Shown here: in pieces, positions 1 through 64,000 of the stretch | Position numbering within the stretch: position 1 is the first letter of the stretch | Layout of the letters: each line of letters opens with the position of its first letter | Source: Ceratodon purpureus | Lineage: Eukaryota > Streptophyta > Bryopsida > Pseudoditrichales > Ditrichaceae | Reading direction: 5' to 3' | DNA: 64,000 nucleotides | Assembly: GCA_014871385.1 (NCBI GenBank) | Contig: CM026424.1 | Location: 13,792,892-13,856,891 of the forward strand | Made by a program: the position numbers and the translations under genes | Notes under the pieces: model-generated | Databases searched by the model: none | The model's input: the letters and a program-made list of their open reading frames with translations, nothing else | What the model was told of the DNA's origin: nothing

Positions 1-2127
1 CTTTGAATATAATCTGGAGCCATAAGATGCACTCATCAGTCTTCTAATGACAAGTCGTACCTGTAGCGAGTGTAGGCCGTGAGCATGGACTGAAAATCAT
101 CTAAACCATCACAATAATTATCTGTAAAAGTAGAAGCATCTTTCTCAATAGCTGATGCTTGCAACTGCCTCTGACGTTGTTTAATCGCAACTTGACGTCT
201 TCTCAATAAATAAGCTTCTTGCAACTCATCAAACTGCAGATTCTCACCAGAACATAAGTCACATTTCGAATCATATGTTGTAATACATAAATCAAACTAT
301 AAACTTCACATCAGAGCAGACTGCGAATATTTTTGTTCTTGAATAGGAAAACTAAAGGAATTTGACTAGAGTGTAACCCAAGCACACGTGGTGACTAACA
401 TTTGGAAGAAAGGTACAGGTAAAAGGTATACCTGTGCTAGTACTCTACGCTTCTTGGCTACTTTATGTACACGTGCAGAATCATCGGGAGAAGCTACCGA
501 TGGATCATCCTCCAAAGAATAACTAGCCTTTCCGAAACCCCTAGTAACGGAAGTATAGGCCACGTTTCTCATTCTTAGCTTGTCCGCACTATATAAATTT
601 TGTTCGCTGGGTGCAGTAGACGCGCCACCCTGCCCACCTCGCCAAACAGACAATGCGTTTCCAGTGCTTGAACTTTCACATCCTGGATGACTGTTTAAAT
701 CGAACGAAGAAGATCCCATAAATCCTCTCTTACAGTGCCTATCTTTCGACATCAGGAGCCAGTTCTGCCGTCTCTCAACTGTTGCTATATCACCATCCAG
801 AAAATCGAGGTCATTTTGCACCTGTTTCACACATTGTGTATTTATGCCAGTCAGTACATTTTGTTATATCAACCTGTCATGACACTGGACCTTTAGCCCA
901 TGTCGTTGTGCTTCGTTTCAGTCGATAGATTATCACCTCCAAATAAATCAGGCCATTAAGAAAAGTCTTGGGTATTGAATTTGGAAAGGAGGAGAAAGAG
1001 TTGTAGTTGCAAGAGTTTATCTAAGAATATTGAACCTATAACCAACAGCACCTTATCTACCGTGAGAAACACCAATTCAGTGCATCCATGGATGGTAAGT
1101 GATCACACTGGCATGATGGAGGAAAACACTAACAAGGTAAAAAGAAGAACAGGTCACTTACCTCGTGTAACTTTTCTTGCTTCCGAAGTTGAGAACGGTG
1201 CAAAAAATCAAGCAATACCTCCAGGTTTGATTCGGCCTCTACGTGCTCAAGCTGCTGTTTCTTTTCACTGAGAAGAAGCAATAAGGAGTCCAGCTCCTTA
1301 GCAGAGAGATTTGCTCCCTACAATTTCAAGGTTTTAATAAGATATGGGTACATAGTATCCAGGCACACCACATGCTAATACTCAATAAAACAAATCATTA
1401 TATCCATTCATATAACTCTTTAAAGCTTTCAAAATTCTGGCGGTGAAGTTCAACTGATCAAACATAGTTAAAGCTAGCCTCCCCTTAAATACCAGTAAGA
1501 AAGCCTTCATATGCCCATGGCCAAGAGAATGAGCACAAGTAAAAGGACGTAACATAATGAGCACAGTGAGCAGAAATTCGGTTCAGAGATGTCTTAGTCC
1601 AAGAATGCGATTTTAAATGAAGCACTTACCTGCTCAAGCGCAAGACGTAGATGCTCTGCTGGAGAGGCATTGGTAAGTATCTTCGATTCTGATTCCTTTT
1701 TCAACAACTGCAACAAAGCAATCATAATGCGTATCAGAAATAGTTACGCCTTCAACATATACAGGTACATCATAATGGAAACATGCCCCCAACTCTTTGA
1801 TCACTCTTAAAATCCTATGGTTCTGTTATGCTTACACTAAACAGGGCATACCATTACCTTCGTTAGAAGAAAGTTGGGCAAGAGTTGGTCGATGGTGAGG
1901 TACTGAGCACATGAAGGGCAATTATTCCTGTTCTTCAAGTGGGTCATTATGCACGTGTAGCAAAAATTGTGCCCACATCGAGTAAGAAAAGCATCCTCCA
2001 TGGTCTCGAAACATATTGGACACAAAACATCTGTGTCTATTTCCGCCCTAGCGCGAACAGCAGACTCATACTTCTCCTCCACCGAAAACCGCGTCGCCCC
2101 AAACGGCTCCTCATTTGCGTACACCAT
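1..2127 (-). CDS. COP1: COP1-type RING E3 ubiquitin ligase, N-terminal half (partial, continues past the left edge)
   Basis: The protein ubiquitinates light-signalling transcription factors in the nucleus in darkness. Five exons are visible on the minus strand: 2127-1858, 1707-1630, 1317-1162, 821-432 and 233-61. All have GT-AG borders and join in phase. Exon 1 holds a C3HC4 RING (CPICFETMEDAF, then CGHNFC and CPSC) at about residues 36-75, followed by PNFLLTK as in plant COP1. Exons 3-4 code for the Leu/Glu-rich coiled coil (LLLLLSEKKQQLEHVEAE). Exon 4 ends in a basic KKRR stretch. Exon 5 (ELQEAYLLRRRQ, then GLDDFQSML, YTRYR) matches the linker before the WD40 propeller. The WD40 repeats lie outside the window. 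The start is the first ATG before the RING. SPA proteins are excluded because they have a kinase-like N-terminus instead of a RING. Confidence 0.9.
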
Positions 2128-2960
2128 GGCTAAATAAACATAAAAACCTCCACAAGCTCCCGTTGCGCATCAGATGACGCCCCCATCCACAATGCCAAGC
2201 TCAAAACTACCAGCCGTGAAATATATCCCCCAATACCCAAATCAACATCCACTACACTTCACTCCCCTAACCACTCTCCAGAACCCATCCAACGTACGCC
2301 ATCTCACCAGCCAAAACCTCCAGCAATTTTGTCTTCACCGGGCAGCCTTAACCACTACAGAATCAATCCCGGACTACTGATCACTCTCCTCAGCATCTTC
2401 TTCTCCTTCATACAACCAAAACACTAGTAAAGAATGCCGAATTGGATACCCCCACCTCCAACCAGAACGCCGTCCTTCAAAATTTCACTGATCCACCCAA
2501 CCTAAACAACCATCCACAAACTCCCAATGCACCCAAATCCCACCACAGAGCACAGAAACTCCACCCATCATTGCTCCAAACTCCTCCTCCCACCTCCCAC
2601 TCTCCCCATCCACTTCCCCACCCACAATCCCCTAACCCTCCAACCTCCCACTCACCAACAACAACAACCCAACGTCACAAAATTCACGTCCTCCCCAACA
2701 CTCCTGCCACAAGATCAGTCCACACACTCCATCAACATCGGATCCATCTCAACCAACACAAACACTTCTCCCGCACGTGATCTCCATCCTCTCCAAGCAC
2801 TCCCACTCCCACTCCCACTCCTTAAACACCCAAACCATACAACCCTGCACTCACTCCATCAAAACTTCACGGCACCAACCTCCTCAGAAGCTGAAACCCA
2901 ATCCAACGTTGTGCCTTGAAGCACCGTTCGTGCTACCACCCCACTCCATTCCATTCCAGT
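2128..2960 (-). promoter_or_regulatory. 5' flank/promoter region of COP1, strongly strand-asymmetric
   Basis: This stretch upstream of the COP1 start is very rich in C and A on the plus strand and poor in G, so the COP1 sense strand is G/T-rich. It gives open Pro/His/Ser/Thr-rich frames on the plus strand that look like composition artefacts. It probably holds the 5' UTR and core promoter, but I found no convincing TATA box or transcription start. Confidence 0.4.
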
Positions 2961-5900
2961 AGGGCTGAGTTTGCAAAGTGGGCGTAAGCTTAGGCATTGG
3001 TCATAAGCTTAAGCATAAGTGAGAGCATAAGCTAATCCGGGCGATGGGGATTCGTGCACGTGAACGTCAGGTGGGACAGGGACATGAGGTGGAGGACATG
3101 GTGACATGGGGGTGGCGATGGCGATCGATCCGCAGTAGCAGTAGCGATGCTGATGGTGCGATGGCGATGGCGATGGTGTGCTGGAAATCTGGAACTTGGT
3201 CTAGGACCCGGATTCTAGGGTTTTGGTTGAGTTGGAACTTGGGTGATGAGTCATGACTCATGTGTTGGTGAGTTTGGTGTTTTGGTGTTTGGGTTTCACC
3301 GACGAGTAATGGCGGTGGTAATTGAGAGCAGAGGAGGCCATGGCCAGTGCGGAGTCTAGTTGCGTCCACTTGCGTTCTACTTTGGGGGTGGAAGTGGGCC
3401 ACTGCGCACTCTTTGGTTTTCCTTTTTCCGTGCTCTTGGGAGTTTCAATGCTTCTCAAACGAATTTCTGCCAATCTGAACCTTGATTTCATGAATAATTT
3501 TTCATTTGTGCCGGGCAAAAAGAATTTAAAAACTGGTAATATTATGTCCGTGTTTATTTCTGTTTTTGAGCGTGTTTTTCCTACACATGAGGATATATAT
3601 ATGTATATTTTAATATATAATATTTTTAATTTAATGGACGTTTGTTCTGCTGAACCCTTGGATGCTGTAACCAAATTGCCGCCTTGGACCATGTTTGAAT
3701 TGTATGGAACTTGGTGAAGATCTATGAATGATTATTTAGAATGGATTCATCTTTAAAAATCCTCCACTCAAAATTTGTATAATGAACAGGTTTATTATAA
3801 AAATAGTGTTCGTCCCGCCTACAGGTTGTGGCACGGTCAAAGGGGTCGGAACCGTGACATCCACAGTCGAACAGACACTCAATTCACGTTGCTCTCCTCC
3901 GGAGACCAAAGTTTCTCTCTCTATTATAAAATATAAGCCGAAGGAAAATTCATAGTTGATGCCGGAATTGAATTTTGTAAATCACGAATTTTAAATTATA
4001 TAAACAACATTGACTACTATGGGTGCTATTTTTTTGTGATGGTGTACAAAATCTATTATAAAGTGTATAAAATAATTTTTTCAATTTTTTTTTGCTTTGC
4101 TCCTCATTTTGGTCAATGTTAGCTAAAGATGATCTATGGTGATTCAAAAACTTCATTCATATCCATTCACTACCATCAAAATTGAATAGGTTTATTCAAC
4201 AATTGAATTTTATGGATGTTTATTTCAGTAAAAACAAGCATTTTAAATACAATATCTACACTCATTCAATTTCCATGTCTTCTAAGTACACATCGAAAAG
4301 GAATATTTTTAACATATTTGGAACCACCAAGATCTAATCATGTCTCCAATGATTTGATTCATCCCATTATTCCTTCTCGCATTTCACCACATCCAAAGGC
4401 CATGGCTTCTAAATGAAGGACACTGATGTAAAAATTGGAATTTCCTCAATACTTATGGTTTTTAGTGTAAAGAAGCCCTTTCTGAATGCCATGTATGTAA
4501 GTCTATTTTTATTGTTATGCATCATATTTACATATTGTGAATCAAATTTTTCTAGACATGCATCAAATTTAAGTGCTAAGACCTTTTGATGATTTTGTGC
4601 ATACAACAGGTACACAAATTAGCCATTGAACTGCCATACACTGCATTGAGAGAGAGAATTCATTTTTGCCATTAAAAAATCTACACTCTTTTTCAAGAAA
4701 TTCAAACGTTTGAAAAATTTGTACTTGGTTTGAAGATATTTGAGTCATTGCTCTGTAATTTGAAGTCGACATTAATCTGATCTAATTAATCACCCAGGGC
4801 CCAGTTATTTCACTTTCCTTCAACTAAGTGAGTGTAAACTACCCGGACCCAACCTGTTTTTGGACTTGGTTGAGGCACAAAGTGTTCCAATTTTAGGAAT
4901 GGGAAAGAGGCTGGGTTTGTGGTGAACATGGGTGAGAGTAGGGTCTGCTTTCCACATCAACCAGATCTGTTGTTGCACATGCAAAGTGGTATCTCAGGCC
5001 CACTTCAGACAAGGGGAAGCAGGTGGACAGGGTAGGAAAAATGCACATGTGCCGGTAGATAATTGGTTTATAGACTTGGGGTAGCCTCTTCAGCGTTCAC
5101 ATTAATACCGTAGTTAAAGCGTTGTCTTCAATTCATGATCATGGATGGAAAAGAAATCTAGGTGTCCTGAGTAGCAAAGAGGTTGCTACTGTACTGGGGG
5201 AGTTTGCTAGGTACTCCCTGAAATTTGGGTTTTCTCCATGCTCTCTCAAAGTATATGATACTTGTCTCATCTCAACTATGCTCTTTTCTTGTAACTTCGA
5301 AGTTTGGATGATGTGGCATGTAAGAAAAGCACGTCCATTCTTCCACTGCAGTGGCCTCATAGGCAAGCTTTTCAGACCCTGGGTAATGTTTGTTTGAATG
5401 TACCTTGCTTTCCCATGGACACTCAGAAGTAGAAAGGACCTTCAAAAACCTTGACTAGGAAAGGAACATGTTAAGCAAAAAGTAAGAACAGGAATGGAGC
5501 GTCGTAGAAAGGAACTACCTATTCCTTTTCCATCTACTCATGGCCTCTTCACACTGTGCATGAGTCGAGAGTCTGACGATCAAACTTTCAGCTCGGTTCA
5601 TGGCAAAACAAGTGTAAGATTTCTGGAGCATTTAATCATTTTTCATGCATCAAAATTTAGCTCAAAGACACAAATTGGTCGCCGTCCACGTAAGTCAAGA
5701 AAGTAACATGGTCAAATTTTATAATCTCAACATCTACAAAATTTCTTGAAATTAATTTGCATCAGACAGTTATTGTGTTTGTAAAATTTATGATCTAATG
5801 GTTAATCACTCAGGTATTGAGATTGTATCAGTGGTAAAGTTTAGAAAATTTCATAAGATTTAAGTAATTTCTCACAATGAACAAGGAAACGGCGCTTAAG

Positions 5901-7014
5901 AATTCCACTGAAACTGAATTTTTAGTGTAGAGAAGTTGGCTTAAAAAAAAATGCAATATTTAATGAGAAGTACACAAAATTTTAGCAATAAATGTGCATT
6001 TGAGATTACCAACTTTTTAAGGTCGTGAAATAATTTGATAAACTGATTAAGTGATAAACTCTTCCATCTTGAGCTTTATCTTGATATAATCTATAAAAGA
6101 AATGATAAAAATATGAAAACACAATGGTGAATTTAACTCTCTTAAATGAGGGAAACCGGTGTCCATTAAAGGTTAAATCCAAGCCTGAATGATGAGCACA
6201 GGGACTGCAAACTACTCCAATCAACGAGGACTGTCCTGTGTAAATAATGCTCCAAATTTTCACGTACATCCTGTCGTGTTTCATGTGTACGTACTTGATC
6301 ATCAAGGAAGCGACAAGCTCCTCCGCCACATGAGAAAACTAGACCTAAAGGTGAGTGAGACCAAATTCGTAATCGAGTATGGCCGACAGAATGGACCGGA
6401 GTCTGGACCCGACAAGTTAGGCGCTATGGAGAGGACGAAAATTTATTATCTTCCATATGACTTCAGATGTGCAGCAATAATTCCAAGGTTTCGCAAATCG
6501 CAAGAATATGCTTCTGTTAGACATGTCAATCACACGCTAGCTACATGATTCCTGTGCATAAAGAAGTTGAACTGGGTTGAACTAGAAGAATACACCAATC
6601 GTGAACAATCAGTGAACACAAATATAGATGGATACTTATGTGAACGACATATTTCGCAAGTGTCCTTCAAACTTGTCACGAGGTGTTGTAAGAAAAACTG
6701 TCTCAAAGGAAAATTGTGATTAATTAAAGGAAATAATAACTTGCCAATTACAGCTATGCTAAGCATCCTAGTTTCTACTAGGGATCTCGGAAATAATCTA
6801 TCCACATGCATGGTATGAATACCAAACGAGTTCGCAGGTGTTAGCGTCTCTTGACTTGCAGTATTCTATTTTCAAAATTCCTACTACAGACGTCAAGCGC
6901 TCAAACCGTGCAGGAATAGTACTGGACCTAAAGAAACAACTCAAGATAAGCAGACGAAATATGGGTGAAGGATATGATAACAACTCGACCCAAGATGATA
7001 AAAGAAAATATGAA
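2961..7014. other. Intergenic DNA, no supported gene
   Basis: Mostly AT-rich sequence between COP1 and the methyltransferase-ACT gene. Short AAGCTTA-containing repeats occur near 2985-3035. The open frames here (for example 3322-3717 and 6189-6548) show no recognisable domain, no partner exons and no coding-like composition. The last few hundred bases before 7015 probably include the 3' UTR of the next gene. Confidence 0.5.
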
Positions 7015-10000
7015 TTACTTGTCTTCAAGTTGCTGGCGGCGCTCTGCAAGGCGTTCCAGAATACGATTCCTAACCTCCTCCTCACGAGGTTCTGAGAGAG
7101 GTCCTTTAGTTCCACCATCCACCACATAGAAAACGTCGACTACATGTGTGTCTTGCGTCGAGATTTTTGCCCTTTTGACACTGAAAGAAGAATACAAGCA
7201 ATCGTTAATAACATCACCAAGCTTTGTGAAATAAAAAGATCAACAGTGAAATCGGATACTCGTAACAAGCATTAGACAATTAAGCTTGTTAATGTGAAGC
7301 TATTGCTGCAGAAAAAATAAGACAGGACATCTATCATTTTCCTCACATCACATGTACAACAAGGGGAGTTATGTGGAGACCTGACGCCTGTTTCGTTGAA
7401 TGCAAGTGTGAGGTCAAATAGCAACATCTCTTGATCAACTCCCTCTACTGTGACCTCCGTTTGCCCATTGTCATTCTCAAAGTAGACCTGGAAGCCGGGT
7501 TCTTCAAACTCAGGGACGGCGTCCTCAAAAGGAAGGTGAGCCTCATCAGACTCGAGAGGTTCAGGTGCAACTTTCTCTGCCAATGAAGCATCACTTGAAG
7601 GCAAGGAGGCCCCATTGTTCTCTAGGTCCATCTGTAGAGATTTCAAACAGGGTTATTAACTTTACACTGTCTGAAATGGCCAAAACCCAATGCATTCCTA
7701 CGAAGCCCAATGATAACAATCTCTTCCAATATATTAAATTCTGATCAACCTTCACGTTATACAGGGTCTGCAGACCAAGTTGAAATCATCCACAATGAAA
7801 ATAACAGAGCACATGATGTGGCAAGGTTCGAAAACATAGCAAGCGCCCTCAGACTACGACTAAATCTCAAAGAGTAGGAGGGGAACCATAATTTCAGTGC
7901 AATAGAGCATGAATCATTCGAAAAATTTATACAAACATTTAAACAATCCTAAAAGGATTCTTCGGCAACAGAAAATAAATGAAATCATGTTACAAGTTGG
8001 ATCCCATAGACATTACTATATTAAAGTCTAAACGATAGTCTAATATTGAAAATTAAAATGGGGATCCATGATTATGAACTTGGATACAGGTTTACTAGAT
8101 GACTTACAGGCAAATACCAGTGGAGCCTTGTAGCCAAGTCTTCACCGTCAATGACCTGATCATGTGTTTGCCACAAAGGTCTGATTAGAAAGACTAAGTT
8201 CACAGCCCTACGCAATTGGTACAACAAGGCACAGTGGTGATATCTGAAACATATGCTTTTTTAGGTCTATATCAGGAAGCACCCCAGGACACCAGTTGAA
8301 ACGTAAGATGCTTACTTCATCGATTTCATTCTAATTAATGAAATATGAAATCTGCACTGTGATATAAAGAGTCACAGAACACGTTTCGTACGAACCAGTA
8401 AATTCAATGTAGACTTGATGTCAATCTGTGAGGACTAAGGAGGACAAGCGAAATAAGTCACTCATTCCCAAAGTGACAAAAAACGAAAACAGGTGCCTCT
8501 TATAAACCCGGAGCAGTATGTCGCAGAGCATCATGCACGCTGTCCACTATTTCCGCCATTCAAGCATTGAAAATCTCTAAATCTACGTCTTTCGCATACA
8601 ACGTTGCCTACGATTAATTGGGCAAAGTGAATTAAGAAGCATGACGAGATTACTTCAGTTTCCTAGGGAACTTCGGGAGCCACATTATCGACACTGATCA
8701 TATTATAAATCTTCCCGAGTTGCACTCGTAAAAAGTTGGACAGAATGTCCGAATCTGAAACTATTCTTGAATAGCATAAAACCAGACGATGATAATGTCG
8801 CAAACATGCTCCGAGTATTATTAAGAATCATACAGTCGGCAGACAATTAGCTTTCTCTGAAGAACGGAGCGGTTCACAATCGATTTAAGGGAGTCACGTG
8901 CATAAGGCCTCAGTACTCGTTATTTAAAATCTAATGACAAATAGTAGTCCATGCGCAATCAATAAATAACTGAAACAGGTTCGGACGGCAGAATAACAAG
9001 TTAAGCAACAAAACGACAAAAACTGAGAATGCTAACCTTTTGAGGACTTTCGAGATCAAGCTCTCCTGAAGTTTCATGGTTCGGCGAGGGCATGTACAGT
9101 TCATTATTGTTGCAATGTGAGAGGGATACACCATGCGTCACGTCTGGAAGCGCAGACCTCGATTCTTCGGCAGACGACAGTGAGGTGCCAGAACTTTCAC
9201 CATGAAGTGCAGCTAGCTGTATCCGCCATTGCGCAGCAAGACTCTGAATCGACTTGAATTGCTGTTCAATGACATCTGCAAGCATGTTCTCAAGATTAAG
9301 TGAAAACTTCCCCACATGATCAATACTAATGCAGCACTCTTCTCACAAGAGAGCACACTAAAGTGGATTACAGCATAGATTGAATCCTTTAACTTAAAAG
9401 GGTAGTTTGTATACTAAGCTCCAGGAACTGACAATAACATTAGAAGGCTGGTGAGACTTACTGTACCCCTCCATATTATACGAGGTGAACTACACTTTTA
9501 GTTACAAGAATGAAACCTTCGACATGATGTCGGCGTATTCTGTATGTTAGTAAGTGACTCACCATGTTGCAACGTTTCCAAGTTTTCCAGGTCCTCAACC
9601 GATGGCATGATATACCCACTTCTATCAACCCCATCATTATGTACAGGACTTCCTCTGCTACCCTCAAGCATTTCAGCGTTCATCAGATTTGGTTGGAAGT
9701 GATCCGTCTCGACATCAAAATCAGAACTCTGTGAAGAAGCATCACTGGATTGTGCAGAACTGCGGGGGCTGGCACATGATACAGGAACAACTACTCCTTG
9801 TAAACCAGGTCGGCGAATGCGCTCTTCACTGTTGAGTAGCTCTTCGATGCCCTCGAATTTTTTTCTCCTACACAAGAAGGTCAACTTCAATAAACCTGTA
9901 AAAAGTCACATTCGAGAGTCCCTGAAGTGACAGCATAATCATTCGCTCAGAATCAGCATACTGAAACTCCGATTTCTGTCATCAATGTACACAAGCCCAA

Positions 10001-11631
10001 AGCCAGCTCAAGGTGCCAACCTACAATAAGTAGGAAAAGTGTTGTCGCTGAAAAAGAAATTAAATGATCTACCGTATGCAATTTGGCATTATTTCAGTAG
10101 TTGAAAACAAGATATCTAGAAATGCATCAGAGTCGATGAGAATATATATGCTTTGTTAATCATGTACTTCAAAGCAATACTTGGATGTTTTTCTGTGATA
10201 CTTGCGGAAAGGTTGAAACGTTGAAGACTATCACTATCAAAGAAGATTCAATTTAAAGAACCCAAAGTTGATGTAATTGATACGTACCCACTATTGAATT
10301 CCTCCCAAGTGATAATCTTGGTAACTTCAATACCTCGACTGAGAGGTAGGGTTGAAGAATCAACCCCGGGTTGCCGACGTACATGCCGAATATAATCATT
10401 TGTAGTGTCATCTAGGGCATTGTCAGCCACCACAATGGCTCCTTTCTTCAGCTTAAGGAGGTCAAAAAGCTCAATATAACGTTCAGGCTGCCCTGAAAAT
10501 AACACGAACTCCAATCCTGTGCCACAACTTCACACATTAAATCACTGTTGGGCATTATCTAGATATGAGCAATGTGAGTCGACATGACAGTCGTCAAGGA
10601 GAGAGCGAGTTAGACAACGCCATATTTGGGAATAACAAAAGGATAACAAATAATTCCTGAACCAGAAACAATCAGAATAGTTCAAGATCCATACGAACCA
10701 TGTATTGCAGCAGTTTACCTTCTCTCTGAGGAATAAAGGTCGATGGATCTTCGGTGACAAAATTCACATAATCAGCCAATTCCATCTCCTTGAGGAAATA
10801 CCGAACAACATCTTGCTTCTCGGCTTCGTAATGCACGGACCATAGGCAGCTGTCCGTGGCTCGAGCAGCTGTAGCAGAATCAATGAGACGTAAGATGATG
10901 TATGTAAAATTAAGTCTTGCATTCGATATTAGGAGTAAATATACACCAGTCAGCAGGGTGAAAGTTCAAACGCAAAAGGGTAAGAGAATATAAGAAAGTG
11001 ACGAAGAGAATATTAATCCAAGGCCTGTCTCACTTTACCTGCGGCAAGAGTTAGCGTAGACAGTCCACATCCTACTTGCAGGGTGTGACGTGAATTAATT
11101 CCAGCCGCCAAAGCAGAAATAAATTCTGCACTGCCTGGCTCGAGCAATGGGGCTCTTCGAATACCCCTACGAAATGACTGCCGTTTCTGTAAGAGGATCC
11201 TTCGCTGCAATTCAGAGGCAATACACGCTTGTCAGACCTTTCAAATGACCACAACCAGCGACCACTTAGTCCGGCATCGAAAGCTACAATATATTGACAA
11301 TCTTCCATAATCACCGAGTTAGTTTTAACGTGTAAACTACCTACGCAGGGCGCTATCATGAAACTAATTAATAAGAGGTAGAATCCAACCTGTGTCACTT
11401 CGGATTCAGATAATTATTCTACCCTCTTTAGATCGGGAAGGAGAAAGGTTTCTGAACATCATATCCTCACAAACCGAGAAACGGCGAGAGAGCGAGACAC
11501 ACAAACATACCAGGTCTAAAGATTCACAAAACGCAGCAGTCGAAATCTCTGAATACCACCGCATCTCGCAGAAATGAGAATCTCGCATCCTGCTCCCTCC
11601 TGCGACGCCTTCTAGTGTTCCCAACGCTCAT
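7015..11631 (-). CDS. O-methyltransferase-like / ACT domain fusion protein
   Basis: Seven exons with GT-AG borders join in phase: 11204-11039, 10868-10719, 10516-10288, 9867-9563, 9341-9037, 7631-7381 and 7180-7015 (TAA stop), 1,572 nt. A first exon at 11631-11557 (MSVGNTRRRRRREQD) fits the phase but is tentative. The N-terminal 170 or so residues resemble class I SAM-dependent O-methyltransferases: LQVGCGLSTLTLAA is motif I, then SVHYEAEK, and a late strand KKGAIVVADNAL with its Asp-Asn pair. The usual DADK metal/SAM segment reads FSGQPERY, so cation-dependent catalysis may be lost. A Ser-rich linker follows. The last about 85 residues (VYFENDNGQTEVTVEGVDQ to VVDVFYVVDG) look like an ACT domain of the ACR/GlnD kind, which often binds amino acids. 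The fusion could be a ligand-sensing regulator. I do not recognise a named orthologue. Confidence 0.72.
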
Positions 11632-13640
11632 TTCAGTTCTATTCGCCAGCTCGCCAAAGTTCCTTGTGTCCTTTCTGCAACCGTGACTAAACTCAATAAG
11701 TTCCTTGTATTCTTTCTGCAACCTTCCCTGTGTTGCTACAAGAATATCAACTAGCAGATATAAAAGATAGTAAGATATCAGTCCTATCTACATTGCTGCA
11801 GTATCTCTTCATCAGCAAGAAACAGTTATTCCTGGATCAAATCTTCCTGAAGAACATGCATCGAGCCAGGAACATAGCTATTAAGAGCATGGACATGATC
11901 CTCGTACCCTACACTCAGCGAGTCTAAGAAACTCCTAGATGCAGTGTAATGTAGCAATGCCCTTCAACGCTTCTACTTGCCTCGAATGACAGAAGTAAGA
12001 GAGCAGTCGGTGATCTCCAGTGACAAAAATATCTAATCCGAACATCGTCACCTGTAAACCCTCGCTAAAGCAATTGTGTCTTAACGTACGATGTCATCTA
12101 ACTTCGACTGCCTCTTAATGAGTACACTTTCCAAGGCTGTGTCGTAAACAACTTCCTCAATCGATCTTATGAAATTGAATTGTTACCAAGCACCTTAAGT
12201 CCCTATCCAAAACGGCCTGATCAAATGCCAGATAGACGACACTGACTGCTTGGGATTGAATGCAGCGGAATCATTACAACCAGACCTCTCAATTTGCATG
12301 TTCCTTGGAAGCTGAGAACATCGTTGTAGGTAAGAAGTTCAAGCCTCCAGAAACCACAACAATTCTCCAGAGACACTTCGCCGCTACCGTATACTGATAT
12401 GTCAAACCAGGAATAGAATACCATATGCCCTGGAGCATCAGAATGTAGAGAGTACAGAGAGAAAATCTAGAAGCTCCAAGTCAGATGCTCACCTCTCAAC
12501 TCGCAGGAAAAATGATGTTGACTACAAAACGTAACAGCACAGATTCTTCACTCGCAGGGGTGGAATGCCGGCCATTATTTCTGGATCAAACTTTTGACAC
12601 TCTCCGCCACGCTTGGCCAGCCACACTGCTCTGTCGATAGTTCGCCCCACTCGCATCACTCGCATTTCAACTCTTTTCCCAGAAACGACAACCAATACAC
12701 GGTCACTCTCCAACACTACCACACCCTGACTACAACCCCTGGCTAGTACAATTCCCGCCTGTATCTCCAGGCCCTACTATCATGAGCAGTTAGAAAAACG
12801 TCACACTCAGGCACGATTTCACCTCTTGGCATTAATCACCTCTAGCGCTCACTCCAACTGAAGCTCTCTCAACGGAGAAGATTTCAGAACACCGCAAAAC
12901 TACCGCACACCAAAACACCTTCTCTACACCAACCCTTCCAATGCCGGAGTACTCTCACGCCTTCGCCAAACAAGCCGCAATCCGCTTCTAACCCTCTCCA
13001 AAATCCGATCCAGCCACCGGAACTCCACCAACTACCTCCGCCGCATCCACCACACCACAACTCCCGACCACGCACTCCTCCTACCCCTCGCAACCGCACC
13101 AAACCTCCAAACGCCAAAAGCACTCCCTCTAAATCCCCTCCTCAATCCCCTAACCCCCGCCAGCTAGAAGATCTCACCCGAACGCGTCCTCTCACGCATC
13201 CCCGCCCGCCACCATCACTTCATCGTACCATCGCCGTCTCACGACCCCGGCGCCATCTGCCTTCCAGCTTCCGAACCCCTCCACCAAAACTCCCGATTCG
13301 AAACCAAAAATGCACCAAAACGACTCAAACAAAAACCAAAACCAGAAACGCAGCTGCTAACGGAGTCGATGTCGACCTCACAACATCACAACAAAGACCA
13401 AAACGCTCGCCGAACTCCCTTCCCGTCCCGTCCCTTCCCTTCCATCGCCAGAGGAGAAAAAAAACCTTCAGGGTTGTTGCTCCAAGTATTTTCTCACCAT
13501 CGCTGCCGCCATCTACCGCCGCGGCACGGCAGGCCGAGTCACTGGCCGGCTCAGATCAGTATGTGTGGATCTCCTGAACCGTCACTGTCCCCAAATTCTT
13601 CTCTCTGTACATTCCTCGTACTCAAATCTAGAAAAAGGTA
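11632..13640 (-). promoter_or_regulatory. 5' region of the methyltransferase-ACT gene, possibly with upstream exons
   Basis: On the minus strand, about 12770-12545 stays open after an acceptor-like TAG/G and reads plausibly as protein (GLEIQAGIVLARG and further on SGKRVEMRVMRVG), with a possible GTGAAG donor. It may be an upstream exon, but I could not link it in phase with certainty. From about 12850 to 13460 the plus strand is C-rich, the same asymmetry as upstream of COP1. A short direct duplication (TTGCAGAAAG and following) lies at 11655-11725. Confidence 0.3.
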
Positions 13641-15794
13641 GATTTGTTGGGTTTGAGGTGCAATGACTGTTTATGATACATATCTCCATAGACCGTCATA
13701 TTGTCGTTATCTTCCAGAGCGGGGATGTTAATTGGTTAGATCTAGGGAAATGATAGATTTTGTTGGGTTTTAGGTGGGGTGAGGGATTTGGGGGGGCGTT
13801 GGGGGAAGAGGAGCAGAGAGGGAGGCGTTGGCCGTGCGGGTGGCGTGTTGCAACATATCTTTCTTATTTGTGGGTCTTGTTTTTTGTGTTTTTGCGCTCC
13901 TACTATCACTCTAGCAACGCATGGGCGGCACACACCCACCCTCTTCAGAGTACTTCTTGTGGTACAAGTGGCTTTTATCCTTGGTCTTCTTTTTTAATAT
14001 GGTAGTGATTACGGGGACGGTTTTGCAGTACTGTAGGTTGATGGATGGGTTAAGTTTGGAGTTTGTGAGTGGCTTTTTTGTCTTGGGTGTTAGAAGTGGC
14101 TTATCAGTTATCATTTGGAAGATGATAAGGTGGTTTGCGTGTTTTACTTGCGCAGGGGTATTGTACTATTGTGTAGGTGGATGTGGGGATGGGTAGTTGT
14201 AACTTGGATTTTAGTCCGACGGACTACGTACTTATGCAGTGCATTTCTTTTAGCATCTGGGTTTAGTTCAGACATATACTATTGCATTGGATAGTTATTG
14301 GTCACTGAAAATAATCATTTAATTACATCCCCTGGATTTAGGCTGAGTAGTGATACAAACATATACTTGTTTCACGTTGAGTTCCCCAGAGATCACAGTT
14401 TCTCTTCCTTTGATTACAAAATACTAACACAAGGACAAGTATCTGTCCGTGGGTTTTTTTTCACGATTTTCTGGAGTGTCCGGACACCGTAGTCTCATCA
14501 TCAATGTGCATGAGGATTTTGGAGACATGTGGAAAGCTTTCATAGTACATACAACAGTGTACAATTTCTTCGGAAATATATTGCAAATTACCTTATCAGT
14601 GAATGTACGTTCAATCTATGAGAAATGTGATAACTTACACTGTAACTGTAAAGTGATAACTTGGTATTATTCACATGAAACAATATATTGTGAATAATTA
14701 TGGTGCAAAGTTCAGGGCACGGTCTGTCACAGCTTGTACGTTTTTAATATGATGTATATATGATTGGCATGCGTCTTCATGACCAATCTTTCATGAGTGT
14801 GGGGATTTCCTACTAAGATTTAGTGGTCCTTTGCTGGGCCCTCACCTTTCAGGTAGGGTCCCTTGCATCAATTTCAAAATTGACACAGCAATATATCTTG
14901 AAGTTGTACATCATGTTTCATATTGTGGTATTATTATTGGATTGTTATATACGTGAAGGGCCTTTCGAATCTAATGATATCTTGTTTTGGTTGGTATGCA
15001 CCAATTCCAAAGTTCCATACATAGTCAGAAGATGTAACTGAGTTATATTTGGTTTTCAATCATTATCATCATTTTTTATTCATTTTTCATTAAAAAATAA
15101 GAAGTGAAATTAAAAAATGTAGTTTCTAAATAGGATGAATGTCATGTATTTTGAGATTTCTGAATACAAGCACAGTCCTAAAGTTCTAAATTTATCCCAC
15201 ATCTGCCACAAAATGGCTAACAACAATTGTATTGGTTAGAATGTATCTGTTTAAGGGTTGGTTACACTTCGGTGTAGAAGGCCTCCGGTCAATCAAGAAT
15301 GCTTGGCCAAGACATGGTTATATGAGGTAAATGGTGGATGTGCCGGAGAAGAATTAACGGCAATAAAATATTTCAAAAGGAGTCTTGACAGGTTATAGTC
15401 TAAACACCTAGAGGAGAAGCTTAGCGGAGAAGTCCACCGGAGAAGTGTACCGATGAAGAGAAGCTCACCAAATGGTGAAGTTTTTTTTTGATAAAAAATC
15501 ATAATTCTCTACATTCATATTGTTTCAAAAGATTTATACAAGAATTGTGTTCATAAAAAATGAATATGTATATGTATGACAATTTGACTAAATTACAAAT
15601 TAATTTTACTATCAAATTGTACAATTGAATAATAATTTTTTTGGTTGATTTTCACTTTCCATAATTAAAAAACATCTCATGGTAATATAATATTCAGTTT
15701 TATTCAAACGATAATTAAAATTGCCAAAATGTCAATTGTCAATTTTGGCCCATGTATCAACACCTAATCAATAACAACAATACTACTAGTACCC
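13641..15794. other. Intergenic DNA left of the large transposon
   Basis: AT-rich towards the right. There is a perfect short palindrome around TAGTCCGACGGACTA near 14212-14227. The stretch 15265-15480 has several CGGAGAAG-like words. I see no gene, RNA or element here. Confidence 0.45.
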
Positions 15795-15804
15795 TACATG
15801 CTCA
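15795..15804. repeat. Target-site duplication, left copy (outer MULE)
   Basis: TACATGCTCA lies directly before the left terminal inverted repeat and recurs exactly at 46891-46900 after the right one. Nine to ten bases is the usual size for Mutator-like elements. Confidence 0.85.
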
Positions 15805-15940
15805 CAGGAATGCTATCTTGTGAGCGGTGAGCGGTGAGCAGTGAGCGGTGAGCAGTAAATTTTCAATTTTTTGACTATTTATTTGATATTTTGAGATGAT
15901 TTTGCATGACATGGCATATAGGGGACCTATGACCGTGGAA
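15805..15940 (+). repeat. Left terminal inverted repeat and subterminal motif of the outer MULE
   Basis: The terminal part (15805-15856) carries five GTGAGC(G/A)G-type units in tandem. A degenerate form of a subterminal motif, GACCTATGACCGTGGA, follows at 15924-15939. The better conserved form GACCCTATAACCGTGGA is found near the other three element ends. Such clustered words are likely transposase-binding sites (inference). Confidence 0.75.
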
Positions 15941-16074
15941 GGTGTTTTAGGGTATATTCCAAAAAGAATGGCTTCTAAATTGATAGATGTAGAAATTTAC
16001 ACCCGATTCATACTTGAATAAATTGTGATTTTCTTTTCTTATGCCCTATCAATTTCACGATATGAAGACAAAGA

Positions 16075-16310
16075 GGAAAAAATTAAAAAAAAGGAAAAAA
16101 AGAAAAGAGAAAAAAATCAATAAATGAAAGAAAGAAAAAAGATTAAAAATAAATAATGAAAAGGAATGTAGGGAAAAAAATTTAAAAATGAAGGAAAATA
16201 AGAAGAAAAGAAAGAAAAATAAATAAAACAACGAAAGAAGAAAAATAATGGAAAAATAAAAAAATTAAAATTAAAATAAAAGATAAAACATAAAAAGGAA
16301 TTAATAGGGG
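16075..16310. repeat. A/AG-rich low-complexity tract
   Basis: About 230 bases of A-rich sequence with scattered G (runs such as AAAGAAAAGAGAAAAA). The open frames on the minus strand code for Phe-rich strings and are composition artefacts. Confidence 0.8.
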
Positions 16311-16874
16311 TATTTGCATAATAGAGAAGGGAAAAATACATGAGAAAGGTTTTAAGAAAACCACATTTTATTGTGATGTCTTCAAACTGTAAACAAGGAA
16401 TGTTCAACTTCTGAAAAAAAAAGTACCATCTTTATAATTCAATCATGTACGAAGTGAATGTAAAATATATGGCCGGTAAAGAAATTCACACAGAAGTAGA
16501 GTAAAGTGAGGTTAAGGCAAAATATAAAATCCAAAGCCAAAGCTATCATATAATATATAAGTAGGGAAAACATAACAATATAGAGTAAATACGCAATGAT
16601 CAAGTAGACATCTCGTCATCACTACAAGTACCAATCCAACCATCATAAGAATCGCTATCACTAGATAATACCACTCTGGCAACTTCTGCAGCTATGTCAA
16701 GATAAATCTCAGCATCACGACAAATGCTATCTCTGTCAGATGAAATAGATGGAGAAGGAGCAGCTAAATAAGCTTGAGCCTACATCTCTGCATAATGAGG
16801 AAGCTCTAAAGGTCTAAGTGGACTCCTTATCTTGCTAAGATGGCGCGAGATAATAGAGCCACCAATGTCATTCT

Positions 16875-19800
16875 TCAACGCTTTCTTCCGACTGCACATG
16901 ACAATTTCACAGTTTAATAAATACTGAGCTAAATTTTATTTAAATAATAAACAAGTGACCAATGAATGTAAAGACTTACTTACAAGAACGCTTGGGGGCA
17001 GTCTTCCTCTCAGGCTCATCGTCTGACCCAACCGAACGTTTCTTCCTCGGTGAAGGCACAGGAATTGGAGTAGACTCAACCTCCTCCGTGCTTGGAAGAA
17101 GAGGAAACAACACTTGATTGTACAAGGTGGTGTCTGACTCAAAGCCTATGACATGACGCCGGAGACTCTTGGATGCTCGAATGGAGGCACCTGCACAGAA
17201 AATAGAGCTCCAAATCATAAGTAAAAATTATAAAATGAAATACAGAATATTTTTAAACAAAAAAAAAAAAACAAATTAATACCTGTAGAAGCTGTGAGAT
17301 CCATGACAATGTCATTCTCAACCGTGCACAAATCAATTAGAGCCTGCAAGAGGTTAGAAGTCTTCTCCCGTGCTCCTCTGAATGGCTCACCAGTCTCTGA
17401 ATTAAATGTGAGAGAATCTGCAGTAATCAAATTAGTGCAATGTCCATCAGTGGAGAGCTTGATGCCTAGGGCTCCAAGCTCAGCCCTATCATGAAACTGG
17501 AACTTAGACCTTGGAACACCCTCCTCCACATTCTCCATCTTGATGAAGCACTTGACCATGAAAGTCTTGTGCTGGCGTGGATAACGGTCTGGAATAGTCA
17601 ATGGCAGGCCATTGATTGCAAACCACTTGGCCTCCTCTTGAAAGTTAGCCCACTCTGCCCAGGAAATAAGCTCATTCGAAATGAACTTTGAATCAGGATA
17701 AAAAACAATCAAAGCTCCATCATCCTGTAGAAACTGCATAGCAAATTCAAAATGGGCCTTAATCCATGAAGACTCCATTTTTTTCCCTGCTGGAATCCTG
17801 GGGTGCTTGTTCCAGAAGGGAATCTCACCATCTTGTCCTAAACCTGGAACTGGTAAATCCTCTGGAACATCAAAAATGATGAGGTCCACAGCAGCCTCAG
17901 CCTCCTCACCCCCAAAATTCCTAGCCTTGCTACCGAGATTCCCCTTGACCCAATGCTTGATCTTGCTCCAAATCTCAGGCTCATCCCCCTCCGATAAAGA
18001 AGTAAACAAATCCAAAATGCCCATAGGGCAATCATTGATGATCTCAACACTAGTGTCTACCTCATCCAACTGCGAGCATGGAATGGTGTAGATAGTCTGA
18101 GAAGGCATGGGGGTAGAAAAAAGAGGCACCTGAGGAGTTACAGGAACTATGGCAGCCTGCATGCTACTGCCTGAAGGAGAAATGCCAACATGAGACATCA
18201 ACTTCTCTGGCCCTTCCTTCAAAACTAACTTGGCCAATTCTCTGTTCCTTGCTGCCACTTCCTTCTTGAGCTTAGCTTCCTGCTCCTTCTCCTTCTTCTT
18301 GTCTTTCTTCTCCTTCATCTTATCCTCTGTCTTTGCCCTCCTCTCAGCCACCTTCTTCTGCTGTTTATCAGAAAGAGATGCATCATCACCAACCTGCGAG
18401 GTATCCTCCTCCAAACCCACCATGTTCTCATCCCCAAGCTGCTTCATCAAATTCTCACAACTTGCCTTAAGACCTCTCTCTTCCCCTGGGCATTGATCAT
18501 TCTCCTTGAGCTCAAGGTACCAAGGACACTGAAGGAGATGAGGAGCTCCAAAATGCCTCCTCTGATAATCTGTAAAAATGCACTCACTGCTAGAGACATC
18601 AACCCACTTCTTAAACCTCTGAGGAATATCCTTTTTGTCAATGGCACCCTTTACAACCAACTCCCTCCAGAAATACCTCAAGATAGCCCGCTTCATTGCA
18701 TTCTCAGCACCAGCCTGGTGGAGAAATGGCTCTTTCTTGGTAAAGGTACCAGCCTTAGGGAAAAAAGGCTTAAAAGCCCTGCCCCACAAAGTGATGGAAT
18801 GAGCCTCAATCCATGAGCCAATATCATCTACAGGATTAGGTAAATCCTCTGTCCTCAAAACTATGATGTCCTCCTCTACAATCTTGTTATAACGAATGAC
18901 TGCCTCCTCCTCTAGCTGCAAATACAATCAATTAAAAAACACATAAGAATACATGACCAATTTCATGATGAAGAGTTATGTTAAACTGCAATAAGCAACA
19001 ACTGTGAAATGAAATGCAAAAGCTTAAGAATTAGAAACTTACCCCAGCCCAGAATGCAGCCTGATCAACCCAAAAGCGGAGAACTAAATCAGAAGCTGGA
19101 TGTGGAGGAAAATTGTACTCCTGCCGACTCTCCTTGCTCATATTCCACCACTTCAACCACCTCTCTTTGTACTTGGGAGAAACCTTAGCACTTGAAAAAA
19201 GCTGCAACTTTTCAGCGGTCATCTCTGCCTTATTATAAAATATGTCAAAGTGCCGGATAATCTGCAAATAAGAAGTCAAGCATCATCTTAGAATAAGATC
19301 ATAATATCTCTAATGACCTTATAGAAATTCAAGTTCAATTATAATGAACTTCACGTTCTGATTATAAGGGAGAGTGCACAAAGATACAAATCATTCTGGA
19401 TATGCAAAGCTCATGACTGCTTACAGAAGTTCAATACAGATTCCTCATAACACACTGTCCATTAATCACCTCTGATAAAAGTCAAGATTCACTGAAAGAA
19501 AAATTTAAAATGAAGGCACCACAACATTAAAAACGAATAGGGACCAAACCTCGAACTCAGCTCCACATCAATAGCACAGACTGATTGAATCAAAGACGCC
19601 AACCAAAGCCCACACAACAAAAATAATAAAATACCGAAGCTCGAGCTGAGCTCATGAGCCAGAGCAGAGACTTAAGCAAAAAAAAAAACCAACACTGCTC
19701 TGCGGTATAGCAACCGCATCAGCAAGAACCAAACCGTTTTGCCCCGGCCGAGGCACCCCTCGGATCCGAGGCATGGTCTGGGGGTGACCTCGGCACTCAC

Positions 19801-20950
19801 TCAAAACACCAACCAGCCACAAAAATGGTTGCCTCTCATAGAGGCAACCACAGAATTAAAAAAAAAGGGAACCACAAAGGAATCTGCAAAAAAAGTAATA
19901 CAGGAAGGCACATACCTCCTTGATAAACCCATCACCGTTAGCTGGATTGGCGATCGCAATATAACGCTCCAATTGTGTTAATAGTGAGGTTTTTATCGCT
20001 TTAACAGCCTTCTTACTAGCTGTAAGGAGCTCAGAGGGACTTCCGTGCCGATCTTCTCCCACTCCAGTTATCAAGGAGTCTTTGTATGCTCGAATTGCCT
20101 CCTCTTGAGCAGCTAAAATCTCCCTCTATATTCATGCAATTTTATATAATTAGCTTTTGAATACTTACATTATAAGAGAACGTGGCCATGATAATTAAAT
20201 AAACTTGCTTACCTCGTATAAGAAGTTGATGAATGCATCTACCGTAAGATGATACCATTTCTTGTTTTTGCTTCGTGTCCACTCAAGAATGCTTGCCTGC
20301 AAGTCCTCCTCCTTCACCAAACCTTTCAGTTGGTCAAAGTCCAACAAACCGATCTGTTGGACACGCCTCAACTCATGAGTCCAGTGCTGCGCCACGTGGT
20401 CTACCTGATTCTTCCTGAAACACATTACACAGAAATTCATGGATATTTAGAAAACAAAAATTGACATTGGCATGTTGAGTAAATGGACAAGTTCATGGAG
20501 AAACTACTAATCCATTATTAATAAATGATAAACGTTTGGAATACTTACTTGTTCCAATCAGTCATGGCGTGCAACATCATATTGCAATTTTCCGGTGTGA
20601 TGTTTATGATAACAGAGCGAACAGAAACATGGAATTCTGCATCTTGTTGATGAAGAGCGTTGATGCTCTCAGTCCATGCAATGTGCCGATGATTCCCGTC
20701 CCAAACATAGAAGAATCGGTTGGAGAATTTCTCCAACCCTGGAGTCGAAAGCAAGCGCCCCTCGAATTCACGATCCTCCTCGCGCCATAACTCTGACCAC
20801 GATGCCCTGTCCATCTCTGTGACATATGACTCTTCCATCCTAAAACTTTTCAACGAGAGATAGAAACATGCCGATGCCCGCCTGTAGCCACGCGTGAATT
20901 CGGCCTTGAGCTTTTGAATTGTAGCACGACGTGGTATCCGTATTCCTCCG
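16875..20950 (-). pseudogene. Gene B of the outer MULE: ParB-methyltransferase-like protein, 3' part (ParB core to methyltransferase)
   Basis: Exons on the minus strand: 20950-about 20550, about 20415-20212, about 20127-19917, about 19264-19043, 18915-17283, 17190-16984 and a short last exon from 16891. The first carries the ParB/Srx core with WDGNHRHIAW. Exon 18915-17283 is long and free of stops. It codes for a Lys/Glu-rich coiled stretch (about 18440-18240), then VDLIIFDVPEDLPVPG (motif IV position) and GEPFRGAREK. It ends in DIVMDLTAST, which continues in the next exon as GASIRASKSL, then VIGFESD. That is the motif I and FxGxG end of beta-class amino-methyltransferases (N6-adenine/N4-cytosine). 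All exons align with the inner copy. The 3.45-kb insertion cuts the gene inside the ParB exon. The last exon is out of phase with the homologous tail, whose frame also has a TAG at 16780-16782. Confidence 0.75.
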
Positions 20951-23900
20951 GTAGGCACTTAATTGACACTAAATACCCTCCAAAGTGAACCACTCCGTGT
21001 TCGTTCCCACGAAGACCTATAGTTTTCTTCCTTTTAGATTTTAACGGAAATCACCACCGGTGTCCGACCGTATTCCGTCTTTCGACCGGTTGACCAAATC
21101 CGGTAGTTTTGCCTCGTTCCTATTTTCCGGCTTTTTAGACTAGTGGCCGGTTCCCACTGATCCGTCTATCCTTTCAAGTGGCTGGATTTTCCACCGTCCC
21201 GTGACTTATAGTGGCTGGACACCCCACTGTTCCTATCTACCACCCGAGAAGTGGAGTAATAATCCTTCCGTACGGCTAGGGACCGGTCCGGATAACTACT
21301 CAGTACCGGTTACGGATACGGAAATCATACTACAATGACATCACCTTACGGCTGCACGGTATTCTACTATACTATCTCCCTTCTGGATTGGTTCGCAGTA
21401 GGACATCCGGCTTTTATCCCATCTACAGGAAGCGACCGGTCCGTTTCCGGATCCCGGTGTACACACGGCTCTCCGTGTCCTTGAGACTACCAGCCCCGCT
21501 GCAATACGTCTCTCCTTCCCTACGGACTCCTTCCGGGACTGGAAACCGTCAACACTCGACGCTTGACACCTCCCTAGTCTCTCCGGGCGCTCTCCAGACC
21601 TTCCTACTGTTCAACACTCCTCCGGAACCCTACTGAAGACAATAGTACCACACACCATACGGCAACGGACCCGTCAGCAGCCGGTTGACACAACAAATCC
21701 AAAAGTATATTCTCAATTGCAACAACAAAACGGCGTACAAAAACAAGGCCCCGGCCTTGGGAAAACGTCTAACTTAAATACTAAAACCTATCGGTTCCTA
21801 AAGCGACCAAGTGGCCCACCGAGATCCAGAAATTCCGGATCTTGGATCCGGGAATCCCGGACCGGTGGCCGCCTTCTATTCCTAGTTACTGTCGTTATCT
21901 ATCCGGATTGGCAGCCGAGTGCACTGGAGCCCCATCGTTAGTCGCTGCCATTTTATCCGATCCCTATCCTAAACCCTACTCCTTGTGCTTATCGAGCCGG
22001 GGACTGTGCCGGGTTCCGTCCAACCGTTCCTTCTTCTGTACCCGCTTCAGTTTCTTCAACGAGGGGCCTTCTTCCGGAGCCTCAGACGCCGACGGTTCAC
22101 TGGACTTCCGGGATCGTTCTGCTGGAACCGCCGGGGATGGAGATCGTGCCGCCACCGGAACTGCGCTAAGATCTACCTGGAGCGTTTCCGGAGATCCCTG
22201 TACCGGCATAAAATCTACCGGTGGTGGTCTCTGGTCTGGTTCCAAAGGAATGTTTCCGGGGTTAACAGTCTCGACTCCATCCAAATCGGGTAGAGTGTGC
22301 AGACTGCTCAAGGTATCCGGGATAGGATCCTCCAGCGGGTGTCCTACCTCCTGTTGGGCTGGCCGGATGGCCGACCGTATCGGAGAGGCTGGAGGGGGGA
22401 CCGGTGCCGGTTCCCTGGTTGGGGACGGTGGTCTGGGCTCCTCTGCCGGTGGCCCTGATGACGGACCGGCCTCTGCGTAACCGAGGATCTCCACCAGGTT
22501 CTTCATCTGCATCCAAGTGTCCTTCATCACCTGCGTCCGGTCGTGCATGAACTTTATGATATTCTTCATAGTCGGATCCGGTTGACGGGTCAAGAAGGCT
22601 TGGTAAACGGCGCACTGATTTCCCACATCCACCGGAAGAGCTAAAGTGGCTTTGATCTCGGCGACCGACCGGATGGCCTCGACTGCCCGGTCACGGGCGT
22701 CATTGAAATCTTTCCGGGCATCAAGCACCTCCTGCTCGAGCTTCCGATTCGACTCTCGGTACTTCGCTAGCCGGTCCATGTGCTTGTCCTGGAGACTGGC
22801 CAAGTCCCGGTGCTTGCGAAGAATACTCAGGCAATCCTCCAACCGGTCCGAACCCGTAAGGATCATTACTTCCCTAGCCAACCGGCCCTCCGCCTGCCTA
22901 GTCGACTGTAAGAACCGGGCATACGTCGTCGCCTGCTCCGATAGGTTGACTAAGTCCTGGTACGGATCTCCGGTGTGCTCCGGTGGTCCGGTGGGCTGTT
23001 GGATCTCTGTGTTCAGGGTTCGCTTGGCCGGTATGGGAGTCCGAGGTGATCCGGATGGTTGTCCCTTTTCCGGGCTGGGACGGGGTCTCTTAGCCGGCGT
23101 GGGGGAGACCTCGATAACATCATCATCGTCGTCCTGATCGGACACTTCTTCCGGCTCAGCGAACTGCTGATAGCTTAAGAGCTCATCGTACTCCCGGACC
23201 TCCTCAGTACTCAACAGCCCCTTAGTACGGTAGAGGTGAATGAGGAAAGACGGAAGGCAGGTGGCCTGCTTCTTGGTCTTCCGGAGATTGGCTACCTGCC
23301 GGTCGATTATCGTCTTCATCATGACACCCCAGTCTACCGTGAATTCACCGATCATGGCCCCAATGAAAACGGACGCCCATTTGATGGTGATCCGTTTGGG
23401 CTTTTCCGGATGGAAAATAGGGTTCATAAACCCTACTACTCTCCGGGCCTCCGGATTCACGATGTCATCCAGCTCCCATCCTTCTCTCGGGTCTCCGGAC
23501 CCCTTGAGATACCGGTGTACAAAGTCCCGGGTCTCCGGTGTCGAGACCTCTCCAGAGTTCTTGAAACCATACGTCTCCCTCCAGAGTTGTGCCGTCCACT
23601 TATCCGGCTCTCCCCGGATGGTTCCTCGATTCTCGGGATTCTTGACGAAGATCTCCTGGGCCGGAAGGGCATGCTTCCAACCCCATGCCTTGTCCAGTAG
23701 GACCTCACAACTCATAGATTCTAAGGCGGTCCGGAGGAGCTCCCTCTCCTTCTCATCTGCCGGCATCAACGGCATTACCCGTTGTACCCTGAACGACTGT
23801 CCTTCCGCCGCCGGTTCCTTCCCTTTCCTACCCATCCTGCTAAGTCCTCCCCTTCGTCACTCCGGTAACACCTGCACGCACGATCCTCACCACAATCTCT

Positions 23901-24404
23901 CGCCTAACGGAAACACTTCCGTCTCACCGTCTCTCTCCTACCGTCTAACCCTAACTGCGCCCTCCGCCTTAGAACGCAAGGACCCGTCGTGCCACAAAAT
24001 GACAAAGAGAAAGGAGGAGCATGGCGGTTCTTCCTCCTTTTATACCTGCCCTCGCGCCCACCCGTTCGTAGCTCATCATGACGGACGGTCGTAGCCCTTC
24101 ATCATTGGACGGTCGCGACCGGCGGCGTTTTAATGGTTGCAGCCATTATCCCCGTGTGCGTTGTACCGTTTGGTGGTTATCCTTAAGTCTGCCGGGTCAG
24201 GGTTCTGTCATACGGACTGTACCCCTCTCTCCTCCACCGCAGACGACCGGATCTCACCCGGCTGACCTTCCGGTCTCTTATTTTTTTCGACCAACCGTCT
24301 TTAACCGCTTGTTTCACTTATAGGCTTAGTACTTCCGTATTTCTAACATAAAATTTTTAAATTTTTATCATTTTCCTACCGGAATTAGTATTCCGGTGTG
24401 TCAA
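20951..24404 (-). mobile_element. GC-rich 3.45-kb insertion of uncertain class
   Basis: Base composition changes sharply to GC-rich, CCGG-dense sequence. The ParB exon of gene B stops at one border and resumes in frame at the other, with CCG repeated on both sides (20948-20950 and 24405-24407), which fits a 3-bp target duplication. Near the ends TTGACAC (about 20962) faces GTGTCAA (24398-24404), a very short inverted repeat. It contains one long open frame (21976-23835, minus) with about 570 bases before it and 1 kb after. I see no long terminal repeats, reverse transcriptase or transposase core, so it looks non-autonomous. The class is not settled. Confidence 0.6.
21976..23835 (-). CDS. 619-aa transposon protein of the GC-rich insertion (plant transposon-protein style)
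   Basis: One uninterrupted frame from an ATG (MGRKGKEPAAEGQ). The first about 210 residues are a folded-looking region (GFMNPIFHPEKPKRITIKW, FTVDWGVMMKT, LPSFLIHLYRTKGLL), like the N-terminal part of many uncharacterised proteins coded by plant transposable elements. An acidic DQDDDDD patch and a Pro-rich stretch follow, then about 100 residues of predicted coiled coil (HMDRLAKYRESNRKLEQEV). The tail is long, disordered and Pro/Ser-rich, with basic ends. No catalytic motif is visible. It may be a structural or DNA-binding protein of the element; I cannot name a function. Confidence 0.55.
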   Translation of the reverse strand: MGRKGKEPAAEGQSFRVQRVMPLMPADEKERELLRTALESMSCEVLLDKAWGWKHALPAQEIFVKNPENRGTIRGEPDKWTAQLWRETYGFKNSGEVSTPETRDFVHRYLKGSGDPREGWELDDIVNPEARRVVGFMNPIFHPEKPKRITIKWASVFIGAMIGEFTVDWGVMMKTIIDRQVANLRKTKKQATCLPSFLIHLYRTKGLLSTEEVREYDELLSYQQFAEPEEVSDQDDDDDVIEVSPTPAKRPRPSPEKGQPSGSPRTPIPAKRTLNTEIQQPTGPPEHTGDPYQDLVNLSEQATTYARFLQSTRQAEGRLAREVMILTGSDRLEDCLSILRKHRDLASLQDKHMDRLAKYRESNRKLEQEVLDARKDFNDARDRAVEAIRSVAEIKATLALPVDVGNQCAVYQAFLTRQPDPTMKNIIKFMHDRTQVMKDTWMQMKNLVEILGYAEAGPSSGPPAEEPRPPSPTREPAPVPPPASPIRSAIRPAQQEVGHPLEDPIPDTLSSLHTLPDLDGVETVNPGNIPLEPDQRPPPVDFMPVQGSPETLQVDLSAVPVAARSPSPAVPAERSRKSSEPSASEAPEEGPSLKKLKRVQKKERLDGTRHSPRLDKHKE

Positions 24405-26510
24405 CCGTGGAAATCACTTTCCACATGAATGTCGTACTGCAATGGCTCCCTCACATCCTTCATGGGGATCATTCTGCAAAGTGGCACGTCAATCTCCATT
24501 CCTGGCAAATCTACCGCACTCTGAAGTGCAAGGTGCGACATTCCCATCACTTCCCTGCGTAGCATGTTCTCCATTGCTGCCATGCCCCCTGCGCTATTCT
24601 CCATGTCAGCGTTTCTGCATGGTACCTCCTCCATCCCATTGTCGCTGCTCATCCGCAAACAAGTCGATAAAATTGGAGATTCTCAGTGAATTATATCAAT
24701 GCACGAAAAACAAGAATTTCACTCTTGCAAGAGAGGGACCAAGCAAGTTCCAAGTAACTATTCAGCACACTAAATCCTAGACAAAGCCCTCAAAGTATGA
24801 GTCTGAAATCTTAATTCGATCCAAGCTGAGAGAATCCTAAGTAGCCACTCTCACACCTAGCATGGCACAAACTCATTCGAAGGTCACTCTTGCAAGCACT
24901 TACTGCCTCCATCTGACTAGAAGCCGCAACTGTCCTCTGGGGCTCCGGGGAGGCAACCGAATGGGTGTCTTGTAGAATTTCGATATTAGAACGGTCCTCC
25001 GGGTTACGAAGCTCCTCGACCGCCTGCAAAGAGAGAATGAAAGCTGAACAGTAGAACCAGCGACAAACTATTCCAATCAGACTAGCTGTACAACAGATCG
25101 AAGAAATGTTCTAAGAACATCTCTTTCTAGAACACACGAAGTCGAAATTCAGCTCCAGGCAAGTGGGGACTGCAAGCGAAATCCAATGAGATTAAGGTTT
25201 TGCTCCAATAATTATCATGCATGGTCTAACTGAATTCAAGCTCGTAATCAAAGGACGACATCAATTTCCAAGTAACCATTCAGCTCAAATCAGCCTAGAG
25301 TATTCAGAGTTTATATAAGTCTCAGGAGTCGAGTGGAGACATGGTGCTCGAAACAAAATTGCCCATAACCAGCACCTGACATCGCAAGAATTTCTTATCA
25401 TATGAATGTCACTCCTACACTCATACACTCATGCAGCAGTGACGTCTGTTTACGGATTACCACAAACCTTCAAGCTATTCCTCGGTTCATCTCGTTTGCA
25501 GCAAAGTCACGAAATAAGTCGGGGAGAACTGAATCAAACGTACCTCTTCGAAGTGGCTGGAATTCGTTGCTCTGCTCAACACCTCTGAGACCGCAACCAG
25601 GTGGGTGTCTCCCAGAATTTGGAGTTCAGAGCTGTCCTTTCTTGACGTATGTAGGACCTCGATCCCCTGTGAGAGAATATTGATATTACCCAACATGTGC
25701 TTCTTAGAGATTCCCTGGAATTTGTGACCTAGGGTTTGGGTGCTTCATCTGAAGCTAATATCGCACTTCGAGATCATAACAGATTCCTATAATTTGTCGA
25801 CAGCTCTATGCATTACAAGAATAATGCAAACCCAAGTAGTTATGGGGAAGAATGTTTACCTAGTCTTGAGAGAACACCGTTGAAGTGAGAGCAGCCGGCT
25901 CCTCGCTCGTGCTACGGAGGACAGGTCCTTCTGCAGTTGAGGCTGTACTTCGATGTGTGAACCCCGTACCACCAAAATCTGAGTCAACCGAGAGGCCCTG
26001 CAGTCAATGCACATGCACCATAATTGCATCACGCCTCCCTATCCAGTCTGCTCGGATATTACTTGACCGTGACACCATCAAACTCACCAACTGCATCTCA
26101 CTAACGTAGGGGAACTCTAGAACTTGAAATCCAATGGCTAAGCTAATTCCTCCAAAAAATCGTCCATAGCAAGAGCTTGTGCGGGTTAAACCTAATGAAA
26201 TAATAAATCAAACATGATAAACTTAAAATGTACATAAAGAGGAAAAGTAGTGAGCAAACAAATAAGTCTGGTATACTTGACATATAGTAGCCAATTTCTT
26301 GATTTTTAGATGGCCAGATTCATCTGATAAACAATCCACTTCTGCAATACGGCTGAGAGCATCCTTCTCCTTTCGTCTCCTCTGGTATGTGATCTGCTTT
26401 GAATTACCAAAATGAGAACCTCGCCTTCTCCCTCTACCTCTAGTCGTACATGATCTAGGAGCCCTAGGCACTCTTGTACTAGGTTCTTCCCCGTCCCTCA
26501 TGTGTCTCAT
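24405..26510 (-). pseudogene. Gene B of the outer MULE, 5' part (N-terminal exons and start of the ParB domain)
   Basis: Exons with good splice sites and phase 0 at both ends: 26510-26277 (MRHMRDGEE, then a basic stretch), 25997-25860, 25666-25544 and 25023-24904. The last two contain related words, ILGDTHLVAVSE and ILQDTHSVASPE, so the exons may have arisen by duplication. The following exon (from about 24650) reads [19 protein letters not shown], the ParB N-terminal segment also found in the inner copy, and meets the GC-rich insertion at 24404. The start codon is supported by the inner copy, whose first exon has the matching RHM. Exon 25997-25860 ends in a TAG in the joined frame, and the acceptor of the ParB exon could not be placed in phase, so this copy looks decayed. 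Confidence 0.6.
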
Positions 26511-27193
26511 TAACACGCTCCCGCAAACATACAACAAACTGAGAGGATTGTCATGAAATTGATAAGTGAGACGTTCATTGTCACTTAGCAGACTATGTGT
26601 ATCCTCTCCTCTAATCCCTAAAACACTTGTATTGTGAGTGGTACCTGCTTTGGATCGTGCCAGTAACTAAATAAACTATAATATTAGTAAACATTTGAAT
26701 TATTGCCACTAGACCAAGGAAATGATGTCCAATCTCGATCTGTAAAGAGTATGACATAATATTATGTTTGAATTATGGAGATCCACTAATCATCTTTTTA
26801 TGACCTGAACGCAAATTAGAACGTCCAAGTTAATAAACTGTATCTTAACAAGCCCCTATTTAAATTAAAGGTCAATCCTAAAAGATTAAATTGACGGCTG
26901 CTTGTTATATTTGTAGTAGCAAAAGACAACCATATTGGCGCTCTCAGCCGCCTAATCACTTTAGTATGTCAGATACTAAGTAACTAAATTTTGTGCTGTA
27001 CAGGTCATGCAATATCCACCTGTACAAATTAATTATTTTAAGAACATATAAGGTGGCGATTTATTTAGCCCCTAAAGAACTATATAGTCCCTACAATGTC
27101 TTGGAGTCACAACTCATTGTATTGTAGTGTTCCCAGTCCACCTCTCCTCGAATGCATGATTGTACTTCTTCCATCTTCTATAGTACTCTTAGA
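26511..27193. promoter_or_regulatory. Divergent promoter region of the outer MULE
   Basis: This 680-base AT-rich gap separates the start of gene B (minus) from the start of gene A (plus). Both must be transcribed from it. The inner element has an equivalent gap of similar size at 33829-34464. TATATAG occurs around 27080, which could serve gene A. Confidence 0.45.
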
Positions 27194-28444
27194 ATGGCCT
27201 CTCTGCGAGCTCATGATGGAGGTATTCCATTAGTTATGTCTGTAGGTCCAGACAATAAAGTAGTTGTTGAGGAGCGATTGCTTAGTCTGAGGTTTGGATT
27301 TAGAGCCGGGACTATTTACGTGGAAGAAGAGGTTTTTGATGATAATGGAGAGATTCGTGAGTGTATATTTCAAGTGAAGGATAGTACACCTGATGGTTAC
27401 ATCTGGACTCTTAGCACTGGAATGTTCAAGGTCTATGGATTATCAGATGCACAGATGTCTGAGTCTACTGTTCTCTTGACCCCTCCTCCTTCAACGTCTA
27501 CGGTACCAGTTCCTGGTCGAGCATCTGTAAAAATTGAACCGAGTGACAATTCAGTGCATTTGTTGAGTGACTCGGATGATGACACTCACAGTGAGATCAA
27601 GTTAGGAGATACTAGGTCAAATCCATTCCAGTCTCGGGGGTCTCAGCAGTCAAGTCGTCCATCTCGACAGAGCAGTCGTTCTAGTATGTCCGCATCATTG
27701 TCTACAGGGCGTCCACCTATTCACCCTACTTCCCAGAAAAATAGTTCAAGCGTATTGTTTGCCATCAGAATGACGGCATCGAGAAGGGGCTCCTGATTAG
27801 AACTGTCGCAGATTGATTTTGACACAATTGACCATGAACAAGTGAAGTACTTACCGCCGGTTTATGACGGAGACAAGATTTTTGAGCTGCCCCCTTTACC
27901 TGAAGGAGTTCCAACTCAATTTGGAGGTAGCATGGACGGGATGAGCAAGCAGTATGATGGCCACACCTGGTGCAAGACCATGACCACGAACATCAAGAAC
28001 GAGTATGGCCTCACATATCGTAAGTCATCATGTACTGGACATTTAGAATGTCCCAACCGTAGTTGCGATTATATCTGCAGGAATAATGGAATAGTAAACA
28101 ACACAGAATGGTCAGGTGTAGCCTTAGTACCGTTTTCTGTAGGAGGATCTCCCACGGAGAAATCTACATTAGCATGCAAAGTATGTAAGACACCTCCAAT
28201 TTGTCTAGAACTGTGCGACGCTAGGATCTACCACGTGTCGTCCACAGATAAAGATGCTACCCGTGCGGCCATTCATTTAGGACGTCACAGACATCCTGTA
28301 TCTCAAGGTAGATGTCAGGATTCAATGGACGTAATGTTTGAGTGCATTGCTAAGGAGGTTCAGAAGACACCTAACGCCAAGAATTCGGCTATCGTCTTAG
28401 CGGCCAGCAAGCAGTACCTTGCAGATGCTCTGATCCGTCCGACT
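27194..28444 (+). pseudogene. Gene A of the outer MULE: transposase, 5' part
   Basis: Starts with MASLRAHDGGIPLVMSVG and aligns along its length with gene A of the inner element, for example GTIYVEEEVFDDNGE against SINIEEEIFDD. After an acidic and Ser-rich linker comes the WRKY/GCM1-type zinc finger region: YDGHTWCKTMTTNIKNEYG, CTGHLECPNRSCDY, and HLGRHRHPVS. One in-frame TGA at 27794-27796 interrupts the frame; the sequence context fits a CGA-to-TGA change by cytosine deamination. At 28445 the inner MULE begins. Removing it and one duplication copy joins LIRPT to AGGTHLRGAS in frame at 43984. Confidence 0.85.
28436..28444. repeat. Target-site duplication, left copy (inner MULE)
   Basis: CGTCCGACT here and at 43975-43983. 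The identity can be extended to CCGTCCGACTG, 11 bases, so the exact 9 or 10 bp that were duplicated cannot be fixed. Confidence 0.8.
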
Positions 28445-28667
28445 GGAGGGAAGCTTGTACGTGAGCTGAGAGCGCAGAGCGGAGAGCGCAGAGCGGAGAG
28501 CGGTGAGCGCAGATTTGGAGAGCGGAGAGCACAGAATGGGGGACAGAACCTAAAAATAGCACCTTCTTTACTAAAAATAAAATATAAAATAAGAAGATTC
28601 GAATATACTTAGTATATTTTTGGAAAGTTACTAATTTTAGTAACTTAATTGACCCTATAACCGTGGA
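28445..28667 (+). repeat. Left terminal inverted repeat and subterminal region of the inner MULE
   Basis: From 28463 about ten short units of the form GAGCGCA/GAGCGGA/GAGCGGT follow one another up to about 28535 (ending in GAGCACAGAAT). After an AT-rich spacer comes GACCCTATAACCGTGGA at 28651-28667. Both parts recur inverted at the right end. Confidence 0.8.
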
Positions 28668-28899
28668 CTAATTACAGTATTTTCATTGAATTTGTAGTTC
28701 ATATTCTCCTTTCTTGGTGATTAATTTTTTAACGTGCACCAATTACTATGCTCCAGCTCCTTCTAACTAGTTCAGGCATACAGTAATTCCCCTTATCTCC
28801 TTAAATTTATATGCAAATTACTACTTAAAATGTTTTGGTATTGAACCTGTGAACAGGGATCAAGTAACATTTAATTTCATAACATTTTCTTAACATTGC

Positions 28900-29260
28900 T
28901 AGAATTCATCCACTATAGTCTACATGCCTTTCTCCTTTTTTTTCTTTTTTTTAAAATTTTTTTGAAATTTGTTTTGTATTTTTTATAAAATTTTCTTTAT
29001 TCTATCTATCTTGTTAGAGGGGTCAAAAGCCTCCTTGTATTTGATTCTCTCCTTCATTTTATTTTCACAATCATTTTATTTTCACATTCAATTTGTTGAT
29101 CTCCTTCATATTATTTTCAACCTTCATTTTAAATATTGCTATTCTTTTCTTTAATCTTTTTAATTTCAATTTATATAAATGTTTTTTTTTTTTTTAATTT
29201 TTTTTTTTTTTTTCATTCTTAAATTTTTAAAGAAAAATTTAAATGCTAAATGACCTCTGC
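28900..29260. repeat. T-rich low-complexity tract inside the inner MULE
   Basis: Dominated by T runs and repeats of the words CATTTTATTTTCA and CTCCTTCAT. No coding potential. Confidence 0.7.
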
Positions 29261-29441
29261 TAAACCTTCATCTTTTTCCATTCGGTTTAGGAGGATGACA
29301 ACTTTTAAATGAATGAATAGCCGATTTTCAAGGGCGCCAAGCATCTTCTTCAGGGATATTTAAGATAAGAGTAGGGAATGTCTCTGCCTCTTTTGTATTG
29401 GTGTTATGTGAAGCTCTTTTCCGTAGTGCGGGACAGCAGCT

Positions 29442-29894
29442 ATGGAAGACGTCAGAGATATTGTTGTTTCACTCGCTGACGATGTTTGTCCATTTCAACC
29501 ATATGTTGAGGTGGAGGACGAAGAAGAGGTGATGGCCAACAGCCAAGGGCGTCCGTCGACATCGGATGTTGCGGTACAACCGGATGTAAGAGCTGACCCT
29601 CCACGTTCAGAAAATTCGGATGATATCAGAGTGCTGGAGGAGGACGCAGATGTGCCTTTGCAACCTCATGCATACTCCAAGGTTGGAAAGATCCCAAGGG
29701 GAACTTATTCCAGGGAATCAGTTAATCGGAGGCGGGGAGGTGGGCCATTGCTGAAACGATCATACCAAGGACATTTGCCAAGTGTGGGAACGAAAGTGAA
29801 TGCGAATGTAGTTTCTCCTGTAGTACAGTCAGCGGCTGGCAGTCCTGCTGATAGTGTAGTGGGCAACCCTAAACGTGTTAGGTTCGAAGATTAG
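29442..29894 (+). CDS. Gene C of the inner MULE: small acidic-to-basic protein of unknown function
   Basis: A 150-aa frame beginning MEDVRDIVVSLADD. The N-terminal third is acidic (EVEDEEEVM), the middle contains SENSDDIRVLEED, and the C-terminal part is basic (SRESVNRRRGGGPLLKRSY) with a final PKRVRFED. It is convergent with gene A, whose stop is 250 bases away. The outer element has no counterpart between its gene A and its right end. The composition suggests a disordered nuclear protein. A single exon of a longer gene is possible, but I found no partner exon. Confidence 0.45.
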   Translation: MEDVRDIVVSLADDVCPFQPYVEVEDEEEVMANSQGRPSTSDVAVQPDVRADPPRSENSDDIRVLEEDADVPLQPHAYSKVGKIPRGTYSRESVNRRRGGGPLLKRSYQGHLPSVGTKVNANVVSPVVQSAAGSPADSVVGNPKRVRFED

Positions 29895-30148
29895 GACATC
29901 TAATAACAAGTATATGTTTGCCTTAATAAAGGGTACATGTCAGGGGATACGAGGTATATAGTGCACTTCTTCAAGATACAATGTATTGAAATAGAATGCA
30001 ATCAATGTGAACGCCAAAGCCTTTAATATAATGAAAAAGTCAATACAGCTTCTGAATAGCTGACTTAGTACATGGTATATTACTAAAATCATTCACTACG
30101 TGACAAATGGCCATTGTGGAAATGGAAGTTCTAAAGTAGGAGGGCTAC

Positions 30149-33100
30149 CTACTTCTTCGCCAAGGGGTGACGCAAGATTCCACTCTCTAAGAGTAGCTTG
30201 ACCTCGTTGAAGCTGAAGGTAGGCGCATGGATGAAAAGCTCCGCTTCGGGATCATGGTTGCAGACCTTCAAGAATATGTAGTATAGGTGCTTACAATACG
30301 TGAACTGAGTCTTCCCACGGAACGTAGTCATTGTCTTCTTGAATGCTGGGCAAGTGCAACCAGGGTAAGAACTGATGGTAATCTGGTACCGTGTGATGTG
30401 TGGAGCGACGCCCGAATCCAGCCCAATGATGCAACCGTGGCCCGGCTGAGGAATCATGGTGACGGAACGGAGGCGCGCTTTAAGAGATTCGGAGGAGCCC
30501 ATGGAGAGTCGCTGCGCTTGATTGGGACGAGTGGCAGTGCGCTTCACCATCTTGCCGTCTCTCTTCCCTGGGTAGCGGTCAGCGTCTGCAGGGACTGGCA
30601 CTGCGCTGAGATTTGCAGGAGGCGGGGCAGAGGAGGAGAGGCGTCTTGGGGAGACCGGTTTCTTCTGCGGAAGTTGGAAGCCCGCTGCTTCGAGGGCAAG
30701 AATCTCAGTAAGTTTTAGGTTAGTACCTAGTTTCACTGGCCACACCTCTGGAATGGAGGGGAATTCCTGGTCCTTTGAGTAGTGTGCTACCCACTTGCGC
30801 TTAGAGCCTTTCACGCAACGCTCAATATCGTCGAAGCAGAAGAAGAACTCAGTCTTCTCCACTAGGTTCCTGCGATAGTTAGTCCAGAGCCCAGTGTAGG
30901 TCGGTGCAGCTGTGCAATGGGGCCCCCTGACGATTCTCTCAGTGCACTTCTTCTTCGTTTCAGCTCTTTGGGCCCAGCAGCACTTCGCAGAAAGTTTGTG
31001 AAGTCTCGAAATGTGCCACTCCTTCACGTCCACCTTGGTTTCTTGAACCGCGTTGACATGGCGAATGCCGCCCTTGTTCACAGGTGAAGGTAAAGGGGAA
31101 TCAACTTCCTGGGCAGGAGGTTGGGTACATTGTACCTCGGTGTCGTGTTCGGAGTCATCTTCCACAATGACGGGCATATGCATAGGGCGAGCCCTGACGG
31201 CACGTCTTGGGCCTCTTGGGCGTGAGAAGTTGGTCTTATCCGGGCGATGAGACTCCTCGTCAGCTCCGATAAGGACGTCGGCTTTTCGCTTCTGTGAACC
31301 GAAGACTTCCGCTCCAGGCATGATAGGCTGACGGGTGCAGAACTCATCCGCGCCTGGCATATCGAGCATGGGCTTGTCGAGCAGTGTAGGATTTCCCCAT
31401 TTCTTCGCGTTGCGTTCAGCCATCCGGAGCCTGAGTTCCTTCTTGGACGGTCCTGTTCCGCCGACGTCACCTTTGAGGAACTGGTAGTAGTTCACAACTT
31501 GTAGAAAAGCCCGAACGAAATCGTCCACGGTAGCAACGTACCGGTCGTTCCCATTGTTTCCTGAAGCTTGGAGCCACTTGTTGTGAACCGTTTCGGCGAG
31601 GTTACAGGTGGGCATCTCTGTGAGTTCTTCTTTCGTGAATTTCTGCAGATTTGACAGTAGATGCCGTTAGAGTCACGGATTAGAGTTTTGTAGATTTGGG
31701 ATAGAAAAACCAGTATGAAAAACATCAAAACAGAGTGTAGAGATCGTACCTCGGTCATGAATCCCCCCCACTGGCGGAAGCGATGGTGCCAGAATGACAG
31801 CCACTGATCGAGTTTGATGAGCCCGCTCTCGCCAACGACCCCGGTGGATGCCCACCATGCTCGCAACGCGTGGTACAGAGTTTCCGCCTCTGCCATGCTG
31901 GTCGCATTCTTGTACTGAGTGCACATCTTCTTGTGCTGTTCCCAGAGTTCTTCGGGGAAGTGCTTCTGCGTATACGCCACCATGTTCTGAGTCCAGTGGA
32001 ACAAGCACGACCTCTCCCGGTCCTCCATTGGGTCCTCTTTGTTGCCATTGCCGTAAAGGATCCGCACTGCATTCCAATTGGCCTGTGCGTTATCCGCCAT
32101 GAACCGCTTGAAGTTCGGCGCTGCAACGCCATTGATCTCCATGACCAGGTTCAGGTTTTTCCAGAAGACGAGCTGGGCGTCCGTGTCCTCGGACTGCATG
32201 TCGCAAGTGGCGATTGTCATCACGCGGCAGTAGGTGGCGTCGTACACATGGCACGCCATCGTCGACCAATCTTTGACGCGTTTGACATGGTCGAACATGA
32301 TCCATGCGTTCTCCAAATCGCCACCAGCTTGCATACGGCTGACCAAGTCGACACCACTGCCCGGCCCGACCTCCGACATCTTGAAGACAAAGACTTTGTC
32401 ACGCATGGATCCCTGACCAGGAAACCTATTCTCCTGGACATACGCCCAGAGACTGTTTCCACGGAGCTTGGTGATACCGTCCATGATTCCGTACCTTACG
32501 AATTTTTTGAAGGTGGCGACTTTGTTGCGGATGTTGGGCGACGCCATGTCTTTGCAACGATCCAGAACGGGAACCAGCTCCTCCATCGTCAGTTTCCTCG
32601 GTGGTGCATCCTCGGGCTGTAGAAGGTAGCTCCCGATGAGGAGTTTGCTCGCCTCCAGGACAACGGCGCTCTTCGTTGCTTTGTTGTTCATCTCTACCTG
32701 CTCTTCTATTAAGCTACTAATCTCTGCTTTAGAGTCTCTGTAGTCTCCTACTTTCACTGGATGATCATGTGTTCCTATGTGAATACACGCTCTAGTCTGA
32801 TTCGGTTTGCCCACAACGTAATAAATCTTAGCCTCGCATGTAGCTACACATGATGGAGGTTCTTTACATACCTTGCACACTAGCGTGGAGTCAGATGGAG
32901 GAGGCTGGTCCATGACAAAAGCTTGCAGGGTACAGCCTTCGAACTCAGTTTCGTTAACCTCGAAGATCTTGGGAACACGCTTCAGGAAGTCACACTCATT
33001 GTTGCTGCAGCGGAGCCATCCGACACAGGTGGAACTTCGAAAAGAGAGTCCGAAGTCGTTTTTGATGTTTGTTGTGATGGTCTTGGTCCACAAGTGTCCG

Positions 33101-33828
33101 TCGTATCGTTTGTCCATTCCCTGCATTGACTTGGCGGCGAGCTTAGAGGAACCTGCAGCAGCTGGGGGCAACTCAAAAAGAACTGGACCATCAAACTTCG
33201 CAGGCAAGTACTCTACTCTCTCGTGTCTAATAGTGGAATAGTCTATCTTCTTCAAAATGTTTTTGGACCCACGCGTCTTAGCAATCTCTTTAAGGAGCGG
33301 AACAATGCTAACTGTGACCTGGGACAATGGAGGAGACACATTGGAAGGAGGAACATCTGCGTGGACCTTAGGCACCAACTTGACGGGACTGACTTCGTCA
33401 TCAGAAGAGAGAGATATGACGGTCGGAGGAGGTTTCTCTACATCTGAAGTCTCGGTACCAGGCTCGACTTTGACTTTGACATCACGAGGTAAGGGAGTCT
33501 GAATTGTGCAAGTAGAAGAGCGACGGGGGGTGAGGATCTCAGTGGATGCAGCCATAAGAGAATCAGTAAGACCATAGACTCTATAGGATCCAGGGAGGAG
33601 TCTCCACTGCAACATGTTGTTCTCATCTCTCACTGAAGGTTGCCCGAGGGTGTGGGTAACCTCGGCAGTCACGTCATCAAAAATCTCCTCCTCTATATTG
33701 ATGGAATCCTCACGGAAATGGAATCTGAGACTCAGGCGAAGAGAGGTGACTGTAGCTAGACCATCGTCATCTACGCGAAACCTAAGAGGGATGCCCATGC
33801 CTTGGGCGTAGAGACAGACCATCCCCAT
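30149..33828 (-). CDS. Gene A of the inner MULE: transposase with WRKY/GCM1-type zinc finger, DDE-type core and SWIM zinc finger
   Basis: Two exons, 33828-31750 and 31642-30149, join in phase and code for 1,190 aa. It should cut and paste the element by binding the GAGCGG-rich ends. Order: an N-terminal region; an acidic linker with VISLSSDDE, a likely SUMO-interacting motif; a zinc finger region at about residues 245-355 (YDGHLWTKTITTNIKNDFG, CVGWLRCSNNEC, HIGTHDHPV); a DDE-like core at about 500-620 (WIMFDHVKRV, CDMQSED, FMADNAQANW, then CLFHW, a C-x2-H as in MULEs); and a SWIM finger at about 1120-1142 (CTCPAF, then YCKHLYYIF). This is the FAR1/MULE order. The start MGMVCLYAQG is chosen by alignment with the outer copy; an upstream in-frame ATG at 33936 would add 36 residues. 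A KDZ-type transposase is the main alternative. Confidence 0.87.
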
Positions 33829-34464
33829 ATTCGCAGGCAACTCAGAGATACTAGAGGAAGGACTAAGAAGAGGCAGTAGTAACAAAGGGAAATTGCGTGA
33901 GCAAAGTGAGAGGAAAGATGCATCGTTGTTGATCATTTTATTGAAGTTGGAATGTGCATGTGGACGACTAGATAATAATTCATTCTGTTAGATAACGAAT
34001 GTACGATTTATGAGAGAGACGGCGCTAACTAATCTGATTGCCAGTTTGTGCCTGTCTTAGTATAGCAATTAAGATTTTTACTACTAAACTTGTATAATTC
34101 GAATCGTGGAGCTGATTTAATTTGTCATGATGTATTATAAGATTAGAATGAGCCGTCTTTTAAATTCTACATTTAAAACAATGAAAAATAATAAAGGCAT
34201 GCATTAAAGTACTTGATTCAAATCTTTTAATATGTAGTGTGCTTGGAATTTTTCTTAATATTTAAAGGTGATAATTTTGTCTTTACTTCAAAGAGGAATA
34301 TTAAGGGTACTCTTAAAATTAAGAAGGTAGAAAAGGTGTCAGTTGTTAAGATGCTATATCAACTTAGGGTTGTATCGAAATAGTTGTACGTTATAGGTAT
34401 TTAAGCTGGGAGGAAGTTTTGCAGAGAGATTATTTTTGAGAGAGTCCTCCTTGTGGTTAGACAC
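33829..34464. promoter_or_regulatory. Divergent promoter region of the inner MULE
   Basis: AT-rich gap between the starts of gene A (minus) and gene B (plus), in the same position as 26511-27193 of the outer element. No defined promoter motif could be assigned with confidence. Confidence 0.45.
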
Positions 34465-37400
34465 ATGAAGCAGAGCGGAGGGCCATCTCCCTCTACTTTT
34501 GTTACTCCGAAACGTAGAAGAAAACCAGGTCGTACAGATTTTACGGATAGAAGAGCTAGGAAGAGGAGAGAGTCACGTAAGAAGGAAGTATTTAAAAGTG
34601 ACCATTTAAGTGCTCCCGTGAAAAGGAGAGGTTTAGGTCTGCCTGTTGCTTTGAAGTTTTGTAGCATTCGTAAAATCATTCTAGAGTCTATAGAGGAGGA
34701 GCAAGAAGACGTTTTAGAGAATACCGTAGTCGCTAATCACGAGCAGGAACACGAGGTACTGTTAAGTGGAGTTGAACGACGCGAGGCCATGACGGATGAA
34801 TTAGAGTTTAATTGTAGTCAAAGAGAAGAGTCACCGCAACCATCAATCCTCTTTAATGACGCTTCAACAAGGGGGGCGGATTCTCAGTCTGATCAATATT
34901 TTAATTCCAACGAGGTAAGTATTTCTAAAAGATTTTGAACATGAGTGACGAGATTTTTATGACTCCTTGTTGTATTCGAGTTAGATATGAGATATAATAT
35001 TAAGATATTGTAATTGTAGTATGAATAATTAAAAGACTAATCTTCAAGTCATAATTGGTTGTGATGGATATTATCTAAATCTAGTATTCAAAGAGCGAGG
35101 AAAGAATCAAGGAGGTGAGAGATTCAGTTGGGGAGGATAGCGTCTTCGAGCACTTGCGGGTGGAGGCGAGGCGAGCAAGGGAGGGAATCCTTCAAGCAGG
35201 GGAAGGAGGCCGAGCTATGGCGGGGAGGGAAGGGGCGAGGGCAGGGCGGGTACGAGCGGATCAAGGCGAGGACGCTGCTGAGGCTGCAGCTGGAAGAGGA
35301 GCAGGGATGGACGTCGAGAACCTAGGGTTCGAAGGTCGACCGGGAGGGGGAGTGGTCGTGCAGAGGGATTTGCCTCAGAGCGAAGACGAGCAGAGGAGTG
35401 GAGGCGAGGAGCAGGTCCCGGTCGAGGACGAGGAAGAAGAAGATGAGCAGGTCGAAGCTGCCACGGACTTGGAGGAGGTACGAAGCTGCCACGGACTTGG
35501 TGCATGCTCGCATATTTGTCTTTGTGGGTTTTGAATGTGTTAAGGGCGTACGGGGGCAATGAATGTTAAGGTCGTACGGAGGTTTGAATGTGTGATTGTC
35601 GTACGGGGGTTTGAATGTGTTAAGATCGTACGGGGGTAATGAGTGTTAAGGTCGTACGGGCGTTTGAATCTGGTGCATAGGTTTGACTTTGTAATAATTG
35701 TTGTTTATGTGGGTTGTGGGTACTGGGTACTAGGTACCGAGAAGGTTTTTGGGGTTGTAGTCTAAATTTTTTGGGGTTGCGGTTGTACTACGGAATTTGT
35801 TGGGAGAAGTTTATTGGGGATTTGAGTTTTTTGGGGGTTTCAGAAGTGCTGGTTCTGATGCGGAGGCTCACCCCAAGGGGTGGGCCGAGGATGCTTGAGA
35901 TTGATTCCATTTTTTTTTTAATTTTGTGAGCTGCGGACCTACTGTCGTTACAGACAGTAGGCCGCGAAGCTCAATGTATGAATGACATGCGGAGGCTCAC
36001 CCCAAGGGGTGGGCCGAGGATGCTTGAGATTGAATCTTTTTTTTTTTTAATTTTGTGAGCTGCGGACCTACTGTCGTTACAGACAGTAGGCCGCGAAGCT
36101 CAATGTATGAATGACATGCGGAGGCTCACCCCAAGGGGTGGGCCGAGGATGCTTGAGATTGAATCCTTTTTTTTTTTAATTTTGTGAGCTGCGGACCTAC
36201 TGTCGTTACAGACAGTAGGCCGCGAAGCTCAATGTATGAATGAGATGCGGAGGCTCACCCCAAGGGGTGGGCCGAGGATGCTTGAGATTTATATCTCTTT
36301 TTTTTTAATTTTGTGAGCTGCGGACCTACTGTCGTTACAGACAGTAGGCCGCGAAGCTCAATGTATGAATGAGATGCGGAGGCTCACCCCAAGGGGTGGG
36401 CCGAGGATGCTTGAGATTGAATTTTTTTTTTTAATTTTGTGAGCTGCGGACCTACTGTCGTTACAGACAGTAGGCCGCGAAGCTCAATGTATGAATGACA
36501 TGCGGAGGCTCACCCCTAGGGGTGGGCCGAGGATGCTTGAGATTGAATCCTTTTTTTTTTTAATTTTGTGAGCTGCGGACCTACTGTCGTTACAGACAGT
36601 AGGCCGCGAAGCTCAATGTATGAATGAGATGCGGAGGCTCACCCCAAGGGGTGGGCCGAGGATGCTTGAGATTTATATCTCTTTTTTTTTAATTTTGTGA
36701 GCTGCGGACCTACTGTCGTTACAGACAGTAGGCCGCGAAGCTCAATGTATGAATGAGATGCGGAGGCTCACCCCAAGGGGTGGGCCGAGGATGCTTGAGA
36801 TTGATTCCATTTTTTTTTTAATTTTGTGAGCTGCGGACCTACTGTCGTTACAGACAGTAGGCCGCGAAGCTCAATGTATGAATGACATGCGGAGGCTCAC
36901 CCCTAGGGGTGGGCCGAGGATGCTTGAGATTGAATCTTTTTTTTTTTAATTTTGTGAGCTGCGGACCTACTGTCGTTACAGACAGTAGGCCGCGAAGCTC
37001 AATGTATGAATGAGATGCGGAGGCTCACCCCTAGGGGTGGGCCGAGGATGCTTGAGATTGATTCCATTTTTTTTTTAATTTTGTGAGCTGCGGACCTACT
37101 GTCGTTACAGACAGTAGGCCGCGAAGCTCAATGTATGAATGAGATGCGGAGGCTCACCCCAAGGGGTGGGCCGAGGATGCTTGAGATTGAATCTTTTTTT
37201 TTTTAATTTTGTGAGCTGCGGACCTACTGTCGTTACAGACAGTAGGCCGCGAAGCTCAATGTATGAATGGGATGGGCGGAGGATGCTTGAGATTGATTCC
37301 ATTTACCAATAAAAGACCATTTCAGCATGTAGAGAATATGGGTTCGACTCCCCGTGGCCGGAGCTACTGCATGAAAGCTTTAGCAATGATGGCCTCATTT

Positions 37401-40400
37401 TTAAATTACTCTTTCTTATTATGTTTTAAATTGATGGAGTTTCCTTGTTCTTTGCCTTCAGCTTCTACTTAATCCTGTATATATCGCTTAATTACTTGTT
37501 GATTTCTCTTAAACCTTTATTTTGAATGGAGGTCTTAATGGCTGTTTATTCACATTTATTTGACTTCATAGTTGTTGTATCACTGATAGTCAATTTCTTT
37601 GTTTATGAATTAGGAGTCTTCTGAGGATAATATGGGGAGCCAACGTGAAGTTCCAATTCAAGCTGAGACCGAGGTACATTATTAGTTCTTCTTACTTGTC
37701 TCATTTTTTTAATTTATTGCATACAATTATTTTAAGGGTGGAAAATAACCCTCTCTTCATTTCTTCTACTCTAGGTATATTCGGATGCTCCTGAGATGTC
37801 CGCGACCTCCCCCATTTCAGTTATCAATGTTTCCGATCTCTCGGATTCATTTGATCAGCCTTATTGTACCTGTGATGTAGCCAACCCTGTAGTTGGAGAT
37901 AGTGGACCTTTCGAGGTCCACTCTCCACAGTACATGCCTACTTCTCCACAGTACATGCCTACCTCACCACTGTATGAGCCTACGTCCCCGCCATACCTGC
38001 CCACTTCCCCTCTAGAGGGCTCACCGCCTATGTCTCCACCCTCTCCTTCCTCGCCTATCAGAGTGAGAAGGCCAGCCCATGTGGTGTTTGCTCTACCGGC
38101 AATACTGCCGTGCCCGGTTCAGCAAACCAGGCGGTTTTGGAGGAGGCGCCGTCACTGGAATTGTAGACAGTCTAAGCAGTACTATAGCCGAGCATCCCGT
38201 AGATAGATCCCTTATGCTCAGATGATGTTTGAGTTGTTACAAAAAAGATGACAGTAGGAAGATATACTGTTCCTTCTTTTTACATACTTGTCTTCTTCGC
38301 ATAACTTCCTTTGATTGTGATCTCTCTCTTAATTCGAACTCCTCTTCGCAGGTTACGCTAACACAAGATGTCTTGGCAAAACCATCTTGTCCAACTGACT
38401 TGAAGACTGTTATAGAAGGGGAACTGCAGCATCGTATACAATACAAGCTGGACTCCAACGCCGTCATCAACAACCTCAGGATCAAACCCACGCATAAGTC
38501 GCGAATGCTGGTGCCCCTATGCAGGATGATCCCAATGGCCAAGGTTAGACCAGTGGGCGAAATGGGGGTACAACACTTGGAGCGGGAGTTTGTTAAGGGA
38601 TATAGAGATGGGGACCGCGTCATGTACATCTCCATGTACAACACTGAAGAGGAAACGAAGAATGTGACGGCGGAGATCATGGCCACTTGGGGCCCTTTAT
38701 GGACGGCAGCGAGTGATCGTTTTGATGATGAGATCTCTGGGGACGAGGAGTTGATGCAGTTCTCCCACAAGATGTTTTATGTCTGGGAGGGTAATCACCG
38801 CCTTTCCGCATGGCTAAGGCATATCAACGAGCATCATGCAGACGACCCATCCTGGCACATCTCTGTGCATTGCATTGTACTTGACCCCCGTGGCCATGTG
38901 GGCAATCTCTTGCACGCCATGCACGACATCAATTGGTACGTTCAAAAATCTTTGGCACTTGTTGTCCATTTGAAGTCTTTTTCTATTATATTTCATTCTA
39001 CTTACTTACTTATTTGATATTCAGGTCGACTGAGAATGACCACGTGAAGAATAATCTCCCAGCAAAACTGTTTCGAATCCGCTCATTCGGAATGATGAAG
39101 TTGGAGGAGTTCAAGGACCTCCTGTACCCGGAAGAATACGATGCTTGTTTGAAGAACAAGCCACCGAACCCGTCATGGTTTCCCTTAACTACTCGAGTTT
39201 TCATCGCATTTCTTTACCGAGTAAGTTTTTGACCTCCTCTCTGTCTTCGCTCTTTTTATCTCCTCTCATTCTCCGACTATAATTTCGTTCATTTATGATT
39301 TCCCTAAAAAGTGGTTATCCTTCTACAGCGGGAAATTGCTGCAGCCTCCGATGAAGCAGCTAAGGCCTACAAGGAGAAGACACCGGCGGATGAACAGACT
39401 GCATCTGCGGTTTGGGAAATCATGAATGAAGCGTCTGAGAAAATGGTGGACTCCATCAAGAATAAGGACTTCACCAAGTACTTGGCAATTGCAAATCCCA
39501 AGAACGGTGACGATTTCTTGAAAGAGGTGACTCCTTCATCTAATTTCGGATAGTATTTTCAATTATTACAACATTATGCAATTATAGTTTCTAATACTTC
39601 TATACTCTTGGCAGATCAATCGGCATTACAGTCAGAACTCTAAACCTGAGATGTCCCTTGATAAGCTCCAGAAGATCTGTCCGGCGGCTGTTGAGCCCAA
39701 ATACAAGGTTCGGTGGCTGAGGTGGTGGAACTCATCTCTGAGTTCCAGACTATCATACAGATTTCCAAAGCCCGGATTCAAGGATACTGATTTCGACCCC
39801 TGGTTGAACAGGGCATCATTCTGGGCTGGGGTATGGTTTCGAAATATGCCTTACCAATTAGAAAGTGCTTTCTTAATTCTTCTCTCATTGGTACTTATTT
39901 GAATTCTGTGTTACAGTTGGAGGAAGCCGTCGTCAACGAGGTCGAGGACATATTCAAGTCGGAGAACCTCGATATCGATTGGAGGGCATTTCCTGATGTC
40001 CAACAGCCGGGTGACTATGTCGAGAGTTCACGTATTATGTTATGGGACAAGGCCTTCCCTACGTTCATTGGGAATAAGGCTGAGAAGCCCTTTGACAAGA
40101 AGTCCAACTTCGCTGAATTCCCTGGAACCGCTGAAGTTGTCAAGAGGGTTATATTCCGGTATGTCACAAAACTATATTGCATTTGCATATTATAATTCGC
40201 TATTGCTTCTTATGCTACTAAGCTTCTAAATTTCTTCCCTTAGGTACTTCAAGCGAGAGCTTCTTCTGAAGGGGGCCATCACGGTCCACCAGCTCCCCAA
40301 CTACTTCCTTTCTTGGACGCAGACAACCTCGGACCAGTGTATCTATTCTCCCCAGCAGATAAAAAGGTACAAAGCTCCCCACTTGCTTGAGGGATGTTGG

Positions 40401-42319
40401 TACCTTGATTGTTTTCGCGGTTTCACTATTGACTCTGAGGTGGACATCAAGACTTTACACGATGGGGGTAAGGTGGTGGTCGAAGACACGGTGGACGGTC
40501 CTGAAGATGACAATGGCCCTGAAGACCAATCATCGGCTCCTCCACCGAAGAAAGGGAGAGGAAGGCGACTGAAATCTTTGCGATCACATTCACAAGCTTC
40601 ACAGCAAACTGGTGCGGCGTCTTCCGCTCCAGAGCAGACGGCTCCAGAACCCTCTCCGGGTAATGTGGTTACGAAGCCTTCTTCAACTTCTTCACCGGGT
40701 CCTTCCTCGATCAGTGCTTCGGAGATCTCCAGAGGTCTCCTTGAGCAGAGGAAGGCCAAACTATATCCCCAACCAACTTCTTCCGCTGGAGCTTCGATTT
40801 CCTCACAAGTTTCCGTCTTCAACTCATCTGTGGATTCCCTGTTGCGGCGAAATCGGAGACAGGAGAGAAAAGGTGGCGACCCGGATTGGATCAAGACTCA
40901 AGACTTCATTCGCAAGGTTTGTCCCTATATTTTGACATTTAATGGATTCTGCCACCTGTAGTCCCTATGTAATTACTAACTCTCGTTTCTTGTTTCCTCA
41001 AGTTTGGAGCAGGCCGCGAAAACGAAGTTCCGGACCGGTGCAAACAAGAGAACCATCTGGGAGTCGACTTGATCATTGCCGACATCCCTGAGAATCTTCC
41101 CGTCCCATCCGTTTCCGTTCCCCCCACGAGTATTCCGCCTTGGAACTCTCGCTACAAGGATTATTTGTACGACATCTTCCATTTTGCAGATGAATTCCTG
41201 CAGAAAGATGGTGCCCTCTGCCTCATCTACAACACTGATCAGAAGCTGGCTAAGGATATCGAGGAAGAAGCTGCTGCTGGTGGATACGTGCTGTTCAAGG
41301 ACTGGTGGGGTGTCAATGTACTCGGCCTGACTTCTCCAACGAACCCCGAGAACTTGGTAATTTCCCTAAACATACCCTTCCCTTTACTGATTGATAACCC
41401 TTCCGCTTAATTTTACTCACTAGTTTTGCTTGACTGCAGACTATGCGGTTCTAGATTCGCGTCTACGTTCGTAGTGGCAGTACTTTCTCCTTCCAGACGA
41501 AGAAGGAAGACCTGATACATGGGCTCCTTAACATTACCGTGAGTGATGCCATTTTCAACTTCACCGATGTGGATTCGCAGCTCATGAATGGGGAGGTGCC
41601 GTGGAGAGGCGCAAGGGAGAAATCCATTGACATGATGCAGGGCATACTTGAGGAGCTGTCAAAGCCCGGCGACATAGTTGTTGATTGGAATGCTGGGACA
41701 GGTAACTATTCATGCATATCTTTGCTGAATTATTCCTCTCGTTTTTACCACAGTTTCTCATTTCTTTGTATCTCTCCGAGTTTCAGGAGCCTCCATCAAG
41801 GCTGCCCAGGCTATTGGTCGCCACATTCTCGCTTTTGAGGAGGACGAAGCCATATTCAACGCCCTTCTCAAACCATCCGCCATGGGCCCTCCTAAACATC
41901 CAAGGCCGGCAGCAGCAGGCGAAGCGCCTCCAAAGAGACCAAGACCTGATAAGTGGTGTAAGTCTTCTATTCTACGTTCAAATTATCCAAGCATTACTTC
42001 TCTTTGCAGCTCTACGTACTCGATGTAACCACAGTCGGTTCTCTATTGCAGAGTAGTTTCAGCATCACCGCCACGTGTGCCAAGTGCAGTGTCCACTCCA
42101 TTGTGGCATCTTCATTCCAGCCCGATTCAGCCTTTCATACTTCCGGACTACGCAGAGGACTTAGCACAGGCGTTTCAATCTGGAGCCCTTACATATGTTC
42201 CTAGTCGGCCAACTACTTTTGATCCCAGAGCCCTTCTATTCGTCGATGACGAGGCGGTAGAAGGAGATTCGGAGTCATCTAGTTCTGAGAGTGGAAGTAG
42301 CGATGGTAGCATGTTTTGA
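34465..42319 (+). CDS. Gene B of the inner MULE: ParB domain / beta-class amino-methyltransferase-like protein
   Basis: Fourteen exons with GT-AG borders keep phase throughout: 34465-34914, 35094-35477, 37614-37673, 37775-38062, 38352-38935, 39025-39220, 39329-39526, 39615-39830, 39917-40158, 40244-40916, 41003-41356, 41455-41701, 41787-41957 and 42054-42319; about 1,442 aa. The first four are phase 0 and code for disordered sequence, including four Pol II CTD-like heptads. Exon 5 holds a ParB/Srx-type domain: [14 protein letters not shown] at about residue 447 and [11 protein letters not shown] at about 542. The C-terminus has [14 protein letters not shown] (motif IV position, about 1122), VPWRGAREK, and [17 protein letters not shown] with [12 protein letters not shown] (motif I, FxGxG, about 1291), as in N6-adenine/N4-cytosine DNA methyltransferases. 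If the nearer acceptor (exon from 41440) is used, a TAG at 41452-41454 stops translation; acceptor CTAG at 41451-41454 avoids it. Activity on DNA is inferred. Confidence 0.8.
35535..35675. repeat. Minisatellite of about 35 bp around GTCGTACGGGGG
   Basis: About five imperfect copies of a unit containing TCGTACGGGGGTTTGAATGT and GTTAAG. It lies in intron 2 of gene B. Just before it, CGAAGCTGCCACGGACTTGG is directly repeated across the end of exon 2. Confidence 0.75.
35858..37303. repeat. Tandem array of 11 units of about 129 bp with two hairpins per unit, plus a partial unit
   Basis: Units begin (ATGCGGAGG) at 35858, 35987, 36116, 36245, 36375, 36500, 36629, 36758, 36887, 37015 and 37144; a partial unit starts at 37272. 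Each unit has an imperfect palindrome around CACCCCAAGGGGTG, then a T tract, then a longer hairpin with stem CCTACTGTC/GACAGTAGG, loop GTTACA, and outer pairs GAGCT/AGCTC. In three units the first centre is CCCCTAGGGG, a perfect palindrome. Units differ mainly in the T tract and a few bases beside it. The array sits in intron 2 of gene B. Its role is unknown. Confidence 0.92.
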
Positions 42320-42832
42320 GTTTGAAGGAGGCTTCGGTCTTTCATTGTTTTTATTGGATTTGCTTTGATTTAATTGGAGTTCATTGCGTAATCCTTCGTC
42401 TACTCTACTTCCCTGAACCTAAACTTGTTATAATTCTCATGTCCAATTTGTCTCCGTGTTTGTAAAGGATGAAATGTCACAACTGTAATGCTCCAAATAT
42501 AATATGAAGAATGAAATGTTACAAAAGAAAGGCTCAAATATAATATTGTGCTGTTAATTATATTTTACTCATTCAGAATCCCACATTTGCATAGCCATGT
42601 TACCTATTCTCGAGTTGGTGTACATCTTGGTTTCTGCTACTCGATTATTGTACACGAACTCTGAAATATTCCACGGACTTCTAAGACCATTTCTTTTAGT
42701 TGGTTTTTCTTTTCTTATTTCTAGAATCATCTATATTATCTAAAACCGTCATGCTGGAATACTCGTATCTAGATCCAATGAATGACCAAATCTAAAGGAT
42801 TGTATTCGAACACCCCACTAGACTTCACAGTA

Positions 42833-43432
42833 CTAATCCTTCGAAGGATATACAGTCCAACTCTTGTCCATATCAAACCAGCAAGTTTCGCCATCCGATA
42901 TGATCACTTCGGGCAGCTGAACAACTGGATTCTCATCGACGTTTGATAGCAAGGGATACGGGATTAGGGACAACTCCATAATACGGAGAAGCTCATTGGT
43001 ACAAAGCACTGTCCAACGCCATTCACCTTCACCAACATGGAGGCTTCCGATGTGCCTAAACGGTGGCAGGTCCATGCCTCGTTCCCTGGCGCGCTCCACC
43101 TCCAGCAGCCACGGCCGCAGCTCCTCATAACTCGCCGGTGCCTTTGGGGGCAAACCTACAGCCGCTCTCGTCCTCCTGGATCTCGCATTACACACCTTCG
43201 GCATCGCGCAACACACTGAATTCTTGTAGTCTTCAAACGTTACAGTCAAGCTTGTAGATTGACATCCCCGAACTCCTACGCTACCTTCGCATACAGCACA
43301 GCATGCCAAAGACTGTATGACTATCCTAATACGCCACCTAGAGACAAGCTCAAGAAACCAAGAGTGACCTCCTTCTCTAGAACCCAGCTTACCAAGTGTT
43401 GTTTCATGATGAAAATCTCCTACTTGTATCAC
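42833..43432 (-). CDS. Gene D of the inner MULE: hypothetical protein
   Basis: A 199-codon frame on the minus strand between the end of gene B and the right inverted repeat. The part from MPKVCNARSRRTRAAVGLPP to the stop looks most protein-like (about 124 aa): a basic start, then ASYEELRPWLLEVERARERG, then a region rich in Trp and hydrophobic residues (VGEGEWRWTVLCTNELLRIM) and an acidic end. The upstream 75 codons may be non-coding. The outer element has no counterpart near its left end. No family was recognised. Confidence 0.4.
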   Translation of the reverse strand: MIQVGDFHHETTLGKLGSREGGHSWFLELVSRWRIRIVIQSLACCAVCEGSVGVRGCQSTSLTVTFEDYKNSVCCAMPKVCNARSRRTRAAVGLPPKAPASYEELRPWLLEVERARERGMDLPPFRHIGSLHVGEGEWRWTVLCTNELLRIMELSLIPYPLLSNVDENPVVQLPEVIISDGETCWFDMDKSWTVYPSKD

Positions 43433-43855
43433 TCAAATTCAGATGCTTCGCTGCCTAGGAAGAGAGAGTAATCTTCGATGAAGACAAGGACTCTGACAAG
43501 GTATATCTTGGTTTCAGCAGTCAAGATATTATACACGAATTTTGAAATATTCTAGGAAGTTTTCAAACCTTGCCTCCTTTATGTTCTGTGATATTTGTTT
43601 TTTTCCTTGTGCATTTACATAATCCTATGAAAGAATTATTTGTTTGATCTAAAACTGAACGCCTGATCATTGTATCTTGCCTAAACCCATGACGAATCTA
43701 AAGGAATGTATGCATGACGTCATCATGACATCAGCCCTAATTTGTATCTTAGAGAACAAACGTAATAAATTCTTACCAGAGTTAACCCTAATTTCCACGG
43801 TAATATACTCTTTTTCTAAAAAAAGTGTCAAAATTAAGCCTTAATTTAGTAATTT

Positions 43856-43974
43856 TCCACGGTTATAGGGTCTACTTTGCTTTTGAAAATTTTCCTAATT
43901 CTCAATTCTGTGCTCTCCATTCTGCGCTCACCGCTCTCCGCTCTACGCTCTCCGCTCACGTATGAACTTTCCCC
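43856..43974 (-). repeat. Right terminal inverted repeat and subterminal motif of the inner MULE
   Basis: On the minus strand, GGGGAAAGTTCATACGTGAG is followed by GAGCGGA/GAGCGTA/GAGCGGT units, GAGCACAGAAT and, further in, GACCCTATAACCGTGGA. The order matches the left end. Confidence 0.8.
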
Positions 43975-43983
43975 CGTCCGACT
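43975..43983. repeat. Target-site duplication, right copy (inner MULE)
   Basis: CGTCCGACT, identical to 28436-28444. Downstream the outer transposase frame resumes. Confidence 0.8.
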
Positions 43984-46313
43984 GCAGGAGGTACCCATCT
44001 ACGGGGAGCATCTATGGATGCTGTAATGGACCAATTTGAGACTCTTACATCACCAAACATACAGAATTTTGTTTCTGGCTCCAAGAGATTTTTCCGCCAA
44101 GGAAGAGGAGTGACAGACAGCATCCTGGAGCTGAAGGACTATTCGAACTTTGATTTCATCCACCGTAATCAATTCCCTGGACAGAACGAAGGGAAGGTAT
44201 TTCTGTTCAAGATGTCCACTGATCGTCCAGGGAGCGGTGTCGATTTGGTGAAACGCATGCAGCCTGGAGGCGATCTTCAAGACTGCTGGATCATGTTCGA
44301 CCATGTCAGGCGCGTAGCGGACTGGACTACTATGGCATGCCACGTTTATGACAGTAAGTACTGTAAAGTTATGACGATTGCCCTTTGTGACATGCAATCT
44401 GAAGATGCTGCTGCTCAGGAGTTATTTTGGCTTCAGCTTAATGAAGTTATGCGGAAGAACGGCCATGAAAATACAAATTTCAAAGGATTCATGGCTGACA
44501 ACGCTGGAGCCAACTGGCACGCTGTTCGTAAGGTGTACGGGAACGGCGATCCCAATGATCCAATGGAAGAACGGGAACGCACTTGTCTTTTCCACTGGAC
44601 AAAGTGCTTTGCAAAGGGCAACTTCTCGGAACATCTTGCCAAGCTTTCAAGACCAACACAAAGCATTGTGCAAAGAATGGAAGGACGCAAAGACCCAAGA
44701 GGAAGCAGACGCGCAGTACAACGTCATCCGGGGGTGGTGGCTTTCGTCAGGCGCCACAACTGAAGAAGGAAGGGGTCATCTTAATGATTGGATGGCTTTC
44801 TGGCACTTTCGGTACTTACAATGGGGAGGCGCAATGCAGCTTGTAAGTTGAATTGTCTTTAAACCTTCCATCAAGTATTAGTTAATTTTAATCATTTTTT
44901 ATAATCCTGAAAATGACATCATTTGTTTATTTATTTTTTTAGGATCTTACCCTGGACGGGAGAGCCGACATGCCTTCCTACAACCTTGCCGAAACCGTCC
45001 ACAACAGATGGCTTCAACAATCAGGAAATACAATGACATGTTTGTACGAGGCAACAGTGGATGATATGATCCGAGCATTGATGCAGATAACAAGTTACCG
45101 GTCTTGGCTTAAGGGAGGAAAGGGCGGTAAAGGTCCGGACAAAGCAGAACTTCGTTTGCGCCACGCTCAACGCTCTGGTGACCCCAAGTTGATTGCTGAG
45201 GCAGTGAACTCCTACCCGGGAGCCGAGGATATATTGACGAAGAAAGGAGGCTTGGAAGGTGCAGAGATCTTTGGATCTACAAAACGGAAGTTGGATTTGC
45301 CGCCCGGTTCCAGTCATGACTCTCATCGTTATGATACAGTGAATTACTCCATTCCTCGTGATGGCACGAGATCCACCAGAGCACGCATTGAGGAGGCTCT
45401 TTCTCAACCGGACTCGGGAGTTCAACACACTACTTCAGTGCAGGAGACAGATTGCGACCCCTCTAAGTGGCACATTGCCAGACTGTCCGGCAAGTCGAAC
45501 CGAAAATGTCAAGCAATGCAGGCTCATACGAATGAGAAGTGCGATACCCGAGTGCGCCGAGGTACACATGGTACGCCTGCTCCTACCTATGTAGGGCTGA
45601 AGAAGGAGTTCAGAACCGATCGCCAGATTTCTACTGACTTTTGGTTTTGCGCCGATGACATTAATAGATGTGTGAAGGGCACAAAGAAGTCGTTTGTGAT
45701 CGATTGGCCATCTATCCCGCAGACTTGGCCTGTGAAAAGGGGCACGAACTTGACCATCAAAGAGATTTTGGATCTTGAAGAAGCCGGGTTCCAACTCCAA
45801 CAACGTGGAGTACTATCACCTCGACGTCAGTTCCAGGTCTCTGCTAATATGCCACTTCCAAGGAGTCATTTCCCGGTTCCTGTAGATCCTGATACACACC
45901 CGACAACTCGAAACGGATATGCCATCAGGAGAAGTCCTGACGCTCCTACCTCCGACCACCGCAACAAGTGGAGCAGCGCGGGTCTCATGAACAAGTATTG
46001 GATAACAAGTGTCACATCGATCCCATATCCAGGATTTGGCTGCGTCATCTCCTTGAAGAGTCCTAGTGAAACCATATATTGTATCACCATCACGAACTTC
46101 CCTGGATGTACTTGCCCCGACTTCATGAAAATGACTTCAGAAACCCTTGGCAAAAGAGGCCAGTGGAAGTACTGCAAACATGTTTATTATATCTTCCGCT
46201 ATCTATGTGAGATGGATTACAAGGTTGATACTTTTATGCACGACCCTAGCTTCAGCTTCAACGAAGTTATGCGTGTTCTGGAGATGGCCAAAGTTGCTGA
46301 ACCGCTTGAGTAG
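43984..46313 (+). pseudogene. Gene A of the outer MULE: transposase, 3' part (DDE-type core and SWIM)
   Basis: Resumes in frame after the inner element (AGGTHLRGAS, then FETLTSPNIQNFVSG). It carries the DDE-like core (WIMFDHVRRV, CDMQSED, FMADNAGANW, CLFHWTK). Shortly after CLFHW, near 44600, homology moves to another frame (ILPSFQDQHKALCKEWKD), so there is one frameshift. The exon ends at about 44842 (GTAAGT); the next begins at about 44943 (DLTLDGRADMPSYNLAETVH) and runs to the TAG at 46313. That second exon (about 457 codons) is open and ends with the SWIM finger (CTCPDF, then YCKHVYYIF) and SFSFNEV, as in the inner protein. The intron position is the same as in the inner copy. Confidence 0.87.
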
Positions 46314-46499
46314 TTTTTCTTATGGTTAGACTTTGAAATTGAGTGACCAGTACATTCAAGAATACATTATATCAATAGCGGAATTGATTTGTTTTTGCTT
46401 TGTGCTGGATTTGGAATCCGCAGAACATAAATAAAGGTCACTATTTTATTTAGTTATTGGTCACTTCTCAAACGTGTTCGTGTGAAAATTAAGAAGACC

Positions 46500-46575
46500 A
46501 ATATTTTGAGGTCATTAGGGAATATTCTCTCCTCGGATCCGAGGAGAGAATATTCCTTGATGACCTCAAAATATT
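46500..46575. repeat. 76-bp near-perfect palindrome
   Basis: Centre CTCGGATCCGAG at about 46532-46543. The arms extend 38 bases each with two mismatches (outer ends AATATTTTGAGG and its complement). It lies between the outer transposase stop and the right inverted repeat. It could be a cruciform or hairpin, a 3'-end signal, or the remains of a small foldback element. Confidence 0.85.
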
Positions 46576-46696
46576 CCTTTTCCACTTCCGAAACCACGAA
46601 AATGAGATAAAAAAAATTCAAAAAAAAAATGATATCCATTCTATATTATACCCTAAACAGTTAGATATTTCCTGAAACCACGCACATTTCATTCAT

Positions 46697-46890
46697 TCCA
46701 CGGTTATAGGGTCTACTTATTTGGCATTCGTATATTCAAGCAATGTGTCCCAAATCGCTCATCATTGTGTGATTGCTCTCAAAAAAATTCAAAAAATATA
46801 CGAAAAACTCAAATTTTTACACAGAAACTGAATTTTTATGGGCTCACCGCTCCTTGCTCACCGCTCACCGCTCACAAGATAGCGTCGCTG
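46697..46890 (-). repeat. Right terminal inverted repeat and subterminal motif of the outer MULE
   Basis: On the minus strand: CAGCGACG, then CTATCTTGTGAGCGGTGAGC and two more GAGCGGT-type units, and about 150 bases further in the motif GACCCTATAACCGTGGA (46697-46713). Confidence 0.8.
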
Positions 46891-46900
46891 TACATGCTCA
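46891..46900. repeat. Target-site duplication, right copy (outer MULE)
   Basis: TACATGCTCA, identical to 15795-15804. Confidence 0.85.
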
Positions 46901-48893
46901 TGACTACAAAAACATGATAAAAAGTCCAAAATATAAACTCTACGCCTTCAAAATGGCATTAAAAAATAAATTATAGCACGTAGAGCTAGAGTAGGAAGTG
47001 TATGAATCTGATTCTAAGACTGCAGGGACATAAGGAAAAGGTGGAGATGGACCATAAGCCAAAGAGGCTTGCCTTGATGAGCACGAGGTGCGTGGGTAAG
47101 TTCTTAGTGGTAGAATTTATGGTCCAAATTTGTTTATCAATATTAAATTTTTGTTCAGTTGGGCTTTTCCAGAGGAGAAGTTTCTTGTCGGGCTTGAAGC
47201 TGTACAAAAAACTTCTCATTGGAGAAGCCTAAGTCCAAAAAGTGCTCCCATGTAGGCGGCCATGTCATTTTATCATCCATGAGAAAACTTCACCACCATT
47301 GTTGTCTTCACTAATTAGTGTAAACACCTTTTGGTCAAGAGTTGCATATCTGGCCAATCACAGTTCACAACCGACCATTTTTCATGTCTGGTGGACTTCT
47401 CCACCGTAGTCTAAACCGGCCCTAATTCTTAATTACCGTAGTAAACGTTGTTGGGCAAAATACAAAGAATATTTACTAATTTTTTGTAAAAGGTTCAAAA
47501 ATGTCCTACAAGCATTATTTATTTAAACTGAATTCACTATAATTTCATTCTTTTCGAATTAGATGTACATAAGTACTAAAACTACTTTTTTAAAATATAA
47601 AAAAATAATGAAAGAACAAATCATTTTTTCACTTGTATTTTTGATTGTTTTAACTTTTTGTTTTAATTTTCTTTTACCAATTCTATCTCCTTTTCTTGTC
47701 AATCTTTCTCGATCAATTATCCAATCAAAGTACTTTTTTAGACTTTTGTGTGATTAATCTTAGAGTTTTGCAATACATGACAATTATAGATGACCTTACA
47801 AATCAACTCATTTGGATTACTTTATTACTACAAACATCTAAATTTCCAATTAGTGGCCTTAATTGTCAATATTTGATTTGGTCCTTAGAAGTATCATTTA
47901 ATTTATCATTATTTAAAGTCTTGTAGAAGAGTACAAGATTCTTACATAAGTTATAACAAGCAAAATTTGGTTAAGTTTCTATTGATATAGAAAACAATAC
48001 AATATTCTCTGTAAAGACTCATATTTCCTTCCATACAAATTGTTTAGAAGTAGCTTACATAAATGGCTAAACATGTGCTACGTGTAGCATGCTTCACTAA
48101 AAAATATAAGTATAAAATGAAGAGCATGTAGAAATATAGGATTCAAACCATCAAAAGCACATATTTCCTTTCAAGTTAACCACATGTTGTTGTTTCTTAT
48201 CATTTTGAAAACCACATGAGGGAACACATATGATACTTTGTTTCTTTAATTTGTACAGGTTTCAAAACCTTTAAAGATGTCACAACCACCAACCTATTTG
48301 GCTTTTAATATCCAAATCTTAAGTTTAGTATTAACAAGAACATAAACATGAAAGAAATGAAATAGAAATCAACATTTTTTGCAAATCCCTTAAAATTATA
48401 CAAAAAAGTTTAGATTTTCCTTCAAAATGTATCGTTAATATGATATCACATACCTCCAATATTGTTGAGATTAAAGATTGAATTTTACAAAAAAATATGT
48501 TAGAAGCAAACATGCTAAAACTGTAGATTTGGTATTTTATGCTGGTTTCAAACAAAGTTGCAATACCAAAAAATACACGAATTCAAAGAAGCAATTAATG
48601 TTGAATAATTCATTTAATTCAATCAAAAATCTATTAATTTTTAAGAGTTTCTTTTTATGCCTATAACTCAACAAAAATAGCCTTAATTTAATGGTGTTCC
48701 AAATCCAAAATTTTAATTGATGATAATTTTAGTAATTTTATTAATTTGAGATTAAAAATTTGTTTAGCTATAAGAAGTTAATTTGTAACTGTAGTCGAGA
48801 AACTTAGGGTGAATTTGCTTGGATACATATTAATCAAATGCAAAATACAATGAAAAGAAAAGCAGGAGGTGAGGACTAACACACACACATACA

Positions 48894-48926
<33 letters not shown>

Positions 48927-49578
48927 GTATATATATACATATATGTAAAGTAGAAAGTAATACTTGAATATGTGATTTCTTAATTTTGGCAAAGTCAAGA
49001 AAATAAATGGTAGGAGGAATTAGCCACTAACTTTCTATTTCATTACCTTATTCATTACCTTTTTATATGTTATTTTAAAAATATGACCTAGTACGTCATG
49101 TGCAAGTTTCGCATGAAAATTGTACTAGGTCACGTGAAAATTGGCTTCAAAGCACAAACCTTGCCATGGCGGAACCTGAAGGGAGCTCATGAATAATCAA
49201 GCTCCTAGTCAATGAAGAAACTTTGAGTTGCATTGCATAACCGTACTTATAATGGCGGTACACTAACTAATACCAATCGAACTCCCAGGAGAACCTTGGG
49301 TGGGCCCATACAGAACCTTCCAACTTGCATGACATTGGTCCCACGGTCCACAGAAGGGATTTCCTAATTCAATTTGGGTTGTAGAACCCAAATTTGGAAA
49401 AAATTCTAAAAAAAGATTGTAGAACCCCGTCGTTGTGATTTCAGTGTTCTACATGCTAAAAAAGGGTTCTTACGGGAGTTCGATGGGTATTAGTTAGTGT
49501 ACTCCCTTGGAATGCACTTGTATGCCTCCCCAAGCCGCGATGACATGGAACTAGATCTGGTCGCCTTGTAACTTCACA
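46901..49578. other. AT-rich intergenic DNA
   Basis: No gene recognised. Open frames are short and of AT-rich composition. It contains a (CATA)n microsatellite (listed separately). The part after 49100 is less AT-rich and may belong to the upstream region of rbcS copy 1. Confidence 0.5.
48880..48950. repeat. (CA)n/(CATA)n/(TA)n microsatellite
   Basis: A short ACAC run followed by about ten CATA units and then ATATGTATATATATACATATATG. Confidence 0.9.
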
Positions 49579-50108
49579 GCCTGATTTTTTTTTTAAATTT
49601 TGAAAACAAATGAGACGAAATTTCATTGCAAGGACACAGTACACACCCGATCAGCTACAAGTGGCCTGATCAAAGAACAAAGACGGACAAGACTCAAGAC
49701 CAACAGGACAGAAGAAGAAAGACCCAACGCAAGGCACAGATGGAGGCCGTGAGGCCGCCACCGGCCTCGCCGGTGGCCGGGCCCCCCGGCCATGCCGGAA
49801 AGGCCCTGAGGGGGGCTGAAAGGCAAAGCCTTCAGCAGGCCCATGTGGGAGCCACTGCGGAGCCCCATCCACCATCCAAGCAAAGAAGGAGAAACGGCAC
49901 CTCCTCTCCACAAATTTCTCAAAATTCTCACTATGCTTCGCAACCACCTTCGGATCCTTACTGTGAATACTAACCCAATCAACTCTCACATAGTCGATCA
50001 TCCCGTTCCAAATATGTTGGAGGAGTTTCGCCGGGGGCCACGCTTGGTTGTTGAAAACAATGTCGTTGCGTTCAATCCAGAGCCCCCACAGTACCACCGC
50101 CTGATTTT
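49579..50108 (-). mobile_element. 5'-truncated LINE (L1-like) 3' end with target-site duplication
   Basis: On the minus strand the segment begins with LWGLWIERNDIVFNNQAWPP, the typical C-terminal zf-RVT region of plant LINE reverse-transcriptase proteins. It ends in a short A-rich tail (T run at 49585-49594 on the plus strand). GCCTGATTTT occurs at 49579-49588 and again at 50099-50108, a 10-bp duplication. Only about 510 bases of element remain, so it inserted already truncated. It lies about 510 bp upstream of rbcS copy 1. Confidence 0.8.
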
Positions 50109-50618
50109 ACTAATTCCGCAGCCTCACTTTCTTTTCACTCCCAGAAAGGCTCCACAGATAACTCTGAAAACATTGCTCACCGACGACCAAGCAAAGAATG
50201 AAAAAGACCGAATTCCACAGATATCACTTCCTCACGGTGCCAAAGCAAAGTTCCCGCCCCGCAACCCAACCATGGATTGGCATTTGGCAGCCACAACTTA
50301 CGCATAGCGACTCACGCCCCTGGCGACGAAGCTCATCCGCTTGGACAACAAGTTGTTCCGGAGCCCACACACTGCACAGCATCCAGATCAGACGCCGCTC
50401 CCTCTGTGGACCACACTGCCCGTCTCCCATGAGCCAATCGCTTTCCACCACCATGGTCCATGCCTGCCACAATGGTGGCCATTGGCCAATCCCGCACGCA
50501 TTGCTATGTCTGCATGAGTTGCTACTTATTCGCACTCGCGTCGCGCTTTCCACCATCTCACAGCACTTTCTCAATCTCCTTGCTCTACCAGTTCACAGTC
50601 TGCTAGCCAGCCTCCGCG

Positions 50619-51167
50619 ATGGCTTCCATCGTCGCTGCCTCCTCTGCCGTGGCCCCTGCGGCCTTCGCAGCCGCCTCGTCCGCGGTGTCGACCTCGGAGT
50701 CTAGCTCCGTGAGGGCCTTCTCCGGCCTCAAGAGCGCCACCCTGTTCGCCTCCAAGAGCCAGACCTTGAGCTCGGTGCAGAATGGCAGCCGCGTGCAGTG
50801 CATGCAGGTGTGGAACCCGATGGGGCAGACCAAGTTCGAGACGTTCTCGTACCTGCCGGCGCTGACGGACGACCAGATCGCGAAGCAGGTGGACTACATG
50901 ATCCAGCAGAAGCTGATCCCGTGCCTGGAGTTCGACATCAACTCGGAGGGCGTGTCGCGTGCGAACAACCAGAGCCCCGGGTACTACGACGGGCGTTACT
51001 GGACGATGTGGAAGCTGCCGATGTTCGGGTGCAACGACGCGGCGCAGGTGCTGCGCGAGATCGGGGAGTGCAGGAAGGAGTACCCGAACTGCTTCGTGCG
51101 CGTGTTGGGGTTCGACAATGTGAGGCAGGTGCAGATCTGCGGATTCTTGGTGGCCCGCCCCAACTAA
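50619..51167 (+). CDS. rbcS: RuBisCO small subunit, copy 1
   Basis: Intronless 182-aa protein. Residues 1-61 ([20 protein letters not shown] onwards) are a Ser/Ala-rich chloroplast transit peptide. The mature part starts at [19 protein letters not shown] and includes [19 protein letters not shown], the hallmark of plant small subunits, and ends in LVARPN. It assembles with the plastid-coded large subunit into the CO2-fixing L8S8 enzyme. The sequence is strongly GC-rich with G/C in third positions, unlike its AT-rich surroundings, which fits high expression. Its 3' flank (51168 to about 51752) is nearly the same as that of copy 3, but its 5' flank differs from copies 2 and 3. It differs from the other copies at a few synonymous sites only. 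Confidence 0.97.
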
Positions 51168-51752
51168 GTGGACACTTGAGTGAACAATTTGCCGAGATTA
51201 CATGACTGTTAGTCAGCGAATAGTTGAGACTAGGACTGTTCGATCGATGTACATTATATGCAGCATTGTCCTAATGAGAGGAATTTATCCAATTTTCCCC
51301 TATTTCCCCTTGTCCCGGAACACTTGATTGGTGTTGTGTGCATTGCCGAGAACATGAATTGCACAATGTTTTCAGGTTATATGTCTTTATATCGTCGGAA
51401 GTGGCGCAGTTGCTCTTTTGTCTTCTTTACCAGAACCGCGCTGGTTCATGCCAGAGGTTTTGGTACACCGTTCGATAGTTGACCTACGCCGTCTAGAGTG
51501 GTTGAAGTGGCCATGGTTGTGTCAGCTCGGGAATTAGTCATAGGAAGTACTACTTGGAATCGTGAAACCTGCCAACAATTGGCGGTCGAGTGATCTCTGA
51601 AACGCTGTAGTGGCCGTTGATAGTACTTTGTAAGCTGAAATGCAGAAGAATGAATGAATGAGAGGATTTTCCGACATTTGTTTGATGGTCTTAAAGTGTT
51701 TCCTTATCTGGAAGTGTTGTTCAGCAGTTGCATTTAGGGAAGTACTTGGACG
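51168..51752 (+). repeat. 3' flank of rbcS copy 1, duplicated at copy 3
   Basis: Matches 60734 to about 61315 with few differences, starting right after the stop codon (GTGGACACTTGAGTGAACAA). It includes the presumed 3' UTR. Confidence 0.85.
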
Positions 51753-53467
51753 TCAAGATGTTTTATCTAAGTTATGCGGTTTTACAATCACTCGGATAGG
51801 AATGTTTTGAGAAGTGATTATTGCATATCTGCGGTATATGGGTCCTGAAGCCCAAGTAAATGAGTGAAGAATTCTGTGTGACGATTTTGAATTTGCGGTA
51901 ACGGAAGGATCATGAACAGTTGAGCCTTTGACGCTCGGTTAGCAATTTTTGTTGATAAATTATCCATTATCACCTTGTTGTAACCATCTAAGAAGGGGTT
52001 TCAAGAAAATTACAAAGAAGTATGAGCTGAAAGACAGCTGATTGCGCTGTGATTCTGCTTTAGACGAAATTGAATTTCCTTTTTTCGTTCTTGCACCCAG
52101 TGGAGTCGGTTTGAGTGTTTCAAACTGATGTGAAGAGTGGGACTTCCTGTGTATAAGTAGCAGCTCCACAGATGCGCATCCAATGCAGGCGGTTGGATTG
52201 ACGAAGAGGTACCTATTCTTGCTGGATGAGGAGATTCGCATGCTAGAAATGAAGACTTGCGTGTATGAGCATAATTTGTAAATGGAGAGAAATCAAAATG
52301 ATTTTATAGATTTGAAGTTGGAATGAATAAGTAATAAGTTGTCCCCCGAACTTGCTTCACCTTGGACAAAGCAGGTGATTGTGACAAGTTCTCTAAGTGC
52401 AGCAATCGTCTCGCTTACTCATGCCTCAAGTCGCATGCTGGTGCAAACTGTGATGGATTAAATCGAACTGTATTTCCATATACAAGTTGCTTGACATGGT
52501 TTCTACAACCAGAATTCTATCTGAGTACGCACTGAAGCTGCCACAATATCCAATGAACTAGAGAAATAGTGTATGCCACTGCCTTCTCTAGAGTCTATGC
52601 CATCTCTATGCTGAATATTCATAAAATACAACCATATGGATGTAGAAATGATTTGGTTTTATATTTGATTAATAATATTCAACCTAAAGTAAGTCATGAA
52701 TCTAGAGTCATAAACATTTTTTAAGATAAATGGAGCAATTACAAAGAGTTAATAGAATACCTTTCATAGCTGTACAAATTTCATAAAAATAAGATTGTTG
52801 ATTAGTATTTTGATAAAATAAATATTGAAATTCAAGCAATCATTGAAGAAGGAAGAAGACCGAAGGCGGAAAAAAGTAAGTCTTTTATTAATCCAATGAT
52901 AAACAATACTCAAAATACTATTATTGAAATAAATATGAGTAGCCAATCTGGAATTTCATTTAAATTTGTTCAATTACTTATCAATGATGAAGCTCGAACT
53001 ATTTCTTTTTCAACCAATGAAAGTCAAGGTGTTTTTGTTCTTATTTCAAGTCAAGCCTCTAAAAGTGCCTTCTTAAACTTTGAATTGGATAAAGATATTA
53101 TTCCAGGTGCTATTAAGTTATATTATTCTTTTTTCTATTTAAAAGATAGCCACAATTTAATTAAGTTCTATTCAAAAATCGATATATAACTGGATAATTT
53201 AATTTATTTTATTTCTTGTATAAATAATCTTGTATTTTTACTTTATCTTTAAAGAAAAGATGAACAACTTCAACCCTGAAGGAGCCAACGTGAATATAGT
53301 GTTTGTTCATTCTATTCACCAATCAGATGATCACATGCTATTTTTTGATAATTTAATTATAATTCTAAAACTCAAATTTGTTGTTTATATAGACTATGAT
53401 TCAAAAAACATATTTGAGGACTTTATTAATAAACATGTTTGTCAAAATATGCATTCCTCGGGGCATG

Positions 53468-53595
53468 ATATATTGAAGATTTTATTAAATAATTCAAACC
53501 ATATTGTTCAATATGTTCGGAAGCCTGTCAGCATTATGTATTGAAGATTTTATTAAATAATTCAAACCATATTGTTCAACTTGTTCCAAAGCTTG
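53468..53595. repeat. Local tandem duplication (about 70-bp spacing)
   Basis: TATTGAAGATTTTATTAAAT and about 30 more bases occur twice, starting near 53471 and 53540. Confidence 0.85.
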
Positions 53596-54714
53596 TCGTG
53601 TTGAAGCACAAAATTGGAACATGAATTATAATGTACGTCTTAAATTTATCAATGAACAGAAGTTTTCATGGCCAATTATTTTTTTTCCACTTGTGGTCGA
53701 ATGTTACTATAATAACGTATATGATATATAAATAGTAAGCACCAGAATGGAATACATACAATTTGGAGAGTTTTTCAGGAGGATCGATTTTTATGTGCCA
53801 AGAAAAAAATATTTTTATGAATTTCAAAAAAAATGAATACATGCAATATTGACCTTATGGGAAACAAAAAAATGAAAATTGTTGGGTGAATTAAAAAATG
53901 ATGGTCAACCGATTTTTGCATGCTTAGATGTTAGATATGATTATTCTAGATTTGTTTATCGTGATATTGTTGTTGTGATACATGCAAGACATGACATGTG
54001 TTAAAAGTCTATACTATGACGAGGGAAGAGCGGCATAATTCTTGGAAAAATTGAGGATTGAACAACAAAGCTGTGACTAAAAGCATTGCTAAAAGCATGG
54101 GTGAAAATTGATGAGATTGTACATGATGATAAATGCACTGTACATAGTCTTCTAGCCACCTTTGGAATAATATCTCAAAAATATTTGTAGCACAAGTGTA
54201 AACAGATCTTTACAAAATTGCAAAAAGACTAAGTAACAAAGTTACTAAATGATCAAGCACCAAAGAAATTCGAGACTGCAACGCATATGTTGAATTGAAT
54301 TATTTTATGAATAAAAACCTCAAAGAAAAACTAAAAGAGAAGAATAATAAAAGCCGAGAAGATGAATGTTTATTTAATATTTCAATGATGAAATGTGAAG
54401 ACTTTGTGAACTCCATTGTAGAAAAGTTAGGAATATTTTATGAAGCAATTGAAATTTCCTTCACCAACTTTGAAGCCTTCAAAATTTGCTTATTTAGAGT
54501 TACGATAACATGATATACCATCTAAATTCAAGAGTCGGGTTTACCATTGTTATAGAGTAACTAAAGCCAACAACAATGAAGATGTGGAGCAACTATATTT
54601 GGATATATGCAATGCAATTGAACATTGGTCTGATGATCACAAAACCTATGAAATCATCAATAATTCAACACCATGTGTATTATAGAAGAAGTGTCGTAAA
54701 AGAGCTAAGTTTGA

Positions 54715-54828
54715 TTTGAATGGGAAAACTCATATAATTGTGTTATGAAAATCATTGGTGTATAGTTTTATTTGAATGGGAAAACTCATGTAATTGCGTT
54801 ATGAAATTCATTGGCATCATATATCAAA
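54715..54828. repeat. Local tandem duplication (about 53-bp spacing)
   Basis: TTTGAATGGGAAAACTCAT and the following about 25 bases occur twice with a few differences. Confidence 0.85.
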
Positions 54829-56499
54829 GATGTTTAGTATTTCAAATACTAAACTTGGAATTAAAGAATTACTTGAGTGAATCATTTCATAGCGTCACAA
54901 ACAAGTATACAACCAAACGTATCTATTTTAAAGCAACAGCTTGTTTGCATCTGCAGTCCTTGATTGGAATAAAAATCAAGCAAAAGAGTGTTTGAGAGAC
55001 TTCCACAAAGAATCATGCGCTTCAAAGTTCTGAATTACACCTAGAGCACCCACACCTCAACCTATAAACAAATGCTAGCTTCCAGAATTAATATTCCCTT
55101 TAACCCTTAAACGCCGACGGAACCATTTTATGGCCTTTGGATGACTGAAAAGGTTTGTTGCTCAACAGAAAAAGAGGATTTTCATCCATTCCTATCTATG
55201 CACCTCCTTGCTACTCTTATACATAGCAGATGCATGAGAGATATCCACCATAAACCCTACTTTGGGGCCTTCACTAGAAAATAAATAGTAAGAATGGATC
55301 TCCATGTAATGTATTTTGAATCATTTGACTTTTTTATACAAAAATTCAATTTAAATCATGAAAATGGCGTTTGTTGTATATGAGCTTAAGTAAGGAAATA
55401 AAGTTTATGGAGTCCACTTTTGACTCTATCTTGAATTTTGGGAAAATTACTAAAATTAAATATTTCATCGCAATTGCAAGTTCAATACTTATTATCATGG
55501 AGACAAATTTTACAAATTTCAGGAACATGTATAATTTTCATCAACCATTATGTACTCCCATGTAAGTTAGATATATTTTAAAAAACTTGGGATTGTTTTG
55601 TATATTTTTTAATTTATATAAATTTTCTTAAGGATTTCCTTATAAAAATCATTGGAATTTCAATTTATTTGGAAAAAAAGGAAAAAAATACCGTACATAA
55701 AAAATGTATAATTTAATTTAGAAAAATTATTTCAAAAATAGTATCAGTCAATTTGAGTGAAAAAGAAAAGACAAAATAGTCCCTTATGACCATTCTGGAA
55801 AATGGAAGACATTTTCAACACATCCTTTTTCACAACATCAAGAGTATTTTCCCCTTTCCAAACTTTGTGAGCGTATACCTAACTTCCACACCTCCAAGAA
55901 ATGATGACCCCCTACACATCAAATGTGTTTGAAGTGTATACTTTTTGCGCATCAAAACTTAGGTCTACTCCGGGGGCAGTGTCAAAAAGACTTTTATAGT
56001 AACTTTAAACATTACAATCTTAAAATTTCTACTACAGATTGTTATGAAATTTGGTATACACATTTTTAGATAAGATAGGTACAATATTCCACGGTTACAT
56101 ATTCAGTTGACAGTCTATATTTAGAAGACGACAGATTTTTTATCATTAGGGATATGTTTTTGGCAAGATTGCCTCCAAAAACACCAAAGGCCTTTGGGGT
56201 TAATCATATATGAATAACATGATATCATATCAAGGTGATAAACCCTTCAATGCTAGAAAAGCCATCGCAGTCACCCAAATTTCTTGCATCGCCTTCAAGA
56301 AGCTAGAACCAGGCCAAGCACTGCCATTCACCTTGAACCAATAAAATTTGTTCGAACCACTTCCAGGTGTTGAATCCAGAGAAACGGCAGAAAGCAAAAC
56401 CATGCATCAACTCAATTAGGCTAAGCTCAAAGATAGCACACATATTCGAGTGAAGGCCCGCTTTACCAACACTACTTTCGGAAACGGATAATCCAATCG

Positions 56500-56682
56500 G
56501 GTCCAAGTCTGATAAGATTTGGCCAATTTGTGGACAACACTCGACATGCTTTTTCGTGGCTTCCAATCTCCGATCCATGCCTACATATTCCCGACTCCTA
56601 GGCGTTTCACCTCAGCTTGAAAGTGTACCCAACCGGCAGTGAAGGCAGAAGTGCAGCGCAGTCCATCACCTCCCTGTTCGCA
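56500..56682 (+). promoter_or_regulatory. Promoter and 5' UTR of rbcS copy 2
   Basis: Similar to 60000-60184 upstream of copy 3: both have CCTCCGATCCATGCCTACAT-like sequence (CTACATATTCC may be a TATA-like element), GAGTGTAC/GAAAGTGTAC and a shared GCAGCGCAGTCCATCACCTC leader just before the ATG. It is not similar to the leader of copy 1. Confidence 0.6.
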
Positions 56683-57231
56683 ATGGCTTCCATCGTCGCT
56701 GCCTCCTCTGCCGTGGCCCCTGCGGCCTTCGCCGCCGCCTCGTCCGCGGTGTCGACCTCGGAGTCTAGCTCCGTGAGGGCCTTCTCCGGCCTCAAGAGCG
56801 CCACCCTGTTCGCCTCCAAGAGCCAGACCCTGAGCTCGGTGCAGAATGGCAGCCGCGTGCAGTGCATGCAGGTGTGGAACCCGATGGGGCAGACCAAGTT
56901 CGAGACGTTCTCGTACCTGCCGGCGCTGACGGACGACCAGATCGCGAAGCAGGTGGACTACATGATCCAGCAGAAGCTGATCCCGTGCCTGGAGTTCGAC
57001 ATCAACTCGGAGGGCGTGTCGCGTGCGAACAACCAGAGCCCCGGGTACTACGACGGGCGGTACTGGACGATGTGGAAGCTGCCGATGTTCGGGTGCAACG
57101 ACGCGGCGCAGGTGCTGCGCGAGATCGGGGAGTGCAGGAAGGAGTACCCGAACTGCTTCGTGCGCGTGTTGGGGTTCGACAATGTGAGGCAGGTGCAGAT
57201 CTGCGGGTTCTTGGTGGCCCGCCCCAACTAA
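56683..57231 (+). CDS. rbcS: RuBisCO small subunit, copy 2
   Basis: Codes for the same 182-aa precursor as copy 1, with an intronless frame. The start is the ATG of MASIVAAS at 56683; an in-frame ATG 66 bases upstream would put a non-transit-like extension in front and is not favoured. Its 3' flank (CAATCTGTCGACCTCACTTC) matches that of copy 4 and not those of copies 1 and 3. It lies at the outer end of the left arm of the large inverted repeat. Confidence 0.97.
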
Positions 57232-59650
57232 GCAATCTGTCGACCTCACTTCAGAGTAGATGCCAATAGCTCATTCAAAATTTGTTATGGCGTTTTACTC
57301 GTGTACCATATTTTCCAGTTTAATTGAGAAGCACTCGGAAGTTCATGATCTGGGACATTCACATTCACGACTTCTATCTCCATTTGGTTTGACGTTTTTG
57401 CTCTGTTTCGTGTGTTTACTCGAGTATTCTGCGAGGTAGGGTTTCTTGCACTCTTTTGTTCTGTGACTGTGAGGCCGAGTGACACTGTTGGTGTGTGTAG
57501 TAGTAATTGTTAAGAAGTCTGGCATCCGCCGACCGGATGATTCAATTGAGTTTGCGATGAGTTGGGGAGAACTTCTGATAACCCGTTGAGAGTGCAGTGT
57601 GGAGTCTGGACTAAGCATATGCGCGGCATCACTCGGAAATTATTTAGATTGTCAGGACTAGCACCAAGAGCACCATGGCATCCTTAATATGTTGCATTGC
57701 GCCAGGTGATGTCGCGATATGTTGTGAATTCATTCGTACGGATCGTGCAGGCTCTGCAACCAGAAATGTTTGAAGCCTTGCTGGCTGATGAGAGTATCAG
57801 TGTGCTCTGCTTCGACAAGGAATCATAGAATTCCCTTCGTGATTTTGGAGCCCCTTACTGGTTCTGTATCGATCGAATTCCCATGTTTTCTTCACATTTC
57901 ACTTGAGTGAGCTGCAAAGTCCATTCACGATGAATATGTTGAATGAGTTTTAAGGAGTTGACGGATATGTTCACTAGATGATTGTTGTGGAAATAGTGAA
58001 AAAGTACCCTCTTGTCGAAGCTTATATTTATTAATACTTGATTGCGCTCGGACCTAAGTGCTTCCCAAATCTTATGCACGTTACCAGTGGCAAAGAGTAT
58101 TAACCGAGAGGGAAGAGTGAACTGCAAACCGCACCATGATAACGGTCGCGCGCAGATAAGGTGAACTTGATCGCAGAACAAAATTTGTGCTTTCTGTTCA
58201 CGAAATTATATTTGCTACCGAGAGTGTCCTGTTCGGGAAATTGCGCGAGTGACGCTCTATGTCACGTTACATTGCAGAATCGCTGGAGCAGGTGTGAAAA
58301 TTCTCAGTGTCCGATCCGAGCGATAATAAAATTTGGTGATTAAACATCCGTACAAAATCTTCACTCTAAACCATTTAGCAATAAATTATCTTAAATAATC
58401 TCTCAGTTGAGGTGATAAAGGACCATCTGCTGACCAGCATAAGCTAAACTTGAGCATTAAAAGAGGCATCGTAACAAATGCTAAATGCCAGTTCAATTCT
58501 AACCTCTACAGCTCAGACTCACTCCTCATTCGCAATCACACTCCATCCACATCACAACCACCACCATTGAGCCAAGAGAAACAAATGCAACAAGAAAGAA
58601 ATGCTCAAGCTGTTTGAATTTTCGGCTGACTGTTCTGAGGTGAATGTTCAGTGCAAGGATTTCACAAATTGTCGTTTTTTTCAGAATACAACCCGGGCGA
58701 TAGTTTGTGTCACAAAATGTTTAACCTTCTAGAAATACTCTTGATCATCGTACATGTGAAAGCACCAAGCATGAAGACGAAGCTGAAGTGATGTTATCGG
58801 GACATCCCTGCTGCATACAGACTGATGTGATTCAATTAGTGAAAAGGCGCCCATACTCTTGAAAATGTGCCCATTTGACGGTTCTTACTATGCCACTTTT
58901 TGGAGCACATCTGCATTTGCATGACATTTCCCAAGTGGCCAATTCGAATTTGAAAACGAATTAATGTTGTGACTCTGATCATTATTATGACAAAGTCACA
59001 AAGGATGTGAGTCATGTGGTTCCTTGTCCCCGTTTGTTGAAGCAATGAAGCGGTATTCATCCCGTGTCAGACGATTATCACACGGTGGCAGTATCATAGA
59101 CTGGGAATGGAGGTGTGTTCGGAAAGCTTGTAATCGTCGAGATTTCCCACATCCAGAAGAAGAGGTGCTCCTATCTGAATTTGAGAATTCGGTGTAGAAT
59201 AAGTATATATTTTGTCAGGCGCAAGCACTTTGTGTTAGTTTTCACAAGGACAAAGAACAATGCTATTGATATCCCAAAGAGACGTAGACACTATAATTGG
59301 ACATAATAGTGCTCATCATAAAATGTAATTCAGTAGAACTACAAGTATTTAGAGCGTGTAAGTAGTAATTTAGCAAATGCCCAACGGCCATCAATATAGA
59401 TATGTTAGCTTACTTGACTTTATCAAGATTGATTGGGTTTTCACCCCAATGAACTTCTCACATTCACAATCACAAAGTAGAGTGAGAACCTAGAAGACAG
59501 TCAACCTATCTAATCATTGAATTTTGTAAACAGACACCAAAAAAGTGCAAAACGAACATGTTTTACTCGCCTGACTTCACTATTGAATGGGCATAAATAT
59601 CAAACATATCACATATTCAAAGGAAAATCATCTGTGAGTTGCACTAAGAT
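56683..59650 (+). repeat. Left arm of the rbcS inverted repeat
   Basis: Stretches that pair in inverted orientation with the right arm: 56683-57320 with 64000-63400; 58640-59300 with 62500-61800; and 59515-59610 with 61440-61345. The parts between are more diverged, but scattered matches continue (for example GCTCTGTTTCGTGTG at about 57401 against its complement at about 63245). Confidence 0.8.
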
Positions 59651-59999
59651 CATGCAAATCGTTCCATTAGTTGTTTCCCTACAAGGTAGAAATTGCTCCC
59701 ACTCCAAAGTTCCGCCCTGAGATTGATACCACTTGGCTCTGAGGAGTTTCCAACACCTCTGGTACTCAGTCGTTTGGTCTGGATTTTCTTTTTCCTTCAC
59801 ACAACTCAAACTTCCATGATTGCACCCAAAGCAAAATAAAGCCCAAAAGCCCAATGACAGAAAAAGAAAAGCCGCAAAGCAACACATCCGCTGACGAATC
59901 AGGACCATTTCTAAAACATTGGATCTTCACTCACACAAATAAGTGGTCACCCACATTTCCAAGGTAGCATTTTAAAACGGATAAACCAATCACCTCCGA

Positions 60000-60184
60000 G
60001 GGCTTCACGCAGCCCAATTTGTGGACGACACTCGACATCCACTTGGTGGCTTTCAACCTCCGATCCATGCCTACATATTCCCAACTCCTAAGCATTTCAT
60101 TTCACCTTTGAGAGTGTACACTACTGGCAGTGAAGTTAGATCTTTATCCGAAGTGCAGCGCAGTCCATCACCTCCCTGTTCGCA
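60000..60184 (+). promoter_or_regulatory. Promoter and 5' UTR of rbcS copy 3
   Basis: Shares its leader and upstream sequence with copy 2 (see 56500-56682), with small insertions such as TTAGATCTTTATCC. The candidate TATA-like CTACATATTCC is at about 60071. Confidence 0.6.
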
Positions 60185-60733
60185 ATGGCTTCCATCGTCG
60201 CTGCCTCCTCTGCCGTGGCCCCTGCTGCCTTCGCCGCCGCCTCGTCCGCGGTGTCGACCTCGGAGTCTAGCTCCGTGAGGGCCTTCTCCGGCCTCAAGAG
60301 CGCCACCCTGTTCGCCTCCAAGAGCCAGACCCTGAGCTCGGTGCAGAATGGCAGCCGCGTGCAGTGCATGCAGGTGTGGAACCCGATGGGGCAGACCAAG
60401 TTCGAGACGTTCTCGTACCTGCCGGCGCTGACGGACGACCAGATCGCGAAGCAGGTGGACTACATGATCCAGCAGAAGCTGATCCCGTGCCTGGAGTTCG
60501 ACATCAACTCGGAGGGCGTGTCGCGTGCGAACAACCAGAGCCCCGGGTACTACGACGGGCGGTACTGGACGATGTGGAAGCTGCCGATGTTCGGGTGCAA
60601 CGACGCGGCGCAGGTGCTGCGCGAGATCGGGGAGTGCAGGAAGGAGTACCCGAACTGCTTCGTGCGCGTGTTGGGGTTCGACAATGTGAGGCAGGTGCAG
60701 ATCTGCGGGTTCTTGGTGGCCCGCCCCAACTAA
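60185..60733 (+). CDS. rbcS: RuBisCO small subunit, copy 3
   Basis: The same 182-aa precursor, intronless. Its 5' flank is of the copy-2 type while its 3' flank is of the copy-1 type, so this gene looks like a product of gene conversion or unequal crossing-over with the switch inside the coding region. It lies in the spacer of the large inverted repeat. Confidence 0.97.
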
Positions 60734-61315
60734 GTGGACACTTGAGTGAACAATTTGCCGAGATTACATGACTGTTAGTCAGCGGATAGTTGAGACAGGA
60801 AGGACTGTTCGATCGATGTACATTATATGCAGCATTGTCCTAATGAGAGGAATTTATCCAATTTTTCCCTATTTTCCATTGTCCCGGAACACTTGATTGG
60901 TGTTGTGTGTATTGCCGAGAACATGAATTGCACAATTTTTTCAGGTTGTACATGTCTTTATTTCGTCGGAAGTGCGGTTGCTCTGTTTTCTTCTTTACCA
61001 GAACCGCGCTGGTTCATGCCAGAGGTTTTGGTACACCGTTCGATAGTTGACCTACGCCGTCTAGAGTGGTTGAAGTGGCCATGGTTGTGTCAGCTCGGGA
61101 ATTAGTCATAGGATGTCTACTCGGAATCGTGAAATCTGTCAACAACTGGCGATCGAATGATCTCTGAAACGCTGTAGTGGCCGTTGATAGTACTTTGTAA
61201 GCTGAAATGCAGAAGAATGAATAAGAGGGCTCTCCGACATTTGTTTGATGGTCTTGAAGTGTTTCCTTATCTGGAAGTGTTGTTCAGCAGTTACAATTAG
61301 GCAAGTACTTGGACA
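60734..61315 (+). repeat. 3' flank of rbcS copy 3, duplicated at copy 1
   Basis: Nearly the same as 51168-51752; similarity fades at about 61315. Confidence 0.85.
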
Positions 61316-61638
61316 GATCAAAGCACTTGGGTTCAGCAGTTGGAGATATGTTTGATATTTATGCACATTCAATAGTGAAGTCAGGCGAGTAAAACATGTT
61401 CGTTTTGCACTTTTTTGGTGTCTGTTTACAAAATTCAATGATTAGATAGGTTGACTGTCTTGTAGGTTCTCACTCTACTTTGTAATTGTGAATGTGAGAA
61501 GTTCATTGGGGTGAAAACCCAATCAATCTTAATAAAGTCAAGTAAGCTCTGTTCATATCTACATTGATGGCCTTCGGACATTTGATTAATTGTTACTTAC
61601 ACATTGAGCATACATGATAGTCTTACATTTAGATTTTA

Positions 61639-61798
61639 CACTAGTAGAGACCTGACGTTTTCCATTTACCATTTTCAGGATTATGAACACTGTTGAGTAG
61701 AGTTGGTCACATAGGACAAGAAAAAGAGCGCTTTTCCGCGTTCTCGCAAGTGAGAAGCGACACTTTTGAAATGGAAAACGTCAGGTTCTCTACTAGTG
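61639..61798. mobile_element. 160-bp MITE, CACTA-type ends
   Basis: Begins CACTAGTAGAGACCTGACG and ends with the inverse (about 29-bp inverted repeats with one indel). It is flanked by a 3-bp TTA duplication (61636-61638 and 61799-61801). The left arm of the inverted repeat has the empty site near 59320. CACTA ends with a 3-bp duplication point to the CACTA (En/Spm) superfamily; a Harbinger-type MITE is the alternative. No coding capacity. Confidence 0.85.
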
Positions 61799-63479
61799 TT
61801 ATGATTAGCACTGTCATGTCCAATCATAGTGTCTACGTTCCTTTGGGATAGCAATAGCATTGTTCTTTGTCCTTGTGAAAACTCACACAAGGCGCTTGCG
61901 TGTGACAAAATATATACTTAATTCACACCGGCTTCTCAAATTTTGATAGGAGCACCCTTCTTCTGGATGTACGAAATCTCGACGATTACAAGCTTTCCGA
62001 ACACACCTCCATTCCCAGTGTATGATACTGGCACCCTGTGATAATCGTCTCACACGGGATGAATACCGCTTCATTGCTTCAAAAAACGGGGATAAGGAAT
62101 CACATGACTCACATCCTTTGTCATAATAATGATCTGACTCACAATATTAATTCGTTCCCAAATTCGAATTGGCCACGTGGGAAATGACATGCAAATGCAG
62201 ATGTGCTCCAAAAAGTGGCGTAGTAAGAACCGTCAAATGGGCACATTTTCAAGAGTATGGACACCTTTTCACTAATCGAATCACATCATAATGTTTTCGG
62301 CAGGGATCTTCCAATTATATCACTTCAACTCTTCATCTTTATGCTTGGTGCTTTCACATGTACGATGATCAAGAGTATTTCTAGAAGGTTAAACATTTTG
62401 TGACACAAACTGTCGCCCGGATTGTATTCTGGAAATAACGACAATTTGAGAAATCACTGCACTGAACATTCACCTCAGAACAGTCAGCCGAAAGTTCGAA
62501 AACAGCACAAACTCTGGGTGTTTTGAGGTGCGTGACACAGTCAAACCGAAACGCAACGGTTTCTGAATCTGGTTAAACGAGCAACACAAAAGCAGCACGG
62601 CGGTCTTCCAAAACCTCCGAATCATTCACGACGGTGAAGACTGGCAGTGCCAATCAATAAGGAGGACGGAAACCAACATTTTACATTAATGTTGGAAACC
62701 AAACTCTCACCGAATCGAACAAACACAATCTCCGAATCGACAGCTCTATTCCAACCTCGAAGTCAATTAATAAGAGATGAATTGTCAGGATGAATAATTC
62801 TCGACTTATCAGCACAAGAGACATCAACTCAGAAACAAGAGACAATCTAGGCAATGAACGCAGATACTGCATTTCCTTCCCTCAGCAACGTCCATCAATT
62901 CTCTCCAGCCAGCAATTCCAAATTTCCATAACAGCGCGTGCCTCACGGTTCAAAGGATAGAGGGCGGTACCTAGCATATCGCCTAAACATCCCAACGCGG
63001 TTCTGAGGGGACATACAGAGCTACCGCAGTGCTCGCATGGAGAGCTAGGTGCTGATTCTAACAATCTGATGCAATTTCGAAGTGCCCAAAGTCCTCATTC
63101 TTCTCTCGACAAACCTGACATAAAAAGCCGTCTCCAACTCATCGCGAAGAGCAACTTCATAAACAAATTATTGGTATCCGTCAACCTCGTACAATTACTG
63201 CTGACCACGAATACCGAAAGTACGCTCAACTTCGCCATCGACACACGAAACAGAGCGAAAAACCTAATTATACGGTACGCTCGCATAACCACACAGATAA
63301 ACAGAGCCAGATGCATGTCAATCCAAACCAGATAGTAGATCACGAATTCCAGCAGGTCCCCAGATAGGTCAAAGAATCCCTCTCGATTGATGGCAAAAGA
63401 TAGTACACGAGTATAACGCCAAAACACAAATTCTGAATGAGCTATTGACATCTACTCTGAAGTGAGGTCGACAGATTGC

Positions 63480-64000
63480 TTAGTTGGGGCGGGCCACCAA
63501 GAACCCGCAGATCTGCACCTGCCTCACATTGTCGAACCCCAACACGCGCACGAAGCAGTTCGGGTACTCCTTCCTGCACTCCCCGATCTCGCGCAGCACC
63601 TGCGCCGCGTCGTTGCACCCGAACATCGGCAGCTTCCACATCGTCCAGTACCGCCCGTCGTAGTACCCGGGGCTCTGGTTGTTCGCACGCGACACGCCCT
63701 CCGAGTTGATGTCGAACTCCAGGCACGGGATCAGCTTCTGCTGGATCATGTAGTCCACCTGCTTCGCGATCTGGTCGTCCGTCAGCGCCGGCAGGTACGA
63801 GAACGTCTCGAACTTGGTCTGCCCCATCGGGTTCCACACCTGCATGCACTGCACGCGGCTGCCATTCTGCACCGAGCTCAGGGTCTGGCTCTTGGAGGCG
63901 AACAGGGTGGCGCTCTTGAGGCCGGAGAAGGCCCTCACGGAGCTAGACTCCGAGGTCGACACCGCGGACGAGGCGGCGGCGAAGGCAGCAGGGGCCACAA
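63480..64000 (-). CDS. rbcS: RuBisCO small subunit, copy 4 (partial, start outside the window)
   Basis: Minus-strand frame ending at the TAA at 63480-63482. It contains the whole mature protein and most of the transit peptide, the same as the other copies where visible. The first few codons lie beyond the right edge. The 3' flank is of the copy-2 type. The gene points opposite to copies 1-3. Confidence 0.96.

Follow-up and report, generated by a model that had tools for sequence, protein, structure and literature searches.

To our knowledge, there are very few accessory proteins for which the escape of plant transposons from host silencing has been worked out at the molecular level; one of them is VANC. 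This anti-silencing protein of the VANDAL elements is described as binding to motifs in tandem repeats, some of which are located in an intron of its own gene (PMC5735166). With respect to algae, the Ectocarpus transposon Sola1-1_Ec32 is reported to carry a ParB-like plus N4C/N6A methyltransferase gene coding for 1104 amino acids, and transposon proteins of a similar kind from green and red algae are cited alongside it (PMC12477816). Transposon-borne genes combining ParB and an amino-methyltransferase are therefore already in print, and the idea of such a combination is not new. The green and red algal proteins reportedly go back to Iyer 2011 and Petroll 2025. In phages and bacteria, ParB/N6_N4_Mtase fusions, e.g., L002, L003, L005 and L006, are described with a PF01555-type domain following the ParB domain (PMC12704722). 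In bdelloid rotifers, N4CMT represents a bacterial-type amino-methyltransferase domain in a eukaryote, which the report ties to transposon control (PMC8885841), and TET/JBP enzymes are described as base-modification enzymes residing on DNA transposons of fungi (PMC12730594).

The locus compared here with these systems lies in a window of 64,000 nucleotides, i.e., the whole stretch of DNA analysed, from Ceratodon purpureus (GCA_014871385.1, contig CM026424.1, 13,792,892-13,856,891, forward strand), and all coordinates are positions in this window. Two related transposons occur in a nested arrangement, the inner one being inserted in the transposase gene of the outer one. The inner element, of 15.5 kb, is bordered by two identical copies of an 11-bp target site duplication (CCGTCCGACTG, 28435-28445 and 43974-43984), and the outer element by two identical copies of a 10-bp duplication (TACATGCTCA, 15795-15804 and 46891-46900). 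The terminal inverted repeats of the inner element, the left one with an array of GAGCGGA heptamers (28446-28537, plus strand) and the right one at 43903-43973 (minus strand), are 79-84% identical, while those of the outer element, with GTGAGCG heptamers at the left end (15805-15903, plus strand) and the right end at 46792-46890 (minus strand), share 72% identity over 100 bases and 90% over the first 50. MULE target site duplications usually measure about 8-11 bases. Both elements associate duplications of 10-11 bases with terminal inverted repeats, as MULEs do, and thus probably belong to the MULE type; they are filed as MULE-like only, because the PF10551 match is absent and the SWIM finger remains below the cut-off.

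The inner transposase is intact (1190 amino acids) and consists of two minus-strand exons, of which the first (31750-33828) contains two candidate catalytic D residues and a C(2)H motif, and the second (30149-31642) the E of NLAETVHN and a SWIM-like GCTCPAF...YCKH motif. These candidate residues (D513, D579, C608-x2-H611, E710, and the SWIM-like motif at 1121) were placed by eye on what we take to be the MULE transposase pattern. The MULE domain PF10551 gave no match in either transposase, whether with the inner reading frames at E 1 or with the central portions of the two transposases at E 10, a search in which the HMMER filters drop most matches above 0.1; the SWIM finger reached E 0.1, under the cut-off. 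The outer transposase is broken by the inner element into a 5' part (27128-28445, plus strand), which shows 38% identity in 427 columns aligned with the inner transposase, and a 3' part (43985-46313, plus strand) which is open only in pieces. Joining the outer flanks without the inner element reopens a 475-residue frame across the insertion point.

The second gene of the inner element, gene B (34465-42319, plus strand), diverges from the transposase on the opposite strand of the same DNA transposon. Its predicted splicing yields 14 exons with an open frame of 1439 codons plus a stop, GT-AG borders being found at 13/13 introns. Exon 1 (34465-34914) codes for a basic N-terminus and is followed by exons 2 (35094-35477) and 3 (37614-37673), exon 4 with Y-x-P-T-S-P-x heptads (37775-38062), and exon 5 (38352-38935) with the ParB/Srx-like motif FYVWEGNHR. 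Exons 6 (39025-39220), 7 (39329-39526), 8 (39615-39830) and 9 (39917-40158) form a conserved middle region, 39025-40158, in which no Pfam family matched over the cut-off. After exon 10 (40244-40916), the methyltransferase region comprises exon 11 (41003-41356), assigned to motif IV from the gene model and a phage alignment, exon 12 (41455-41701), which according to profile matches holds the motif X/I region with GAREK, and exon 13 (41787-41957), with ASIKAA...HILAFEED and Pfam support; exon 14 (42063-42319) codes for an acidic tail and the stop. Exon 12 is open only when started at 41455, since the AG located 15 bases upstream (start 41440) adds an in-frame stop. In the spliced protein, GNHR starts at residue 541 (exon 5), an 11-residue C-terminal motif encoded by the end of exon 12 at residue 1288, GASIKAA, which spans the splice of exons 12 and 13, at residue 1298, and HILAFEED at residue 1310 (exon 13). 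All these motifs lie where a previous sequence-only reading had placed them.

The outer element contains a gene B as well (16979-20958, minus strand), made of 6 exons with 962 open codons. In coding order, these are an exon with FYVWDGNHR, again ParB/Srx-like (20549-20958; no AG precedes 20958), two exons at 20213-20414 and 19916-20125, an exon with the best conserved stretch of the middle region (19043-19261, 48% identity to inner exon 8), a large exon with middle region and methyltransferase core recognized by Pfam, including motif IV DVPE (17283-18915), and an exon with the motif I end GASIRAS and the acidic strand HVIGFESD (16979-17190). Each of its 5 introns has an inner counterpart of the same position and phase. 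The two proteins share 33% identity over 883 aligned residues, and identities at the three codon positions amount to 0.45, 0.55 and 0.31, about 0.26 being expected from base composition; the protein is therefore conserved with silent sites close to saturation, which indicates long-standing purifying selection on gene B. An in-frame TAG (16782-16780) occurs after the methyltransferase domain of the outer copy, whose 5' part is only tentatively placed, and only one full-length copy is thus seen. Duplications, ends and gene models concur with the earlier proposal of nested MULE-like elements that both carry the gene pair.

The methyltransferase homology is detected in both spliced copies. In the inner copy PF01555 (N6_N4_Mtase) matches with 30.6 bits (E 4e-7, profile positions 164-218 of 221), and in the outer copy it reaches 36.8 bits (E 5.4e-9, positions 30-217 of 221); both scores exceed the Pfam curated cut-off of 26.7 bits, and both matches begin after motif IV. 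The spliced domain is needed for this assignment, because unspliced single exons gave E values of 0.025-0.045 only. Moreover, PHROG DNA methyltransferases match gene B with E values down to 1.1e-9, PDB profiles match its C-terminal domain (5hek, 1.4e-4; CcrM, 4.8e-4), and an alignment covering residues 25-229 links the inner domain to L001, a phage methyltransferase, with 3e-12 in a pairwise search of small size and 4e-6 against the phage collection. An AlphaFold model of the domain, built without the last exon, has a mean pLDDT of 43.4; in Foldseek, DNA methyltransferases occupy the best 24 of the 50 matches listed; five of these reach E <=0.001, but the query-based TM-scores are only 0.24-0.34. 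Since the model is poor and these scores are low, the fold search counts as support and not as proof. Judged from these matches, the C-terminal domain of gene B is a descendant of the beta-class N6-adenine/N4-cytosine DNA methyltransferases, as had been proposed, with Pfam, PDB, phage and fold searches in agreement.

The motifs are ordered IV then X/I, and the SAM-binding GxG (AGTG in the inner copy, ASTG in the outer) and the acidic strand are present. With the register taken from the L001 alignment, in which ADIPEN of the inner protein faces ADIPYN of the phage, motif IV reads DIPE in the inner copy and DVPE in the outer, versus the consensus [DNS]PP[YFW]: the aromatic residue is replaced by glutamate in both. 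The tyrosine is kept in 6/6 phage methyltransferases compared, as DPPY in 4/6 (L002, L003, L005, L006), DIPY in 1/6 (L001), and CPPY in 1/6 (L008, which has another motif order). In rotifer N4CMT, changing SPPY to APPA is reported to abolish methylation, Ser and Tyr being changed together (PMC8885841). Because both copies have lost the catalytic aromatic residue but retain the SAM-binding end, a methylating activity of gene B appears doubtful, and the altered motif IV is also why the protein is placed by sequence in the N6_N4_Mtase family and not as an active methylase. The notion of a DNA-modification module thus stands with respect to its methyltransferase origin and is weakened with respect to modification.

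The ParB/Srx-like domain announced by the sequence-only reading fares less well. Inner and outer gene B share FYVW[ED]GNHRxxAW, in a strand/helix context judged by eye only. No ParB match was obtained in Pfam or NCBIfam; the PDB profile search returned three unrelated chains (best E 0.13), and tblastn of the region to phages four records, all of them DNA polymerases (E 4). PHROG 1033, 'ParB-like partition protein', appeared at E 0.35 as the second of two weak families, in the outer copy only. The AlphaFold model of the region (mean pLDDT 36.9) is of no use, and a Foldseek search with it produced no hit at E 0.001, with no ParB protein in the 50 matches listed. When the region was aligned by hhalign to ParB domains of 18 phage proteins, P was 0.071, and 200 column shuffles reached a largest null score of 22.18 and a largest null probability of 13.04, above the observed 14.35 and 0.78. 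Removing a 43-column insert brought P to 0.041; 13/300 shuffles equalled or exceeded the score, and a control in which 60 stretches of this length were excised elsewhere peaked at 16.19, above the observed 14.40. An HMM of the 18 domains run over 801 reading frames of the window placed neither GNHR exon among its best 12, both scoring below zero bits. The middle of gene B may hold a ParB/sulfiredoxin-like domain; it is not filed as ParB and the identity is not proven, GNHR being conserved but the profile and fold matches non-significant. The profile and structure comparisons of the two domains accordingly bear out N6_N4_Mtase and fail to bear out ParB.

Compared to Sola1-1_Ec32, gene B is longer (1439 versus 1104 amino acids) and belongs to a MULE-like element with 10-11-bp duplications in a host with plant-type RbcS, versus a Sola1 element in Ectocarpus. 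Its orientation, opposite to the transposase of a DNA transposon, fits the transposon-encoded ParB-methyltransferase accessory genes. The ParB-like part of Sola1-1_Ec32 is published whereas that of gene B is unproven, and the two proteins, including the D[IV]PE motif IV of gene B, are set side by side by description and not by sequence. If the GNHR region is ParB, gene B would share the domain order described for the phage fusions, but it is about 3-4 times longer, with a long middle devoid of any family match, and lacks DPPY. It resembles VANC as an accessory gene of a MULE with tandem repeats in its own intron, and differs, by description, in possessing a methyltransferase domain, unmentioned for VANC in the relevant part of the report (PMC5735166). 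N4CMT, according to its report, is a host gene with SPPY and a chromodomain, shown to be active, which adds to transposon silencing and serves no transposon (PMC8885841); the fungal transposons carry, as described, a dioxygenase and not a methyltransferase (PMC12730594). Scans for relatives based on short near-exact peptide words confirmed none in viral contigs or prokaryote genomes, and exclude close relatives in those non-eukaryotic collections only, because near-exact words are needed. The open-access literature searched contained no account of a plant MULE with this type of gene. The earlier statement that no plant transposon of this kind had been described is outdated by the algal reports and holds at most for land plants; what is new is that the element is of the MULE type, that the host is plant-type, and that motif IV is altered.

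With respect to function, we favour, with a probability of roughly 0.45, a self-targeting accessory protein that acts against silencing or on chromatin and may have ceased to be a methylase. Gene B would be the accessory gene of a two-gene cut-and-paste MULE-type family, selected together with the transposase, and its protein would recognise the DNA of its own element and keep it expressed or mobile despite host silencing. A DNA- and SAM-binding role seems likelier than that of an ordinary methylase, because in both copies glutamate takes the place of the motif IV aromatic residue and the SAM-binding end remains intact. A bolder version supposes a streptophyte MULE family in which a prokaryote-type ParB-plus-methyltransferase protein became a non-methylating, SAM-binding self-recognition factor ('dead writer'), loading on its own repeat arrays, preventing silencing, and selected for longer than silent sites can record; taken as a whole, this version is unlikely.

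Among the alternatives, active self-modification, in which a working ParB plus amino-methyltransferase would put 6mA or 4mC on the element DNA to mark, protect or de-silence it, is rather unlikely. It accords with methyltransferase scores over the curated cut-off and the retained SAM-binding motif and acidic strand, with the same suggestion published for Sola1-1 (PMC12477816), and with N4CMT as a eukaryotic use of a bacterial amino-methyltransferase (PMC8885841); the loss of the aromatic residue from motif IV in two diverged copies, and its constancy as Y in all six phage enzymes, speak against it, although gene B could be active with its unusual motif on some other substrate. A transposition co-factor, assisting the transposase in selecting targets, in binding the ends or in excision and leaving silencing untouched, is somewhat less likely: gene B is kept with the transposase in both elements and the heptamer arrays of the ends are possible binding sites, but no finding here points that way and a methyltransferase fold would be unexpected in such a role. 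That gene B is a captured gene in decay, or a passenger of no use to the element, as the altered catalytic motif and the partly damaged outer copy might suggest, is highly improbable given that the two copies, whose proteins are 33% identical and whose third codon positions are close to saturation, are both open over the 883 aligned residues and share introns.

If the self-targeting accessory protein is real, it would represent a second accessory type, based on the fold of a bacterial DNA methylase and common in outline to brown, red and green algal transposons, which would suggest that large DNA transposons repeatedly carry such proteins. The altered motif IV offers clear alternatives, 4mC/6mA placed on the element DNA or action without methylating, the former of which would bear on the dispute over these marks in eukaryotes. 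Candidate target sites of gene B would be the palindromic tandem array in the intron of the inner gene and the heptamer arrays of the four ends. Intron 2 of the inner gene holds a 27-base tandem array (35526-35669, plus strand, 5.4 copies) and a large 129-base array (35857-37274, plus strand, 11 copies, 96% matches), each 129-base unit containing two palindromes; the large array is absent from the outer element and was dropped as a conserved target. Heptamer arrays are present in all four element ends, where 18/19 matches to GAGCGGNGAGCG (<=1 mismatch) fall, 0.22 being expected in the window.

Two DNA transposons, one nested within the other, occur in the window. The inner element (28446-43973) is flanked on both sides by an exact 11-base duplication, CCGTCCGACTG, and the outer element (15805-46890, inner element included) by an exact 10-base duplication, TACATGCTCA. 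Both possess terminal inverted repeats, and heptamer arrays are common to their ends. The GAGCGGNGAGCG pattern occurs 19 times in the window with at most one mismatch, 18 times within the four element ends, compared to 0.22 occurrences expected by chance across the entire window. Since joining the outer flanks gives a 475-residue open frame through the junction, the inner element is located within the outer transposase gene. The inner transposase (minus strand, two exons, 1190 amino acids) is intact. Neither transposase was recognised as a MULE by Pfam, queried with pieces and single open reading frames rather than the whole spliced protein, and the designation MULE-like is thus based on the duplications, the element ends and the order of the motifs. 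Near its right end, the outer element contains a near-perfect palindrome of approximately 76-90 bases (46493-46582).

Each element also carries gene B, a second gene diverging from the transposase. For the inner copy, the model of the sequence-only reading holds (34465-42319, 14 exons, 1439 codons, GT-AG introns), with the frame open as long as position 41455 is taken as the start of exon 12. The outer copy, with an ill-defined 5' part, is a minus-strand model of six exons and 962 open codons; an in-frame TAG (16782-16780) occurs beyond the methyltransferase domain. All five outer introns have an inner counterpart at the same position and in the same phase. The proteins are 33% identical over 883 aligned residues, and the codon positions agree at 0.45 (first), 0.55 (second) and 0.31 (third), composition alone predicting about 0.26; the third base agrees in 33 of 98 fourfold-degenerate codons sharing their first two bases. 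These agreement figures indicate that the gene B protein is conserved while silent sites became nearly randomised. A basic N-terminal stretch, MRHMRDGEE...RGRGRRRGS (26223-26510, minus strand), occupies a position comparable to that of the inner protein's N-terminus. A G+C-rich 626-residue open frame inside the outer element (21976-23856, minus strand), without a match in the Pfam search, may be a further insertion that disrupted outer gene B in its 5' part. In exon 4 of the inner copy (37775-38062), a stretch derived from a 21-base tandem repeat encodes heptads that closely resemble YSPTSPS, the repeat unit in the C-terminal domain of RNA polymerase II; the resemblance may reflect mimicry or merely low complexity arising by chance.

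The amino-methyltransferase domain previously proposed for gene B is borne out by both C-terminal regions which, with exons joined, exceed the curated Pfam cut-off of 26.7 bits for N6_N4_Mtase: 30.6 bits (4e-7, profile positions 164-218 of 221) for the inner and 36.8 bits (5.4e-9, positions 30-217) for the outer copy. PHROGs matches of the domain are phage DNA methyltransferases (down to 1.1e-9), and a two-sequence profile retrieved seven PDB sequences at E ≤ 1 (best 1.4e-4), of which six are named as DNA amino-methyltransferases. With a poor structural model of the domain, Foldseek ranked M1.HpyAVI and CcrM first, and a protein named ParB/Sulfiredoxin eighth among viral models. The motifs follow one another as in the beta class: IV comes first, X/I and the acidic strand lie at the C-terminal end.

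Motif IV, the catalytic motif, reads ADIPENL in inner and FDVPEDL in outer gene B, in a register taken from the alignment with a methyltransferase of phage locus L001, since both Pfam matches begin after it and the PDB profile covers it by a 0.6-bit stretch only. Residues 25 to 229 of the inner domain align with the L001 enzyme at 4e-6 in the phage collection and 3e-12 in a small pairwise search; ADIPEN stands opposite ADIPYN, so that the sole motif change is Y to E. The six phage methyltransferases in which the motif was read display DPPY (four), DIPY (one) and CPPY (one, with another motif order); in the remaining 13 of 19 phage loci, the protein read showed no such motif, most being ParB proteins that lack a methyltransferase domain or are cut off. 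Known forms listed in the literature are SPPY, DPPY, NPPY, DPPY/F and DPPW, and in the rotifer N4CMT, APPA, in which Ser and Tyr were altered jointly, abolished activity (PMC8885841). Because motif IV departs from these forms, and in view of the APPA result, ordinary amino-methylation by gene B seems unlikely. In L001 (2703-6894), the methyltransferase, which is the phage enzyme closest to the gene B domain, lies between frames identified by eye as S-adenosylmethionine synthetase-like on one side and C5-cytosine methyltransferase-like on the other.

The ParB domain also claimed for gene B stands less firmly. Both copies have a block FYVW[ED]GNHRxxAW that resembles the P-motif typical of the ParB/sulfiredoxin fold, but the statistics (Pfam, NCBIfam, PDB, PHROGs, phage tblastn, AlphaFold/Foldseek, hhalign, HMM) are all weak or negative. 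According to a 2025 survey of this fold, fusions to PF01555 are more frequent in phages and sulfiredoxin is the commonest eukaryotic form (PMC12704722). That gene B contains a ParB domain is moderately probable, for the most part because transposons encoding ParB and amino-methyltransferase genes have been published, e.g., Ectocarpus Sola1-1, with green and red algal counterparts cited alongside it (PMC12477816). In view of this precedent, the statement that no plant transposon of this kind had been described holds at most for land plants, and the present elements represent a variant rather than a new kind. They differ from the precedent in being MULE-like, in their two deeply diverged gene B copies under constraint, in the changed motif IV, and in sharing their host DNA with plant-type RbcS genes.

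By analogy with the anti-silencing protein VANC, which is encoded by VANDAL transposons, the gene B protein may target the DNA of its own element and would act in anti-silencing. VANC is described as binding short motifs that form tandem repeats, some within its own intron (PMC5735166). Similarly, intron 2 of inner gene B (35857-37274) contains 11 copies of a 129-base unit with two palindromes per unit, a 261-base stretch of which, folded as single-strand DNA, yields a z-score of -9.5; this array is absent from the outer element, but the heptamer arrays at the ends occur in both.

The RbcS copies, whose best PDB match is an Arabidopsis small subunit, are located at 50615-51168, 56523-57232, 60014-60734 and 63395-63998, and are 95-100% alike over their shared parts. 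A COP1-like RING segment was recognised by eye at 1837-2169 on the minus strand.
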